Of a stretch of DNA of 64,000 nt, positions 1 to 64,000 are shown piece after piece (position 1 is the stretch's first letter; each line of letters begins with the position of its first letter). The notes below the pieces were generated by a model. That model was not told where the DNA came from, did no database searches, and worked only from the letters and a program-made list of their open reading frames with translations. The stretch is from SAR324 cluster bacterium. GTDB taxonomy: Bacteria > SAR324 > NAC60-12. The stretch spans positions 1 to 64,000 of the forward strand of contig JADFZZ010000023.1 of the NCBI GenBank assembly GCA_015232315.1. Direction: 5' to 3'. A program made the translations under genes and the position numbers.

Positions 1-1
1 T

Positions 2-634
2 GACGCTCCCGGATTGCGTGAAGACAAATTGGCACTGCTTGGGCTCTTTGAAGAAAGTGTCTGTCTCTATCACCTGGGCAAATACCTCCAGGCCGCGGTG
101 CTGCTGAAAGAATATCTGCTTAAAGTTTCCGAAGATCCCATTGCCAAACTCTATTTTGCAAAATGCAATGAACAGATTGACGCAGGAAAAACCGATGTTT
201 CTCAAACAGAATTCAAGGAGATCGAGTGGACAAAGGATCTGGAAGTTGGTGTGGTCATGATCGATCAACAACATCAGGAACTTTTCCGGCGTGTCAACAA
301 GCTCATGCGTGCCATCCAGATTGAAGATTCCACAGAAACTGTTCCTGAAATGCTCGATTTTCTCGAGGAATACGTCATTATTCATTTTCATGCGGAAGAA
401 AAGCTGATGATGGATACCGGATATCCGCATTATTATCGACACAAACAGGAGCACACCCAGTTTATCAAGGTCTTCCGACAATTGACTGAACTTTATGAAA
501 ACAAGCAGAAAGGTTTGTTTTTTCTGTTTCATTTGCAGAATCATGTCATTGAATGGCTGGTGTATCATGTCGCAGGCGAAGATCGCACCCTGGGACGCTG
601 GTATAAAAATGACAGAAAAGGATCTCAGGAATGA
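2..634 (+). CDS. C-terminal part of a signalling protein ending in a bacteriohemerythrin domain (5' end outside window)
   Basis: The frame is open to the left edge of the window, so the gene almost certainly starts upstream; a TTG at 14 is only a possible internal start. Counting from that TTG, residues 10-55 form a TPR-like helical pair (FEESVCLYHLGKYLQAAVLL) of the type found at the very end of class III adenylate cyclases, and the cyclase at 46294-50796 ends in a similar way. Residues 69-200 are a canonical bacteriohemerythrin: H87 in DQQH, H124 and E128 in HFHAEE, H143 and H147, H185 and D190 in HVAGED. These are the residues that bind a di-iron, O2-carrying centre. I infer a cyclase-hemerythrin fusion that could sense oxygen or iron, but the catalytic part is not visible. 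The stop overlaps the next start by four bases (ATGA). Confidence 0.85.
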   Translation, partial: DAPGLREDKLALLGLFEESVCLYHLGKYLQAAVLLKEYLLKVSEDPIAKLYFAKCNEQIDAGKTDVSQTEFKEIEWTKDLEVGVVMIDQQHQELFRRVNKLMRAIQIEDSTETVPEMLDFLEEYVIIHFHAEEKLMMDTGYPHYYRHKQEHTQFIKVFRQLTELYENKQKGLFFLFHLQNHVIEWLVYHVAGEDRTLGRWYKNDRKGSQE

Positions 635-1404
635 AGTGCTTGTTCCCTGCTTGTGTGACACTGTTCCTGGTGACAGGATGTTTTTCCCTGTCCTACGCTC
701 AAACGCAATCCCCTCAAGAAGTCAATTTCCAGTTGATGCAAGATTTCGGTGACAGGTTTTATGACACGCGGGAAGTGCCGGGTAACATTTTGCGTTCTGT
801 GGAATTCTATAAAAAAGCCTTAAAGATTCATCCGAAATCCGGAGATATCGCGTGGAAAATCGCCCGTTCCCTGTGCGGCATTGACCGGCACACCACCATT
901 CCTGAAACTCGTATTGAATGGCTGGAGCAGGGCATTTCTTTTGCGGAACAGGCCGTCGAATGGGCCCCGGCTAATATCAGGAGCCATTTCTGGCTGGGGG
1001 CCTGCTATGCGGAATATGGAAGCGCGGCCGGATTATGGAAAGCCTGGCATTATATTTATCCTGTACGTCGGGAAATGCGGCTTGTCCTGGAAAAAGATCC
1101 GAAATTTGCTGGAGCTTATCATGTTTTGGGGGCATGGTACTTCACCGTACCATTCTGGCTGGGGGGCTCCAGGGACAAAGGCATCGAACTCCTGTATCAG
1201 GCGGTGGCCTACCAACCCGATTATACTCCGCATTTTATTCGTCTGGCACAATACCTTTTGCAAGAAAAACGAACCAGTGCGGCCATACAGATCCTGAAAC
1301 AGGTCTTACAGGTGGAACAACCTTATCATCCGGCACTGGCAAGTGAAGATTTTGAATATGCCCGTGAATTGCTTTCACTTCACCAACAATCATCAACCCC
1401 CTGA
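631..1404 (+). CDS. TPR-repeat lipoprotein
   Basis: 257 residues. The N-terminus is a lipoprotein signal peptide with lipobox VTGC (Cys17), so the protein is probably anchored in a membrane and faces the periplasm. The rest is helical with TPR-like repeats, for example SVEFYKKALKIHPKSGDIAW near 55-75, a longer unit around 105-135 and KGIELLYQAVAYQPDYTPHF near 184-203. The general shape resembles TatT/TRAP-associated TPR proteins, but no TRAP transporter genes are nearby. Its start codon overlaps the stop of the hemerythrin-domain gene, so the two are probably translated together. The function is unknown; a scaffolding or binding role is the usual expectation for TPR proteins. Confidence 0.75.
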   Translation: MKCLFPACVTLFLVTGCFSLSYAQTQSPQEVNFQLMQDFGDRFYDTREVPGNILRSVEFYKKALKIHPKSGDIAWKIARSLCGIDRHTTIPETRIEWLEQGISFAEQAVEWAPANIRSHFWLGACYAEYGSAAGLWKAWHYIYPVRREMRLVLEKDPKFAGAYHVLGAWYFTVPFWLGGSRDKGIELLYQAVAYQPDYTPHFIRLAQYLLQEKRTSAAIQILKQVLQVEQPYHPALASEDFEYARELLSLHQQSSTP

Positions 1405-1418
1405 GCCCAGGAGATTTC

Positions 1419-2594
1419 ATGACAACTTCTACTGATCATTCAGCCATTCGTATCACCTGGATTGGTGTCATCGCCAATCTTTTACTGACTCTGCTCAAAC
1501 TGGTGGTCGGCGTGATTGGAAAATCGTCCGCGTTGATTGCGGATGCGGCTCACTCTCTTTCTGACCTGTTGACTGATGCGGTCGCACTCTGGGCTTTGAA
1601 AGTTTCACAACAACCCAAAGATCAGAATCATCCTTATGGCCATGGTAAATTTGAAAGCATGGGAACGCTGATTATTTCCAGCATTCTGTTTATCACAGGA
1701 GTCGGGATTGCCTGGCAGTCTCTTCAGAAAATTGATAATCCAGTCACGCCGGATATTTCCACATTGTGGGCCGCCTTAATTTCCATCGTGGTCAAGGAAT
1801 GGATGTATCATGCCACCGTCAGGGTCGGCAAACGCACCAACAGCCAGGTTCTGATCGCCAATGCATGGCATCACAGATCTGATGCCATTTCATCGGTTGC
1901 CGCGTTCATCGGCATTGGTTTGTCCCAGTTTGGATATCCGGTGATGGATCCGGTGACAGGTGTTCTGGTGGCATTGATCATTATAAAAATGTCTATCACA
2001 CTCTCATTTTCAAGCGCCCGTGAATTGACAGACACCCAGCCTGAAGAAGAAGTGAACGAAAAAGTGGACAAAATCCTGCAAAATATTGAGGAAGTGGTGA
2101 ACTATCATGAAATCCGTGCCAGAAAAATGGGACCCTATCTGCTGGTGGATCTGCATATACAAGTAGACAGCGCCATGAGCGTTTCCGCGGCGCATCAGGT
2201 AGCTCAACGGGTCCAGCTCGATGTGCTGAAAAAAGTACCGATAATCCATGAGGTGCTGGTGCATGTGGACGCAGAGGAAGACACTGAACTGGTAAACCCG
2301 AAACTCATGCGTTCCCAGAAAGAAATTGAACGGGAAATCCTGGATCGTCTCCAGAATTTTAATGAAATTGACCAGATTTCACACATACTTTGCCACTTTC
2401 TCAATAATCAATTAACAGTGCAAATCACCATCAACCTGAATCCCGATATGACCATCCGGTCGGCCTATAAAATTGCTGAAAAAATTCAGGAACGGGTCAA
2501 TGGCATTGAGGATGTGGAAGATGTTGATGTTCATCTGGAACTCTCCCGGGAGCATAAATTTCAGGATCTCAAGTTCCATCTTCCTCAAACCTGA
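1419..2594 (+). CDS. Cation diffusion facilitator (CDF) metal efflux transporter
   Basis: 391 residues. It exports divalent metal ions (Zn, Fe, Mn, Co or Cd depending on subtype) in exchange for protons across the inner membrane. The family signatures are present: H45-x3-D49 plus D53 in membrane helix 2 (ADAAHSLSDLLTD), HPYGHGK at 71-77 in the loop, and H151-x3-D155 in helix 5 (HHRSDAISS). About six membrane helices fill residues 10-200. A normal cytoplasmic dimerisation domain follows at about 210-280 (HVDAEED). The protein then continues with a second domain of the same pattern at about 290-380 (NPDMTIRSAYKIAEK, VHLEL), which most CDF proteins lack. The gene lies 14 bp after the TPR lipoprotein, probably in the same operon. 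The metal cannot be deduced. Confidence 0.92.
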   Translation: MTTSTDHSAIRITWIGVIANLLLTLLKLVVGVIGKSSALIADAAHSLSDLLTDAVALWALKVSQQPKDQNHPYGHGKFESMGTLIISSILFITGVGIAWQSLQKIDNPVTPDISTLWAALISIVVKEWMYHATVRVGKRTNSQVLIANAWHHRSDAISSVAAFIGIGLSQFGYPVMDPVTGVLVALIIIKMSITLSFSSARELTDTQPEEEVNEKVDKILQNIEEVVNYHEIRARKMGPYLLVDLHIQVDSAMSVSAAHQVAQRVQLDVLKKVPIIHEVLVHVDAEEDTELVNPKLMRSQKEIEREILDRLQNFNEIDQISHILCHFLNNQLTVQITINLNPDMTIRSAYKIAEKIQERVNGIEDVEDVDVHLELSREHKFQDLKFHLPQT

Positions 2595-2710
2595 TCACAG
2601 AGGTTGATAATGAAACAAGCGGTCCGACACTCTATGGAAGATTTTAAACAAGACGTTTTGAAATTGGTTTGGAAGATGGGGAGGCGACCAATTTAAGCCG
2701 ATACAGTTAG

Positions 2711-2739
2711 GTAGAGACGGGTTTCAAACCCGTCTCTAC
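2711..2739. repeat. 29-bp perfect palindrome (REP-like), copy 1
   Basis: A 14-bp arm GTAGAGACGGGTTT, a single central C and the perfect complement of the arm. The same palindrome, with a central G, is found at 8823-8851, so the two copies are in opposite orientation. It lies just past the decayed 3' end of the AAA-ATPase-like gene. The neighbouring stretch 2740-2850 also looks repetitive but has no second copy in this window. Confidence 0.85.
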
Positions 2740-2852
2740 CGATGGTGCCCTTCCACGGTTCGTTGGCAAGCCACCGGAGGTGGGATAAGGAGGGTTCCCC
2801 ACCAGAGGTAGGGAACCAGAAAAAATGTTTAAAGATTCATGGTCGATTACTC

Positions 2853-3775
2853 AACTCAAAGCTCCAGCGGTTGTCTGGAAATAAAATTCAACACGGACCA
2901 GGGATTGAAGATCACCTGGTTGCCAAACAGATAGCCGTTATACCAATCCTGCACTTCCTGACGGCGGTGAGTCTGTTGGAAATCCTCCAGCATTTGATCC
3001 ACCTCCGGTTCCGTGAAGCCAAACCAGTTCGAAAATTGGGGCGATACCAGCGAATACACCCCGAGATTGTTGAGTCCGGAAAAAATCGAATCCCGGGCCA
3101 CTCGCAAAATCCCGGTCATGACGCTTTTTTCCAGATCCAGGTTGTCTTTCATCGCGCCGCTGAGCAGGTTGCGCATGAACAAAACCACGTCTTCATAGTA
3201 GCCATATTGCCACCCCGCGTGGATCGGCGTGTCATATTCATCAATCAGCAGTATGACTTTTTGCTGATGCGTTTTGTGCAGGAGTTTCATCAATAAGCGT
3301 AGGGCATTTCCGAGCAAGGGAACTGAAGCTTTTTTTGCGAGATCTCCTGGAGTTCCTGATTCTCTCTTGCTGTCAAATGATTGTGCTCCAAAACGGAGTA
3401 ATGACGTTCGACTTCCTCCGCTAACAACAAGCTCATCTCCTGGTAGCAGCTCTCCCAGGTTTTTTCCTTCACATCCTTGAAGGTGAGATAAATGACTGGA
3501 TACTGCCCCTGCCGGGCCATGAGTTCGGGATGTTGCGCAATCGCCAACTCGGCAAACAGCGCGGTGTTGGCAGGGTCGGTTTTTTCAAAGAAGTACCGTA
3601 GCATGGAAAGATTCAATGTTTTCCCAAAACGTCTGGGACGGGGCAGAAGCAGGACTTTATCCCCAAATTCCAGCACCTCCCGAATCAACAGACTCTTGTC
3701 CACATAGGTGTACGACTCTTCTATCAATTCCTTGAAATCCGATAACCCGATCGGAAGTTTGCGTTTGTGTGTCAT
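2853..3775 (-). pseudogene. AAA-ATPase-like protein (PD-(D/E)XK nuclease-linked family), frameshifted and truncated
   Basis: Two reading frames together encode about 310 residues of the AAA-ATPase-like family that usually carries a C-terminal PD-(D/E)XK nuclease-like domain. The start at 3775 is preceded by AAAGGAAC and begins MTHKRKLPIGLSDFKEL, the usual start of this family. A P-loop (RPRRFGKT) and Walker B (VILLIDEYDTP) are intact. The frame breaks near 3330-3336, where the coding strand reads caA AAA AAG; a -1 shift there joins QKK to ASVPLLGNALRLL and continues correctly. The protein then stops after FNPWSVLNFISRQPLEL, before the nuclease domain. Typical members have about 500-560 residues, so it is truncated even if the frameshift is bypassed. 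Such genes are often present as many decaying copies. Confidence 0.8.
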
Positions 3776-3837
3776 CGATGTTCCTTTCTCTGCTTGGCAG
3801 TGATTCCTGACGTCTCGTCGGGAACCATTCCATGTGT

Positions 3838-4527
3838 TCACTGTCCGTTCCTGATTTTCAATCGGGAACGTTCAATTTGATACAGAAAATCATTCAGCGA
3901 TTTCAAGGGGTCGCTTGCCCCCCAAACTCCAGAAATCGCGGCAATTCCATAAGCACCGGCCTTCATACAATTTTCAACACTTTCCGGTGTAATTCCCCCT
4001 AATGCGAAAACAGGAATTTTGCAATTATCAGTGATCAGGCTGAGACCTTCAATTCCCGGTACCACTGTTCTTTCAGGATGAGAGGTTGTTGGGAAAACGG
4101 GGCCGAATACCACAAAATCCGCACCCTGTTTTTCCGCTGTCAAAACCCCTTCCAGCGAATGCGTCGAGATTCCGACCGATAAAGATTGACGAAGGACAGG
4201 ATGCATTTTTTTCAATTCACAACTGTCTTCCCGAAGATGAACCCCTGACAATCCAAGATTCAATGCCAGATCCGCACGGTCATTGATAAATAGCGATACG
4301 TTGTGTTGAGGGGGCAGGCAATGGAGCAATTTTTCAGTGAAGCTTGTCAGGTCGCGGGGGGATTTGTATTTTTCCCTGATTTGCAGGCCCAGATGTCGTG
4401 AGGCAAGATGAGGTGCGAGTGTGAGAAGTTGATCGGGAAATTGCTCTTCGTTGCTGAGCAAATAGAAGCGAAATGGTGGGGGCGTCACAGAACGCATGAC
4501 AGGTAACAGATAGCCCTTCAGAATCAA
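3838..4527 (-). CDS. Thiamine phosphate synthase / TenI family protein
   Basis: 229 residues from a TTG start; an ATG at 4497 is an alternative and neither has a clear ribosome site. The TIM-barrel signatures of the ThiE/TenI family are present: NDRADLAL (82-89), GVHLRE (95-100), VGISTHS (118-124), FGPVFPTTSH (141-150) and ALGGIT (175-180) followed by AGAYGIAAISG. ThiE joins the thiazole and pyrimidine halves of thiamine; TenI is a thiazole tautomerase. True ThiE usually has GQxD after GVHL, where this protein has REDS, which is closer to TenI-like members. No other thiamine gene is in the window. The stop codon lies immediately upstream of the remnant AAA-ATPase region. Confidence 0.82.
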   Translation of the reverse strand: MILKGYLLPVMRSVTPPPFRFYLLSNEEQFPDQLLTLAPHLASRHLGLQIREKYKSPRDLTSFTEKLLHCLPPQHNVSLFINDRADLALNLGLSGVHLREDSCELKKMHPVLRQSLSVGISTHSLEGVLTAEKQGADFVVFGPVFPTTSHPERTVVPGIEGLSLITDNCKIPVFALGGITPESVENCMKAGAYGIAAISGVWGASDPLKSLNDFLYQIERSRLKIRNGQ

Positions 4528-4570
4528 TGAGTTGAGAAAATCATGAAGAATTTCTGAAGCTCAAATTTAT

Positions 4571-4636
4571 TCAAAACAAGTATGCCAGAAATGGTGAAAC
4601 CATTATTCCTACAAGCAGAACAGGTGTAAATATCAT
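4571..4636 (-). CDS. Candidate 21-residue hydrophobic peptide
   Basis: An ATG at 4636 is preceded, four bases upstream, by AAGGAGG (4647-4641), one of the strongest ribosome sites in the window. The frame encodes MIFTPVLLVGIMVSPFLAYL plus F and stops at 4571. The peptide is almost entirely hydrophobic, long enough for one membrane helix. It ends 43 bases before the TTG start of the ThiE/TenI-like gene, so it could be a small membrane protein or a leader peptide. No known family is recognised. The evidence is only the ribosome site and the composition. Confidence 0.4.
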   Translation of the reverse strand: MIFTPVLLVGIMVSPFLAYLF

Positions 4637-4822
4637 ATGTCCTCCTTCTCAGTTGTCCAGTATTCACACCAACCAGACAATCCGGAATTATCATTACAAG
4701 AAATCAATCTTCTCCCAGTCATCCTGACAAGAGACACCCGCTGACATCTTTCCTGTGTATGATCTTCAACTTCCTTGTTTGAGAAGGTTATCAACAACCT
4801 TAAAAAAACTATGACAATTAAT

Positions 4823-4849
4823 TAAAGAAAAAACAAACTGTTCCGATAA
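4823..4849 (+). promoter_or_regulatory. Sigma-28 (FliA)-like promoter, copy 1
   Basis: TAAA at 4823-4826, exactly 15 bases, then TCCGATAA at 4842-4849. The FliA consensus is TAAA-N15-GCCGATAA, so 11 of 12 defined positions match. FliA directs late flagellar and chemotaxis genes. The promoter points toward the ATG at 4940 and the flagellin gene, but the flagellin lies 1.7 kb away. Confidence 0.65.
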
Positions 4850-4984
4850 GAAAATCAAAGAAACTTCAGGGACTCAAAACAGAGTCTCCAGCACTGGATT
4901 TCAGCCTTGTGAATGGGTGAAACGCTGAAGGGAATAAAAATGGACAAAGTAAACCATAATCTTAAAAAAACTTAAGGGATCTGC

Positions 4985-5011
4985 TAAAGAAAATTTCAGG
5001 ACGACCGATAA
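4985..5011 (+). promoter_or_regulatory. Sigma-28 (FliA)-like promoter, copy 2
   Basis: TAAA at 4985-4988, exactly 15 bases, then ACCGATAA at 5004-5011, again 11 of 12 consensus positions. Both copies share the flanks AAAG after the -35 box and GATAAGAA at the -10 box, and lie 162 bp apart on the same strand. This suggests duplication or selection. Confidence 0.65.
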
Positions 5012-6426
5012 GAAGGACAAGACAAAAGAGAATTCTACCAAGTGGTTTAATCATATATTTCAAGATTCTACAGGTGGATTTTAGGCTCTCTCAAGAATGT
5101 TGTGAGATTAGCAGATAAAATTTTATTAACCATTGACGCTGAGGTTGTATGGGTATCGGAATCAAATTTTATGAAGAACGAATGGGACAACGAACAGAAC
5201 GTCCTGCGGACCGACAAAGTTTGTGCACCTTGCAGGGAATGGTATTTCAACCGGAATCTGTTGAAAGCATGACATCCATGACTCGTAGTGCGTGACCGGA
5301 ATGAGCCGGTGATTCCAGTATTGAATAAACAGGTTGTTTCAATAGATCACGTTTTCAATCTGCTGGTTGTTTGTGTGAATCAGGGTTTGTCCCATTGGGG
5401 GCCATTGAAGCAACTTGGCAATTGTGTCATCGAGTCGAAGACGAGAAATCGTCGAGTTGTCAGCGGGTTAAACGATTTTTCACATTCGTTCGCGATGACA
5501 AAGTGAACCCCTGTGAAGCTAACACAATACGCTGATTCAACGAGGGTTTGAGTTCATGGTTGAAGCCTGAGCAGGCACCAACCATGGTCGGGACTCATGG
5601 TTTTATGCTTGATTGACTCATGGGAACATCAGTCTGTTCACATGAATCCAAATCAATATCCAAAATTTCTGCTTCGCTATCGCAGACGCGTTTGTGTGCC
5701 TGATAGAATGAGGAGCTGAGTTGCCGTTATGAATTGCCAGCAGGATGTTGGCTGTCATAAAAAACAGTCTTATTTTTGAGGCGATCCTTTGCTGAGTCCT
5801 GGCGGACAGGCCTTAAAGTGACTTTGTCTTGAGGAACGAAGTGAGGCATCTTGGGAAAGTATCCTGCGTCAAGTGAGGCATTGATTTGGCTCTGTCGCAG
5901 CGTGTTTGAACGCCGGAATTTCGATGGTGAAACTCGCAAGTGAGATAGTCGTGGTGTGTGGCGATGAATATTGATCAGCATGACGGAAAATTTATTGTCA
6001 ATCCAGATTGTGGTTGATGGCACTGTTAACTGTGTGCATTAGCCTCCGTAGGGATTCATGAACAATGTTCCTGGAAGTTGATTTTGTGTCATCATCCGGC
6101 CGAATATTTCCAGCAAATTTTGTCTGATGAACAATGGATGTTCTTCATTGTAGAGGTATGTCCTTATCAAGGTGCGAGCTTTGTTTTTCGTCACGTGAAC
6201 CGGGGCAGGATTTCAGGTGTGTGCTTTCAAAACATTCAGCATAGAGGATACAATGTGAATTGCTATTCTGTTTATCAACTGGTCTGAGAACGTTGCAGGG
6301 ATTCATAAATTTCAGGTGATCCTGGCAATAAATAAATTCAGAAGGGTTGGAGTGCATTCAGTCAATAAATCAGCGATCTCTGATGTATTGTCTGAGTGCG
6401 CCATGCTCTCCATAAGGGATTACAAC

Positions 6427-6465
6427 GTATCATGCGCTCATAAATGATCATGTCGAACATGATAC
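6427..6465. promoter_or_regulatory. Inverted repeat upstream of flagellin 1, possible operator
   Basis: GTATCATG at 6427-6434 and CATGATAC at 6458-6465 are perfect complements. A second palindrome, ATCATGT-CGA-ACATGAT, occupies 6447-6463. They sit about 80-115 bp before the flagellin start, where a regulator could bind. No regulator gene is nearby to support this. Confidence 0.35.
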
Positions 6466-6511
6466 AATGCTTAAAAGTTTCAAATAAATAATATTTTTGC
6501 AACAAATCGGA

Positions 6512-6530
6512 AATAGAGAACTGCTCTATT
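6512..6530 (+). promoter_or_regulatory. Leader hairpin abutting the flagellin 1 ribosome site
   Basis: AATAGAG (6512-6518), loop AACTG and CTCTATT (6524-6530) form a perfect 7-bp stem that ends directly at the ribosome site AAGGAGG (6531-6537). Such placement could affect ribosome access or bind a post-transcriptional regulator. The leader of the second flagellin has no such stem. Confidence 0.4.
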
Positions 6531-6543
6531 AAGGAGGAATCAA

Positions 6544-8151
6544 ATGGCGATGCGAGTGAATACAAATATTGCGGCGATGACCGCATTGAGAAATTTGGAT
6601 CACACATCCAGGATGACGCAGAAAAACCTGCAACGACTCTCTTCAGGACAGAAAATCAACTCTGCGTCTGACAGTCCTGCGGGTCTGATGATATCCGAGA
6701 GTATGCGTGCCCAGATTTCAGGCCTTGAACAGGCTACGAAAAACTCTGAAACCTCCATTGCGATGGTTCAGACCGCTGAAGGGGCTTTGAATGAGGTGAG
6801 TAATATTCTGGTCAATATGCGTCAGTTGGCAATTCATGCGGCGAACGAAGGCGCAAACGATGAGAAAATGCTCGAAGCGGATCAGAATGAGATTGAGAAC
6901 TTGTTGTTTTCAATTGATCAGATTGCGAAAAACACCCAGTTCGGCACAAAAACACTGCTGGATGGGAGCACTGGTGCCAGCGGCGTTGCGGTGGGTGATG
7001 GTCTGGTGTTCGTGGAAGCGACCGATCAGACAAAACCATCTCCTGAACGTGGGTATGCCGTGAATATAACGCAGGTTGCGACACGGGCTATTGCGTCTGG
7101 ATCTCGTGAAATAACGGTCAATGACGCACGTGAGGAAATGTCATTTGTGATCAATGAAGGTGGAAAAACCGCTTCGTTGAGTACCTCGAAAGGGGAGATT
7201 CACGAACAGCTTAGTACATTACTCAAAAACCATGACCGTTCTCCTGAATTGTTTACCGCAGAAGAAACCTCGGCAAATGTCCGGGAGTTGATAGCTCGGC
7301 ATCTTCAGCGAAAAACGGAAGAGGCTGGACTTCAGGTTGATGTTTACATTGATGAATCGGGAATGTTGACGGTGCGTCATCGTGAGTTTGGTGGCAAGCC
7401 TTCGTTCAGTATTACGGGCAATGTTGATGGTGTTTTTTCCCTCAAAGCCAACGAAGCGGTTATTGCGGAAGAAGGAAAAGATGTGGCCGGTCTTATTGAA
7501 GGAGAACTGGCTTTTGGTGATGGTCAATTTCTGGTTGGAGCTCCTGGAACTCCGGCCGAGGGACTTAAACTGAAATTTGACAAAGTTCTGGGGACAAAGA
7601 TTGAAGAAGTGCTAGATCCTGAAACCAACGAAGTTATCAGTAAAAATGTGGTCAAGGAAGATAACAACACCCTGGTGGGCGGTGATGTTGAGGGATATAT
7701 CCATGTCAGTCAGCAATCGCTCGGATATCAGGTTGGGCCTAATTTTGGTCAGCAGATTCATCTATCGTTGTCGGATATCCGTTCCAACAAGTTGTCAAGG
7801 TCTGTTGAAAACAGCAGTGGCTTTGGCAGTTTGTCCGACATTGATGTGACCAATTCTGATGGATCACAGAACAGTATTCTGATGATTGATGGCGCTATTT
7901 CAGAAATTTCCAACTTGCGGGCAAAACTGGGATCCTTCCAGAAAAACGCCTTGGAGACAAATCTGAACTATCTGAAAGTTGCTACCGAGAATCTGTCCAA
8001 TTCAGAATCCATCATTCGTGATGCGGATATGGCGGCTGAAATGAGTGATTTTACTAAAAACCAGATCATGCTTGCTTCTGGAACTGCAATGGCGGCCCAG
8101 GCAAACCAGATCCCCAAGTCCGTTCTGCAGTTGCTCAACGGGGCTCAGTAA
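6544..8151 (+). CDS. fliC: Flagellin 1
   Basis: 535 residues, the structural subunit of the flagellar filament, exported through the flagellar type III apparatus. The N-terminal D0/D1 helices (residues 1-140) have the usual features: MAMRVNTNIAAMTALRNL, QRLSSGQKINSASDSPAGL, and a stretch ending FGTKTLLDG. The C-terminal D1/D0 helices (about 435-535) include RAKLGSFQKNALETNLNYL and SGTAMAAQANQIPKSVLQLL. The central part is long and contains a DVAGLIEGELAFGDGQFLVG motif shared with flagellin 2, plus about 60 extra residues. The start is fixed by AAGGAGG six bases upstream. The next gene is the second flagellin about 1 kb downstream; no fliD, fliS or flaG is present, so the flagellins are separated from the other flagellar genes. 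Confidence 0.95.
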   Translation: MAMRVNTNIAAMTALRNLDHTSRMTQKNLQRLSSGQKINSASDSPAGLMISESMRAQISGLEQATKNSETSIAMVQTAEGALNEVSNILVNMRQLAIHAANEGANDEKMLEADQNEIENLLFSIDQIAKNTQFGTKTLLDGSTGASGVAVGDGLVFVEATDQTKPSPERGYAVNITQVATRAIASGSREITVNDAREEMSFVINEGGKTASLSTSKGEIHEQLSTLLKNHDRSPELFTAEETSANVRELIARHLQRKTEEAGLQVDVYIDESGMLTVRHREFGGKPSFSITGNVDGVFSLKANEAVIAEEGKDVAGLIEGELAFGDGQFLVGAPGTPAEGLKLKFDKVLGTKIEEVLDPETNEVISKNVVKEDNNTLVGGDVEGYIHVSQQSLGYQVGPNFGQQIHLSLSDIRSNKLSRSVENSSGFGSLSDIDVTNSDGSQNSILMIDGAISEISNLRAKLGSFQKNALETNLNYLKVATENLSNSESIIRDADMAAEMSDFTKNQIMLASGTAMAAQANQIPKSVLQLLNGAQ

Positions 8152-8156
8152 TCTTG

Positions 8157-8192
8157 ACGCGGCCTCATGGTCAATCAAACCATGAACCGCGT
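8157..8192 (+). terminator. Hairpin after flagellin 1
   Basis: ACGCGG pairs with CCGCGT and, inside it, CATGGT pairs with ACCATG, separated by a short bulge. It starts five bases after the stop codon. There is no run of T behind it, so it may stabilise the messenger 3' end or terminate weakly rather than act as a standard intrinsic terminator. Confidence 0.5.
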
Positions 8193-8743
8193 TGAGCGTA
8201 ACAACGGAAACCATTGATACCAAGATTCTGATAATGTGCCCGGAATCATTGATCTATGGATTTGTTAGGGAAATTGTTTTTGAGCGTCACAAATTTTAAT
8301 GGTGACAGCGTGGTAGTGTAACAGATGGATAGCAATGTATTGAAGTTTGGGAATAGAGTTTCTGGTCCCCCAATCGGTTTTACAGAATTTGAAAATAATG
8401 ATGTCACAGGGTGTTTCATGGATAGTTGCTCCAGCCATGCAAATCGCTCCTGCTACGTATGATTATTTACAGGTTCCGTATGATTTCAAAAGCACCTGAA
8501 ATCCGGTGAAAAAATGATGGTTCCCCGGGATTTCCCCGTGAGGAGGATCCAGGAAGAAAACTGAAGCCTGCATTGAAGGGTTTCGTTGCCGTATTGAATC
8601 CGGATATATCGGAGTGGATCTTTCTGATAATACGAACCGGCTTCTCTGTGTGTAGAGGTTTCTGAGTAGCGATTGATAAAACTGTAGCGTCTTGGATACT
8701 TGTTTCTCATTGGGAGATGATCCATGAATCTCCTGAAATTTTG

Positions 8744-8899
8744 GGCACCTTTCATAAATTGTGAAAAGTAGTTAACCGTTTGAAGGTAGTCATCCCGACA
8801 GAGTGGGGTACGAGCGATGTGAGTAGAGACGGGTTTGAAACCCGTCTCTACGTCCGTTGGTCGAGATGACAAACTGTAAACAGAAAAATGAAAGGTGCC
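8744..8899. repeat. Fold-back (MITE-like) element carrying palindrome copy 2
   Basis: Outer arms GGCACCTTTCAT (8744-8755) and ATGAAAGGTGCC (8888-8899) are perfect complements. A second, imperfect pair lies inside (around 8780-8797 and 8866-8880, with GTAGTCATC facing GATGAC). The centre is the perfect 29-bp palindrome at 8823-8851, which is also found at 2711-2739. The whole 156 bp can fold into one nested hairpin. It encodes nothing, and no flanking target duplication was recognised. Confidence 0.6.
8823..8851. repeat. 29-bp perfect palindrome (REP-like), copy 2
   Basis: Arms GTAGAGACGGGTTT and AAACCCGTCTCTAC with a central G. It is the exact reverse complement of the copy at 2711-2739. Confidence 0.85.
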
Positions 8900-9127
8900 A
8901 AATATTGTATGTAAAATAATATTTTTAATATGAAAAAATTTTATTTCAGGGGTGTGTCTTCGGAAAAGTCACACAAAATTTCAGTTCCCGCAAGGGAGTT
9001 TCAAGCGGCACCATTCAGTGTGGTGCGCAAACAGGGTAAGGGCTCATATTGGAGGCCATGGAGGTGTCTGGAGTACCACCCAAAATGTCAATTCATGTTA
9101 AACAACCTAATCATTTAAGGAGGAGTT

Positions 9128-10573
9128 ATGGCTATCAGAATCAACCATAATATTAGTTCATTAAATACACAAAGGCAGTTAGGGAACACCACCAGCATTC
9201 AGGCGAAAAATCTGGAACGATTGTCATCTGGCTTGAAAATCAATCGTGGCGCGGATGGACCCGCTGTGTTGGTAAGTTCCGAAAGAATGCGATCTCAAAT
9301 CTCAGGCCTGAAACAGGCTGTTGATAACTCGGAAGTCGCGATTTCACAGGTTCAAACCGCTGAAGCTTCATTGGAGGAAGTCAGCCGACTGTTGATCAAT
9401 GCACGACAACTTGCTGTGCATGCGGCGAACGAAGGCGCCAATGACGCTTTGATGCTGCAAGCAGACCAGGAGGAAATCACCAATGCTCTGGATACGGTTG
9501 ACCGTATTGCAAAATATACCCAGTTTGGAACAAAAAACCTGATTGATGGAAGCCGGGGAGCCAATGGCGTTGCCAATGGTGAAAACATGGAATATGTCAC
9601 TGCGGGTGTGAATACCAAAACATCTCCTGTTTCAGGATATCGTGTGAGCATTGATCAGGTTGCGACACGTTCTGAAATGAAAGGACAGGTGGCACTGACA
9701 CAGGCTGTTATTGACGCTGGTGAACGGATCACCATTTCTGAGGGAGGCAAAACTTTGACGTTTGTCACCGAGGCCGGACAAAATGTGGATTCAACCTTGA
9801 ACGCACTCGATGTCAAAATCAAGGAAGTCGGACTGAATGTCGATCTTCTTCGGGATGAAGGGGGTATCATTCACATGCGGCATAAAGAATATGGCAGCAA
9901 GTTTGGTATCACAGCATCCAGTTCAACCGCCGGAATTCTGTCAGTGGAAGGCAATGTGTCCGTACAGGCAATTCGTGGACAGGATGTCGCCGGAAAGATC
10001 AATGGTGAGGAGGCTGTTGGTGATGGGCAGATTCTCACAGGAAAAGTCGGGACTGCCAATGTTGAGGGACTTGCTGTGAGATATACAGGAGAGTCTGTTC
10101 CTCAACCAGCCTATGAAGTGGGAACCGTTGCGGTGTTCCAGAACTCACTCAGCTATCAGATTGGCGCGAATGCCGGGCAAACCACCCGGTTATCGCTCAA
10201 GGATATGAGTTCCAGGGCCTTGGGCAAAGGCGTTAAAACCGAGTCCGGATTTAAAACTTTGCGCGAAGTGAATGTTCAAACTGAAGCCAAGGCACAGGAT
10301 ACGATCCGTGTTTTGGACTCTGCGCTGGCAGAAGTCTCGACCACAAGGGCGACCATTGGAGCCTTCCAGAAAAACAACCTGGAAAGTAATTTGAACTCCT
10401 TGAGAAACGCTCATGAAAATTTGACCAATGCCGAGTCAGTCTTGCGAGATGCGGATATGGCATCGGAAATGGCCGAATTTACCAGGAATCAGATCATGCT
10501 ACAGTCTGGAACTGCCATGCTGGCTCAGGCAAATCAGACTCCTCAGGCAGTCTTGTCCTTGCTGGGACAATAA
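9128..10573 (+). CDS. fliC: Flagellin 2
   Basis: 481 residues, the second filament subunit. Conserved N-terminal (MAIRINHNISSLNTQRQLGN, ERLSSGLKINRGADGPA) and C-terminal regions (TIGAFQKNNLESNLNSLRNA, SGTAMLAQANQTPQAVLSLL) match flagellin 1 closely. The central part is shorter, but keeps the DVAGKINGEEAVGDGQILTG motif and a beta-rich block also seen in flagellin 1 (EGGKT followed by MRHKEYGSKFGIT). The start is set by AAGGAGG directly upstream. Two flagellins of different length suggest a composite filament or switching between them. The 3' side is followed by inverted repeats at 10599-10673 and 10751-10783. Confidence 0.95.
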   Translation: MAIRINHNISSLNTQRQLGNTTSIQAKNLERLSSGLKINRGADGPAVLVSSERMRSQISGLKQAVDNSEVAISQVQTAEASLEEVSRLLINARQLAVHAANEGANDALMLQADQEEITNALDTVDRIAKYTQFGTKNLIDGSRGANGVANGENMEYVTAGVNTKTSPVSGYRVSIDQVATRSEMKGQVALTQAVIDAGERITISEGGKTLTFVTEAGQNVDSTLNALDVKIKEVGLNVDLLRDEGGIIHMRHKEYGSKFGITASSSTAGILSVEGNVSVQAIRGQDVAGKINGEEAVGDGQILTGKVGTANVEGLAVRYTGESVPQPAYEVGTVAVFQNSLSYQIGANAGQTTRLSLKDMSSRALGKGVKTESGFKTLREVNVQTEAKAQDTIRVLDSALAEVSTTRATIGAFQKNNLESNLNSLRNAHENLTNAESVLRDADMASEMAEFTRNQIMLQSGTAMLAQANQTPQAVLSLLGQ

Positions 10574-10892
10574 CAGGTGGTTAGAAAACACTCTGAATCT
10601 GGCCAACCGTTGCACTGACTTTTTTGGGAATTATCTGTTGACTTCCATGAAGACTGTGAAATTCGGTTGGCCAAAAGGCCTGACCTTTCTCAGAGAATTT
10701 CGGCTCCAGCCTTAATTGGAGCAGGTGTGGTTAACGTTGGTTGACATGTTTCTCCCGATTGCCCTGGATGGACTTTCGGGAGAAATTACCACCTGTGTCC
10801 TGGTAGCAGACTGGCTTGAGAAACACTGCGGCGCGATGACAAAAAACTTGTTTCCATATCAGCTTTGGTTATGTTGAATGATCCGGTGAATC
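10574..10892. other. Intergenic region after flagellin 2
   Basis: About 320 bp. TGGCCAACCG (10599-10608) and CGGTTGGCCA (10664-10673) are a perfect 10-bp inverted repeat with a 55-base loop. TCTCCCGA (10751-10758) and TCGGGAGA (10776-10783) form a second hairpin that may end the flagellin messenger, though without a T run. No coding sequence is seen. Confidence 0.5.
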
Positions 10893-12014
10893 ATGTATTC
10901 CGGGATTGATCAACATCTGATTCTTGAATGGAGTTTGAGATTGAAAATCTCTTTGGCAACAAAGAAACAGGGCGTGGACGCCTTGAAACAGGTTATATCT
11001 CGTGAAACAGTCCTCTCTCAGCAATTAAAATTGGATGTTGAACAACTGAGAGCCATCACTCGTGAGTATCGAGTACGCATTCCGGAATATTATCTGAATC
11101 TGATTGAAGCACCGGATGACCCCATTTGGAAGCAGTCCGTTCCTGATGAACGTGAACTGGATTCAGACAATCTTCCTGAAGATCCCTTTCTTGAAGATGA
11201 TCCGCATTATTCTCCTGTTCCTCATTTAACTCACCGTTACCCGGATCGTGTGTTGTTGCTTGTCACCGATCAATGTCCGATGTATTGCCGTTATTGCATG
11301 CGCAAACGCAAAACCCAGAAACATGGAGGTGTGACACGCTCCACGATTCAGCAGGGGATTGCCTATATCCAGCGTACACCTGCGGTTCGTGAAGTGATTT
11401 TATCCGGGGGAGACCCCTTGATGTTGGCGGACTCTCTGCTGGAAAGAATTCTCAGACAGATCCGGGCTGTCGAACATGTGGAAATCCTCAGGATTCATAC
11501 GCGGATGCCCTGTGTTCTGCCCCAACGGGTGACTCCTGAACTGGCTCGAATGATCGCGCGGTTTCATCCGCTGTTCATGGTAGTGCATTTCAATCATCCC
11601 CGTGAGTTGACCCCTGAAGCCAAAACCGCACTGGGCTATCTGGCTGATGCCGGAATTCCCTTGAATAACCAGTCTGTTCTGCTCAAAGGGGTCAATGATG
11701 ATCCGGTGGTGTTACGGACGCTCTGTCTGGAACTGTTAAAGAGTCGGGTTCGTCCCTATTATCTCCATCAGGCGGACCTGGTGCATGGAACCGATCATTT
11801 CAGAACCAGGGTTGAAACAGGATTGGAAATCATGCGTTCACTACGTGGCCAGATCAGTGGTTTGGCGGTTCCGCAGTATGTGCTTGACGGTCCAGGAGGA
11901 GGCGGTAAAATCCCGTTATATCCTGATGATCAACAGGTTGTTCTGGAAGAAAAAGTTATTTTGAAAAATTGTGACGGCGGCAATATGGAATATCCCCAGG
12001 TCGCCAAAGATTGA
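10893..12014 (+). CDS. KamA/EpmB-family radical SAM enzyme (lysine 2,3-aminomutase-like)
   Basis: 373 residues. The family uses S-adenosylmethionine, a 4Fe-4S cluster and pyridoxal phosphate to move the alpha-amino group of lysine to the beta carbon. Visible are the cluster motif C128-x3-C132-x2-C135 (CPMYCRYC), SGGDPL at 171-176, the lysine-contacting residues D295 (HQADL) and D332 (LDGPGGGG), and the PLP lysine K339 (GGGGKIP). It is shorter than catabolic KamA (about 415 residues) and close in size to EpmB, which prepares beta-lysine for elongation factor P; neither efp nor epmA is in the window. The ATG used has no strong ribosome site, so the start is uncertain. It follows the flagellins by 320 bp and overlaps the next gene. 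Confidence 0.88.
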   Translation: MYSGIDQHLILEWSLRLKISLATKKQGVDALKQVISRETVLSQQLKLDVEQLRAITREYRVRIPEYYLNLIEAPDDPIWKQSVPDERELDSDNLPEDPFLEDDPHYSPVPHLTHRYPDRVLLLVTDQCPMYCRYCMRKRKTQKHGGVTRSTIQQGIAYIQRTPAVREVILSGGDPLMLADSLLERILRQIRAVEHVEILRIHTRMPCVLPQRVTPELARMIARFHPLFMVVHFNHPRELTPEAKTALGYLADAGIPLNNQSVLLKGVNDDPVVLRTLCLELLKSRVRPYYLHQADLVHGTDHFRTRVETGLEIMRSLRGQISGLAVPQYVLDGPGGGGKIPLYPDDQQVVLEEKVILKNCDGGNMEYPQVAKD

Positions 12015-12955
12015 GAGAGACTGTGGACCTTTGGAAAAAAGCTAAAATTTTGTGGCAGGCAGGCAACATGGATGAACTCATGAACACTTATCATGAATTG
12101 GTTCATCAGGGGGAACTCAAGGCACACTGGTATCTGGCTTATCTGTATTATGCGGAAAAAGCGGATTATCCTCAGGCTCTCGGGCATTTGGGACAAATTT
12201 ATCCGCAATATCCTCAGGCTTCCTATAACATTGCCATGGTTTACTGGCGCATGAAACGCATCAGGGAATGTGTTTATTATTTAAAGGCCGCCATTCATGC
12301 CGGGGTACCGGAAGCCCATCTTCAAAGGGGATATATTCATGAATGTCTTCAGGAATATGTGGAAGCGATCATGCAATATCAGATTGCGGTCTACAAAGGA
12401 CTTCCACATGCCAATCTGTTACTGGCCCAACTTTATGAATCCATGTCTGACTGGGAACGTGCCGGTGATTATTATGAAGCCGTCAGACAGCATGGTATGG
12501 AACAATGGATACAGAATATGAATCTGCATAAAATCCCCGGTGGGCAAACGGCCTGGCAAATTGATGACTATTGTTCACAACTGAGGAACTGTCAGACTAC
12601 AGGATTCTGGGTAACAGGCAGAGCATGTCAGGAAGAAGGGCGGTATCTTGATGCCGCGCTGAATTATGAGCAGGCGATTGATCACGGTGATGAGCGTGGA
12701 GAAGCAGGATTTCATGAGTTGTTTTCAGCCATGTCCAATGATCAGGAACGTTTGCCTCTGATCAAGGAACTCCTGCACCATGGGAGTCGCGAAGGTTATT
12801 ATTTTCTGGCGGAATATTATGTGGATCACAACGACTTGAAGCGGGCGTTGATCGCCATCAGAAAATATAATGAGGCGACCAATAAACAGCAAAAAAAAGG
12901 TATGGTGTTGTTGAATACAATTTTTGAGAAGTTAGCCTCTGCTGAAACAGAATAA
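12011..12955 (+). CDS. TPR/Sel1-like repeat protein
   Basis: Up to 314 residues and no signal peptide, so probably cytoplasmic. Several helical repeats of about 34-36 residues are visible: AHWYLAYLYYAEKADYPQAL, ASYNIAMVYWRMKRIRECVY, ANLLLAQLYESMSDWERAGD and ALNYEQAIDHGD. Proteins of this type act as adaptors. The frame is open from a TTG at 12011, which overlaps the stop of the radical SAM gene; a GTG at 12023 or ATG at 12068 are other possible starts. Coupling to the upstream gene suggests a joint role, but the partner is unknown. Confidence 0.75.
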   Translation: MRETVDLWKKAKILWQAGNMDELMNTYHELVHQGELKAHWYLAYLYYAEKADYPQALGHLGQIYPQYPQASYNIAMVYWRMKRIRECVYYLKAAIHAGVPEAHLQRGYIHECLQEYVEAIMQYQIAVYKGLPHANLLLAQLYESMSDWERAGDYYEAVRQHGMEQWIQNMNLHKIPGGQTAWQIDDYCSQLRNCQTTGFWVTGRACQEEGRYLDAALNYEQAIDHGDERGEAGFHELFSAMSNDQERLPLIKELLHHGSREGYYFLAEYYVDHNDLKRALIAIRKYNEATNKQQKKGMVLLNTIFEKLASAETE

Positions 12956-12967
12956 ACATTCACTGCT

Positions 12968-13729
12968 TCACATCAATTCAACCAGTTGTGGATGAAGTCG
13001 GGGATTGCTGATAAGAATCTGCTCAGGTTTCTGCCACGGGTTTCCGGAAAAATCGGTCACTACCGCACCAGCTTCCCTGGCAATCACCATTCCTGCCGCA
13101 ATGTCATACAAATTGAGATTTTGTTCCCAAAAGCCATCCAGTCTACCATCTGCCACAAAACAGCAGTCAATGGCGGCGGAGCCCAGAACCCTGATTCCGG
13201 AAAGCCGGCTGGCAATGCGCCCGAAGCGCGGAAGATTATTGTCCTCCAGATTTGACCGCAGACAGGCAAAGCCTGAAGCAACCACTGCTTTTTCGAGTGT
13301 GTCCACATCCGAGACATGGATCGCGGTGCCATTTTTGAAGGCTCCAGCACCTGCTTCAGCAATGTATAAAGTGTCCATCGCCGGTGCGTAAACAGCGCCC
13401 ATCCTCAGTTCATGTTCTAGTTCAACCGCAATGCTGATGCTCCAGTGGTATTGTCCTTTGGTGAAGGAAAGGGTTCCATCAATGGGATCAACAATCCAGC
13501 GACCAACTTTGCCGATTTGTTCTCCGCCTTCTTCACCGTAAAATCCAAACTCGGGAAAATATTTACGCATATTCTGGCGAATACAGTGTTCAACAGCGAT
13601 ATCGGCTTCTGAAACCAGGTCTTTTTCACCTTTGTGATGAATTTTCAGATCACCCAGCCTCTCAGCCCAGTTCAGGGCTTCCCTGCCAGCGATTCTTATG
13701 GTTTCTTCCAGAAATTCCAGAGTCATTTT
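12968..13729 (-). CDS. Inositol monophosphatase family protein (SuhB/CysQ-like)
   Basis: 253 residues from the ATG at 13729, which overlaps the stop of the upstream gene (ATGA) and fits the family start better than an upstream frame extension. Metal-binding signatures are clear: KGEKDLVSEAD, YGEEGG, WIVDPIDGTLSFTKG, and near the C-terminus WEQNLNLYDIAAG, where most members have W-D-x-A-A-G. The family removes phosphate from inositol-1-phosphate, from 3'-phosphoadenosine nucleotides or from sugar phosphates using magnesium. The exact substrate cannot be read from the sequence. It is the downstream member of a pair with the 103-residue gene. Confidence 0.88.
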   Translation of the reverse strand, partial: KMTLEFLEETIRIAGREALNWAERLGDLKIHHKGEKDLVSEADIAVEHCIRQNMRKYFPEFGFYGEEGGEQIGKVGRWIVDPIDGTLSFTKGQYHWSISIAVELEHELRMGAVYAPAMDTLYIAEAGAGAFKNGTAIHVSDVDTLEKAVVASGFACLRSNLEDNNLPRFGRIASRLSGIRVLGSAAIDCCFVADGRLDGFWEQNLNLYDIAAGMVIAREAGAVVTDFSGNPWQKPEQILISNPRLHPQLVELM

Positions 13730-14040
13730 CATAAGGAGAGGCCTGAACCTTTTTCTAAAATATCCATCACTTCTACGATACTGAACCAACCTCGACTGGT
13801 GTTTTCAAGATGTTCGGTTGTGATCATGGTGACTTTCAGTTTGATTTGCTCAATATGAGAAATGTCGCTCAGGATCATGGTCAATTCCTTTCCCACTCTG
13901 GCATCAGCACTGACTGTAATGCCAAAGCGCACTCCCTGTTTGACCTCATTATTATTCTGGAGTCGGACAATACAGTTGTGAACCAGTATATCGTCCGAAT
14001 ATCTGAAATGTGCTTCCAGTACATCCGATTTTTCAAACAT
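13729..14040 (-). CDS. Hypothetical 103-residue cytoplasmic protein
   Basis: No family is recognised. It has no signal peptide or membrane segment and is predicted to be mixed alpha/beta (SDDILVHNCIVRLQN, KELTMILSDISHIEQIKLKV, WFSIVEVMDILEKG). The size and strand pattern would fit a PilZ-like fold, but the RxxxR and D/NxSxxG motifs are absent. Translational overlap with the inositol-phosphatase-family gene supports that it is real. It starts 47 bp after the end of the biotin carboxylase gene, so the three may form one operon. Confidence 0.6.
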   Translation of the reverse strand: MFEKSDVLEAHFRYSDDILVHNCIVRLQNNNEVKQGVRFGITVSADARVGKELTMILSDISHIEQIKLKVTMITTEHLENTSRGWFSIVEVMDILEKGSGLSL

Positions 14041-14087
14041 AGGTTTTCTCCCAATCCCCTGTTAAATTCGAAATAATGTTACAATTT

Positions 14088-16865
14088 TTACCACCATTGC
14101 ATCAATCGTTCAGTTTCTTCTTTTTGACGCTTGAGAATTTCTTCTTCCGTTTCAATGACTGGTGGAATATCAGGTTCAATTTCAAACAGAACCTGTCCCC
14201 GTGCCACAATAACACCTGTGGAACCATCAAGTTTCATCGATTTAATGGTTCCGGGAAATTCCGCGCGGATCGGGTTGAACATTTTCATGACTTCCAGAAG
14301 TCCCACAACCTCTCCGGTTTCGACATGCTGCCCGATTGTCACATAAGGCGGAGAGGTTGGTGTTTCTCTAGAGTAGAAGGTTCCACCAGTCCAACTCAGG
14401 ATCTCATTGCTTTTGGCTGGCGGCGGTGGTGCCAAGGCGGTTATCATTTCATTGATTCGTTTTGAATCGGTAAAGATTGCCGGAATTTCTACTTCAAGTT
14501 CATCATTTCCATGGAAATCAAAAAATTGAGATTCTTTGCCCAGTGCTGCCGGCATTTTAAGAATATCCAAACCTAACTGGAAGCCACGATGGGAAGCCTG
14601 AATATTAGCCCACAATTCAGGTGTGAAACGATTCCCGGGAATTTCTGAACCGGAAAGCACCTTGTCGAGTGTCTGCCAATCCATGTCAGGATTACCCAGA
14701 CGCTGTTTCAGTTCTTTATAAAAGTCCAGACCACGTGTGATCAGTTTCTGGTCATCTTCCCAGATCTGTTCACTGGGCTCTACTCCGGGATGTTCCTCGA
14801 GTCTGACGTAATGGTAGAGTTCATCCAGAATTTCCAGAGGATTCCTCACCCAGATAAACTGGTTATTGTCCAGTTTCCAACGAGGTAAGGGGCGTGTTGC
14901 CAGCCAGCCAGCCATTAAATGGGAATCATCCAGAAGAATCTTGAGTGGGCGTGTCAACAGGGTTTGCTTCGTCTCACACATCGTAACAGCGTCTTTGCCG
15001 TTTTGATCTTTAACGCGTTTGATGAGCAGATTCCAGGCAATGTCCAGATTGACCAGATCCGATATTTGACGAATGTGGCCGACCAGCGCCAGGTAGGATT
15101 GGACAAACCTGGTTGAGGGTTTGACCATTGCGTCATTGCCTATGAGCCAGTTGAGCAAGCCGTAATGGAAGCCAATATTTAAATGCAGATCTGTTCCACG
15201 GATTTCTGTTTTCCGGAGAATATTTGCCAGTTGTTGAAAATTATTCAGCCTGGACTCACCATGGTTCACGATCAACGCCACATTGGAATCATAAGCGCCT
15301 GCCAGATTATAGGATTGAAACAAGCCTGTATCAGGGTTCAGAATGCCAATTCCCTGGTCATCGCGTAATTCATTTTCCAGTGGTGGCGACCAATAACGGA
15401 GAATTCCTCCCGCATGAGGTTTGAGGGCCGCATTGGTAGCGTTGATCCGTGCTTCGCAACCTGAAACGTTTCTGGGAAGCCTCTCAGGCTTCGGAATCTG
15501 TTTCCCGTAACAGGCGATAAACAGCATGGCACCTACCAGAGAATCCAGAATGAAATATTCTTCAGGATCAGCAGGATTAGCGAATTTAAGGGAATAAGCC
15601 ATCTCCGTCACACGATGTTCCACCTGGATCCGTGTGTTGACTTCCATAAAATAGTGTGAATCCTTTTCCACAATACACTCAAAGGTGGAGGCCGAATTGA
15701 GACGAATTTCCTCGCCGAATTTCTGAGCCTGCTGGCACATGGCCCTCACAGTTTTCAAATCTGCCTTGAGTACTTCCGCTTTTCTGGTTTTTCCCTGTGC
15801 TTCATAGTCACGAATTGAGGCTTCCAGCAATTCCTCAGTCAAGGACACTTCCAGCAGTTTCTGTTCATGCATCTGCAAGGAACAGTCACGGGCACCCAAT
15901 TCGACACACCACTCCCCATTACCAAGCAATTGAACTTCATTATGGCGTGTGTTCTCGATGTTGAGCTCAATCAGAAAGTTTTTATTGTCGCCTGCGCCAG
16001 TCGCTTTGGATTCAATCAACACCGCCTTGACGGCTTCTGCTATTTCTTCAGGTTTTTGTACGATACGCTGACCTTTTCCACCCCCACCGCCAATATGTTT
16101 TAAGCGGATGCGTCTTCCAGGGAGGGTGGACCAGATATTTTGAATTTGTTTTGCGGTTTCTGTTTGAAGTTCAGGAATTGTAATCAGGTCAACTCGTTTG
16201 TCATAGGATGCCTGTAACACATATTCCGCCTTTCGTTCCAGGGTTTCCTGATTGTAGCCGTCAGCGATTTCAAGATGATACTGGGAAATTAAGGATTTTA
16301 AGTATCCTTCGCCATCTGTTCCAGCCTTGGCTAACAGTGTAAGCGCAGTGATGTTATCCACACCCGGTGTAACCGAGACACCGAGTTTTCTTGCAAGTAG
16401 CTTGGCTTCATCTTTTGCGCCGGCGCTATGCGCGACATGCGAACCCGGACCAACAAACACAATATCAGCGTTTTCAATGGATTCAATAAACTCTCCATCT
16501 TCAGCCATGAAACCATAACCGGCAAACAGATGTGTATAGCCATGATCTTTGCATATTTGAATGATCTGATTGATTCTCGCGATCTTTTCTTCTTTGGAAG
16601 CACCGGTATAATCTGGAACAGAGTGGACAGAGCTTTTCCGGTTTTTGATCATTCTCAATTCAGGTGCCAGCGTTTGCGGGTAAACGATGCTGTCTTTATC
16701 AGAAAGCAAAATGCCACACGGCTGAGTTCCCAGGCTCTCAAAGATTTCAATGGCTTCTTTCCGGATGGGTCCGCGACAGACAATCAGACATTTGACATGC
16801 TCGAAAGTAAAAGATCTAGACCATGCACTTTGTTTGGATGACCATTTCAGAATATCGTTGTTCAT
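14088..16865 (-). CDS. Biotin carboxylase / biotin carrier fusion protein (acyl-CoA carboxylase alpha-type)
   Basis: 925 residues. The N-terminal half is a biotin carboxylase, which uses ATP and bicarbonate to carboxylate biotin: FAGYGFMAEDGEF and VFVGPGS near 115-140, the ATP-grasp loop IGGGGGKGQ, and the catalytic block MEVNTRIQVEHRVTEM. About 90 residues are inserted between the first part and the ATP-grasp loop compared with AccC. A region of about 270 residues without a recognised domain follows. The last 110 residues are a biotinyl domain with EVMKM; the biotinylated lysine would be K861. A carboxyltransferase partner is not in the window, so the acyl-CoA substrate (acetyl, propionyl or other) is unknown. 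Confidence 0.88.
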   Translation of the reverse strand: MNNDILKWSSKQSAWSRSFTFEHVKCLIVCRGPIRKEAIEIFESLGTQPCGILLSDKDSIVYPQTLAPELRMIKNRKSSVHSVPDYTGASKEEKIARINQIIQICKDHGYTHLFAGYGFMAEDGEFIESIENADIVFVGPGSHVAHSAGAKDEAKLLARKLGVSVTPGVDNITALTLLAKAGTDGEGYLKSLISQYHLEIADGYNQETLERKAEYVLQASYDKRVDLITIPELQTETAKQIQNIWSTLPGRRIRLKHIGGGGGKGQRIVQKPEEIAEAVKAVLIESKATGAGDNKNFLIELNIENTRHNEVQLLGNGEWCVELGARDCSLQMHEQKLLEVSLTEELLEASIRDYEAQGKTRKAEVLKADLKTVRAMCQQAQKFGEEIRLNSASTFECIVEKDSHYFMEVNTRIQVEHRVTEMAYSLKFANPADPEEYFILDSLVGAMLFIACYGKQIPKPERLPRNVSGCEARINATNAALKPHAGGILRYWSPPLENELRDDQGIGILNPDTGLFQSYNLAGAYDSNVALIVNHGESRLNNFQQLANILRKTEIRGTDLHLNIGFHYGLLNWLIGNDAMVKPSTRFVQSYLALVGHIRQISDLVNLDIAWNLLIKRVKDQNGKDAVTMCETKQTLLTRPLKILLDDSHLMAGWLATRPLPRWKLDNNQFIWVRNPLEILDELYHYVRLEEHPGVEPSEQIWEDDQKLITRGLDFYKELKQRLGNPDMDWQTLDKVLSGSEIPGNRFTPELWANIQASHRGFQLGLDILKMPAALGKESQFFDFHGNDELEVEIPAIFTDSKRINEMITALAPPPPAKSNEILSWTGGTFYSRETPTSPPYVTIGQHVETGEVVGLLEVMKMFNPIRAEFPGTIKSMKLDGSTGVIVARGQVLFEIEPDIPPVIETEEEILKRQKEETERLMQWW

Positions 16866-17184
16866 GGAATATACTCCAGAAAAGTTATGAGGATCACAGA
16901 GAAGAGGAAAAGAATTATTTTCTGTCGGTAATGTGAAAATCAGTGCTTTTGTATAAAAAACGGCGAATCAACGCAAGCGGAAGTATCGTGTGGCGACTTT
17001 TTTTTAAAATTCAGACAATTTCTGGGGGCTGATCTGGGGGGCTGAAAAGTTGATTTACCTTGTGACGTCAAAATATGTAATTGCCTGAAAAATAGGCATT
17101 CCTGAAAAAAATGCATAAAAAAACCTGACTGAAGTCCTAAAACACCAGTCAGGTCAAATTTTACTGTATCAATCGTTTATTCGA
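16866..17184. other. Intergenic region between the carboxylase and porin genes
   Basis: About 320 bp. Besides the terminator of the porin gene (17117-17154) it should hold the promoter of the carboxylase gene, but no convincing promoter motif stands out. No coding sequence is seen. Confidence 0.5.
17117..17154 (-). terminator. Intrinsic terminator of the porin-like gene
   Basis: Read on the minus strand: ACCTGACTG, a 14-base loop, CAGTCAGGT, then a run of seven T. A perfect 9-bp stem followed by a T tract is the textbook form, and it lies 31 bp after the porin stop codon. Confidence 0.9.
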
Positions 17185-18303
17185 TTAGAAATAGGTTCCA
17201 ATCTCGATTCCGATTTGTGACGCAACAGATGCGTTTTCTGTACCATCCATCCAGTAGCTGAATCGTGCAACAGCTTCACCCAGGCTTTTTTCAACGCTCA
17301 GGTAAGTTTGTGTTACTGCATCAGCATCACCATTTTTGTCACTTTCCATACCGACAGTCAGACCCACTACGCCCAAATCCATATCCAGACCAATATTGGT
17401 TTGGGTATTTGTGTTGTCTGCATCAACAACATCAGAACCGTAGTTCAGGAATGGGGTGAAGCCACTGACATTGTAGCTAAAAGCCAATCCCATGGAACTT
17501 TTGGAATCTGGAAGTTCAACACCGGTTGGAAGATCTTGCAGTTCAGAATATGATTGCATTTCATACTCAAAGCCAACATAGAGCGCATCCATTTCGTATT
17601 TGACAGCCAGGTCAACATTCATGATGCCAAAGTGTGTGCCACCAAACGCCTCAGCAGCGGCTTCAGCCTGAGCATCAGCAGCAGCTTGAGTCATCACACC
17701 CGCAGCAACAGCTTGAGCATAAGCGGCGGCAACAGCAGCTTCATAAGCGGCAACACCTGATGGATTGGCTTCTTCAAAGGATTTGTCATACAGACCCAAT
17801 CCAAGTTCTACATTCAATCCGTCGGCGCTATAGCCACCAGTCAAATAACCGGCATCACCCTGCATGTTACCGTAATCACCATAGTTGCTGTTTCCAACTT
17901 CTGGGACATAAGAGTTTCCGGTTTCAACATCACCGATTTTCATGATACCGGTTCGCAGGAACATGCCTGAAGAATGAGCAATTTTGGCATACAATTCGTC
18001 CAGGGTGATTGCTCCACCTGGAGCTTCTTTGATGTTCAAATCCACAACGGTGCTGGCTTTCCAGCCGTCTTTTTCTGCGGACATGGTTTTTACCTGGAGT
18101 TCACCTTGAGCCGCCATGTAATTTTTGGAGTAACCTGAATCACTGTTGGCTGGTGACTCAATCAGCAGAGAACCATACAGTTCTCCATTGGTACAAATAT
18201 TTTTGCTGTCTGTGCAGGATTTATAAGCATAAGCACTGTTTGCTCCAAGTCCCATAACCGCTGCGGCCATACTGGCGATAATTACTTTTTTCCATTGAAA
18301 CAT
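17185..18303 (-). CDS. Outer-membrane porin-like beta-barrel protein
   Basis: 372 residues. A typical signal peptide (cleavage after about residue 26, NSAYA) is followed by alternating strands rich in glycine, tyrosine and serine, for example YMAAQGELQVKTMSAEKDG, and the protein ends in ...GIEIGTYF. A C-terminal aromatic residue is the recognition signal for insertion into the outer membrane. Residues about 184-222 form an unusual alanine-rich stretch (AAVAAAYAQAVAAG, AAADAQAEAAAEAF) that is probably a helical loop. A strong terminator follows, and a long hairpin lies upstream (18453-18505). No close porin family could be named. Confidence 0.8.
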   Translation of the reverse strand: MFQWKKVIIASMAAAVMGLGANSAYAYKSCTDSKNICTNGELYGSLLIESPANSDSGYSKNYMAAQGELQVKTMSAEKDGWKASTVVDLNIKEAPGGAITLDELYAKIAHSSGMFLRTGIMKIGDVETGNSYVPEVGNSNYGDYGNMQGDAGYLTGGYSADGLNVELGLGLYDKSFEEANPSGVAAYEAAVAAAYAQAVAAGVMTQAAADAQAEAAAEAFGGTHFGIMNVDLAVKYEMDALYVGFEYEMQSYSELQDLPTGVELPDSKSSMGLAFSYNVSGFTPFLNYGSDVVDADNTNTQTNIGLDMDLGVVGLTVGMESDKNGDADAVTQTYLSVEKSLGEAVARFSYWMDGTENASVASQIGIEIGTYF

Positions 18304-18631
18304 AAGAGTTCCCTTCCTCTGAGATTAATCATGAACGGTCATCACCACGACAACCAACCCGACGCTTAAGGCATTTCAACTATTATGCCAAAAGAAGCTG
18401 TTCTTTTTTCAAAAATTCGTCCCTTATTTCGAAGATTGACATTCTTTGTGCTTGTTCCCACAAAAGAAACAATCCGAACGTCTGATTGTTTCTTTTGCGG
18501 GAACAGCCTCATATCCTGCCAAGCTGAACATAAGATATTTTTTGAAAGATGCGGCTATGTAATGAAAGATATCTGTAAGTGTCAACCTTTTTGTAGATGT
18601 TAACACAAATTTAATATTAAAAATCTTTATG
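18304..18631. other. Intergenic region between cytochrome and porin genes
   Basis: About 330 bp with one outstanding object, a hairpin with 22-bp arms at 18453-18505. The porin promoter must lie between it and 18303, but no clear -35/-10 pair was identified. Frames that cross the hairpin on both strands encode similar peptides only because it is palindromic. Confidence 0.55.
18453..18505. repeat. Long near-perfect hairpin upstream of the porin gene
   Basis: Arms of 22 bases at 18453-18474 (TGTTCCCACAAAAGAAACAA then TC) and 18484-18505, with a nine-base loop CGAACGTCT. A single position differs and would form a G-U pair in RNA. There is no T run on either side. It could be a transcript-end structure for the cytochrome gene, a regulatory RNA element in the porin leader or a repeat insertion. 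Confidence 0.8.
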
Positions 18632-19132
18632 TTACATTGATTCCCATTCAGAATCTTCTCCACGAAACAGCGAGTGGCAACCCCGGCAACCGTTTGCCGC
18701 AAATTCACGTAACTGTTTTTTGATCAAGTCCATATCTTGTGTTTTCGCAATTTCTGCCATTTTTTTTGCTTCCTGCTTCATGATCTGTGCTTGTTCAACA
18801 AATGTCTGAGACAGTGTTCCATCCTTATTCCATATGGTGGGCAATGTTCTGGAATCAGCACCCTGGGATCCTGGTGGAAAGAGATGCGGCATATCTTCAG
18901 CCATTTTGTTCAGAGCCTCCGCATGGGTCACAATCTGGGAGTAAAGACCAATTTTTTTACTGACCAGCAGTTTGATGGCCTGGGTATGAAGACCTTTGGC
19001 ATCCATAAATATTTTGCGATATTGAATGATGGAGTTTCGCGTTGCTACAGAGACACTGTCCTCTGCCTGCGCCAGAGCATAGGATAGAAAAACAATCAGA
19101 AACAATACTGACAGGAATGGTATAACTTTCAT
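18632..19132 (-). CDS. Class II (cytochrome c'-type) cytochrome c
   Basis: 166 residues with a signal peptide (to about residue 23). A single heme-binding motif C149-x2-C152-H153 (CRGCH) lies close to the C-terminus. It is preceded by a four-helix arrangement with LFPPGSQGADSRTLPTIW around 84-101, the usual signature of class II cytochromes c such as cytochrome c' and c-556. These are periplasmic and bind heme as electron carriers or as gas (NO, CO) ligands. The next gene on the same strand begins upstream at 19498 and is separated by 30 bp, so the two are probably cotranscribed. Confidence 0.88.
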   Translation of the reverse strand: MKVIPFLSVLFLIVFLSYALAQAEDSVSVATRNSIIQYRKIFMDAKGLHTQAIKLLVSKKIGLYSQIVTHAEALNKMAEDMPHLFPPGSQGADSRTLPTIWNKDGTLSQTFVEQAQIMKQEAKKMAEIAKTQDMDLIKKQLREFAANGCRGCHSLFRGEDSEWESM

Positions 19133-19162
19133 AATAATCTTTCATTCATTGTTGTGAATATG

Positions 19163-19498
19163 TTACTGATCACATTGGAGATCATAGGAAATCTGTGCGG
19201 AATAACGCAGAACAAAACTATTGGCTTGCGGCACCCAGTACTGGTGAATCTGGAGCCAGCGAACATGGTAACGGGGCGTGTTGTCTTCAGGACATTCCAG
19301 AGCCGCATCCGATAGCGCGATTTTATTTTTTCCTATCTGAATTTCTCCTGCGATTCTCTGGCCTTCGCTCATTGCCTGTTCCTGATTCTCATACATCGGG
19401 GTATGGATATCCAGGGTGATATTTAAGGCCATGACAATCGTTGCCTGAAATGTTATCAATAAAAAACCACTGAGAATCGCAATGCTTCGGTGTTTCAT
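19163..19498 (-). CDS. Small exported protein of unknown function
   Basis: 111 residues. An N-terminal signal peptide (MKHRSIAILSGFLLITFQAT, cleavage around residue 24) precedes a short, probably beta-rich domain containing two cysteines (ALECPEDN and YDLQCDQ) that could form a disulfide. No family is recognised. It lies upstream of the cytochrome c gene on the same strand and its start region overlaps the divergent gene beginning at 19523 only if that gene used a more upstream start. Confidence 0.6.
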   Translation of the reverse strand: MKHRSIAILSGFLLITFQATIVMALNITLDIHTPMYENQEQAMSEGQRIAGEIQIGKNKIALSDAALECPEDNTPRYHVRWLQIHQYWVPQANSFVLRYSAQISYDLQCDQ

Positions 19499-19522
19499 AA
19501 AACCTGCTTTGGAAATAATAAA

Positions 19523-20641
19523 ATGTATGATTACAAACCGCTAAATGTTGGGTTGCTTCTGTTGTTTTTATGTTTTCCGTTCTTGGTAATCGCATCATCC
19601 GGATTATACAAGACAGAATATGATGATATGTCCATGATGCGTCAAAAATTAAGGACGTTGCTGGAACGGCAGCAGTTCAATGAAAGTTTACAGGCCGTTG
19701 ACGGGATATTTGAAGATTTCAACGCCCTGGATAAATGGTTGGAGCATTTACATAAAAATCCTTCAACAGAAGCTCTTGAGAAAATAATGAAAATTCTGGA
19801 AGAATTTGAAGCCAGATTGAGACGGGTTCTGGAGCAACAGATGGCAGTCAGTCAACAATTGGATCCCTTGGGGAATAATCCTGCTGATCAACAAATTCCC
19901 CTGCAATCGATCATGAAAGAACTCCGACAGCATTTACTCAACAATGACATTGGCGCCGCACAGGAATTGTTGAATCGCCTTCAGGAAAACCTTGCCTATC
20001 AACAAAGTCAGGCCTCTCAGAAAATTTCACAATATTACGAAGCCCAAATGGCAATGCTGAATCAAAAGACACAGCAGTTTTCCCAGGCACTTGAACAAGT
20101 AGAAGCCCTTGAAAATCAGGTGTTGCAGAGGGTTGGAACCGGTAACTTGACAGGTGACGAAAAACCACAAACTTTAGTGACGGATCAGGTTGTGAAACAA
20201 CAGCAGGAAATTTCTGCCATTTTGTCTCAGGCGACAGAATCATTTTTTCCTGTGATGGAGCCATGGATTTCGACTCAGAGTCTGGAGAATCTGGCAAATC
20301 AGGCAAAGAATAATTCAACTGCGGCAAGTGCTGCTTTCATTGGCAAAAAGTGGCAGGATGGGGAAACTTTTTCGAAACAGGTATTGGCTGATGTTCAAGC
20401 CATGAAAAATTCATTAAACACTATTCAAAACCAACTGCAACAACTGGCAACTTCAGGACGGCCCATGCAACAGACTGGTGCCGGGCGTTATGCTGGTGGA
20501 AAAGGTGTACGCCGGTTGAAGTTTGAATACCAGTTTGAACCAGACCCGGTATACAGGGGGAACGTGCAGGACTATAATCAGCAGAAATATCGTTTTATCA
20601 CGCCTTCGCAACGGCAATATATGGAAGAAGTGATAAAATAG
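19523..20641 (+). CDS. Membrane-anchored or exported coiled-coil protein
   Basis: 372 residues from the ATG at 19523, chosen because it gives a normal signal/anchor segment (VGLLLLFLCFPFLVIASS); an upstream ATG at 19490 would add 11 residues. The body, about residues 40-300, is long glutamine- and leucine-rich coiled coil (ARLRRVLEQQMAVSQQL, MKELRQHLLNNDIGAAQELL). The C-terminus has a basic glycine-rich stretch followed by RFITPSQRQYMEEVIK, a tail reminiscent of the C-terminal end of DUF4175-type proteins. The protein probably acts in the periplasm. Function unknown. Confidence 0.65.
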   Translation: MYDYKPLNVGLLLLFLCFPFLVIASSGLYKTEYDDMSMMRQKLRTLLERQQFNESLQAVDGIFEDFNALDKWLEHLHKNPSTEALEKIMKILEEFEARLRRVLEQQMAVSQQLDPLGNNPADQQIPLQSIMKELRQHLLNNDIGAAQELLNRLQENLAYQQSQASQKISQYYEAQMAMLNQKTQQFSQALEQVEALENQVLQRVGTGNLTGDEKPQTLVTDQVVKQQQEISAILSQATESFFPVMEPWISTQSLENLANQAKNNSTAASAAFIGKKWQDGETFSKQVLADVQAMKNSLNTIQNQLQQLATSGRPMQQTGAGRYAGGKGVRRLKFEYQFEPDPVYRGNVQDYNQQKYRFITPSQRQYMEEVIK

Positions 20642-20849
20642 GACTCAAGACTTGATAAAAAATGTCGATAAAGTCGTAAAGGATGATTTATCAACAGAAG
20701 ATTATCCGGATCAGTTAGTTTATACTTGATAGGGGGAAAGTTTTATTTTTGTCCAGAATGACAAAATCCCGGCTTAAGTATTCTCGGGATCTGTTCTATC
20801 CAGATGAAGCAGATCCTGTTCCCATGACCCAAAGAGACAGGAGGTTCAG

Positions 20850-21665
20850 ATGCCCCCGTTAAATTATATAAATATGTATATTGCCGCGTTTGTCATTTGC
20901 CTTGGTGGTTGTCTGGCCGGGTCGTTTTATTTTTATAATGGAATGTCAGATGTCAGTTTTGTGGTTGCGACACCCTCAGGGGGGATAACCTACTACCTTG
21001 ATAGAGGACGCTATGACATTTATTTAAAAGGATTTATTTATTGCCTGACCTTCCTGGTTGCCAGCGGTTTGTTTTTGAGTGTCATCATGGTGCCTTCCAT
21101 GGGCCAGGTTCAACAACGGATGGCCTCACCTTATAGTGGCGGAGCGGCAACCATGTCTGTACCTCCTGCTCAGGCCAGAGTTTCAATGCCACAAGCCGCA
21201 CCAGCGGCACCCGCGAAGGCTCAGTCTGTTGTGACACCGCCCTCAGGAACCGTGGTTGAGAAGGAAACTCCTGCCAAGGCCAGCACAAAGATGGCAGCAC
21301 CTGTGATTGAAGACGAACCCGAAGATTTGGAAGAAGAGGATGGAGACCGTCCAGATCGTCCAGATGATTCCAATGAGGCCGATGTTGTCTATGGCTCAGG
21401 CCGAATCACGCCTGATTCACTGGTTGAATTCATTCATCTTCATCCTGACAGTGCTGTCAAATTTCTGTACAGCAGAAGTCTTGATGGAAAACCCTTGAGT
21501 AATCAGGAGGATGAAATTTATCGCGGATGGCAGAAACGAGGATTGTCCAAAGCCAAAGTCAGAGATTATGTGATGCAGATCATGGAATGGGATGCCGTAC
21601 CAAACATTGCGATTTATGACATCTGGTCTCAACTTCGTGACCAGATTTTTGAACTAACTCATTGA
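20850..21665 (+). CDS. Two-helix membrane protein with Pro/Ala linker and acidic region
   Basis: 271 residues. Two membrane helices lie at about 8-30 (YIAAFVICLGGCLAGSFYFY) and 60-82 (GFIYCLTFLVASGLFLSVIM). A cytoplasmic linker rich in Pro and Ala (about 95-155) follows, then an acidic stretch (about 152-175, EDEPEDLEEEDGDRPDRPDD) and a folded helical C-terminal domain (about 180-271). The ribosome site AGGAGG is seven bases upstream of the ATG. The layout resembles a tethered adaptor. No family is recognised. It overlaps or nearly touches plsY, suggesting an operon. Confidence 0.65.
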   Translation: MPPLNYINMYIAAFVICLGGCLAGSFYFYNGMSDVSFVVATPSGGITYYLDRGRYDIYLKGFIYCLTFLVASGLFLSVIMVPSMGQVQQRMASPYSGGAATMSVPPAQARVSMPQAAPAAPAKAQSVVTPPSGTVVEKETPAKASTKMAAPVIEDEPEDLEEEDGDRPDRPDDSNEADVVYGSGRITPDSLVEFIHLHPDSAVKFLYSRSLDGKPLSNQEDEIYRGWQKRGLSKAKVRDYVMQIMEWDAVPNIAIYDIWSQLRDQIFELTH

Positions 21666-21676
21666 TATGGAGAAAT

Positions 21677-22327
21677 GTGACACCGGATATTACATGGTGG
21701 GTTTTGCTGGGCTCCGCCTATTTCCTGGGAAGTTTGCCCTTTGGCATGCTGGTAGGGCGCCTATGGCTGGGGATTGATATCAGACAACATGGTAGCGGTA
21801 ATATCGGCATGACCAACGTCATGCGTGCCGGAGGAAAAGGGCCCGGCGCAGTGACCTTTCTGCTGGATTTTGCGAAAGGCGCGGTGGCTGTGGTTATTGC
21901 CAGATTCGGCTTGTCGGAGTCTGGAATGGAACTGCCGGAGTTATTCACGCATTATACACTGATTGGCGTGGTCGCTGTGCTGGGTCATGTGCATTCCGTC
22001 TTTCTGGGTTTCAAGGGAGGAAAAGGCATTTCAACCCTGTTTGGTGTGCTGGCCGTGCTGGATTTTCGTGTAGGATTGCTGGTTGCGGTGATCTGGGTTG
22101 TTGTCTTTATCGCGAAAAAAATTTCGAGTTTGTCTTCACTGGTCATGCTGGGATGCCTGCCGTTCATGTTTGTGCTGGTTTATAGTATTTCAGGGCAGGG
22201 AATCAACTGGACGCAAACCGGATTGATGCTATTTTTGTCGCTATGGCTGATTTATCAGCATCGAGAAAATATCAGGCGACTCCTGGATGGAACAGAAGGC
22301 ACTTTGAAAGTGCAGGGAAAACGTTAA
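21677..22327 (+). CDS. plsY: Acyl-phosphate:glycerol-3-phosphate acyltransferase PlsY
   Basis: 216 residues from a GTG with GGAG five to six bases upstream; a TTG at 21662 would add five residues. PlsY transfers the acyl group from acyl phosphate to glycerol-3-phosphate, the first step of membrane phospholipid synthesis, in the inner membrane. The conserved loops are present: GSLPFG near the N-terminus, GSGNIGMTNVMRAGGK, GHVHSVFLGFKGGKGISTLFG and, near the end, YQHRENIRRLLDGTE. Five membrane helices fit. The gene end overlaps the convergent 3' end of the next gene by four bases. Confidence 0.95.
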   Translation: MTPDITWWVLLGSAYFLGSLPFGMLVGRLWLGIDIRQHGSGNIGMTNVMRAGGKGPGAVTFLLDFAKGAVAVVIARFGLSESGMELPELFTHYTLIGVVAVLGHVHSVFLGFKGGKGISTLFGVLAVLDFRVGLLVAVIWVVVFIAKKISSLSSLVMLGCLPFMFVLVYSISGQGINWTQTGLMLFLSLWLIYQHRENIRRLLDGTEGTLKVQGKR

Positions 22328-23496
22328 ATCGTCAGACTCTTCAGCGAAACAGGAAGGTCAACATCCTCTTCATGGGCATCGACGCGGGCAACCTGAAATA
22401 CAAATTGAAGCCATTCCTCCAGCTTGATGAATTCCCGCATCTGATGTTTGAGCGGAACATGATATTGTGCGATCACCCCATGATAAGCCTTGTGAAGAAT
22501 GCGCTGGAAAAAAGAATAACGCCTGTATTGCAACTGTAGCAGGGAAATCAGATTCGCCTTCAGATAGCGCTCCATGCCTTCCCTGATCAGGACATGGACA
22601 TAAAGAAATTCCTGCATTTTGGCCACATGAAAACTGTCATTGAAAATATCATCAAAGCCTTCCACGTCCGCCTGTTCTTCAGGCGCGGCTTCTCCATATT
22701 TTTGATGCACCATATTTTTAATCAAGTCAAACACACCCGTACAAATCTGAATGGAGGGGGTGTATCTCAGTAAATCCTGAATTAAAGTAAATTGAGTGTC
22801 AGTGAAAGGAAATTGTCCCAGACTGATCCTGCGTTTTTGTCCGGGAGATGGCTCAAGAATTTGCTGGAACACATTGTTCAAGGGAACAGGTTGTTTGATG
22901 ATTTCATCTTTCCATAAATCTTCCCTGGTATATTCCTGATTTTCACCCACCACCTGATTTTTGTTGCCGGACGAGATCTGCCAGAACTTTTCCTGAAGCA
23001 ACGCCATTTTTTCATGCCCATGAATATTTTCGAGCAAGGTGTAGTGCAGTGTTCGATAGGCAATTCGCATTTCACCAATAAAATTTTTAATCTTTGATTC
23101 CATTTCTTTGAGGGACCATACCTTTGTCAGCATGGTTTGAATCTCTCCGGAAATTTCATGGTTCGGCTTTGTGTTAAATTTTTGAAGCACTTCCAGAGCC
23201 CGGGGGTAGGCTTGAACCAGTCCTTTTATATTTTTTACCGTGAGATGCTCAAATTCTGTGCTGCTGAATAATAACTGATTGCACAAAACAATTCTGGTCG
23301 CGTTCAGAATCAGTTCCTGATCATGGTGTGCTGGAACCATCCCTGTGAGACCTGCCGCAAAACGGAAAAAATCTATTTCTTCGTATAAACCCATGGATAA
23401 CTTCCCCGGAAAAAGGATTTGCAGAATAAACTTCCTGATTCGTGCCTGATGTTTGCATGAGGCTTTCAATGAATCCATACCTCTAACAAAACTCAT
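22324..23496 (-). CDS. Hypothetical helical cytoplasmic protein
   Basis: About 390 residues from the ATG at 23496; the frame stays open further upstream to 23580, but that would overlap the divergent gene at 23506. No signal peptide and no membrane segment are seen. The protein is mostly helical with many aromatic and charged residues (FRFAAGLTGMVPAHHDQELI, EFLYVHVLIREGMERYLKAN). It resembles in style the other large unknown helical proteins of this window (41470-43494, 57803-60226, 34277-35608), which may be a lineage-specific set. Function unknown. Confidence 0.6.
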   Translation of the reverse strand: MSFVRGMDSLKASCKHQARIRKFILQILFPGKLSMGLYEEIDFFRFAAGLTGMVPAHHDQELILNATRIVLCNQLLFSSTEFEHLTVKNIKGLVQAYPRALEVLQKFNTKPNHEISGEIQTMLTKVWSLKEMESKIKNFIGEMRIAYRTLHYTLLENIHGHEKMALLQEKFWQISSGNKNQVVGENQEYTREDLWKDEIIKQPVPLNNVFQQILEPSPGQKRRISLGQFPFTDTQFTLIQDLLRYTPSIQICTGVFDLIKNMVHQKYGEAAPEEQADVEGFDDIFNDSFHVAKMQEFLYVHVLIREGMERYLKANLISLLQLQYRRYSFFQRILHKAYHGVIAQYHVPLKHQMREFIKLEEWLQFVFQVARVDAHEEDVDLPVSLKSLTI

Positions 23497-23505
23497 AAGC
23501 AAACC

Positions 23506-25044
23506 ATGCGCCTGAACAAACGTTATTTGATGATTTTCCTCCTGATGGTTCCGGTTCTGTATGTTGTCATGAACCCTCACTTCAGGAAAACTACAGCCGG
23601 GATCTCTGATGATGCGCCGTTGGAACTGTCAGCGACAGAACAATCACGACGTGTTGTAAGTCCTCTATGGCTGGAGGCTGGCATGGAAGTGGATTCTTTT
23701 TCAAAAGACAAATTGAACAAACGTATCAAGCAGGGTTTTAAATTTATTCAGGGCGCGCCTCTGGAAGAAATGGATCTGACCGGCGCCTATCTGATGTCCA
23801 TGAATTTATCGGGCACACGTTTTAACCGAACGATCCTGAAAAACGCGCAATTGATCAATACCGTATGGGCCTTCGCGGATCTGACAGAAGCGGATCTCAG
23901 CGAGAGCACATTGCGTGGCGCCCGGTTTAAAGACGCAATTGTGGTCAGAACCAATTTTCAGGGCGCCCGACTTCAGGGGGCGCAGGGACTTCCGGAATGG
24001 GTGATGCAGGGGGTTTCCGCAGACCAGATATTTGAATTTAATATTCTGGTCCATCGTGTTCGCCGGGGCTTTAATCAGCTTGATGGAAGTCGGTTGACAG
24101 GTGGTGATTTTTCAGGCGTGTTTCTAAAAAACGGATCCTTTCAACAAGCGGATCTGAGCCATGTGAATTTCAGTCATGCGGATTTACGAGGCAGTCGTTT
24201 TGATGGTGCTGTGCTTGATTTTGCTGATTTTTCAGGCGCGGATGTGCGGGGAGCCTGTTTTATAAAAGTCCGTGGTTTGCCTCCATGGATCTCAATGGGA
24301 TTGAATGATCAGGGGGTCTTTGACGAAAAACAGCTTGTGGCCGCGGTTCGTGCAGGATTTCATCAACTACAGGGAGCCTTTTTACCCGGAGCTGATTTTT
24401 CAGGTGTCCGGTTTTCTGAAGCTGATGTTCGTCAGGCTGTTTTACCTGGAGCTAATTTCAGTGGCAGTTCATGGCATTTATCAAATTTTGAAGACAGCGA
24501 TTTATCCGGAAGCCTGATGACAGACGTATTTTTTGAAAAGACTCTGTTTCATAAGGCACGCTGGCATCGAACTCAACTGGAGGGTGCGGTGTTTGATCAT
24601 GCGGAGGGATTACCGCCATGGATTCAGGCAGGACTCGATGAACAGGGGATCTATCACCAGAAAACACTGGTTCGCGCCATCAGTCAGGGATTCAAACAAT
24701 TGCAGGGCGCTCAGCTTGAAGGGGCCTTACTGGAAGCCATTGAGCTGACGAACGCGAATCTTGAATTTGCCAATTTAAAAAATACAAGATGGATTCGGGT
24801 CAATCTGCCCCATTCAAGTTTGCGGCATGCGAATCTTCAGGGCGCTCAGTGGCTTGATTCAGATTGTCAGCATGTGGATCTGTCTGAGGCGAATCTGGCG
24901 GAAAGTGACTGGGAACGGACTGATTTGCGTCATGGCAATCTAACCGGGGTCTATCTGAATGAAACAGGGATGAATCAAACACGAATCTTGGCATTATGGA
25001 AAGACAAACTGCAAGGGCTTGCCGGTAACCCGTCATGGGAATAA
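23506..25044 (+). CDS. Membrane-anchored pentapeptide-repeat protein with four-module super-repeat
   Basis: 512 residues. One N-terminal membrane anchor (YLMIFLLMVPVLYVVM, 7-22) precedes a periplasmic beta-helix made of pentapeptide repeats A(D/N)LxG, for example ADLTEADLSESTLRGARF. The repeats are organised at a higher level. Four units each begin with a linker: PLWLEAG (53-59), LPEWVMQG (162-169), LPPWISMG (258-265) and LPPWIQAG (369-376). Each is followed 18-25 residues later by a GF..(L/I)QGA-type motif and then by pentapeptides. The spacing is 109, 96 and 111 residues. The protein family is known to form quadrilateral helices, but roles vary. The gene is divergent from 22324-23496. Confidence 0.85.
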   Translation: MRLNKRYLMIFLLMVPVLYVVMNPHFRKTTAGISDDAPLELSATEQSRRVVSPLWLEAGMEVDSFSKDKLNKRIKQGFKFIQGAPLEEMDLTGAYLMSMNLSGTRFNRTILKNAQLINTVWAFADLTEADLSESTLRGARFKDAIVVRTNFQGARLQGAQGLPEWVMQGVSADQIFEFNILVHRVRRGFNQLDGSRLTGGDFSGVFLKNGSFQQADLSHVNFSHADLRGSRFDGAVLDFADFSGADVRGACFIKVRGLPPWISMGLNDQGVFDEKQLVAAVRAGFHQLQGAFLPGADFSGVRFSEADVRQAVLPGANFSGSSWHLSNFEDSDLSGSLMTDVFFEKTLFHKARWHRTQLEGAVFDHAEGLPPWIQAGLDEQGIYHQKTLVRAISQGFKQLQGAQLEGALLEAIELTNANLEFANLKNTRWIRVNLPHSSLRHANLQGAQWLDSDCQHVDLSEANLAESDWERTDLRHGNLTGVYLNETGMNQTRILALWKDKLQGLAGNPSWE

Positions 25045-25065
25045 CAATCACATAAAAACAAAACT

Positions 25066-26945
25066 ATGCATCTTTCTATTCGTATAAAAATTCTGCTGGG
25101 TTTTCTGAGCACCTTGCTCATCATGGGTGCCAGCGAAGGCTTCAGTGTGGTTTCCATGAGTGGAATTCTGAATGAAATAAGGAGTATGGTTGATGTGGAT
25201 GTCGCTATCCGGAAGCAGGCCTATCAGATCCAGTTCCTGTTTTTTCAGATGCGGCGTCATGAAACGATGCTGACCAACCATTATTCTGCTGAAGAATATG
25301 ATCTGATTGAAGATCGGCTCAAGCGAATGGAAACAGCCTTGGAATCTCTGATGTTATTGTATCAGGATCAACTGTATTCACGTGAGGATCTGGTAAATAT
25401 TCAGCGGTTTCTGGGAGAGTACCGTTCAGGATTGGAGCGCATCCAACATGAACTCTCGCGTCGGGGGCAATCACTTCATGATATTTTGCGGCATGATCTG
25501 CTCGATATATCAAAAAGTTTAGACCAGGAAGTGTTGCGGCAGAATTCACCGGAAATGATCCAGCAGGATTTTTTACGGAGATATTTTGAGTCCGGATATC
25601 TGGCTGAAGGACGGTTGCTGGAAGACCTTAAAAAAATAATCGGCCTCTGGCAGGAAAAAATGGAAATGGACGAGTCTGGTGTTCTGACCCCGTTGCATCA
25701 AATTCTGAATCAGTATGCAAACAAACTCAATGCGCTTTCAGGACTTGATCAGCAGCAGCAACTGGATATCAGCATGCTTCAGTCTTCTGTGGAGATGGTG
25801 CCTGTAATTCTGGAAAAAATCATACAGCAGGCCGATCAGGGGATTGCGGACCATGTGGAAAGTATTGAACGTAAGGAAAAAAAGCAGACATCCTTGTTTT
25901 GGTCGGAATCCTTCTTGCTCTTGTGATTGCGGCATTTATGGCAGGATGGTTTGTGACCGTGATGATTGTGCAACCTGTGAGGAATGTCACTCACATGGCT
26001 GTAAATATTTCCAGGGGAAATCTCAGTATGGATAAAATGGAGACACATTCCCGGGATGAAATCTCTGATTTGACTGAAAGTCTCAATAATCTTCAGGGCA
26101 GTCTCCAACAGATCATCGCACGGTTTCGTTCTTCTTCAAACAGGATCATGAATTTTTCCAGTATGATTCATGATACAGCCAAAGATGTGGCCGACACGGC
26201 AAACGGTCTGGATAAACGGGTACAGATTCAGTCCAGAGATTTGCGGAAATGCACAGAAATTATTCAGGAAATGGCTCAGATGATGGAAAGTGTTGTGCAT
26301 ATTACGCGCGAGGGCGCCTCCTTGAGCAAAAATGCTTATCGAGAGTCACTGGATGGAAACCGGCTTATGAGCCAGATGCAGGGGAAAATTGACGAAATCA
26401 GCAGGATGACCCGTGAGATTCATACCAGTATTGGATTGATTTATGAATTTGCCAACAACACGGCAATTCTGGCCATCAACGCATCGGTTGAAGCCATCAA
26501 GGCCGGCGATTCAGGAAAAGGATTCGGTGTTGTCGCGTCTGAAATCAGAAAACTGGCCGAACAATCGACCACTTATGCCATACAGATCGGAAATCTGGTG
26601 GAACGGGCACAATACACTGTGGATGATGGTGTGACTATTACCAAAGCGGTGGATCAATCCTTTCAGAACATTAAAGATATTGTGCATTCCATGTCAGACA
26701 GCCAGCAGTCGATCGCGCAGATGATTAAAAACCAAAGTCAGCACAGCCATAATATTATTGTGACAACCATTCATGAAATTGAACGAGGCATGGTAAAAAC
26801 AGGAACAGAAGCAAGGCATTTGAGTCAATCGGCAGCCTCACAATCTGAAAAAATCAACAATCTCTCAAAAATGACGCTCCAAACGTTGCAGACCCTTAAG
26901 GTTTTCAGAATAGGCAGCATTTCGGTCAAGGACGATAATTCATGA
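25066..26945 (+). CDS. Methyl-accepting chemotaxis protein with an internal -1 frameshift
   Basis: The first frame (25066-25926) encodes TM1 (ILLGFLSTLLIMGASEGFSV) and a helical periplasmic sensor domain. It then stops after a nonsense tail that begins past a slippery site. The second frame, -1 relative to it, continues with TM2 (VGILLALVIAAFMAGWFVTV), a HAMP region (VRNVTHMAVNISRGN) and a signalling domain with the hairpin-tip pattern IYEFANNTAILAINASVEA and FGVVASEIRKLAEQS. The frames meet at A AAA AAG (25878-25884); a -1 slip there gives RKEKK-ADILVLVGILLALV, a perfect TM2. Without it no receptor is made: the second frame has no ribosome site. The gene overlaps the downstream channel gene by four bases. 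It may be a programmed frameshift, a phase-variable gene or a broken gene. Confidence 0.85.
25878..25884 (+). other. Slippery heptamer A AAA AAG in the chemoreceptor gene
   Basis: The zero-frame codons are gaA AAA AAG cag, the same heptamer and phase that drives -1 frameshifting in dnaX. A -1 slip restores the open frame of the second half. AGGA lies directly upstream. I see no strong stem-loop at the usual 5-9 bases downstream. Confidence 0.6.
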
Positions 26946-28846
26946 AAATTATTCTGGCCGTCAATGAGCCAACCACCATCAAAACATTGCATGAATTGGG
27001 GCTAACGATTTCCGTCATTCATCCGGACAATTCAATTGCACAGAAACTTCCGACCGGAGTCCAGTTGATTGAAGGGGATTTTAATGAAGAAGCCACCCTG
27101 ATTCAGGCCGATATCGGTCATGCTGATGTGTTTCTGGTTTTGTCCCATGATGACGCATTCAACTTGAATGCGGGCTTGATCGCAAAACGTCTCAATCCCC
27201 GGATTCGTGTGGTGATCCGCATGTTCAATCAAAGTCTGGCGCATCGCATCAATCAGCTTTATGACAATTTTTTCTGTGTTTCCACATCTCATGTGATTTC
27301 TCCAGTCTTTGCTTTCCGATTGGTTTTCCCTGAATACTGCGGCTATTTTTATCACGATGAGGTCTATCATGTTCTGCGTAATCTTACGATTCCCAAACAT
27401 TCGCCATGGGTCGGACGCAAGGGCAAAGTGTTTGATGAAGGGACCAAAGTTCAACACACCCGGGGCAACGAAGAAATTTTTGATGATGAGGAACCCATCC
27501 GTGAAGGCGACTCTGTGATTGTTGCCAAACGGCAGGAATTAGCGGTCAAGCCACTGGGACTTTTTTCCAGAATCATGCACAGCATCAAATCCCGTTTGGA
27601 GCCCATCCAGATTTTTGTGCGGGAGTATATGTTTCGTGACACGTTGTTCCGGGTGAGTTCGCTTCTCACCATCACCTTGCTGTTGTTTGCTGTTCCCTAT
27701 TTCTATTTTGCGCTGGATCTCAATTTTCTCGATGGTGCCTATTTTGCCATCACGATTCTCACAACCATTGGTTTTGGCGACATCAGCTTCATCAATTATC
27801 CTGAAATTCATAAGGTGATCGGCATTGGCATCATGCTGATCAGTGCTCTGATCATGGCGTTGGTCACAGCGACCGTGACCAATTTTTTCATGTCTGAACG
27901 TCTGTCGAGAACACTGGCCCAGTTTCAGATTCCCCGCATGAATCATTACATTACCTGCGGTTTAGGTGAGATGGGTTCCCAGGTGCTAAAGATTCTCAAG
28001 AAGATCGGGATCCCGATTGTGGGAATTGAACCGGAATCTTCGAATCAATTTCTACAGGAATTAAAGGAACTCAAAATTCCGGTTGTTCAGGGCAACGTCA
28101 AGGATGTGACCATTCTGGAGTATGTCAACACACATAAGGCAAAAGCGATTTTATTATTGACTCCGGATGATCTGGTAAATCTGGAAGCTTCCATGACAGC
28201 ACTGGATATGAACCCTGAGATCAGAACCATTATCAGAATGGAAAAAATGGAATCAGGGTTGGGGGCACAGGCAGAAAGTCCGGCAAAACTGTCTTCGTTT
28301 TTCTTTGTGTCCGCCGCCTTGGGCGAACCAAGCATCGGCATCATGGAAGATCGTGGCAACCCCTATCTGATTTTTCAGATCAGCGTCGATCATTTTCCAA
28401 GATTGCTGGATCAGTCGTTGCTGGATATTTCAATTGCATACGACCTCAGTATTATCATGCATTCCACTGAATGGGATTATCTTAAAAATCTGGATAATAA
28501 ATATTTACGGGCCGGTGAATGGGCCATTTGCATGGGACGTATGGAGTCGCTGCTGGCATTGCAGCAGAATGAACCATTATCCAATAGCAGTCATCAAGTG
28601 TTAATTGAGTATGTTCCTGAAATCAGTTTGGCTCAAGTTTCTTCAATTTTAGCCGATTATCATGAAAGAGACCCTGAGGAAATCCGTGCGACCCTGAAAC
28701 ATCTGCCCTGGGTTGCGTTGGAAAAAGTCTCGCTGGCTCAGGCGCGGGTGCTTGTAAAACAATTGCAGGCACTGGGAGTGCTGGCTCACGCTTTAAAAAA
28801 TCAGCAGTCCGGTGTGGATCAGCTATTGTCAGAATTAGGATTATAG
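26942..28846 (+). CDS. Double-RCK potassium channel with L7/L12-like tail
   Basis: 634 residues. Residues 1-200 are an RCK (TrkA-N and TrkA-C) nucleotide- or ion-binding domain (EGDFNEEATLIQADIGHADV). A two-helix pore module follows at about 235-315 with selectivity filter TTIGFGD (274-280). A second RCK domain begins with CGLGEMGSQVLKILKKIG (339-356). A channel of this kind lets K+ pass the inner membrane under control of ligands bound by the RCK ring. The order is unusual because one RCK precedes the pore. The last 75 residues (VALEKVSLAQARVLVKQLQA, 695-style ending LGVLAHAL) resemble the C-terminal domain of ribosomal protein L7/L12. The start overlaps the chemoreceptor stop by four bases, so the two are translationally coupled. 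Confidence 0.88.
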   Translation: MKIILAVNEPTTIKTLHELGLTISVIHPDNSIAQKLPTGVQLIEGDFNEEATLIQADIGHADVFLVLSHDDAFNLNAGLIAKRLNPRIRVVIRMFNQSLAHRINQLYDNFFCVSTSHVISPVFAFRLVFPEYCGYFYHDEVYHVLRNLTIPKHSPWVGRKGKVFDEGTKVQHTRGNEEIFDDEEPIREGDSVIVAKRQELAVKPLGLFSRIMHSIKSRLEPIQIFVREYMFRDTLFRVSSLLTITLLLFAVPYFYFALDLNFLDGAYFAITILTTIGFGDISFINYPEIHKVIGIGIMLISALIMALVTATVTNFFMSERLSRTLAQFQIPRMNHYITCGLGEMGSQVLKILKKIGIPIVGIEPESSNQFLQELKELKIPVVQGNVKDVTILEYVNTHKAKAILLLTPDDLVNLEASMTALDMNPEIRTIIRMEKMESGLGAQAESPAKLSSFFFVSAALGEPSIGIMEDRGNPYLIFQISVDHFPRLLDQSLLDISIAYDLSIIMHSTEWDYLKNLDNKYLRAGEWAICMGRMESLLALQQNEPLSNSSHQVLIEYVPEISLAQVSSILADYHERDPEEIRATLKHLPWVALEKVSLAQARVLVKQLQALGVLAHALKNQQSGVDQLLSELGL

Positions 28847-28888
28847 GATAACAACCAATTTTAGGGCCTGTGTTAAAAGTCGACAGTG

Positions 28889-29045
28889 GTAAGTTCTCAG
28901 CTTTCAGTTCTCAGTTTTTTTGAACCGATTGAAATTATTATGATTTTCATATAAATCTAAAAGGTTCTTTGAAAAAGAAGATATTCAGAAAACTTTAAAT
29001 TTCAATGATTTACTAAAAGCTGAAGGCTGATAACTGAAAACTTAC
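28889..29045. repeat. TCAG-rich fold-back element
   Basis: The left arm begins GTAAGTTCTCAGCTTTCAG at 28889. The right arm ends CTGAAAACTTAC at 29045, and its complement matches the left arm at 20 of 27 positions. The 157-bp unit folds into an imperfect hairpin. A compact relative lies at 31920-31956. Confidence 0.5.
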
Positions 29046-29130
29046 AACTCTTGAGTTAAAAGAAATGATTCTGACCATGAGGACAGGATGCGTTCAGTCT
29101 GGAAAACATCGCCTTTGACCGAGGAGGATT

Positions 29131-30255
29131 ATGCAAAAACCGATCTTGTCTATTGTGGTTCCATCTTACAACAGTGCGCCGTTGTTGCATCGCTGTTTGA
29201 GAGAACTGGAAAACCAGAATGCCAGCAAGCATCTGTTTGAAGTGATTATTGTCAACGATGGCTCAACCGATAATACTCAGGAAGTGCTGAGTTCCATCGC
29301 GCAAACCACCACGTTGCGGCTACAATTGTTTCAGATTCCACATAGCGGCCCGGCTATTGCCAGAAATCATGGCGTGCTTCATGCCAGGGGCGAATGGATT
29401 GGTTTTATTGATGCGGATGTCTCAATTTCAGCACAGTGGGTGCAAACAGGATTGAACCTGATTCAACAGTATCCTGAAGTCGGCGGTTTTGAAGGTAAAA
29501 CAGAAATTGTGCCCCGGGAACTGGTGACACCGTTCACACATCAGACATCCAATACTTACGGGGGCCGTTATCCCACATGCAATTTGATTTTACGCCGCTC
29601 CTTGTGTGTGTTTTATCCAGGCTATAAAATCCCGTTTCGTGAAGACACGGATCTCGCTTTTTGTGTGTTACAATCGGGTTATCAAATTCGTTTTTGTGAA
29701 GACCTGCTGGTTTATCACCCACCATTGACGCCTCAATACTCAAGACCCCTGGCGTTGGCACTCCGGTATTATTATGACGGATTGCTGGCCAGACGTTTTC
29801 CTGAAAAATACAAGAATGATGTGGATGTCCATCAGGTGATGGGATTCAGAATTTCACATTTAAGACGAAAAATTTATAATGTTTTTGTTTTTTCCCAAAT
29901 GCTGTGCCTGCTCATGATACCGATTGCGTCAGTTCCACCAACATCGCTCGTGGCGGTGAGTCTGTTTCATTTATTTTGTTTTTTTCTGGTTGTCACTGTT
30001 CATTTGGTACACACAAAACTGTCCAGCCTCAGATTTACAGATTTACTGATTCTGACCATGATCACTTATTGGGTGCCGTGGGTGATGCTGGTTCAACGTT
30101 TAAGGGGATTCTGGCATTTTAGAAATATTTCCGAGTTCACGCCTGTTTCGCTTGGAAAAATAAAATATCCCTTGCCTGCCAATGTCATTCCTTTATCCAC
30201 ATTGTCTCCCATCAGGGCCGCGTCACCTTCTGTATTATACCGTAAGGCGGATTGA
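29131..30255 (+). CDS. Family 2 glycosyltransferase
   Basis: 374 residues. GT2 enzymes transfer a sugar from a nucleotide donor to a lipid, protein or polysaccharide acceptor at the cytoplasmic face of the membrane. The nucleotide-binding start ILSIVVPSYNSAPLLHRCLR, the acidic motif VNDGSTDNTQEV, IARNHGVLHARGEWIGF and the metal-binding DADVS are all in normal positions in the first 110 residues. The C-terminal part contains two to three membrane helices (LVAVSLFHLFCFFLVVTVHL around 270-300). The start is fixed by GAGGAGG close to the ATG. The gene stands alone, and the acceptor is unknown. A hairpin that may terminate transcription follows at 30263-30289. Confidence 0.9.
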   Translation: MQKPILSIVVPSYNSAPLLHRCLRELENQNASKHLFEVIIVNDGSTDNTQEVLSSIAQTTTLRLQLFQIPHSGPAIARNHGVLHARGEWIGFIDADVSISAQWVQTGLNLIQQYPEVGGFEGKTEIVPRELVTPFTHQTSNTYGGRYPTCNLILRRSLCVFYPGYKIPFREDTDLAFCVLQSGYQIRFCEDLLVYHPPLTPQYSRPLALALRYYYDGLLARRFPEKYKNDVDVHQVMGFRISHLRRKIYNVFVFSQMLCLLMIPIASVPPTSLVAVSLFHLFCFFLVVTVHLVHTKLSSLRFTDLLILTMITYWVPWVMLVQRLRGFWHFRNISEFTPVSLGKIKYPLPANVIPLSTLSPIRAASPSVLYRKAD

Positions 30256-30262
30256 ATTGTTT

Positions 30263-30289
30263 AAGAACGCATTCATCTATTGCGTTCTT
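30263..30289 (+). terminator. Hairpin after the glycosyltransferase gene
   Basis: AAGAACGCA and TGCGTTCTT form a perfect 9-bp stem with a 9-base loop just after the stop codon. No long T run follows, so its strength as a terminator is uncertain. Confidence 0.55.
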
Positions 30290-30358
30290 CTGCGTGAATG
30301 TTTATGAACAATGAAGAATGAAATAATCAGTCATTGTTCAGGGGGGAGTCGATATCTT

Positions 30359-30967
30359 ATGAGTTACCGACACATTGTCATACCGTCCAGATCCGAGTTG
30401 TATTGCCCTATCTGCCACATGGAGGATGAATGCAAAACTCATTGTGTGGAAGTCTGGAAGGGCGAACAGCGGATTGATCATCTGACCATCATCATTGAAC
30501 AGAATCAGGGGATGATCACTCCTGCGTTTCGGGAAAAATTTACGCATATCGAAAATTGTTTTGAAGGGTTCTATCGTGTGAGTTGGTATGAGGATGCTCC
30601 GCTCAGGCATTTGCCATTGTTCAGTGGAAAAATACTCGACACACCCTCTACTTCTGAACAATGGCATGCACTGTTTCATCCACGGGGAATTCAGTTGCTG
30701 GAAGTTTACAATGAACTGATTGTCGCGCAAATCCGCAAACCGGACCAGATACGAAAGATTCTGCGAGCCATGCGTCAAACGCCTCAGAACGTCCGGCATG
30801 AGTCAGGTGGGTTTCAGCAACTATCACTGTTTTCCATGGATGACATTGCCCAGTTTCAAACGGAAAATAAAATGACCGAACAAGCAATGATGGAGGAGGT
30901 CACGTCGTTATGCGACGCTATTGAACCTGAAAAATTAATGGAAGAAATTTTAAAGAACCTGACATGA
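30359..30967 (+). CDS. Hypothetical protein with a cysteine-rich N-terminus
   Basis: 202 residues from the ATG at 30359, which has a purine-rich stretch (GGGGGGAG) upstream; an earlier ATG at 30311 is possible but has no ribosome site. The N-terminus has a cluster, CPICHMEDECKTHC, in which four cysteines and two histidines could bind a metal. The rest is mixed alpha/beta with an acidic, helical C-terminus (EEVTSLCDAIEPEKLMEEIL). There is no signal peptide. No family is recognised. Confidence 0.55.
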   Translation: MSYRHIVIPSRSELYCPICHMEDECKTHCVEVWKGEQRIDHLTIIIEQNQGMITPAFREKFTHIENCFEGFYRVSWYEDAPLRHLPLFSGKILDTPSTSEQWHALFHPRGIQLLEVYNELIVAQIRKPDQIRKILRAMRQTPQNVRHESGGFQQLSLFSMDDIAQFQTENKMTEQAMMEEVTSLCDAIEPEKLMEEILKNLT

Positions 30968-31050
30968 TTTTTAACAGCAGGGGCCGATGGGTTGAAAACC
31001 ATTTCCTGCAGGATATGACAGGGCTATCGTCGATTGCGTTATGGAGGTAG

Positions 31051-31500
31051 ATGGATAAACAATTATTGGAAAACCTTTCAGCGGAAGCTAAAACCTGGCT
31101 GGCACATGCCATTGCTGGAATGATCTCAGCCGATGGGGTGGTGGATAAATCAGAGATGGTTTTTTTAAGAGATGCCATCGGGTTCATGGAAAATGTGGAA
31201 GACGTGAATGCCCTGGTGAATATGGTAAAGGCAAAGGAAAAACCTGAATTGCAAAATCTGAAAATTGATCGAAAAAACGCCTTCCTGATTTATTGTGAAT
31301 TGGGACGTTTGGCGGTTGTGGATCAGAAATTGTCTGTGCCCGAGGTTGAGTTCCTGAAATATGCAGGGAGTAAACTGGGTTTTCCTGAAATGTTTTGTAA
31401 TGAGTTGGTCAAATGGGCTTACGAACTGATGAGTGTTTTGAAGCAGGAAACACAACTGATGTATCAGGCCGAAAAAATGCCTCCGGTCTACAAAAAATAG
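31051..31500 (+). CDS. TerB-like domain protein
   Basis: 149 residues, all helical. Two acidic repeats, MISADGVVDKSEMVFLRDAI (24-43) and AVVDQKLSVPEVEFLKYAGS (88-107), match the pattern of TerB/DjlA-type domains, which bind metal or lipid near the membrane and occur in stress-response modules. There is no signal peptide. No other tellurite-resistance gene is nearby, so a specific tellurite role is not supported. The 3' end overlaps the start of the following lipoprotein gene by 88 bases. Confidence 0.75.
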   Translation: MDKQLLENLSAEAKTWLAHAIAGMISADGVVDKSEMVFLRDAIGFMENVEDVNALVNMVKAKEKPELQNLKIDRKNAFLIYCELGRLAVVDQKLSVPEVEFLKYAGSKLGFPEMFCNELVKWAYELMSVLKQETQLMYQAEKMPPVYKK

Positions 31501-31832
31501 CAGTATATCTGTTGCTTGGCTGTTGTGTGTCGGCCTGCGCGCCATCAAGGAAATACCCCAATCCGTATGCCAATCCTGTCGTTCAGCGGGATTATCTGAT
31601 GTGGGTGGAAGATTATCAGTCAACTTCCAATTATTATATCAACAGGGCTAATGATTATAAACTCACACTTCAACCCATGGAATATCAGCAATTTGTAAAA
31701 GATCATCAACGTCGATTGCATTATACCAACGTCAAGTATGTCCGGAACCGTTTGGAATATTATAAACAATATTGTAAATCAGTACCTGCCTGCAACAATG
31801 CTCCTGAAGAATCCGCGGAAGCTTCTCAATAA
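31413..31832 (+). CDS. Small lipoprotein overlapping the TerB-like gene
   Basis: 139 residues. A hydrophobic stretch (IAVYLLLGCCVSACAPS) ends in lipobox VSAC with Cys42, so a lipid-anchored product is likely. The only ATG in frame is 31413, which gives an n-region of about 27 residues and lies deep inside the TerB-like gene. The true start may instead be a non-standard codon close to 31495. The mature part is rich in tyrosine, asparagine and glutamine (NPYANPVVQRDYLMWVEDYQ) and contains two further cysteines. No family is recognised. Confidence 0.6.
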   Translation: MGLRTDECFEAGNTTDVSGRKNASGLQKIAVYLLLGCCVSACAPSRKYPNPYANPVVQRDYLMWVEDYQSTSNYYINRANDYKLTLQPMEYQQFVKDHQRRLHYTNVKYVRNRLEYYKQYCKSVPACNNAPEESAEASQ

Positions 31833-31919
31833 ACATCAAATAATTATCTTTTCCTGAAAGATAATGCCTGTTACGATCCCTGTACTTTTTTATAGGCACC
31901 GTTATATGATTCAATAGTT

Positions 31920-31956
31920 GTAAGTTTTCAGCAATCAGTGAAGGCTGAGAACTTGC
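31920..31956. repeat. Compact TCAG-rich inverted repeat
   Basis: GTAAGTTTTCAGCAATCAG followed by GAAGGCTGAGAACTTGC. The two halves are imperfect complements and are related to the arms of the element at 28889-29045. Confidence 0.5.
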
Positions 31957-32027
31957 AATCGTTGCGTTATGTAATGTCAGCAACGGTATGAAGGTTTCTA
32001 TGCAATTTTTCAGGGGAGAAGGGGAGT

Positions 32028-34271
32028 ATGTCAGTCTCTGATCAGAACGATACGTCTGTTCTGGATATCAAGGCAAATATCACAGAGGAAGAGATACCGG
32101 CAGATTATGCGGTGTGGATGGTCCATGAACTAAAGCACAATATCAGGGTGTATGTTTCATGCAACAGTTCCGATGAAGAACGACAGTTGCTGGAATACGC
32201 AATGGAAGATATCGAACATTATCATGGTGGTCAGACAAGGAAATCCGGAGACCCTGTGATTATTCACCCGTTACGGGTGGCATGGGCGATCTGTAGAGCC
32301 GGACTTGACGCTCCAACGGTTATTTCATCGTTACTCCATGACATCATCGAAGATACAGAAATCACCAGGGAGGACATCACAAAACGTTATGGCGAATGGT
32401 ATGCCTATATTGTGGATGGTTTGACGAAAATCAAGTATTCCAAAGACTCCCATGGCAAGCAATCGTCCAACCTGGAAGCAACCTACCAGAAGATCCTCAT
32501 CACTGCTGTCAAGGATGTTCGCGCTTTGCTGATCAAACTGTTTGACCGGCTCGACAACATGCGCGATCTCAGTTTTTTATCACGAGCCAAACAGCGTCGA
32601 ATCAGCCGTGAAACCATGAACATTTATGTGCCGATGGCACGTCGTTTAGGACTCGAAGAACTCAGTCGCGAACACACCGAACTGGCTTTTTCATATCTGT
32701 ATCCCCGGAGGTATCGACAGGTTCTGCGGGATATTGACGACCTGATGCGGCAACGTGATCCGGCAATCCATGATATGCGGAATTCCTTACTGGAATTACT
32801 GAATAACTATAAAATCCACGACACCGAAATCCAGATCATCTATGAACACCCTTCCTCTTATATTTGCAAAGCAGGCCGGGTTAGTAAAATACTGGGCGGT
32901 TTCAGAGTGTTGGTGGCCGAACCTATGATGAGCTATCAGGTGCTTGGCGTTTTACATACCAATTTTAAGGCAGTCCCGCTGAAAATTCGTGATTTTATCA
33001 GTAATCCACGATGGAATGGTTATCAGGCGCTGCAAACAGAAATTGATCTGTTTGGAGAATTGGTCTGGATTGAAATCACCTCACGGGAAATGCACGGCTT
33101 GAATCAGCATGGCATCATGGCCCACTGGAAAGGCAGTCATGCGGCGCTGGCAGAATATTATCAGAACTATTTGCAGCAACTGGAAGATTTAACCGGAGAC
33201 AGTGATATCCGGATGAATGATGTGCTCCAATTTGCCAGTACAGAACAAATTCATGTCTATACCCCCAAAGGCGATATGCTGACCTTTCCCAAAGATGTCA
33301 CGGTTCTGGACTTCGCTTATTATATTCATACTGATCTCGGCAACACATGCGCTGGCGCGATCATCAATCCCACGCCCTTCGCCCGGGTGAACCAGGCAAC
33401 CCCCAAGAGAGTTTCCATTGATCGAAAACTGCTCAATGGGGAACAGATTCAAATAGTGAAAGATCCCACTATTCGCCCCTCCCGGGCCTGGCTGGAGCAG
33501 GTTTTTACTCCAAGAGCGAAAATGCAGATCAAACGGGCCATCAATGCTGAAAAAATGGGCCGTGCCAAAATGCTTGGCCAGGAACTGGTGAGTCAGGATC
33601 TCAAACTTTTCGGAGTGGATTACGATGAATTTTTTACATCAGAAGAATTCACCAATGCTTTGCGGATAGAACACCTGAGTCTTGAGAAACTCCTGATTGA
33701 TGTGGGTTTGCGCAAACGGAAAATCCGTGATTTTCTGAAAAATCATGAACTTGTGTCTCAGCAGAAACTTGAACGTCGTGAACGGATGGAGCGTCTCTTT
33801 CTGTTCAAAACGCAAGGAATGCTGATGATTCGGGATCTGGATGATATTCTGTTTCAATTTGCCGCGTGCTGTTCACCTGTTCCCGGAGATAAAATTATTG
33901 GCTTTGTTACTGAACAGCAGGAAGTTGAAATTCATAGAAATGTATGCCCTGATTTGAAGGCCATTGCTCAGGAGGCGCTCATTGCTGTAGGATGGGATTT
34001 GCCGGAAGATTATGTCTGTGCTTTCAAGTTATTGCTTTTGACCAAAGATGCTCCGGGAACCTTATATCGGATCACCAAAGTGATCAATGATGCCGGCATC
34101 AGTATTTTTGACAGCGCAAGCTATGGAGTTGATCGCGGAAACGCGGAAATTCTGATCAGCCTCGAACCGGCCTTGTGGCGCACCAGTTACAAGATCATCG
34201 AACGTCTCAGAAGTATGAAAGGTGTTCAGAAGGTCAGTGGTGGAAAAATTAATTACGCAACGGTGCCTTAA
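32028..34271 (+). CDS. RelA/SpoT homologue with intact hydrolase and degenerate synthetase domain
   Basis: 747 residues with the full domain order of a long RSH protein. HD hydrolase (about 45-230): RKSGDPVIIHPLRVA, the catalytic LLHDIIEDT (H104, D105, E108, D109) and KLFDRLDNMRDL. Synthetase-like domain (about 270-370), TGS (about 408-470, IHVYTPKGDMLTFPKDVTVL), a conserved-cysteine region (FAACCSPVPGDK) and a C-terminal ACT domain (about 668-747). In the synthetase the aspartate that precedes the RV/RI motif is replaced (KILGGFRVLV, Ile288/Lys287), and the glutamate of VEVQIRT is replaced by tryptophan (VWIEITS). The enzyme therefore probably degrades (p)ppGpp but cannot make it. Regulation through TGS/ACT is inferred from the family. 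Confidence 0.88.
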   Translation: MSVSDQNDTSVLDIKANITEEEIPADYAVWMVHELKHNIRVYVSCNSSDEERQLLEYAMEDIEHYHGGQTRKSGDPVIIHPLRVAWAICRAGLDAPTVISSLLHDIIEDTEITREDITKRYGEWYAYIVDGLTKIKYSKDSHGKQSSNLEATYQKILITAVKDVRALLIKLFDRLDNMRDLSFLSRAKQRRISRETMNIYVPMARRLGLEELSREHTELAFSYLYPRRYRQVLRDIDDLMRQRDPAIHDMRNSLLELLNNYKIHDTEIQIIYEHPSSYICKAGRVSKILGGFRVLVAEPMMSYQVLGVLHTNFKAVPLKIRDFISNPRWNGYQALQTEIDLFGELVWIEITSREMHGLNQHGIMAHWKGSHAALAEYYQNYLQQLEDLTGDSDIRMNDVLQFASTEQIHVYTPKGDMLTFPKDVTVLDFAYYIHTDLGNTCAGAIINPTPFARVNQATPKRVSIDRKLLNGEQIQIVKDPTIRPSRAWLEQVFTPRAKMQIKRAINAEKMGRAKMLGQELVSQDLKLFGVDYDEFFTSEEFTNALRIEHLSLEKLLIDVGLRKRKIRDFLKNHELVSQQKLERRERMERLFLFKTQGMLMIRDLDDILFQFAACCSPVPGDKIIGFVTEQQEVEIHRNVCPDLKAIAQEALIAVGWDLPEDYVCAFKLLLLTKDAPGTLYRITKVINDAGISIFDSASYGVDRGNAEILISLEPALWRTSYKIIERLRSMKGVQKVSGGKINYATVP

Positions 34272-34276
34272 CAGGA

Positions 34277-35608
34277 TCAACTGCTTTTAAGCGGTGGTAA
34301 TCCCTGTGCCTCAAGAATTTGCTGATAATTGCCCAGGAGTCCCCGTTTGTCATATTCCTCCGTCAGTTTGCTCATCAGTAGCGACTTTCGTCCACCCAAC
34401 AGAAATTCCTTAAACACAGAAGGTGGGATTTTTAATTGTTCCTTGAGCGAGAAGGCATAGAGGCAGATTTGCGCGTGATCCAGCAGTATTTTTTGTTGCA
34501 TCTGACGCATGTTTCCGATTCCTGACAGGAGCTTGATGCTGTTGCCGTAAGCGACAAGACATTTTTTCAAGGCGTTTTTCATACTCGAATTCAGATATTC
34601 CGAATTGAGTTCAGAGGGGAGAAGTTCACTGTTCAGATGCATCAGGTCCACTCCTTTTACCGCAAATTCTTCCTGCACTGTCATATTTTTCAGTTCATTG
34701 CCCCAAATGCAGGCTTCCAGATAAAAAGGGAGAGGACTCAACGGGTTCAGTTTTTTCATGGTTTCATCAATGAAACGAAATAATTCGGGATGCAAAAACT
34801 CAACCTCCATGAGCGACATCACAATGCCGGTAAGATTGCGTTCAATTTGCAACCGTGTATCCTTGATGGTTTTTCCGCGTTGAGCCGGCAATGTGCCATC
34901 CAGGGCTTTCTGGATTGTCGACATCTGGATGGACTGGATAAAATCGGTGGTTGGGAGCTTGTCAATCGGAAGTTTTAATAATTTGGTCAACAATCGTTCA
35001 TTGTTATGCACTGCGGTGAACTGTGGATTTTTATTGGCATTTCCCACTTCTACCCCCTTGCTCATTTTTTCACGGGTGGTTCGAAATTTGGACAGCAGTT
35101 TGTTTTTGTACATTCTGTTAGCGGAAACCAGCAGTTTGAGATTTCCCACATCAAACGACCCCAACCCCAACGGCATTGCCAGTTGCATCATCATCTGTTT
35201 GATCTGCTCCGGTTCAAAAGCACGTCCTGAAGTCATCACATTAGATGCCAGCAAAACTCTTAGCGCATGTTTGCCCGGTTCCCGTGTCAGCTCCTCCACA
35301 ATGGCGAGATTCTTTTTAGTTGGCTGAAACACTGCGATTTCCTGTCCACTTTTACGTGCGCTGACCTGGCTGAAATCTGTTTTTCTGTTTTTGAAAATAA
35401 TATTCTGGAAAACCTGGCTGGCGGATGTCAGCAGAGAGTTGTTTTGCTGCTGTAATTCTTCCACTCTTTGACGGAATTCATTATAGTAGAAACCACCAAT
35501 ATCAGGAATGGTACGAACAGATGTCACATCAAATTTGGTATTCAGGAAGCTGTTGTTCTGTTTTGCTTTGGCATTGTGCTGTTTAATCGTGCTTTTTGCG
35601 GATGCCAT
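34277..35608 (-). CDS. Hypothetical helical cytoplasmic protein
   Basis: 443 residues, basic at the N-terminus (MASAKSTIKQHNAKAKQ) and helical afterwards (FYYNEFRQRVEELQQQNNSL, EQIKQMMMQLAMPLGLGSF, SSMKNALKKCLVAYGNSIKL). No signal peptide or membrane segment is seen. No domain family is recognised. It lies 28 bp downstream of ligA on the same strand and ends five bases from the convergent RSH gene, so it may be cotranscribed with ligA. Confidence 0.6.
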   Translation of the reverse strand: MASAKSTIKQHNAKAKQNNSFLNTKFDVTSVRTIPDIGGFYYNEFRQRVEELQQQNNSLLTSASQVFQNIIFKNRKTDFSQVSARKSGQEIAVFQPTKKNLAIVEELTREPGKHALRVLLASNVMTSGRAFEPEQIKQMMMQLAMPLGLGSFDVGNLKLLVSANRMYKNKLLSKFRTTREKMSKGVEVGNANKNPQFTAVHNNERLLTKLLKLPIDKLPTTDFIQSIQMSTIQKALDGTLPAQRGKTIKDTRLQIERNLTGIVMSLMEVEFLHPELFRFIDETMKKLNPLSPLPFYLEACIWGNELKNMTVQEEFAVKGVDLMHLNSELLPSELNSEYLNSSMKNALKKCLVAYGNSIKLLSGIGNMRQMQQKILLDHAQICLYAFSLKEQLKIPPSVFKEFLLGGRKSLLMSKLTEEYDKRGLLGNYQQILEAQGLPPLKSS

Positions 35609-35636
35609 AATGGTGTCTCAGTCTTGTTTTTGAAAG

Positions 35637-37661
<2,025 letters not shown>

Positions 37662-37719
37662 TTATTCATGCGAAAAAGGTTGGAGTTGTTTAAGGATTGT
37701 AGCCTTTTGATGAGAATGT

Positions 37720-39102
37720 ATGAAAACTGTTTCATATTTGCCAGCAATACGTTTATCTCTTGTCACTTTTTTTATGGTGATTTGTGGAATCTATCTGCTT
37801 CAGGTATTTATTGATATTTCTTTGCCAGATTCAGGGAACTTTCACAACCCTATCGTGCAGGAGATGCTAAAAAAAAGCACACATTCAGAATTAAGAACCT
37901 GGGCCACAGATTTTCCACGCTGGTTATTAGCGGTCAGTGGCCACAATACCGTTCAGGGATATGTGCTGTTTCTGAAATGGAGCGCAACCTTGTTGACTCT
38001 GGGTTTAACCTGGCTGCTTTGCGGTATTTATTATGGTATTCTGTCTAGCATAACCATCACTGTGTTGCTGGGGCAACCCTGGATGGAATTGTGGACACCC
38101 TCAGCATTCCTGCAGGTGTTCCCATGGATTCTTGGAATCTGGCTGTTGCAATTTCATAATGGGGTTCCACATGGTTTGAAAAAATATATTTGCCCCTTGA
38201 TGGCCTCAATAGTGTTTATGCTGGATCCGCTGACTGGAACAGGACTCCTTGTTTCAGTGAGTTTCTATTTGTTATTCTGGGGACCCGGTGTTGGTATTTC
38301 CCGTGGAAGCTACAAACGGCTCGCACGCTCACTGACTTTTTATATGCGGCTGTTATTGCTGGCGACCTTTGCTGTTCCAGTCATTGTTTATGGCTGGAGA
38401 ATATCAGGAAAATTGTTTTCAGAATTTTTTCTGCTGCCTTTAACCATAATTTTGCTGGTTTCCGGCGAGTATATCTGGAGCCGTCGCTTCAATCCCGACA
38501 GTCCCAAATTTTTTATAGTGAGAATTCAGTCCCTGATGTTGTTCCTGTTATTGACCTTATCAGGCATTGCGGCTGGATTGATGCTCAGTTATGGATTTTC
38601 CGCAAGTGTGCACTATCCAGGGAATTTATTGAAAACAGAATTCATGACCCAACTCCCCCTTGTGTCTCACACATGGTGGGAACAGCCGGAATACCGTGAT
38701 TTTATGCACTTCAGTTGGATTGGCCTGCCTGTCCTGACGTCCTTGTTGATCGGTCTCATCTGGACCTTGAAACTGTTGTTTCCCAACGAAGTTCTATTCC
38801 TCAGATATCAGTGGCATATTTATAAATCACAGGCGGTTTCGCTGATGATGCTGTCCTTGATAAACGTGTTGATTGCGATGCTGTTTGTTCCGCAAAAATA
38901 TTTATCCCAGGTCAGTTTTCTATATATCCCCCTGTTGTTTTATGCGATTTCACAACTGGAAGCTTTTTTTATGTCGCCCTTGTCCCCATGGAAACAGCGA
39001 TTTCAAGGGATTCTTGCCACAATATTGATTTTATGGCTCAGTCCACTTTTTTATAGTGAAAACCTGAAAATAATCTGGGAGTTGGTCTGGGAAACTTTAT
39101 GA
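37720..39102 (+). CDS. Polytopic membrane protein of unknown function
   Basis: 460 residues with about ten to eleven membrane helices from the N-terminus onward (RLSLVTFFMVICGIYLLQVF, SATLLTLGLTWLLCGIYYGI, SLMLFLLLTLSGIAAGLMLS, SLMMLSLINVLIAMLFV). A soluble loop of about 50 residues between helices 1 and 2 would face the periplasm. The topology resembles glycosyltransferases of the PMT/GT39 kind, but the acidic DE/DD signature of those enzymes in the first loop was not found. No family is recognised. It is divergent from ligA and stands alone. Confidence 0.65.
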   Translation: MKTVSYLPAIRLSLVTFFMVICGIYLLQVFIDISLPDSGNFHNPIVQEMLKKSTHSELRTWATDFPRWLLAVSGHNTVQGYVLFLKWSATLLTLGLTWLLCGIYYGILSSITITVLLGQPWMELWTPSAFLQVFPWILGIWLLQFHNGVPHGLKKYICPLMASIVFMLDPLTGTGLLVSVSFYLLFWGPGVGISRGSYKRLARSLTFYMRLLLLATFAVPVIVYGWRISGKLFSEFFLLPLTIILLVSGEYIWSRRFNPDSPKFFIVRIQSLMLFLLLTLSGIAAGLMLSYGFSASVHYPGNLLKTEFMTQLPLVSHTWWEQPEYRDFMHFSWIGLPVLTSLLIGLIWTLKLLFPNEVLFLRYQWHIYKSQAVSLMMLSLINVLIAMLFVPQKYLSQVSFLYIPLLFYAISQLEAFFMSPLSPWKQRFQGILATILILWLSPLFYSENLKIIWELVWETL

Positions 39103-39227
39103 CTCCTTTTCTAATGACAGGGCGACGGGATCACCCTTACGTCAAAATATGGGATACCTGAAATAAAAGCGAATTAGCAGGATCGACCAACCGGTCGCCC
39201 ACACATCAAATCATTCTGAAGGAACAA

Positions 39228-40211
39228 ATGATCACCAGTAATTTCCAGACAGGACGATCTCAGGGAACAGATCTTTATGCCGAACAGGTTAAAAAAGTAG
39301 CGGTTCAGTGTCTTGTCGCCGCATGGGATAATTATGATCAGGCTTTGGACTATCAGTTAGAAATGCAGTGGTCTAAATTGCTGGAGTGTCTGTTCAATGC
39401 CATTCATGGTGCGGTTGAATGCGCTACGATTCTGTATAGTTCGTCGCTGGAACTGCGGGCTGAATATGATTTGATTCGGCATTTACTGGATACTAAACCG
39501 CAATTTGAAGCATGTCCCCGGGATTATCTGGAACGTTATCTGTATTGGAAAAGTCATCGAAAACAAGTTGTTTCACAAAAACAACTGACTGATGAATTTC
39601 AACTTTTTTTTCAACAAACAAAATTGTTTCTTCAATGTGTGGAACTGTTTTATCAGAATTTCAGAGAACAAATTTATTATACTGCCACAGAACAGCAGTC
39701 ACGATCGGTGGTTCGCTGGCTGATTTTAACCTTTCTGCTCGCCGGAATCGCACTGATTTCCGGCTTTTACATTTATTTTGAAGTTGCTGATGAATCTTTT
39801 GTAACCGTGGTGCCAATGGCTTTTCATGCCAGAAATACCACCAGCCAGGTGGTATGGCTCACAACGGATGGCAAGCCGCAAGAATATGAAACAGTATGGA
39901 CTTCAAATAATCCTGATTCAGTTGCAATCAAAATTTCTGGCATCCATCACCTCAACATGATCTGGCATGAAATCCGTTTTCTGGATGCCAGTGGACAGGT
40001 TGTTGAAACGGTTGATTTTCAGAATCAGTTGGATGCTTGGCATTTTTCTGAACCCTACCAGGTAGAGCGCGATGGATTGCATTTTTCTCTCCGGTCTGGA
40101 CAGCAACTGAATGTGCGTTTTCCTGTAGATCGGTTACAGTCCGTGATTTCCGCTAAAATAAATGTGACCGCAGTGGCGTTACCGACATTTTCCCAATGGC
40201 TGTTTTATTGA
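39228..40211 (+). CDS. Single-pass membrane protein of unknown function
   Basis: 327 residues with GGAAC close before the ATG. The N-terminal 160 residues are helical and cytoplasmic (QCLVAAWDNYDQALDYQLEM). One membrane helix lies at about 166-186 (LILTFLLAGIALISGFYIYF), followed by an extracellular, probably beta-sandwich domain of about 140 residues (VVPMAFHARNTTSQVVWLTT, YQVERDGLHFSLRSG). The arrangement, a helical cytoplasmic domain plus an external domain, suggests a sensor or anchor. The 3' end approaches the following hydrolase gene, which begins 12 bases later. Confidence 0.6.
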   Translation: MITSNFQTGRSQGTDLYAEQVKKVAVQCLVAAWDNYDQALDYQLEMQWSKLLECLFNAIHGAVECATILYSSSLELRAEYDLIRHLLDTKPQFEACPRDYLERYLYWKSHRKQVVSQKQLTDEFQLFFQQTKLFLQCVELFYQNFREQIYYTATEQQSRSVVRWLILTFLLAGIALISGFYIYFEVADESFVTVVPMAFHARNTTSQVVWLTTDGKPQEYETVWTSNNPDSVAIKISGIHHLNMIWHEIRFLDASGQVVETVDFQNQLDAWHFSEPYQVERDGLHFSLRSGQQLNVRFPVDRLQSVISAKINVTAVALPTFSQWLFY

Positions 40212-40222
40212 CAAAGGCCTTT

Positions 40223-41119
40223 ATGAAAACCAGCGTTGAAGAGTTACCAGTATTGCCAGAATGGTTGGCGTCCATGTTTCCTTTCAAACGAAACATCATA
40301 AGGGTCAATGGCATGCCCATCCATCTGGTGGATGAAGGTTCAGGACCCATCGTGATGCTGTTTCACGGGAATCCGACATGGTCGTTTTTGTGGCGGAAAA
40401 TTATCCCTCTGCTGACGTCCAAAGGACTCCGCGTGGTGGTTCCTGATCTGCCTGGATTGGGATTCAGCCATAAACCGCTCCGGCCTGAGGATCATTCGCT
40501 TGAATTTCATATCCAGACCATGTGTGGGCTGGTCCAGACACTCGGAATTGAAAAAATGGTCATTGCCGCACAGGATTGGGGCGGACCAATCTCATCCGGG
40601 GTTGCCGCCAGAATGCCTGAAAAAATCACAGGGGCTGTTTTTGCCAACACTGCTGTTCTTCTTCCCAAACTTCCAATCCGGACCACACAATTTCATCGTC
40701 TCTCCCATGTGCCGTTTGTCAGTGATTTCATGTTCCGGGGATTGGCGTTTCCACTGCCGGTATTGAGTCAGGTTCAGGGCAATAAACGCTCAATTGGATT
40801 CCGTGAGCATTTGGCTTATTTTTATCCGTTGCGGCACATCAAGGACCGCTCAGCCATGTTGGGACTGGCCCGAATGGTCCCGGATAACGCCTCCCACCCG
40901 AGCCTCCAACAACTGGCACAGAGCGATGCATGGGCGCGGTCATTTAAAGGCAAAACCGCGTTTATCTGGGGAACCCGCGATCCCATCATGGGACGGGCCT
41001 TGAGCCGTTTGAAACAGGCAATACCCCATGCTTCTGTGACAGAAACTCCCGCAGGCCATTTTTTACAGGAAGAAGTTCCCCATGAATTTGCCCAAAGTAT
41101 TTTATCTGTAATTGACTGA
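40223..41119 (+). CDS. Alpha/beta hydrolase of the haloalkane dehalogenase type
   Basis: 298 residues from the ATG at 40223, chosen for AAAGG five bases upstream; a longer frame begins at 40196. Haloalkane dehalogenases cleave carbon-halogen bonds with an aspartate nucleophile. Visible are HGNPTWSFLW (48-57, oxyanion hole with the halide-binding asparagine), the nucleophile QDWGG (D118 followed by tryptophan), the acid in WGTRDPIM and the histidine in AGHFLQEE. These match haloalkane dehalogenase rather than ordinary esterases, which have serine there. OleB of the olefin pathway has the same nucleophile, but no ole genes are nearby. Substrate unknown. Confidence 0.85.
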   Translation: MKTSVEELPVLPEWLASMFPFKRNIIRVNGMPIHLVDEGSGPIVMLFHGNPTWSFLWRKIIPLLTSKGLRVVVPDLPGLGFSHKPLRPEDHSLEFHIQTMCGLVQTLGIEKMVIAAQDWGGPISSGVAARMPEKITGAVFANTAVLLPKLPIRTTQFHRLSHVPFVSDFMFRGLAFPLPVLSQVQGNKRSIGFREHLAYFYPLRHIKDRSAMLGLARMVPDNASHPSLQQLAQSDAWARSFKGKTAFIWGTRDPIMGRALSRLKQAIPHASVTETPAGHFLQEEVPHEFAQSILSVID

Positions 41120-41152
41120 CTACAGCCCTTTATTCTTGAAGGAGAGGCGTTT

Positions 41153-41473
41153 ATGGAGCACCAAACGAGCTTGATGTATGTCACCATGCCCAACATGGAA
41201 GACGCCGGAAAACTGGCTGAAAAACTTGTATCAGAACGGCTGGCCGCCTGTGTGAATCTGATTCCGGGGATGCAGTCTTTTTATTGGTGGAACGGGGAAA
41301 TTCAACAGGCGCAGGAAGTGATACTGCTGGCCAAGACAACTGTGGAACGGGTATCTGAATTGACGGAATTTATCCGGAAGCAGCACCCCTATGACTGTCC
41401 CTGCGTGGTGGAACTGCGGATTGCTTCGGGCAATCCGGATTTTATACAATGGATTACCAGAGAAACTCGTTAA
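41153..41473 (+). CDS. cutA: Divalent-cation tolerance protein CutA
   Basis: 106 residues, a typical CutA1 trimer subunit with a ferredoxin-like fold. Conserved parts are SERLAACVNLIPGMQSFYWW, the segment EVILLAKTTVERV and HPYDCPCVVELRI. CutA is associated with copper and other divalent cation tolerance, although its exact function is not settled. The start follows GAAGGAGAGG. Its stop overlaps by four bases with the convergent stop of the next gene. Confidence 0.95.
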   Translation: MEHQTSLMYVTMPNMEDAGKLAEKLVSERLAACVNLIPGMQSFYWWNGEIQQAQEVILLAKTTVERVSELTEFIRKQHPYDCPCVVELRIASGNPDFIQWITRETR

Positions 41474-43494
41474 CGCTCGGAAAGATTGATGGGGGATGAC
41501 TGGGCAATGGTGATGAGATCATTTTTTATTTTCACATTGAGGAAATGTTTCTGAAGTTCCGCACTATATTTTTTTCGGATAAAATTCCTGATGACCCTGT
41601 ATTCAGGAAATGACAGCGTCTTTTCATAGGCATTCACAAATTCATCATTGCGGTTCAACACGAAATGTTCGATGTCTTTGGGTTCCGGGTCAGTGATGTT
41701 CCCCATTACGGCGGTTCCCATGGCGATGCTGTAATAAATTTCTTCAATCAGATTCCAATAGGAAATGAGACTTTCAAAGTATGAGAAATTTTCCATGAAA
41801 TGATTTCTCAATGTGGTGCATTTCTCAAAAAACAACCCGGGATTGATGTTGTTATATTTATCAGTCAATTTACGAACATCCTTATTCACTTCGGTTAAGG
41901 GCGCCAGCATTTCACGGGCTTGCGGATACAGTCGTTCCAGTTGTGCCACCCGTATTTCAGTGACCTGATTTTTTTTGTGCAGTTTGTTAAGAAAACTTGC
42001 GGCGGCTTCGGGTTCCAGATCCAGGGCAATCATATAGGCAATCGAAATAAACCGGCGTCCGGGACGCATGCCCGGCATCTTGGGAATTAAAAACTGGAGC
42101 GGAACTCTGGCAAACTCAACCATTTCAGGAAATGTCAGACTGCTTCGAAGTTCCCAGTTCTGGACAATCAGGTCCAGAACATTGCTGTCTTGAACAATCA
42201 CAATGTTCAAGGCGTTCTTGTTTTTGTCTCTCAACTCCTCAATTGAATTTGCCTGTGTCAGATTTGGAATATCAATCAGTTTCGGACCTTCTTCTTTTTT
42301 GGGTGATTTTGAAGGTGATGGGGCCGAGGGCGCTTTTTGAGAATCCTTGATCTGCTGGGCGGAAATCACCAGGCCTTTGGCGGGTTTCCGGAATTCGGGT
42401 ACTGGAAAGTTGACGGGTTCTCCAAACACTTTACGGATTGTTTCCGGAATGGATGAATCTTCCAGAATTTTCTTTTCGCGGACTACTTCCGTGATGGTGT
42501 CATACCCATTGATCATCCAGTCACGTCCTTGTGACTCTGTCACTTCTGTAGAGGTGAGTTTGTTTGAAATAAACGCATACATGTCCGCAACAGTTTTAAT
42601 GCTCAACACACAGTATTCTTCAATCACCCGTTTTCGCTCCACGGGCGTCAGCATTCCGACAAGCACAGCCTTGCGCATGGGCGAGGAGATTTCCTTGTAT
42701 TGCAAAAAGAATTGTCTGGGGTTCGCGGGTGGCAACAGCAGACATTTTTGTTCATGCTGAGTCACTTCCGAAGTTTGTTCGAGATCTGAATAATTCAAGG
42801 TGGTTTTGTTTTGAAATTCGATAAATATTTTTTGGAGATTCCATGGAATGGAGATTCCATTTTTAAAATAGGCCATCAGCAAATTGCTGAAAACGATGTA
42901 CATGCGTCGGAAATTATGAATGTCATATCCCTGAATGTTGCGGGTTTGACGCTTGTTGAGGTATTCAATTGTTTCCAGTGCGTCGATGAAGCCGTCCTTC
43001 TCTTTGTTCTGTTCTTTGGCAAAGGCTTCAATCAGTCTTGGTTGCAGATCCTCCAGTTGCAGGATATAACGGCAGAATTTATAGATCCAGCGCTGGATAA
43101 AAATATGAATGTAGGCTTGTCTGTCGTCTTCATGGATATTCTTTTTGTAGGACAGAATTTCCTTGATCAGATCCGAAACTCGCAACAATCCATAGCGCAG
43201 AAGAATGGCATCCATCATGCGTGGAATGACCTCATTCTGTTTGGGTGCTCTGATCAGCGCGTAATATTCCATGGAGGCTGCACGTTCCGTGTGTTTTTCC
43301 AGCATACTCCTCAATGCTTCAATATCCTCCTCACTGCCTTTCGGGAGAATTGAGCCAACAATCTCATAATATTCCTGATCAAACCGCAGATTCTGCTCAA
43401 GGTAAAAATTGAGTTCATCCACCATTTTATCAGCATTGTTGAACGCTACTTCCCGCGTCAGCAATTCTTTGGTAACTTTTTTGTCTTTGCTCAT
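41470..43494 (-). CDS. Large hypothetical helical protein
   Basis: 674 residues, cytoplasmic. It starts with a charged, helical N-terminus (MSKDKKVTKELLTREVAFNN), has helical domains at 30-370, a Ser/Pro/Lys-rich hinge (about 390-410, QKAPSAPSPSKSPKKEEGPK) and a second helical half to the end. A segment around 200-230 (VFSNLLMAYF ... GISIPWN) has a counterpart in the 807-residue protein at 57803-60226 (IFSNFFTAFM ... RISIPPN). This suggests the two are distant paralogues. No known family is recognised. Confidence 0.6.
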   Translation of the reverse strand: MSKDKKVTKELLTREVAFNNADKMVDELNFYLEQNLRFDQEYYEIVGSILPKGSEEDIEALRSMLEKHTERAASMEYYALIRAPKQNEVIPRMMDAILLRYGLLRVSDLIKEILSYKKNIHEDDRQAYIHIFIQRWIYKFCRYILQLEDLQPRLIEAFAKEQNKEKDGFIDALETIEYLNKRQTRNIQGYDIHNFRRMYIVFSNLLMAYFKNGISIPWNLQKIFIEFQNKTTLNYSDLEQTSEVTQHEQKCLLLPPANPRQFFLQYKEISSPMRKAVLVGMLTPVERKRVIEEYCVLSIKTVADMYAFISNKLTSTEVTESQGRDWMINGYDTITEVVREKKILEDSSIPETIRKVFGEPVNFPVPEFRKPAKGLVISAQQIKDSQKAPSAPSPSKSPKKEEGPKLIDIPNLTQANSIEELRDKNKNALNIVIVQDSNVLDLIVQNWELRSSLTFPEMVEFARVPLQFLIPKMPGMRPGRRFISIAYMIALDLEPEAAASFLNKLHKKNQVTEIRVAQLERLYPQAREMLAPLTEVNKDVRKLTDKYNNINPGLFFEKCTTLRNHFMENFSYFESLISYWNLIEEIYYSIAMGTAVMGNITDPEPKDIEHFVLNRNDEFVNAYEKTLSFPEYRVIRNFIRKKYSAELQKHFLNVKIKNDLITIAQSSPINLSER

Positions 43495-43911
43495 AGTCGA
43501 TCATACAACAGAGTGTCTGGAAGATACATGACCGGCCTTCATGCAACTTTATTTCCAAAGCATCACTATTCAGAAAAGTTTATTCTAACAAAACAGCTTT
43601 TGCAGGGTTTACACAAAGTGCTGAAACGATCGGGTTTCCGTTCGATCTGGTGATGCTTGAGACTCTAATGAACGCACCCTGAAGGTTTCCTTCTTCAATT
43701 GTTTGGACAGGCGATCCGGTAGAAGTGGAATTTTGTTCATAGTTGCCTTGTTAATAAGAAAAGACTGTGCAGAATATTTTCAATTCAAACCGCAGGATCA
43801 TCTGCACGTGTTTAATCACTATCAATCCTGTTTTGAATGAACAAAACCTGAACTCATTGTTCATTGAAACCATGGATGATACTAATTGACTCTCATGATT
43901 GAGGAAATACC
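43495..43911. other. Intergenic region between 41470-43494 and folE
   Basis: About 415 bp. A candidate 43-residue gene lies at 43609-43740 on the minus strand. The remainder is AT-rich with small inverted repeats near 43838-43866 (GAATGAACAA against TTGTTCATTG) upstream of folE. No strong promoter pair was found. Confidence 0.5.
43609..43740 (-). CDS. Candidate 43-residue basic protein
   Basis: ATG at 43740 with AAGG five bases upstream (43749-43746). The product MNKIPLLPDRLSKQLKKETF continues for 23 more residues rich in Arg, Ser, Gln and Glu, and ends QHFV. The amino-acid composition is that of a normal soluble protein rather than random sequence. It lies upstream of the 674-residue gene on the same strand, 115 bp away. 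No family is recognised. Confidence 0.35.
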   Translation of the reverse strand: MNKIPLLPDRLSKQLKKETFRVRSLESQASPDRTETRSFQHFV

Positions 43912-44487
43912 ATGAATAAAAAGCAGGTTGAAGAAGGATTTCGTCTTGTTCTTGATGGACTTGGCGTTGATTTGAAAAGTGAACATTTCAAGGATAGTCC
44001 CCATCGTATTGCCAAAGCCTGGACCAATGAACTGGCTTCCGGGTTAAAAAACCAGAATTTCAAGATGACCACTTTCGCGGTGGCAAAAAATTATGAGCCA
44101 TCCATGATTGTGCTCCAGCATATTCCGGTCAAATCCATTTGCGCCCATCATCTGTTGCCGTTTATTGGTGAAGCAACTGTCGCATACATCCCGGACAAGC
44201 GGCTTTGCGGACTTTCCAAACTTTCCAGAGTGGTGGATTTTTTTTCAAGACGCCCCCAGGTTCAGGAAAATCTGACCAGCGATATTGCCAGGTTTTTAAA
44301 TGAAAATCTGGTTCCGCAAGGGGTTGGGGTGATCATCAAGGCCTCACACATGTGCATGGAAATGCGCGGTGTCAATCATCAGGGGATGATGACAACCTGT
44401 TCTCTTTTGGGCTGTTTTATGGATGATGGCGTGGTTCGTAATGAATTCATGGCGTTGGCACAATCCAACACACCCCTGAAAATCTAG
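43912..44487 (+). CDS. folE: GTP cyclohydrolase I
   Basis: 191 residues, the first enzyme of tetrahydrofolate and pterin synthesis, converting GTP to dihydroneopterin triphosphate with a zinc ion. Zinc and active-site parts are present: SICAHHLLPFIGEATVAYIP with the first zinc cysteine and two histidines, LSKLSRVVDFFSRRPQVQEN, and HMCMEMRGV with the second zinc cysteine. The length fits the single-domain bacterial form. The start is the ATG at 43912 after GAGGAAATACC. It is not adjacent to other folate genes. Confidence 0.95.
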   Translation: MNKKQVEEGFRLVLDGLGVDLKSEHFKDSPHRIAKAWTNELASGLKNQNFKMTTFAVAKNYEPSMIVLQHIPVKSICAHHLLPFIGEATVAYIPDKRLCGLSKLSRVVDFFSRRPQVQENLTSDIARFLNENLVPQGVGVIIKASHMCMEMRGVNHQGMMTTCSLLGCFMDDGVVRNEFMALAQSNTPLKI

Positions 44488-44711
44488 AATCGAGGCTTCA
44501 TGATCCGGTGTTGCGCGAATCACGCTTTGTTCCCGTCGGATCGAAATGTGGACGTCTTGTGAATCATGATTAGGAGAAAAATCCGCGTTTTTAGAAAAAT
44601 TTTTCTTGTGGAAGAGATATTCCTCTGATAGAGGCAACCAAGTATGGTTTTTTGAGTCTCATTTTTATGTTAAATCAAGTTGTGAAGCAATGAATACAAA
44701 GAAGGATTGTT

Positions 44712-44936
44712 ATGATTCCTGACAAATCAAATCCCAAATGGAAACAACTGGTGACCGGCGCATTGCCCCATCAGTTCAAAGTAGTACCAGCCGGCATGTT
44801 GATCAGCCGATTGTTGCGTGAAAGTCAAAAAGACCGTTCAACCGCCAACATCGAAAGGTGCGTTAAAGAAGCTCATGAGTTTTTTATCAAGTATGAGAGT
44901 TTGCTGGGTAATGATATTAAAGCGATTTTTGGGTAG
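44712..44936 (+). CDS. Small hypothetical protein paired with the DUF6976-like gene
   Basis: 74 residues with ribosome site GAAGGA seven bases before the ATG. It is soluble and helical (PHQFKVVPAGMLISRLLRES, CVKEAHEFFIKYESLLGN). No family is recognised. It ends eight bases before the next gene, so the two are probably one transcript and may act together. Confidence 0.6.
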   Translation: MIPDKSNPKWKQLVTGALPHQFKVVPAGMLISRLLRESQKDRSTANIERCVKEAHEFFIKYESLLGNDIKAIFG

Positions 44937-44944
44937 GAGTAACT

Positions 44945-45922
44945 ATGTTAATGAGTATTGAGGAAACACGGAAAAAAATTGAAGAAGGCGAAATCCTGTT
45001 TCTAGCGGGTGACGAAGACTTGTTGAAGCAACTTCCCCGCGGAAAATGGATTGGCGGCTCAATTCCTTATTTTATGGACACTACTGGAGGGATTACCACC
45101 AAGGACAAGATCTTTGCCAGTAAACCACCAGCTTATTTGAAAGATATTCAGATTCAGTGGTATAGCGCTGCGAAGCTCTCAAAAATTACCGCTGATGCCC
45201 CTGAAAACGGCTTTTCTGTCATCATTATTCCAGCGACAAGCAAGGCCCATGTCGATTATGCGGAAAAGGCACCGGGCTTTGAAAATATTTTTCTGCGTCC
45301 GATCATCGGGTGGATTGCGGGTGTGCATCTGAGTGATCTTGGGAAAATTACCCCCAAAACATTCAATGGCATGACTGGTGACAACTCTGACCAGGATGCG
45401 GTGGTGATGCATGTTACTTTGCCGCCTGACAAACTTGCGTCCATTGGTATTGTCAATATTTTCCAACAGGGCAATGGCGACACGATCACCTTTGATACAG
45501 AAGGTTTCAGTGTCAATGATTGTTACATTAATGGTAAGAAACAGAATTTTGCGGATTATGTTTTAGCCAATAAAATTGACACACGCTATCCGTTGGTGGC
45601 CAATTATTGTGGTGCCATGGTCAACGTGAGTTTCCAGGCCGTTCTTGAAGCGGAAAAAATCGTGAATTTGTATGCGCCCGTATTTCAGCATGTGGAATAC
45701 AAACTTGCGGCACCTGTAGCGGACTATGTGAAAGATTTTCAGGCGGCTGTGCCGGCTGAAGTTTCCAATCCCGCGTTTTCCTGCAACTGTATTCTGAATT
45801 TTCTTTATTCAGAACTGGAAGGCAAAAAAACAGGCGACATCATTGGTCCCATGACATTTGGTGAAGTGGCCTATCAACTGCTCAATCAAACCATGGTTTA
45901 TGTCGATATCATGGATGTTTAG
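44945..45922 (+). CDS. DUF6976-like protein
   Basis: 325 residues, soluble, with GGAG five bases before the ATG. It begins SIEETRKKIEEGEILFLAGD followed by LPRGKWIGGSIPYFM, a pattern I associate with the uncharacterised DUF6976 family; the name is from memory and should be checked. Later parts include NCGAMVNVSFQAVL-like sequence (YCGAMVNVSF) and a conserved cysteine pair near FSCNCILNF. The biochemical role is unknown; a sensing function is possible because relatives have been seen near signalling genes. It forms an operon with the 74-residue protein. Confidence 0.6.
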   Translation: MLMSIEETRKKIEEGEILFLAGDEDLLKQLPRGKWIGGSIPYFMDTTGGITTKDKIFASKPPAYLKDIQIQWYSAAKLSKITADAPENGFSVIIIPATSKAHVDYAEKAPGFENIFLRPIIGWIAGVHLSDLGKITPKTFNGMTGDNSDQDAVVMHVTLPPDKLASIGIVNIFQQGNGDTITFDTEGFSVNDCYINGKKQNFADYVLANKIDTRYPLVANYCGAMVNVSFQAVLEAEKIVNLYAPVFQHVEYKLAAPVADYVKDFQAAVPAEVSNPAFSCNCILNFLYSELEGKKTGDIIGPMTFGEVAYQLLNQTMVYVDIMDV

Positions 45923-45963
45923 ATAAGACAGGCAACACAGCATTTTCCCGGCAGGACTCTGCA

Positions 45964-46190
45964 TCATGCAGTGTCCTGTGCCAGAGGAAACCGCAGGATA
46001 AAACTGGTTCCCTGATCAGGGGTGGTTTCAACCTGCATGTTGCCATGCAGTTCGTTGATCGTGTTCTGTACGACATCCACCCACCCCCCCTCTTCCGGAT
46101 AAATCAGTGACTTGTTCCGCTGTGCTGAATCCCGGTAGAAAAAAATTTCCACACAGTGTCCTCGTCGGCAGTGTCCCCGCCCAATGGCTA
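45964..46190 (-). pseudogene. Remnant of a CheA-type histidine kinase ATPase domain
   Basis: Two minus-strand frames rejoin into a clear CheA-type sequence: FLPGFSTAEQVTDLSGR in one frame, then, after a break at a run of C/G near 46081-46088, VDVVQNTINELHGNMQVETT followed by PDQGTSFILRFPL in another. These are the G2/G3-type motifs of the CheA catalytic domain (normally GRGVGMDVV). The sequence stops directly after RFPLAQDTA, so the C-terminal CheW-like domain is missing, and the upstream domains are gone as well. This is the decayed end of a chemotaxis kinase gene. Confidence 0.75.
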
Positions 46191-46293
46191 AGGTTTTTTT
46201 CCGAATTTTCCGAACTTTGTAGTTGGAATAAATCATCTAATTTGTTAGAGGTCGATATACCCAATCCTCACTCATTGATAGCTCTTCGGGAAT

Positions 46294-49200
46294 ATGTTGT
46301 TTGACCTCATACGCTTTGATTATTTTTTCCCTCGGGTGTTTCTCCTGCTGGTGAATGCCTGTGTGTTATTTTTTCTGGCCTCCCTGATCATCCAGACGGG
46401 GAGGGAAGAACGAAAACATCAGTTGCTCAGCATTTTCCTGATCATCCAGACAATTTCCTGTCTTAATTCTGCGTTTCGCCATCTGCTGATATCCCATCAA
46501 CTGGCATTATACATTGTCAGGGGCGATGCCATGATTTATCTGTTCAGCATTCCTGTCGGAATTCATTTTATTCATAAAGTCGTGGGCCTTCAGAATCGTC
46601 AATGGCTACCCCGATTCCTGTATCTGTTTATTTTATTTTCATTGCCGCTGGTTTTGACCCCGTATTATATTTGGGGAATACAGGAAACTCCCTATGGTCT
46701 GGGATGGAGGGGCGGATGGTTTCAAAAAACAATTAGCCTCACAGCGTTGCTGGTCGTGTGTTATGGAACCGCATTGCTGATCAAACAGTTACTGCGTAAC
46801 AATTCGGTCAAAAAACAGCAGGAGTTGTGGTTTGTTCTGGGTGGGTTTGCCTCAAATGCCATGTTGCAGATCATCTCTGCCATTCTGAATACTCTGGAGA
46901 TTCGTATTTATCCGATTTCAGATTTTGCTTTTATTCCAATGCTACTGATGACCTACGGCGTCCTGCGTTACCGTTTTCTGGAAACACAACAAAGCTGGAT
47001 TTCAGAAAAAACACTGGCAAAAGTCATGTTCTGGTTTGCGTGGATGGCGCCATTGATAGCGCTGGTTTACATCGCGCTGATTCCTGAACAATTGCTTCTG
47101 CCGGATGTCTATGATCGGGTGATTCATTATGGATTGCCTTCGCTGGTGACCATTGTGACCTGTTTCGGACTGGCCTCATTTTGTTTGTCCGCGGGTTTCA
47201 TGCAGATGGATAACCGGTTGTTCGGAATTACATGCCTGCTCTGGGGAGGACTGGGCATTGAGATGCTGTTTCATCATGTCCTGGGCGATGCGACGACAGA
47301 CCTTGTCATCACAAGGATTGATCATTTTTTTCTGGTTTATCAGGTGCCGGTTTATATGCATCTGATCTATACGCTCATCGACAGGCAACACCGGAAATTG
47401 ATCGTGTCCAATTATCTGCTGTCTTTTATGCTCATGTGCACGGTTCCTACATCCTGGTATTATCAGGATACAATGCGCTCGTTTTCCTGGGGATGGTATC
47501 CCGTTCCCTCCTGGGGATTTCTGATTTTTTCAGTCAATTCAGGAGTCATGTTGCTCTGGGGCCTGTTTTTGCTGTGGCGTGCATGGCGGGTGGACACAAC
47601 TTCAGAACGAAAACAGCAGTTGGGTTTTATCTTTGCGGGGATTTCCTTTGTGGCGCTCCTCAATCTGGGCAGTGCGTTGCCTGTTTTCGGTATTTCGCTG
47701 TATCCACCCGGAAATTTTACCTTTCTTCCCATGTTCATGATGGCCTGGGGAATATTTCGTCATGATCTGCTTAAATTCAATCCGTATACAAAAAAAAGGA
47801 TACTCGCAAAAATTCTCACGGGTTGTACCTGGCTGGGATATGGTGCCTGTGTTCCTGTGTTGTGGTGGACGTTACGGGATCTTCCACCGGAATACATCCT
47901 GGAGCGCATCATTCCTTATGGTTTGCCGCCGCTTGTTTCGTTTCTGTGCGCGTTCACACTTTCATTCATGTTGCTTAAATTCGCGCCCAATCAGCAGGAA
48001 AGTCAGGTGTTCAACCTGATTTGTCTGTTGTATGGCTTTCTGAATCTTGATATTTTTCTGAACAGCATTGTGCCTGATAGTACCATTGGTCTCCGTCTGG
48101 CACGGTTGAATCACTTTTTTTTCGTGCTCACGTTAGGTCTCAATCTGCATTTGCTGTTTCTGCTGACCAGGCGCAAACGGCATCAATGGCTGGTAAAAGT
48201 CGGTTATGCCATCAGTTTCATGATGGTGCCTCTCAGCCAGACATCCTGGTATTTTCAGGGGATGTACCGTTATGAATGGGGATTTTTCGCCCAAAAATCA
48301 GTTCTGTTTGACTTCATGAGTCTCTGCTGGACCGGGGGAATTATCTACAGTGTCATCATTCTGTTCAAGCACTACCATCACAGTGTTCAACCGTTTGAGA
48401 AGCATCGTACACTCTATTTGCTGGCAGGATGGTTTCTGTCGACAGTGATGCTGTTCGGCAATATTCCCGCAATGCATGGCTATGAAGTGTATCCTTCGGG
48501 GAATTTTTCTTTCATTCCGTTATCTGTCATGGCTTATGGCATGATGGTGCACAACCTCAAGGAATTGCTCGCCCTCATCCGTACAGGAGCCTATTGGATT
48601 CTGCTTGGGATTGTATTGGTTTTCACCATGTTCTTTCTGGAGAGCCTTCTTGCTTTGTGGCATATTCCGACGCCATGGAGTCTGGTTCTGGAAGTCATGG
48701 CCGGTCTGAGTGCTTATCTTATTCTCAAGCGGGTTCTGATCGCTGTATTGAACGTGTTTATTCCCCCCGAAACAGTGTCTTTTCAACAAAATTTTGATTT
48801 TCTGATAGAACTGCTTTCACAGTCCACCCGTTATCGGGAAGTGTTTCAGTTTGTGAGTTATTCCCTGTTTAACAAGGTATCCGCTGAACGCTGTGCGGTT
48901 TTGGCTGTTTCTCAAGGTCGGACAGAACTTTCGGGTTGGGACTACCGGAGTTTCCAGACAGGTTTTTTTGAGCAGGCCAACCCGGTGTACGGAGCCGAAG
49001 AACCCTTGCAATTGAGCATCGCACACCCTGTTTTCGCTAAAATTGTACAGCGAAACAAAATTTATTTTCAGGAGGAAATCGCACAGAAATTATTCCTCCT
49101 GGACATTCTCAATGAGGCAGGGGACAGAGTGACGCAGGCGGAGATCATTCATCCCATTTACTATGAAGAGCAACTCATTGGTGTGATTCTGCTGGATGAG

Positions 49201-50796
49201 AAAACAGATGGATCGCTGTTTTCGTTGATGGAACAAGATTTTATCCATCAGATCGGCAGTGCCCTGGGCCCCTTTCTCAACAGTATCCGTCTGACTCAGG
49301 GGTTGGAAGACAAAGTAGAGGAAAGAACCCGACAACTGGCTGATGCTCACAACGAAATGTCACATATCAATCAGGTCATGGGTCTGGTCAATTCCACACT
49401 GAATATCCAGGATGTGATCATGGCTGTCATGCAATCCCTGGTCAATGTGTTGAATTTCAACCAGTGCGGTGTGTTTCTGGTGGACTCCGAAAAACAGATC
49501 ATGAAAGCGGATGTTTATTACGGATCAGGAGTGACTCATGAAATAGCCAGTCAGATTCTGCAAGTGGAATTACCTTTCAAGGCTTATACAAGCTATATTT
49601 GTGAAACCTGCCTGAATCAGGAAATTTATTATTTTTCCCCTGTCACTCCTGAAATGGTTTCATGCTTTTTTCAGGCGGATTACAATTTTCATCAAATAAA
49701 TCCTGTCGCCTCCTATCTTCTGTTTCCTTTAATCATCCAGAACAAAGCCATCGGCACACTGGTGTTTTCGCACTCAGAGGAACCTTTTTCTCTTGAGGAG
49801 CAGGATCTTGAACGAATCCAGCGGTATGTGTCCCAGGTTGCGTCGGCGGTGCACAACGCTCACTTGTATTCGCAACTGAAGCAAACCAGGTTTCAACTGG
49901 CGGAATCCCAAAAAATCATGGCGATGACACAGACCTTTCAAAAATTTGTACCACAGCAGTTTTTGCGCAGAATTGCTGGTGAAAACCTCGAAGAAATCGC
50001 GCTGGGTGTTGCTCAAGGTGATTTTATTACGGTGCTGTTTTCCGATATCCGGAATTTTACAGGTTTTTCAGAAACGGTCACGCCTCAGGAATTGCTGAAT
50101 TTTCTCAATGCCTATTTTCAGCGAATGAGTGACGCAATTCATCAGTGTCAGGGATTCATTGACAAATTCATTGGTGACGCGATCATGGCCTTGTTTGATT
50201 TGCCCGACCAAACAGATGAACAGGAAGCCGTTTGCGCCATTCATGCGGCAATCACCATGCAGAAAGCGGTTGCGGAATATAACCGGCACCGGGCGCAATC
50301 AGGGTATCATCCCGTCAAAACCGGAATCGGGATCCATAGTGGTCCTGTGGTGATTGGAACAGTAGGATCCCGTGACAGGATGGACAGCACAGTATTGGGG
50401 GACACGGTCAATGTGGCCTCACGTCTGGAAAGTCTGACCAAACAATATGGTGTGCCCATCATCGTCAGCGGCCATACCATAAAAATGATCCACTCCATGA
50501 AATTGTTCAGTTACAGGGAAATTGATTATATTCAGGTTCGGGGAAAATCAGAGTGGGTGACCATTTATGAGATTTTTGACCATGATTCTGCTGAAATTCG
50601 GGAACTCAAACAAAAATCCGGAACGCATCTTCAGATGGGCTTAGCCCATCGATACGTTCAGGATTGGGCCTCCGCAGAACACCATTTCCAACAGGCACTC
50701 CAGATTTATCCGGAAGACCCGGTGGCCAGGTATCATCACAATCAATGGCAACAGCAACTAGAGACGCTGTCGCCTCAAACGCCGCTTGTGCAGTGA
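46294..50796 (+). CDS. Giant class III adenylate cyclase with three tandem membrane sensor modules and two GAF domains
   Basis: 1500 residues. The first 770 residues are three tandem copies of a seven-helix membrane module with a period of about 264: the YP..(D/N)F.F.P motif occurs at 206, 470 and 733, and (H/P)YGLP starts modules 2 and 3 at 278 and 541. Two GAF domains follow (about 790-1010 and 1040-1200), separated by a coiled coil (DKVEERTRQLADAHNEM). The cyclase domain (about 1235-1420) has both metal aspartates (FSDIRNFT D1251, FIGDAI D1295), the adenine-selecting lysine K1291 and NVASRLE, all intact, so it should make cyclic AMP. The C-terminus is TPR-like. The ribosome site is weak. 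No receptor ligand can be named. Confidence 0.88.
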   Translation: MLFDLIRFDYFFPRVFLLLVNACVLFFLASLIIQTGREERKHQLLSIFLIIQTISCLNSAFRHLLISHQLALYIVRGDAMIYLFSIPVGIHFIHKVVGLQNRQWLPRFLYLFILFSLPLVLTPYYIWGIQETPYGLGWRGGWFQKTISLTALLVVCYGTALLIKQLLRNNSVKKQQELWFVLGGFASNAMLQIISAILNTLEIRIYPISDFAFIPMLLMTYGVLRYRFLETQQSWISEKTLAKVMFWFAWMAPLIALVYIALIPEQLLLPDVYDRVIHYGLPSLVTIVTCFGLASFCLSAGFMQMDNRLFGITCLLWGGLGIEMLFHHVLGDATTDLVITRIDHFFLVYQVPVYMHLIYTLIDRQHRKLIVSNYLLSFMLMCTVPTSWYYQDTMRSFSWGWYPVPSWGFLIFSVNSGVMLLWGLFLLWRAWRVDTTSERKQQLGFIFAGISFVALLNLGSALPVFGISLYPPGNFTFLPMFMMAWGIFRHDLLKFNPYTKKRILAKILTGCTWLGYGACVPVLWWTLRDLPPEYILERIIPYGLPPLVSFLCAFTLSFMLLKFAPNQQESQVFNLICLLYGFLNLDIFLNSIVPDSTIGLRLARLNHFFFVLTLGLNLHLLFLLTRRKRHQWLVKVGYAISFMMVPLSQTSWYFQGMYRYEWGFFAQKSVLFDFMSLCWTGGIIYSVIILFKHYHHSVQPFEKHRTLYLLAGWFLSTVMLFGNIPAMHGYEVYPSGNFSFIPLSVMAYGMMVHNLKELLALIRTGAYWILLGIVLVFTMFFLESLLALWHIPTPWSLVLEVMAGLSAYLILKRVLIAVLNVFIPPETVSFQQNFDFLIELLSQSTRYREVFQFVSYSLFNKVSAERCAVLAVSQGRTELSGWDYRSFQTGFFEQANPVYGAEEPLQLSIAHPVFAKIVQRNKIYFQEEIAQKLFLLDILNEAGDRVTQAEIIHPIYYEEQLIGVILLDEKTDGSLFSLMEQDFIHQIGSALGPFLNSIRLTQGLEDKVEERTRQLADAHNEMSHINQVMGLVNSTLNIQDVIMAVMQSLVNVLNFNQCGVFLVDSEKQIMKADVYYGSGVTHEIASQILQVELPFKAYTSYICETCLNQEIYYFSPVTPEMVSCFFQADYNFHQINPVASYLLFPLIIQNKAIGTLVFSHSEEPFSLEEQDLERIQRYVSQVASAVHNAHLYSQLKQTRFQLAESQKIMAMTQTFQKFVPQQFLRRIAGENLEEIALGVAQGDFITVLFSDIRNFTGFSETVTPQELLNFLNAYFQRMSDAIHQCQGFIDKFIGDAIMALFDLPDQTDEQEAVCAIHAAITMQKAVAEYNRHRAQSGYHPVKTGIGIHSGPVVIGTVGSRDRMDSTVLGDTVNVASRLESLTKQYGVPIIVSGHTIKMIHSMKLFSYREIDYIQVRGKSEWVTIYEIFDHDSAEIRELKQKSGTHLQMGLAHRYVQDWASAEHHFQQALQIYPEDPVARYHHNQWQQQLETLSPQTPLVQ

Positions 50797-51128
50797 TTCC
50801 GGTTGAGATACAACAGTCCGCACGTTAAAATTTAAAAAGTTTCAAAAAATGCATGAGCATCTTCTCCATGAAAACGCATCTCTTTTTTTCCTCTCTTTTC
50901 CCTCATTTCCAACGGGAACCCGGATACGGCTGAGTTATACCCTGTTGTGTCTCTTCGTCATGTTTTGTGGCGTTCCGCATTTCAGTTCCAACGGAAAATT
51001 CTGAAAAACTATTGATTACCGGGGTTTCTGCGCAGAACGCCCGCAATGTTTTTCCTGAACAGGCGATGTGTTGTCCTTCATGGGACCGACGCTGTTTGGA
51101 TCTCAAAATCAGTTTTCCGGGTTATCCT
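50797..51128. other. Region between the cyclase and 2OG oxygenase genes
   Basis: About 330 bp. A GTG at 50967 would extend the oxygenase frame upstream by 54 residues, but that extension has no recognisable domain. Another frame from about 50850 (51 codons) is hydrophobic but has no clear ribosome site. I see no defined element. Confidence 0.45.
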
Positions 51129-51737
51129 ATGGCATGTAACAAACAATGGGCTCAGATCATAACGGATCTGACCGTGCATGGCTGGTCTGTTCAAACAGAT
51201 TTCGTTTCGAGGGATTTGGTTGGAGCGTTAAAAAAAACAGCAGAGAATTTATGGCAGGAAAATGAATTCAAAAAAGCAGGAGTCGGACGTCAAAATAATT
51301 ATTTGAGGAATCCTGAAATCCGGAGCGATTATATTTTCTGGATGGATGAGGTTCAGACACCCGATGTAGAGGAATGGAATCATTTACTGGACAACATGAA
51401 AGCACAACTGAATCGGGAATTGTTTCTGGGGTTGGAAGAGGTCGAATCCATGTTTGCGATTTATCCGCCTGGTGCCTTTTATGCCAGACACAGAGACAGG
51501 TTTGCGGATAATGATCAACGGACGATTTCATGTGTGCTGTATCTCAATGAAACATGGTCCGGAGAAGATGGTGGAACCCTTAGAATTCATGCGGATGAGA
51601 AGCATTTTGTTGATGTTCCTCCGGAGGCGGGAACTTGTGCGATTTTTCGCAGTGATACCATTCTTCATGAAGTGCTTCCGGCAAACAGGCAAAGATTCAG
51701 TGTCACCAACTGGTTCCGTCGCAGACCTCTGCTGTGA
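51129..51737 (+). CDS. 2-oxoglutarate/Fe(II)-dependent oxygenase (prolyl 4-hydroxylase type)
   Basis: 202 residues from the ATG at 51129; the frame is open further to a GTG at 50967, but the family usually begins near the chosen site. Iron ligands H121 and D123 (ARHRDRF) and H180 (ILHEVLP), and the 2-oxoglutarate-binding R189 (RFSVTNW), are all present. Conserved YLNETWSGEDGG lies between them. These enzymes hydroxylate peptidyl proline or small molecules. The target is unknown. It lies alone between the cyclase and the toxin/immunity pair. Confidence 0.85.
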   Translation: MACNKQWAQIITDLTVHGWSVQTDFVSRDLVGALKKTAENLWQENEFKKAGVGRQNNYLRNPEIRSDYIFWMDEVQTPDVEEWNHLLDNMKAQLNRELFLGLEEVESMFAIYPPGAFYARHRDRFADNDQRTISCVLYLNETWSGEDGGTLRIHADEKHFVDVPPEAGTCAIFRSDTILHEVLPANRQRFSVTNWFRRRPLL

Positions 51738-51816
51738 GGAATGGCTTGACATGAAATTTATGTCCCCTCATATTTTATGAAAATGAATTTATAAATCAGA
51801 TCTCTGAAAGAATATA

Positions 51817-52074
51817 ATGATCACAATATTTGAAAATAATGCCAAACACATTTTTAGAAATGCCAAAGGACATCTATCGCAAGACACTCCGGAAAACAGA
51901 GAACTTCTCATGTCTATTGTGACCGATAAAAATCTGAATGGCGTGGATGAAAATGGTACGAGCTGGTATTCCAAAATATTTCCTGATGAAACCCAGGTTT
52001 GGGTATGTGTCAGAGATTCAAAAATCAGAAATGGCGGAATCAACTTGAAACCAAGAAAATTACCACCCATCTAA
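51817..52074 (+). CDS. Stand-alone toxin-like domain (CDI/polymorphic toxin C-terminal type)
   Basis: 85 residues with no signal peptide. The end of the protein, WYSKIFPDETQVWVCVRDSK followed by IRNGGINLKPRK, matches the conserved C-terminal part of contact-dependent inhibition and other polymorphic toxins (W..... dG.QVWV..R.G.I.nGG.N..P). The N-terminal part HIFRNAKGHLSQDTPENREL is also typical of these toxin tips. Known relatives are nucleases, but no catalytic residues can be assigned. The surprise is that it stands alone without the long exported carrier protein. The next gene is its likely immunity partner. Confidence 0.65.
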   Translation: MITIFENNAKHIFRNAKGHLSQDTPENRELLMSIVTDKNLNGVDENGTSWYSKIFPDETQVWVCVRDSKIRNGGINLKPRKLPPI

Positions 52075-52084
52075 AAAGGTATTT

Positions 52085-52288
52085 ATGAAAATAGACGAAA
52101 TACAAGCTTATGGAATCATGGAGATTTTCTTGAGGAAATACTATGAACGGACGAAATCAGACGATATTGCCATGATACTAAGTGACATGCAAATCATGCT
52201 CGATGGTGAAAGTGCTGATCCGGCAACGCTGATTGAATGGCAAGAGTGTGTCAGTTTGTTTTTTGAAAGGAATCGAAAAGCTTCATAA
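52085..52288 (+). CDS. Likely immunity protein for the adjacent toxin
   Basis: 67 residues with AAGG five bases before the ATG, 10 bases after the toxin stop. It is helical: AYGIMEIFLRKYYERTKSDD followed by IAMILSDM and ADPATLIEWQECV. This is the pattern of CDI-type immunity proteins (FL..YY..TKSDD...LL..M.........DPA...W). The paired arrangement, toxin then immunity, supports this. The assignment is by pattern and memory. Confidence 0.65.
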   Translation: MKIDEIQAYGIMEIFLRKYYERTKSDDIAMILSDMQIMLDGESADPATLIEWQECVSLFFERNRKAS

Positions 52289-52301
52289 ACAATTCAGCAC
52301 C

Positions 52302-53729
52302 TCATCGCAGGCTTTCCACAAATTCCTCAAGCTGTTCAAAGGTGCGGCATTCCCGAAATTCAGTACAATAGTGCAGATAGGTATTGACTTCGCTGTCACC
52401 GGAATTCCAGAGTCGGGAGGATTCAGGATTTAGCCAGATCACCCGGCGGGCTTTTTTATAAATTTTTTCGAGAATATGGTGTTCAGTCATGTTGCCGTTG
52501 TTGCGGGCATCGCCCAGAATCATGACGGTGGTTCTGGAGCCAATCAGTTCCATGTGGTTCTGCTCAAAATCACGGAAGGCCTGTCCATAGTCGGATTGTC
52601 CCGGTTGTTTCAGTGGTTTTGCGTCCATGATGGCATGAAGTGATTGTTCCCAGGAAAATCCATGAAAATAATCGGTAATTTCTTCCATGTTGTCTGAAAA
52701 CACAAAACTGCGGATTCTGCGGAACTGACTGGACAGAGCATAAATCAGGCTCAAGGTCACTTGAACCACGCCAAACATGGATCCTGAAACATCACATAAA
52801 ATCACTAAGTCCCCTTTGTGTTTTTTGGGGGCGTGATAATGAAGTTTGATGGGGATTCCGCCAAAACGCATGCTGTGCCGGAACGTTTTTTTAATATCAA
52901 TGTTTCCATGTTTTTTACGGCGTTGACGCAACGCCTGGGCCGTAGTGATTTTTCGAATCAGATGATTCATCAATTCCAGCAGTTTTTCCTGATCTGTCCT
53001 GTAAAGATCCACCAGACTGCGCTGATGTTCTGTGGCATGCGGCATCACTGGCGACCGATAGATGCGGGGATGATCTGACAGGGTGGTGGTTTCGCCATAG
53101 AGCATACGGTCCAGCATTTTCAATTGTCTGTCATAGCGTTCGCGCGAACGTAGTATTTCAGGCTGAATGTCCGGATACTCTTCCACTTTCTGATCAAAAA
53201 AATGATGGAGCTGTCCCCGGATTTGGTCAATGGAACGCCAGATTCGCAGTTTCTGCCCTAAAATCATGATTCCTGAGGCTGGAAGTTTTCCTGAACTGCC
53301 CTGGGTTTCTCCCATGCGCAACTGATCAATCCGTTCAAGAATGCCTTCGCTGCCATGCAAGATAAAATCCGAGATTTCGCGTGCGGTGTCTTCTTCCGGC
53401 GAGAGCCAGCTATCCCGGTTTTCCCATTCCTGTTTCCATTGTTCAGCGAATTCAATCGGGCGGTCAGATTCTGTTTCCTGTATTTTATCCATTTCGGACA
53501 ATGTTTCTACAGGGTCCTGATGGCTGAAAAACAATTCAAAACAGCGGTCAAACCTGACAGAATCTTTGGGGGATTTGACAAAAAAAGCTTTCAATGTGGT
53601 GTGAAACTGGTTGCTGTCAAACAGGTTGATCCAAGGCAGGGCCTGGACGCAATCCACGGTTTCAGCCGGGCTGACCATGACTCCGGAGGCCCTGAGCATT
53701 TTGGCGAAGCGGGCAATGGTGTTTTCCAT
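52302..53729 (-). CDS. VWA-domain protein (CoxE-like)
   Basis: 475 residues from the ATG at 53729, with GAGG upstream. The N-terminal half is helical; the C-terminal half is a von Willebrand factor A domain with MIDAS motif DVSGSM (D313, S315, S317) and the conserved GDARNN near 395-400. Such proteins cooperate with a MoxR-type AAA ATPase in assembling metal enzymes or in stress responses; CoxE matures the Mo/Cu carbon monoxide dehydrogenase. The MoxR partner lies immediately upstream in the same operon (7 bp gap). No molybdenum enzyme genes are present, so the target is unknown. Confidence 0.85.
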   Translation of the reverse strand: MENTIARFAKMLRASGVMVSPAETVDCVQALPWINLFDSNQFHTTLKAFFVKSPKDSVRFDRCFELFFSHQDPVETLSEMDKIQETESDRPIEFAEQWKQEWENRDSWLSPEEDTAREISDFILHGSEGILERIDQLRMGETQGSSGKLPASGIMILGQKLRIWRSIDQIRGQLHHFFDQKVEEYPDIQPEILRSRERYDRQLKMLDRMLYGETTTLSDHPRIYRSPVMPHATEHQRSLVDLYRTDQEKLLELMNHLIRKITTAQALRQRRKKHGNIDIKKTFRHSMRFGGIPIKLHYHAPKKHKGDLVILCDVSGSMFGVVQVTLSLIYALSSQFRRIRSFVFSDNMEEITDYFHGFSWEQSLHAIMDAKPLKQPGQSDYGQAFRDFEQNHMELIGSRTTVMILGDARNNGNMTEHHILEKIYKKARRVIWLNPESSRLWNSGDSEVNTYLHYCTEFRECRTFEQLEEFVESLR

Positions 53730-53736
53730 GAAAACC

Positions 53737-54654
53737 TCACAGCAACTGTTTTCTGACCAGCTCAACATCGCTCTGATATTTCAGCAGAACCGAGAGCGTG
53801 TGGCGTATATCCGCATGATTCCATTCCTTCAACTGCAACAGCAGCAGGCTCTGGATCCAGTCAATGGATTCGGAAATGCTGGGTGTTTTTTTCAAATCCA
53901 GTTTCCGGACTTTATGGACAAATTCCAGTGTTTGTGACAGCAGTTTGGGATTGGCTTCCGGAACTTTGGCGGCAATGATCTGCTGTTCGATTTCCAGGGT
54001 TGGATAATCAATAAACAGGTGCAGACAACGCCGTTTCAGGGCATCACTGAGATCGCGCTGATCGTTGGATGTCAACAATACCACCGGAGCTTCAATTGCC
54101 CGGATGGTGCCCAGTTCTGGAATTGTCACCGCAAAATCTGACAGGAACTCCAGAAGAAATGCTTCAAATTCAGGGTCTGATTTGTCCACTTCATCAATCA
54201 ACAACACACACCGTTGTGGACTTCGGAGTGATTTCAAGAGGGGTCGATTCAGCAGAAATTTTTCTGAAAAAAAAGCATCTTCCTGAGATGAAAGTTCCTT
54301 GACCGCCTCATTAATGGTTTGTGTATGAGCCAGCGTATCGCTAATTTTTTCCTTGAGGATCTGAATATAAAGAAGTTGTTTGGCATATTCCCATTCATAC
54401 AGTGCCTTGGATTCATCCAGACCTTCATAACATTGAAGGCGGATGAACTCCAGATTCATGGCCTGGGCAATACATTTGGCCAGTTCGGTTTTTCCAACGC
54501 CTGCCGGGCCTTCAACCAGCAGAGGTTTTTTCATTTTGATGGCCAGATACATCACCGTGGCAATCTGGTCACTGGCAATATAATGTCTGACAGCCAGAGC
54601 GTCTTTGATTTCCTGGGGGTTGGCGGGAAAGATGCCTTGCATGGGGAACTCCAT
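53737..54654 (-). CDS. MoxR-family AAA ATPase
   Basis: 305 residues. Walker A GPAGVGKTE (49-57), Walker B VLLIDEVDK (about 170), sensor motif LLTSNDQRDLSDALKRRCLH and the lid region follow the MoxR pattern. MoxR ATPases form hexamers that remodel or load metal into partner proteins. It is cotranscribed with the VWA-domain protein downstream, as is usual for MoxR/CoxE pairs. The start is a plain ATG with no strong ribosome site; an internal ATG four codons later is possible. Confidence 0.93.
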   Translation of the reverse strand: MEFPMQGIFPANPQEIKDALAVRHYIASDQIATVMYLAIKMKKPLLVEGPAGVGKTELAKCIAQAMNLEFIRLQCYEGLDESKALYEWEYAKQLLYIQILKEKISDTLAHTQTINEAVKELSSQEDAFFSEKFLLNRPLLKSLRSPQRCVLLIDEVDKSDPEFEAFLLEFLSDFAVTIPELGTIRAIEAPVVLLTSNDQRDLSDALKRRCLHLFIDYPTLEIEQQIIAAKVPEANPKLLSQTLEFVHKVRKLDLKKTPSISESIDWIQSLLLLQLKEWNHADIRHTLSVLLKYQSDVELVRKQLL

Positions 54655-54736
54655 CCATTCAGATTTTGAGTTAGTGTTCGGCTTGAAACGTTTGAAGATT
54701 CTTCTTCACCCTTGATTTGATGGACAGAGATTATAT

Positions 54737-55162
54737 ATGACACCTCCTGATGTGCAAGCACTGATTCAACGAACCCATGTGACCGCAGGGCAAAATCTGA
54801 AAATCCGCGAAAAACTGGAAAGTCTGCAAAATTCTTCTTTGGGTGATTCTGTCAGGCAACGCTGGGAAGAACTGTTGCCCATGGTGACAGATATTGGAAA
54901 TCAAATGTTGCGGCAATGGCTGGAACTGGCATTGCTGGGAACCTGCACAGGTTTTGCTGAACGCAACCTTTCTGCCACCCATCCTGATCATCAATACATT
55001 TATCCCAGGATTATTGAGGATGTCACCGCAATGTTTGAACATTTTCAGCGCAATGCCCTGTCGCTGGATTCAGCCGCTGTCGAATTTCAGGTTTTTGACT
55101 ATGGCATTCAGTGGGTTTATTACCTGGACTGGGATTTATATATGTCGAAGGAGTTGTATTGA
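54737..55162 (+). CDS. Hypothetical 141-residue protein
   Basis: Soluble, helical protein without a signal peptide (QALIQRTHVTAGQNLKIREK, MLRQWLELALLGTCTGFAER). The end is rich in aromatic residues (FDYGIQWVYYLDWDLYMS). No family is recognised. It is divergent from the MoxR gene, with the two start codons 82 bp apart. The ATG lacks a strong ribosome site. Confidence 0.55.
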   Translation: MTPPDVQALIQRTHVTAGQNLKIREKLESLQNSSLGDSVRQRWEELLPMVTDIGNQMLRQWLELALLGTCTGFAERNLSATHPDHQYIYPRIIEDVTAMFEHFQRNALSLDSAAVEFQVFDYGIQWVYYLDWDLYMSKELY

Positions 55163-55177
55163 ATCAATTTGAGCGGG

Positions 55178-56932
55178 TCATTCATAAATGTAACTGGTGA
55201 CCGTGTAACACAGAACCTCGGCCTCACAGGCATTCACACACAGTTGCGTGGTCGTATCGGTCGCGCCATCTTTGCAGAGATTGCCCTCGGAATCATAAAA
55301 CTTTTTCGCTTTCAGATAGAGATTTGCGTCATATTCATAGGAAATATTGTAACTTTTCGTGGCATCGCCTGTGTCATCCACATAGTAATACTGCTCTTTT
55401 GTTTTTTCTCCTGTCAAATCATAGGTATATTCAACTTGTGTGGCCAATATGAATTTTGAGGAGTCTGTTGAATAATTGTAAGCCATGGATGTGATCAGAC
55501 GACCTTTGAGGTCATAGGTGTACTCGGTTTTGTTGGAAGGATCGATTGCGATTCCATTATTGATACAATTGTATTTAACGATAGAAAATGTGATCGAATC
55601 CGCATCCTGACTGTAACTGTATTCCTGCTTTCCTCCGGAGACAGAAATGCTGTTTTCGGTGATGTCTGTGGAACTGCAAGTTTGGCTGGAGCCAATGTCA
55701 TAAGCCACTCGAGATGATTTTCGCCCCAGCGTGTCATAAGTGTAAAGCGCCTCAAACGTCAATTTGTCATCCTGATCGAAAATATCAACTGCGCCAGGGC
55801 GACCTTTGGCGTTGAGTGTGTAGGATTTGGTAGAAGCAAGAAAAACAGGGTTGTAATTATATTCATGGACCAGGTTGCCGTTGTTATCATATTCGTAGTC
55901 TTTGGTGATTTGCGCACTTGAAACACCTGCGCTTTTTGTAAATCTCAGGATCGTTTGACGCTGCATTTTTTCAATGCTCAGATCATAATAATCGATGGTA
56001 TTCACTTCACGTAAAAACTCAGTGGAGGTTTTTTCGCCGGAATACCGGACTGTCGTGGTTTTTCGGGTTTGCGCCACCTTGTCAGTTTCTTCTGTGATGC
56101 TCTGGCGGGCATATCCCAGTTCGCAGTAATCACCAATTTCCTCATCCACGTTGTAACAGGTAATTTCCTCTATCCGGGTGTTATACTTGTCATCAGACGT
56201 GACGGTTCGACTGGTTTTCACTTCGAAGGAAATGTCTTCGGAGGCATCTTTATAGACCACTTTATCTGTGGCATAAAAAGATCCGCCAAAGGGATCCTTG
56301 CCATAGGTGAAAACACTTTTGGTTACAAACTGATTGTCTGTGTTTCCTTCTTTTTTAGAGATGAGGGTCGCTTCGGTTAGTATCTTGTTTTTATTCAGTT
56401 TCAGCGTCCATGAACTGACAGTGTTGGTTGGTGTTGTGACGACTGTTCCATTTTTGTCATAGTTGGTGGTGTACATCCGTCTGGGATAGATGGGCACCAC
56501 TCCCTGAAAACGAGCAATGTTCCGGGGAAAGGTTTTATCAGAAAATTTCGGGGTTTCCAGCGAGGGGTAACTGGTTTTGCTGTTGAGCAGAACCGGTCCG
56601 TTGCTAGCCAGTGGGGATGACTGCACATGAAACAGACTGATGGTTTGTCCATCTTTTGAAATGGTTGGAATCAAACTGTTTCCTTTCAAACCATTATCAT
56701 GCCATTTCCAGAAAATGGATTCAAAGGGTTGGGTTCCACTGAGAACCAGACGGGTGACACCGTTGATCCTGTCCTGATCTGTCAGATTGAAGCCTACAAA
56801 TCGGGCTTTTGACAGAACCATGTCACTATTTTCCAGTTCCTGTTGTGAACCTGTATCATTGGTGCAGGCTGCGATCAGTCCAAGCAACAGCCAGCTCAGA
56901 ATAAGACTAGAAGGGCGAGATAGCATGACCAT
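55178..56932 (-). CDS. Lipoprotein with YD (RHS-like) repeats
   Basis: 584 residues. The signal peptide ends in lipobox IAAC with Cys23, so it is lipid-anchored. Residues about 300-540 contain many YD/RHS-type units: YEYDNNGNLVHEYNY, YTLNAKGRPGAVD, YTYDTLGRKSSRVAY, EYTYDLKGRLITSMAY, EYTYDLTGEKTKEQYYY. In RHS proteins these form a shell of beta-strands around a cargo; here the protein is short and ends in CYTVTSYIYE without a toxin tip. It lies 14 bp after a barrel-protein gene that would be transcribed first, so the two may form an outer-membrane complex. Confidence 0.75.
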   Translation of the reverse strand: MVMLSRPSSLILSWLLLGLIAACTNDTGSQQELENSDMVLSKARFVGFNLTDQDRINGVTRLVLSGTQPFESIFWKWHDNGLKGNSLIPTISKDGQTISLFHVQSSPLASNGPVLLNSKTSYPSLETPKFSDKTFPRNIARFQGVVPIYPRRMYTTNYDKNGTVVTTPTNTVSSWTLKLNKNKILTEATLISKKEGNTDNQFVTKSVFTYGKDPFGGSFYATDKVVYKDASEDISFEVKTSRTVTSDDKYNTRIEEITCYNVDEEIGDYCELGYARQSITEETDKVAQTRKTTTVRYSGEKTSTEFLREVNTIDYYDLSIEKMQRQTILRFTKSAGVSSAQITKDYEYDNNGNLVHEYNYNPVFLASTKSYTLNAKGRPGAVDIFDQDDKLTFEALYTYDTLGRKSSRVAYDIGSSQTCSSTDITENSISVSGGKQEYSYSQDADSITFSIVKYNCINNGIAIDPSNKTEYTYDLKGRLITSMAYNYSTDSSKFILATQVEYTYDLTGEKTKEQYYYVDDTGDATKSYNISYEYDANLYLKAKKFYDSEGNLCKDGATDTTTQLCVNACEAEVLCYTVTSYIYE

Positions 56933-56946
56933 TGTTTTACAAAAAG

Positions 56947-57555
56947 TTAAGGAAGAGGTTCCCCAGGGAACATATATTTGACCATCAGCAAAAACTGGTT
57001 GGAACCTGTGGCAACACTGACATTATTAAAATTGGAGTTTCTCGAAAAAACATGAAACTGCCCACCCAGCCCCCATGTTTTCATCATATAAAATAAACCC
57101 GCTCCCAGCGTAAGACCAAATCCTGCATCAGTCTGATTGGCTATATTATTATTGGTTTTAAGGGCACTGTTCATATACGCCAGTCCTGCCAAACCATAAA
57201 TTTCGAGAGAACCGTTGATGCTGGTGGAACGGTAATCCAGATAGAGGCTGTCTGTCTGTGCCTTATGCTTCCATGTTTTACCATGAGCTTCATAGGTGAG
57301 GTCTGCCTGTGTCATGTTATACCCCAGTCTCCAGTCCATCCAGTCGCCATTATGATCCAGAAAAAAATCGAGCGGGTAACCTGACGCGCTGAAATCCTTG
57401 TCTTCAGGAAGCGAATACACGCCCAATCCTGCGCCCACACTCCAATTGTACGTGGCAAATGATCGGGGGACTTCCTCCATGGTTTCTTCAAAATCTTCCG
57501 CATGTGCGGAAAAGACGAAGACCGATGATAAAATAAGGCAGAACAGATATTTCAT
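56947..57555 (-). CDS. Outer-membrane beta-barrel protein
   Basis: 202 residues. A signal peptide (cleavage after SAHA, residue 19) precedes alternating amphipathic strands (YNWSVGAGLGVYSLPEDKDF, LYLDYRSTSINGSLEIYGLA, AGFGLTLGAGLFYMMKTWGL). The fold resembles eight-stranded OmpA/OmpW-type barrels. The C-terminus MVKYMFPGEPLP carries a few residues after the last strand. It precedes the YD-repeat lipoprotein by 14 bp on the same strand. The role is unknown. Confidence 0.75.
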   Translation of the reverse strand: MKYLFCLILSSVFVFSAHAEDFEETMEEVPRSFATYNWSVGAGLGVYSLPEDKDFSASGYPLDFFLDHNGDWMDWRLGYNMTQADLTYEAHGKTWKHKAQTDSLYLDYRSTSINGSLEIYGLAGLAYMNSALKTNNNIANQTDAGFGLTLGAGLFYMMKTWGLGGQFHVFSRNSNFNNVSVATGSNQFLLMVKYMFPGEPLP

Positions 57556-57802
57556 GGGCTGTTTATGGACTAGACAGTTATGTTCCCAGATCCTGAGTTA
57601 TTGAATAGGAATGAGAATAGCATCAACGAAGCTAACCTTGTTATTTCAGTTTTATTCTTTTAATAGTGATTTACACCCTCTGGATGGGGAAATCTTAATG
57701 CAAATCCTGTCCCAATTTGGTGCATACCGGTTAAATTGACGATAGATCACAGGCTTTTTGTGGTCAGAACAAGTTTTATTCTTCAGGCTGTGGAATTCCA
57801 TG

Positions 57803-60226
57803 GGAACCGAAATGAATCAAAGCACACAGACACAATATCCATCGGCGCAGATTGTGGCCAAATTGCTGGAAGAAATTCAGCGGAAAATTGGTATGGATGT
57901 TCATTCTACCAATCTGATTAAAATGGTGAGTCTGTTTATTCGTCCCAAAAGCGAACAAATCGGGCATGTCATCAAACTGGATATCACTCACTATTTCAAA
58001 TCCCCTCATGTTCAGGCCCATTTTGCCCAACTGAGTCAGATCGGTGATGTGTTTGATGAATTGCTGAATGTGATTCCCAGCTTTTTGTTTCTGATTTCAG
58101 GACAGTTAGCCAGTAATCAAACCTTTCAGAAACATTCAGAATACATTCGTTTGCTGGGGGTGCGTTATCTGGTCGGTCAGGAAGCCACCCTGAATGTTCC
58201 GGCCAGGTTTTTTATCAGCACCCTGTCTCCTGAGGATTCAGCCGGAGATCTGCATGAGAAAGCCTTTACCGAAGATATGCATTCTACGTATTTCCCCTAT
58301 CTGATTCGGGGCGATTTGTATAATTTTATCCAGACGTTTCAGTTTCTTCCAGGCAATAACAAACAGAATATTGTAGAAAATCATTATCTTGCGGAAGGGA
58401 TTTTTGCCATATTCTTCAAATACTATTTTGATCTGCTGGCCAATTCCACGCATGGTGGCATGGCAGAAAACATCTATGAAATTTTTTCCAATTTTTTTAC
58501 GGCTTTCATGTACAAAAAGCGGATCAGTATTCCGCCCAATGCCATGACACAGGATTTGCTGCACAATGAAAAAGCCCACCCCTATATTAAAAAATATCAC
58601 TTCGACATGTTGCGGAACACGATGCCGCTGTTGATCACCCCCAAGGAACATCAGTCCCTGACCAATCATCAACTGGCGATTTTTCAGTCACGTCTGGATA
58701 CGCTCCGGCAATTTCCTCCTGCCGCCTTCACTTTTTTATTGCTTACCCTGCATGATATTAAAGGCGGCAAGGCTGTGAAATATCTGGTGGATTTTTTATT
58801 GAAGGAGGAACCGAATCTGTTTGAACGATTCCAGTTGGAAATGCATGTACAGTCACTGATCAGACTTTATGGGAATCTGTTGGATTCGATGGATGAAAAG
58901 TTTGTAAAACGTTTGATTCAGTTGCTGGCAATTGAGAAAAAAACCAGATTCATTGAATTACGCAATGAACTGCTCCAACGCCAGAAGAACAATGTCCTGC
59001 TGAAACTGGTAGAAGACATCAGTCTGTCAATATTTGATTTCAGGCCACCGCCCAAAGTGATCAACGATTTACATCTCAGTGAAGAATCACGCAGGCTCAA
59101 GGACGCGCAAAACAAACTGGAAGCGCTTTCGAAAAATCCTGATCGTAAAAAGCTTACCCAGAAAGACATTGAAGCCCACATTGAGGAATGTTTGAACCGC
59201 TTGTATGAAACGGTTCGTAAACCCAATGCCATGACTTCCGCGGATATCACTGCCTATCTGAAACACGTCCGGGAAATGGCAATGGCTGCCGCGGCCGAAT
59301 CCAGTGAGGCGATGGACACAGGGTTTGCGCAAAATTATGAGCAAAACTTTATCAAGTCTCACCCCACCGAAAATTTCCGGGAAATTTTTGGATTGCCACA
59401 ACCAGAAGTCCCTGAGGGGCACATGACCTTTGAAGAAGTGGAAGTTGATCCCTCGTTGCAGAAACATCCACAGGCCTTTCGGCAATTCAAAAGCAAACAG
59501 GTGGAACGTCCGAATATTCAGGTTTATAAACGGGCCATACGCACGGTGGTAAGTTTTGAACTCAGCAATGCGAAAAATCAGAAAGTATCCATTCCGCTGA
59601 TTCTGGAACGATTCCTGACGTTGCCCATCGGCTTAAAAGACAAACTGCGCTTTTTGCGGTTGCACATTTCAGATAAATACATACCAGATGATATTAAATC
59701 CGTTGTTTATGCAGAACAGCAACGGCAAGGACTCAAACCTGTCAATCCATTGCATGTTTTTGACAAGGATGGACAGGTTAAGCCCAATAGTGTTTACAGT
59801 TTGCTCAAGCTCATGAAAGAATGGGAAGGTTGCTTCATCGATAAAGTGATCATGGTGCCGATTGCCGGAATGAATCATTTTGTAACTCTGTTTGATTTTT
59901 TATCATTTCCTCTGGCACCGTTACCAGACAGTCCGTTGCCGGAAAAGTACCGGCACCTGTCACAGCATTTGAAATATATCAAGATGCTGATCCAGGAAGG
60001 TGTGGTCAAACAGGATCAGTTAGAAAAAATAAAACAGTACCTTCATTTTTTTCCAAAATTTGAGTACACTCAGACATTCCAGTTTGTACACCTCAATAAA
60101 ATTGATCGAAAGGTACTTCAGGAAGTTTATGTGATGTGGAATAATCGTAAGTTGTATCCTCTACGAAAAGACGCTCAGACAGATCCCAACGGAATGGAAG
60201 ACGATGTGCCATTGATGGATAAATAA
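57803..60226 (+). CDS. Very large hypothetical helical protein
   Basis: About 807 residues from the ATG at 57803 (another ATG lies at 57815; a longer frame from 57758 is less likely). No signal peptide or membrane segment is evident. Helices dominate the first 460 residues, including a stretch related to the 41470-43494 protein (IFSNFFTAFM ... RISIPPN). A charged middle (about 440-500) contains ALSKNPDRKKLTQKDIEAHI. The C-terminal 300 residues are mixed and rich in aromatic residues and lysine. The fold and function are unknown. Confidence 0.65.
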   Translation, partial: GTEMNQSTQTQYPSAQIVAKLLEEIQRKIGMDVHSTNLIKMVSLFIRPKSEQIGHVIKLDITHYFKSPHVQAHFAQLSQIGDVFDELLNVIPSFLFLISGQLASNQTFQKHSEYIRLLGVRYLVGQEATLNVPARFFISTLSPEDSAGDLHEKAFTEDMHSTYFPYLIRGDLYNFIQTFQFLPGNNKQNIVENHYLAEGIFAIFFKYYFDLLANSTHGGMAENIYEIFSNFFTAFMYKKRISIPPNAMTQDLLHNEKAHPYIKKYHFDMLRNTMPLLITPKEHQSLTNHQLAIFQSRLDTLRQFPPAAFTFLLLTLHDIKGGKAVKYLVDFLLKEEPNLFERFQLEMHVQSLIRLYGNLLDSMDEKFVKRLIQLLAIEKKTRFIELRNELLQRQKNNVLLKLVEDISLSIFDFRPPPKVINDLHLSEESRRLKDAQNKLEALSKNPDRKKLTQKDIEAHIEECLNRLYETVRKPNAMTSADITAYLKHVREMAMAAAAESSEAMDTGFAQNYEQNFIKSHPTENFREIFGLPQPEVPEGHMTFEEVEVDPSLQKHPQAFRQFKSKQVERPNIQVYKRAIRTVVSFELSNAKNQKVSIPLILERFLTLPIGLKDKLRFLRLHISDKYIPDDIKSVVYAEQQRQGLKPVNPLHVFDKDGQVKPNSVYSLLKLMKEWEGCFIDKVIMVPIAGMNHFVTLFDFLSFPLAPLPDSPLPEKYRHLSQHLKYIKMLIQEGVVKQDQLEKIKQYLHFFPKFEYTQTFQFVHLNKIDRKVLQEVYVMWNNRKLYPLRKDAQTDPNGMEDDVPLMDK

Positions 60227-60530
60227 ATGAGCCGGGTTATGTTCAGGCTCATTCCCGGGGACGTAACCCCGGGCTACCGTGAACGGTCATTCCGATCCTG
60301 TGGGATTTTATTTTTTTGTAATTCATTATTGAAATAAATTCCTGCTGTAAATAATTTGGTGATGAAATCCTGTGGCCCTCCACGATGTCATCCCCTTGAA
60401 AACGGGGATCCAGGAGTGCGCCGATGGATTCCGTGTCAAGCACGGAATGACACCGTGCGATGGCTTGATTCGGTTGCCGTCACCAGAAAATTTACAGCAA
60501 CAATAAATTCACAATTTATAGGAGTAAATA
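60227..60530. other. Intergenic region with two palindromic repeat elements
   Basis: About 300 bp. CCCGGGG (60254-60260) and CCCCGGG (60267-60273) form a GC-rich hairpin after the large gene. The second element (60387-60455) is described separately. The ribosome site for the next gene is at 60521. Confidence 0.6.
60387..60455. repeat. REP-like double hairpin
   Basis: ATCCCC (60390-60395) pairs with GGGGAT (60404-60409), and ATTCCGTG (60428-60435) with CACGGAAT (60441-60448). The order GGGGATCCAGG ... GGATTCCGTGTCAAGCACGG is the type of scattered intergenic element common in Proteobacteria. No second copy is in the window. Confidence 0.65.
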
Positions 60531-60835
60531 TGACTACGACACCAAAAACGGAGCAGAAAGTTCTCTGCAAATCTCCGTCAGCAACGAAAGGAACACGGAT
60601 TGAAAAATGGAAATATGAGGCTGTCAAAAAAGCGATTCTGCAGGTTGTACCCAAAGGTGGGGAAGGAATCTTGTTCAAAGATCTTGCGACACTGGTTGAG
60701 ACTGGTTTGCCTGAGCGGATCAAAGCCAGCCTGGGGTCTGTGAGTTGGTACACCACCACCGTGAAACTGGACCTGGAAGCCAGAGGTGAAATTAAAAGAG
60801 TGCCTGACTCCAAACCCCAACGACTGGTGAAATAG
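60530..60835 (+). CDS. DUF6958-like small protein
   Basis: 101 residues from the ATG at 60530 with GGAG five bases upstream. The core (KWKYEAVKKAILQVVPKGGE, GSVSWYTTTVKLDLEARGEI) resembles the uncharacterised DUF6958 family, which I name from memory. It is soluble and may be DNA-binding, as its helix arrangement resembles winged-helix proteins, but this is not established. The next gene starts immediately at the stop codon. Confidence 0.65.
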   Translation: MTTTPKTEQKVLCKSPSATKGTRIEKWKYEAVKKAILQVVPKGGEGILFKDLATLVETGLPERIKASLGSVSWYTTTVKLDLEARGEIKRVPDSKPQRLVK

Positions 60836-61969
60836 ATGATCCCGTCCTGTTCTCGTGATCCACGTTCCGGTCAAATCATGGTTGTGTCATTGCTGGTGCT
60901 GATGATGCTTTTGTCGGGTTGTAAAAAAAAGACACCGATCCAGATTGGTTTTGCGGGAACCATGACCGGAAATTTCGCGGATCTTGGCATTGCCGGACGA
61001 GATGGCGTAACCCATGCGATTGAACAGGCCAATGAACAAGGCGGCATTGAGGGCAGACCCCTGCAATTGATTACAAAGGATGATCAGAACCTGCCTGAAG
61101 TCGCGATTCAGGTGGATCGGGAATTGATGGAAAAACATGTGGTTGCCATTATCGGACATATGACCAGTACCATGTCTCTGGCGGTAATTCCTCTGATCAA
61201 CGAAAAAAAGATGCTGATGATCAGTCCGACAACCAGCACCAACTCCCTTTCAGGACTGGATGATTATTTCATTCGCATGACGCCACCCAATAAGAGTGAA
61301 ACGTTGCGAGTGGCCGAACATGCTATCCAGCGTTCGTTGAAGAAAGTATTCATTGTCTATGATTTATCCAATCTCAATTATTCAGGAGAGTGGGTTGCCA
61401 ATTTTAAAAAAGCGTTCACCAGTCAGGGGGGGAACATTGAAGGTGAATTGACCTTCAATTCTTCCAAAAATCCTTCATGGAAGGAATTGACACAATCTTT
61501 TCCGCAGGTGAAATTTGACGCGTTGCTGATTGTGGCGGGTGCCATGGATACGGCAATGATTGCTCAACATTTATGGAAAACCGGAAAATCGATTCCCCTT
61601 CTGGGGTGCGGATGGGCGAAAACCCTGGAATTGATCCAAAACGGTGGAAAAAGTCTTGAAGGCGCAGTGTTTCCAAGAACCTATCAACCTGATTTTTCAA
61701 AAGACGCATACCGGAATTTTCATGAATCCTTTACCAATCGTTTTGGCAAAGAACCGAATTTTGCGGCTGTTTATGGTTATGAGGCCGCATCGATGCTATT
61801 TGCGGCATTGAGGCAGAATTCGGATGTCCGGGAACTGCGTCACACAATTCTTAAAGAAAATTTATACAATGGTTTGCAAGGTGATCTGCGCATGGATGCC
61901 TATGGAGATCCAAGCCGTTCTCTTAAACTGCTCGTCATTAAAAATGGTGAGTTTGTGCCACTGGATTGA
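60836..61969 (+). CDS. ABC-type substrate-binding lipoprotein (branched-chain amino acid type)
   Basis: 377 residues, directly after the previous stop. The signal peptide ends in lipobox LSGC (Cys29; an internal ATG at 60878 gives a shorter, more normal signal). The mature protein is a two-lobed periplasmic binding protein: IQIGFAGTMTGNFADLGIAG, MISPTTSTNSLSG, and ANFKKAF followed by the middle hinge. LIVAGAMDTAMIAQHLWKTG and VYGYEAASMLF fit the Leu/Ile/Val-binding family. No permease genes follow. Instead, a sensor kinase gene starts four bases later, so the protein probably presents a ligand to the kinase. Confidence 0.88.
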   Translation: MIPSCSRDPRSGQIMVVSLLVLMMLLSGCKKKTPIQIGFAGTMTGNFADLGIAGRDGVTHAIEQANEQGGIEGRPLQLITKDDQNLPEVAIQVDRELMEKHVVAIIGHMTSTMSLAVIPLINEKKMLMISPTTSTNSLSGLDDYFIRMTPPNKSETLRVAEHAIQRSLKKVFIVYDLSNLNYSGEWVANFKKAFTSQGGNIEGELTFNSSKNPSWKELTQSFPQVKFDALLIVAGAMDTAMIAQHLWKTGKSIPLLGCGWAKTLELIQNGGKSLEGAVFPRTYQPDFSKDAYRNFHESFTNRFGKEPNFAAVYGYEAASMLFAALRQNSDVRELRHTILKENLYNGLQGDLRMDAYGDPSRSLKLLVIKNGEFVPLD

Positions 61970-61972
61970 AAC

Positions 61973-63802
61973 GTGAAATGGATCTCAAGCCTTAAAAACA
62001 TGCTCATCCTCCAGCTTATCCTGGTTATTCTTGTTCCTCTGTTGATCTCAAGTTCCATCATTCTGTTTCATTTCACCCGCACGCTTGAGGATGAAATCAA
62101 CTCACAGCATCTCCTGCTTTCTCAAACACTGACTCATGAAATCCTGAATTTTCTCTATAGTCCCCAACGCACTTTGCAGGATGTTGTCACGGTGATGGAG
62201 CATGATCTGGTTTCAATTTCCAAAAGATCTGATTATCTGGAAAACATTCTGAAAAATCACACTTATTTTGAACGGCTTGAGGTGATTGATAGTCAGGGGA
62301 CAATGCGTTATACGGCCCCGTTGAATCCTGATCTGACAGGGAACGATATGTCGTTGATGCCGTTTTTTGTTCAAGCCCTGAAAAATAACGGAATCTATTG
62401 GTCAGACACGTTTATGTCACCAAAGATACACTATCCTGTTGTGACTCTCAGTATTGCTCAGGGGCAATATGTCATTGTCGGCTATCTCAATTTATTCTAC
62501 TTGCGCGGACTGGTTGAAAAAATTGTCAGCAATACGGGCAGTCAGGTGGTAATTGCCGATCAAAACGGGACCATTATTGCCCATCATGATGAAAAAATGA
62601 TTATGGAACGTGTCAACATAAAACAGCTCAAATTGCCGGTTAATTCTGATTCGATACATGATCTGCAATTGTTTCAGGGAAATCTGATGGGCATTATTTC
62701 CACCGTGAAACCCATGAATTGGCGTATTGCGGTTTACCAGCATGAAAGTCATATTTTTGCTAAAGTTGAGCATGTCAATGAAATCATCTTGCTGATTGTC
62801 GGCACGACCCTGGTGGTTGCTCTTTGTGTGGCCCTGTTCAGTATGCATTCCGCCCTCCGCCCATTGCTGCATTTTACTGAAAGCACCAAAAAAGTGACGG
62901 AGGGGGTTTATGAACCGATCCGGGAAAATTTTCGCTATTCTGAAATCAGGACATTGCTCGAAAATTTCAATGCGATGATTCAAGCGATCGCAACCCGTGA
63001 AGAAGTGTTACGGGATAATGAAATACAGATCAGGGAACATAACAAATCACTGGCACAGGCAGTAAAAATCAAAACAATGGAAATGGAAACTCTGGCCAAA
63101 CGACTGGTTCGCAGGGAAAAACTGGCCACAGTGGGACAAATTACGGGAAATATTGCCCATGAACTGCGAAATCCCCTGAGCTCTCTGAAAAACGCGGTTT
63201 ATTATATGAAACGACGTCCTGATGTCAAATTGGGAGATGTCACTCAGTTTCTGGATATCATGGATCATGAAATCAATACGGCCACACATGTGCTGGAAGA
63301 TTTGCTGGATTTGACCCGGATTAAAGAACTGACCCTCACACAGATCGATCTGAAAAGTATGGTTTATGACACACTCCGCTATGGCCAACTGAAGGAACGT
63401 ATTGAACTTCGCTATGAATCAAATCCGGAGGAATTTATCATCAGAGTAGATCCTGTACAGATGCGACAGGTCTTTTTGAACCTGTTCACAAACGCGGCGG
63501 ATGCTTCTATAGAGATGGGGGTTGTTCAGGTCACTGCATTGCGGAATGAAGAACTTCAGATGGATGAAATCCGGATTCAGGATTTCGGATCAGGCATTGC
63601 GGTCGAACGTCTGGAGGAAATATTCGAACCGCTATACACCACCAAGCGTCGGGGAACAGGCCTGGGATTGAGTATTTGTAAACAGATCATTGAAAAACAT
63701 AATGGGGAACTCACGGTTCAAAGTGAAGTTTCCAAAGGTACCGTCATGATTATTCGTATTCCTGTCACACAAGCGCCTCCAACACCGTCTCTCCTGTCAT
63801 GA
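61973..63802 (+). CDS. Membrane sensor histidine kinase
   Basis: 609 residues from a GTG start. A first membrane helix (about 10-33, LILQLILVILVPLLISSSII), a periplasmic double-Cache-like sensor domain (about 40-265), a second helix (about 268-290) and a HAMP-type linker lead to HisKA with the phosphorylated H396 (NIAHELRNPLSSL), and to the ATPase domain (N box LNLFTNAADAS, RIQDFGSGI, GTGLGLSICKQIIE). The kinase would phosphorylate a response regulator, which is not present up to the window end. It is cotranscribed with the substrate-binding lipoprotein, a pairing typical of ligand-presenting sensors. Confidence 0.92.
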   Translation: MKWISSLKNMLILQLILVILVPLLISSSIILFHFTRTLEDEINSQHLLLSQTLTHEILNFLYSPQRTLQDVVTVMEHDLVSISKRSDYLENILKNHTYFERLEVIDSQGTMRYTAPLNPDLTGNDMSLMPFFVQALKNNGIYWSDTFMSPKIHYPVVTLSIAQGQYVIVGYLNLFYLRGLVEKIVSNTGSQVVIADQNGTIIAHHDEKMIMERVNIKQLKLPVNSDSIHDLQLFQGNLMGIISTVKPMNWRIAVYQHESHIFAKVEHVNEIILLIVGTTLVVALCVALFSMHSALRPLLHFTESTKKVTEGVYEPIRENFRYSEIRTLLENFNAMIQAIATREEVLRDNEIQIREHNKSLAQAVKIKTMEMETLAKRLVRREKLATVGQITGNIAHELRNPLSSLKNAVYYMKRRPDVKLGDVTQFLDIMDHEINTATHVLEDLLDLTRIKELTLTQIDLKSMVYDTLRYGQLKERIELRYESNPEEFIIRVDPVQMRQVFLNLFTNAADASIEMGVVQVTALRNEELQMDEIRIQDFGSGIAVERLEEIFEPLYTTKRRGTGLGLSICKQIIEKHNGELTVQSEVSKGTVMIIRIPVTQAPPTPSLLS

Positions 63803-63812
63803 TGCAAGTGTA

Positions 63813-64000
63813 TTACGCTGTTTGCGGAACCACCTGGCTGATGACAGATTCTTCCCGTGACATTTTATAACGTTTAATGATGCTGAACGCTTTTTTCAGA
63901 TCAGGAATGATCAGTTCATGGATCTCTGTGTAATGACTGTTTAGAATCCAGTTGATGAACTGAATTTGTTGCTCCGGACTGCGATATCCCAATTGTACCA
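63813..64000 (-). CDS. C-terminal part of an unknown protein (5' end outside window)
   Basis: The minus strand carries an open frame that enters from the right edge and stops with TAA at 63813-63815. It encodes about 62 residues, including QLGYRSPEQQIQFINWILNS and HELIIPDLKKAFSIIKRYKM, and ends VVPQTA. The composition is that of a normal soluble, helical protein. Its stop is 11 bp from the convergent end of the kinase gene. No family can be named from this short piece. Confidence 0.6.
   Translation of the reverse strand, partial: VQLGYRSPEQQIQFINWILNSHYTEIHELIIPDLKKAFSIIKRYKMSREESVISQVVPQTA

Follow-up and report, generated by a model that had tools for sequence, protein, structure and literature searches.

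Three homologous, predicted seven-helix modules of the HisKA_7TM kind ahead of a putative adenylate cyclase in a SAR324 cluster bacterium

Can a single bacterial chain carry three seven-helix membrane sensors in tandem and place them in front of one catalytic domain? This question is raised by an open reading frame (ORF) of 1500 aa at 46294..50796 (+) in the window, that is, the whole 64,000-nucleotide stretch of DNA analysed here, for which the initial annotation had proposed three such modules from recurring motifs. From the ORF call and its motifs, the product is described as a putative triple-7TM receptor adenylate cyclase, in which module 1 (M1) covers aa 1-264 (46294..47085, +), module 2 (M2) aa 265-529 (47086..47880, +) and module 3 (M3) aa 530-793 (47881..48672, +). 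Both reported motifs were recovered: YP..(D/N)F.F.P at residues 206, 470 and 733 reads YPISDFAFIP, YPPGNFTFLP and YPSGNFSFIP, and (H/P)YGLP reads HYGLP at 278 and PYGLP at 541. The M1 counterpart of the YGLP motif is degenerate in the window protein (FPRVF) and appears as FPYAIPP in paralogues. In a self dot-plot, the best off-diagonals were found at offsets 263, 264, 265 and 528, in agreement with the annotated period of about 264. Pairwise BLASTP gave E 8e-21 and 25% identity for M1-M2, E 5e-35 and 30% for M2-M3, and E 5e-09 and 20% for M1-M3, with Z values against shuffled sequences of 15.0, 20.6 and 11.4, respectively. Shuffling was done within 8-residue blocks and thus preserved the hydropathy pattern, so that the likeness of the modules exceeds shared hydrophobicity; their homology was confirmed. 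Hydrophobic repeats can mimic homology, and misassembly of a repeated gene could produce a similar picture, but an artefact of either kind is scarcely conceivable in view of Z values of 11-21 against hydropathy-preserving shuffles and of the occurrence of the triple in 12 genes at separate sites of the genome and in the assemblies of other organisms. A chance repeat is ruled out by the combined dot-plot, BLAST and shuffle results.

The modules had been likened to the seven-helix sensor region at the N-terminus of histidine kinases, and this likeness was borne out by Pfam. The whole protein scores 39.7 bits for HisKA_7TM (PF16927), above the cut-off of 28.6, with the match in M1 at aa 17-230 of the full protein, and M2 alone scores 31.2 bits. 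M3 alone (aa 530-789) gave no PF16927 match in the Pfam search and is placed, on sequence grounds, as a divergent HisKA_7TM relative linked to the family through its homology to M2 (E 5e-35). The family trait of seven transmembrane (TM) helices with a cytoplasmic C-terminus is found here by prediction, as hydropathy, charge bias and AlphaFold2 (AF2) modelling all indicate seven helices plus a linking helix. HisKA_7TM is listed as a sensor domain of archaeal kinases, and the passages naming the domain are silent on tandem copies (PMC5847659, PMC6944256). The present protein shares with this family the above-threshold sequence match, the N-terminal placement and a signalling output downstream, but differs in that three copies follow one another in a set order, joined by linking helices. 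Furthermore, its output is a class III cyclase and not the histidine kinase expected for PF16927, and the outputs of the related arrays are likewise mostly cyclase, GGDEF or SpoIIE.

In contrast to the earlier estimate of about 20 membrane helices, the count is about 25 (8+8+9), owing to an eighth, linking helix in each 264-residue period and a ninth helix after M3. Hydropathy averaged over 21 aligned proteins revealed 25 hydrophobic segments, divided into eight in M1, eight in M2 and nine in M3 including the exit helix, with positive charge mostly alternating on the cytoplasmic side. The linking helices (TM8) are predicted at aa 238-262 in M1, aa 497-527 in M2 and aa 752-788 in M3, and TM9, placed by topology and the AF2 model at aa 793-822 (48670..48759, +), would return the chain to the cytoplasm. 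The AF2 model of aa 1-850 (pLDDT 83.8, pTM 0.62) contains eight helices and one beta-hairpin per module, the hairpin lying on the outer side between helices 4 and 5 (aa 126-140 in M1, 390-405 in M2 and 654-668 in M3); at this pTM it is uncertain how the three bundles pack against each other. M3 modelled alone reached pLDDT 94.2 and pTM 0.86. The repeat unit is accordingly predicted to be a seven-helix bundle plus one linking helix (7+1), and one linking helix per period would give all three bundles the same orientation. An arrangement of seven helices per period with modules in alternating orientation was rejected in favour of 7+1, on account of the eighth hydrophobic helix in every period and the matching charge alternation. 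The helix counts of relatives, judged by eye, fit the same parity rule.

Structural comparison pointed to a resemblance in predicted fold: nearly all PDB matches listed for the modules are G protein-coupled receptors (GPCRs), the others being a small number of microbial rhodopsins and one designed fold of GPCR-like type. Absence of a family from the Foldseek or VIA matches excludes nothing. For instance, the M1 model matched the FSH receptor (FSHR) with a VIA Z of 16.6 over 231 residues at 4.1 A, and the M3 model matched GABA-B with a VIA Z of 16.2 over 215 residues at 3.5 A. The Foldseek matches of M3 are modest, with a best E of 2.8e-3 and, for ADGRL3, a TM score by target of 0.63 at E 3.7e-3. 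GPCR families of Pfam are missing from the matches of the window protein, and an M3 sequence profile found no match up to E 10 among the sequences of solved structures. The modules are therefore described as having a GPCR-like predicted fold, with no claim of homology to GPCRs and no implication of shared function. What the two share is the predicted seven-helix arrangement and the outer beta-hairpin between TM4 and TM5, as in class C (GABA-B/mGlu) and adhesion GPCRs, whereas sequence homology is undetected, an eighth linking helix and three bundles per chain are present here, and a fused cyclase stands where GPCRs act on a G protein.

Downstream of the membrane region, the annotated intact class III cyclase was upheld, while the two GAF domains stood only in part. 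The second GAF domain is clear (aa 1036-1187, 49399..49854, +; PF01590 E 1.4e-11, the Pfam match spanning aa 1038-1186). The first (aa 857-990, 48862..49263, +), a profile match under the Pfam cut-offs, is only probable, with E about 0.01 for GAF and 4e-4 for SpoVT_C, a GAF relative. The segment FQKFVPQQFLRRI (aa 1215-1227, 49936..49974, +), which occupies the position of the linker element just N-terminal of class III cyclases, is taken by us to be the cyclase-transducer element. The catalytic domain follows at aa 1243-1423 (50020..50562, +; PF00211 E 8.1e-29), with adenylate cyclases as its nearest solved structures. All catalytic residues are present, namely the metal-binding aspartates D1251 and D1295, the adenine-type K1291 and D1370, N1373 and R1377, and such a set of D, K, D, D, N and R is expected of an active adenylate cyclase. 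The product of the window protein would thus be cAMP, as far as its residues allow us to infer. A weak TPR match under the cut-off (aa 1445-1475, 50626..50718, +; PF07719 E 2e-4) lies C-terminal of the cyclase. The cytoplasmic half resembles tandem-GAF class III adenylate cyclases, in which GAF domains likewise precede a class III cyclase carrying adenine-type residues, but it is preceded here by a 25-helix receptor region. In addition, the source genome (5.25 Mb) yielded 45 matches for class III cyclases and 48 for cNMP-binding domains, a large cAMP-type signalling repertoire, so that cAMP is plausibly a major messenger in this organism. The genes around the ORF (GTP cyclohydrolase I, DUF6976, a 2OG-Fe(II) oxygenase and an AAA/VWA pair) gave no clue to a ligand, a scan of the window against Rfam at the gathering threshold returned no RNA, and a promoter and terminator scan returned nothing usable. 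Three long ORFs of the window, at 41470-43494 (-), 55178-56932 (-) and 57758-60226 (+), have no Pfam match at E 1e-5.

The initial annotation had called the receptor unusual. Other proteins with two or more copies were found, and the description holds insofar as the architecture is rare, but it does not concern one odd protein: the source genome encodes 12 module-bearing proteins including that of the window, each with exactly three modules, and relatives occur in further lineages. A unique protein is ruled out by these paralogues and relatives. Among the 12 triples the outputs are a class III cyclase in seven (the window protein included), GGDEF in three, and HATPase_c and SpoIIE in one each. 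Three of the genes lie within about 24 kb (L022 2705-7756, L022 10501-14589 and L023 2209-6717; G000:C3:115704-139722), two with cyclase and one with GGDEF output. On the contig of the window, just outside it, a remnant of a thirteenth array (L032 3304-4540; G000:C23:79304-80540) joins most of one M1 to a GAF region through an internal deletion and contains an in-frame TAG; it is apparently a decayed copy.

Beyond the source genome, the module was found in one other of 52 genomes of the same phylum, with two copies in one protein. In the class to which G060 (a Desulfobacteraceae genome) belongs, 99 of 291 genomes contain the module, and about eight of these, counted by eye, encode multi-module proteins, the copies numbering at most three. 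In the spirochaete phylum, 44 of 198 genomes contain it, about twelve having pairs, and in the phylum that includes G066 it occurs in 43 of 247 genomes, where at least four triples are present. Triples thus occur also in Desulfobacteria and other "Deltaproteobacteria" and pairs in spirochaetes, and a single module is the commonest form. No protein with four modules was seen among the limited candidates scored per genome, and no viral relatives were found.

The history of the array was addressed with a tree of 70 modules, from which the SpoIIE paralogue L030 and several divergent long-branch relatives were left out, and L025 module 2 was set aside in the branch test. Herein, M1, M2 and M3 of the triples each fall on one side of a branch, with support of 100/99, 99/89 and 100/99, and each group mixes proteins of the source genome with those of other lineages. 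From such positional groups across lineages it follows that the ordered triple array is old and that duplication or transfer involved it as a unit, while its outputs were exchanged. A recent independent triplication in each protein is ruled out by the tree. In L025 1591-7164 (-), module 2 groups with its own module 1 (43% identity) and is a replacement derived from it, the count being kept at three. This case and the invariable copy number of three in the 12 paralogues would suit a different reading, in which all three modules bind one common ligand and act as an intramolecular cooperative trimer. That reading is quite improbable, since the positional classes are old and divergent, with about 22-25% identity between them, and since pairs and singles exist. 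Modules that occur singly fall into two groups, an M1-like one found before histidine kinases and an M3-like one before GGDEF (e.g. L083). In every multi-module protein placed in the tree, the module nearest the output is of the M3 type; M2 is absent from the spirochaete pairs and from L138, and M1 from L142.

A division of labour among the modules is suggested by conservation. Among the 12 paralogues, mean identity is 34% for M3, 32% for M1 and 31% for M2, so that over its whole length M3 is just marginally better conserved. Within M3, conservation is higher in the outer half than in the inner (0.60 v 0.51, p 0.0008), which is not the case in M1 or M2. The M3 motifs, PYGIPP at the top of TM1, R604..H607 in TM3, TQT..Y and WG in the hairpin, and P725-F740 in the turn between TM6 and TM7, lie mainly on the outer face. 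Their position and the conservation suggest a shared role of M3 in recognition or coupling, although outer-face conservation could reflect folding instead of ligand binding. Furthermore, M1 and M2 keep conserved motifs of their own across lineages (P13, R76, H94, Y110, G184, P215 and G222 in M1; H356, Y374, Y498 and Y516 in M2).

From these observations, a multi-input membrane receptor for cAMP signalling, with M3 driving synthesis and M1 and M2 adding or modulating inputs, emerges as the probable, though by no means assured, function. Three bundles of the HisKA_7TM kind would be joined head to tail by linking helices, in the same orientation and with the N-terminus outside. The bundles would sense ligands or conditions at their outer face, causing a shift in M3, the output-side coupling module, whose rearrangement would pass through TM8 and TM9 to the GAF domains and helical linkers and on to a cyclase dimer, which would then change its cAMP production; M1 and M2, fixed in order, would add or modulate inputs. 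The assignment of M3 as the coupling module is drawn from its output-nearest place and its most conserved outer face, and we infer ligand binding at the outer face, the direction of signal flow and dimerisation. One- and two-module relatives are numerous, so that three modules are not required for signalling as such.

Two further rivals bear on what the modules sense. Possibly only M3 does so, M1 and M2 forming a structural or localising membrane platform for packing, clustering or assembly that has no ligand of its own. The significantly higher outer-side conservation of M3 alone, the single occurrence of M3-type modules, and the loss of M2 from spirochaete pairs and L138 and of M1 from L142 would all fit such a platform; its likelihood is nevertheless rather low, as M1 and M2 retain their motifs at high levels across lineages and M1-type modules, standing alone in histidine kinases, plausibly sense by themselves. 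Alternatively, the modules may bind a redox or metal cofactor (haem, quinone or metal) through the TM3 residues H91/H356/H619, H344/H607 and R76/R341/R604, so that the array would sense redox or respiratory state and not a small ligand. It is unusual for a membrane helix to conserve charged residues and histidines, and here the TM3 histidine column is conserved at 74/91/93% and the arginine column at 83/70/100% in M1/M2/M3. This reading is unlikely, given that no known cofactor motif was recognised and that the M3 profile lacks a sequence match to any solved structure. The multi-input receptor stays the favoured interpretation.

A seven-helix sensor on a signalling output is a known kind of system, and the new element is the ordered triple array with 25 helices, of which no description was found in the literature searched. 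The 7TMR-DISM receptors, bacterial 7TM receptors with diverse intracellular signalling modules (PMC1592074, PMC6107284), follow the same logic of a seven-helix receptor on interchangeable cytoplasmic outputs. The present protein differs from them in its tandem array and in having no extracytoplasmic globular domain, and 7TMR-DISM (PF07695) is absent from its Pfam matches up to E 1. Bestrhodopsins, algal fusions of rhodopsin and bestrophin, place one or two tandem seven-helix sensors per chain on one output (PMC12291454), and thus also drive a single output from tandem sensors, but they are retinal photoreceptors on an ion channel and are likened here by architecture alone, not by sequence. As a tentative proposal, somewhat doubtful as it stands, the arrays may constitute a receptor class of their own in bacteria. 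Three bundles of GPCR fold, in a fixed order that allows no interchange, would together form a single allosteric sensor, in effect an intramolecular receptor hetero-trimer, and this unit would have been attached to cAMP, c-di-GMP, kinase and phosphatase outputs alike. If the favoured multi-input reading is correct, bacteria have come to combine several receptors of GPCR-like fold in a single chain, each subunit having about 25 membrane helices, to feed one second-messenger enzyme. The array would provide a tractable system for studying cross-talk between linked seven-helix receptors, which is usually discussed in terms of dimers and oligomers of GPCRs. It could also help to establish to what stimuli HisKA_7TM domains respond, and for what reason the arrays of one genome all have three modules whereas relatives manage with one or two. 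The module itself would offer a GPCR-like predicted fold that, judged by the M3 profile, has no detectable sequence relative among solved structures.

Relatives elsewhere show further arrangements. In the same family-level group, L138 (G005:C52:21000-33000; ORF 1558-8613, 2352 aa) encodes in order a Ser/Thr kinase, one TM helix (near aa 385), WD40 repeats, two 7TM modules of the M1 and M3 types, GAF domains and a class III cyclase, with 17 helices between the WD40 region and the cyclase. Judged from the number of helices, the WD40 propeller would lie outside the cytoplasmic membrane, and with the kinase assumed to be cytoplasmic and the WD40 region outside, the cyclase would again lie inside. 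In Spirochaetota, two-module proteins at L079 6971-11602 and L078 6989-12733 end in a histidine kinase, a receiver and a SpoIIE phosphatase, thus carrying kinase and phosphatase outputs behind one receptor chain.
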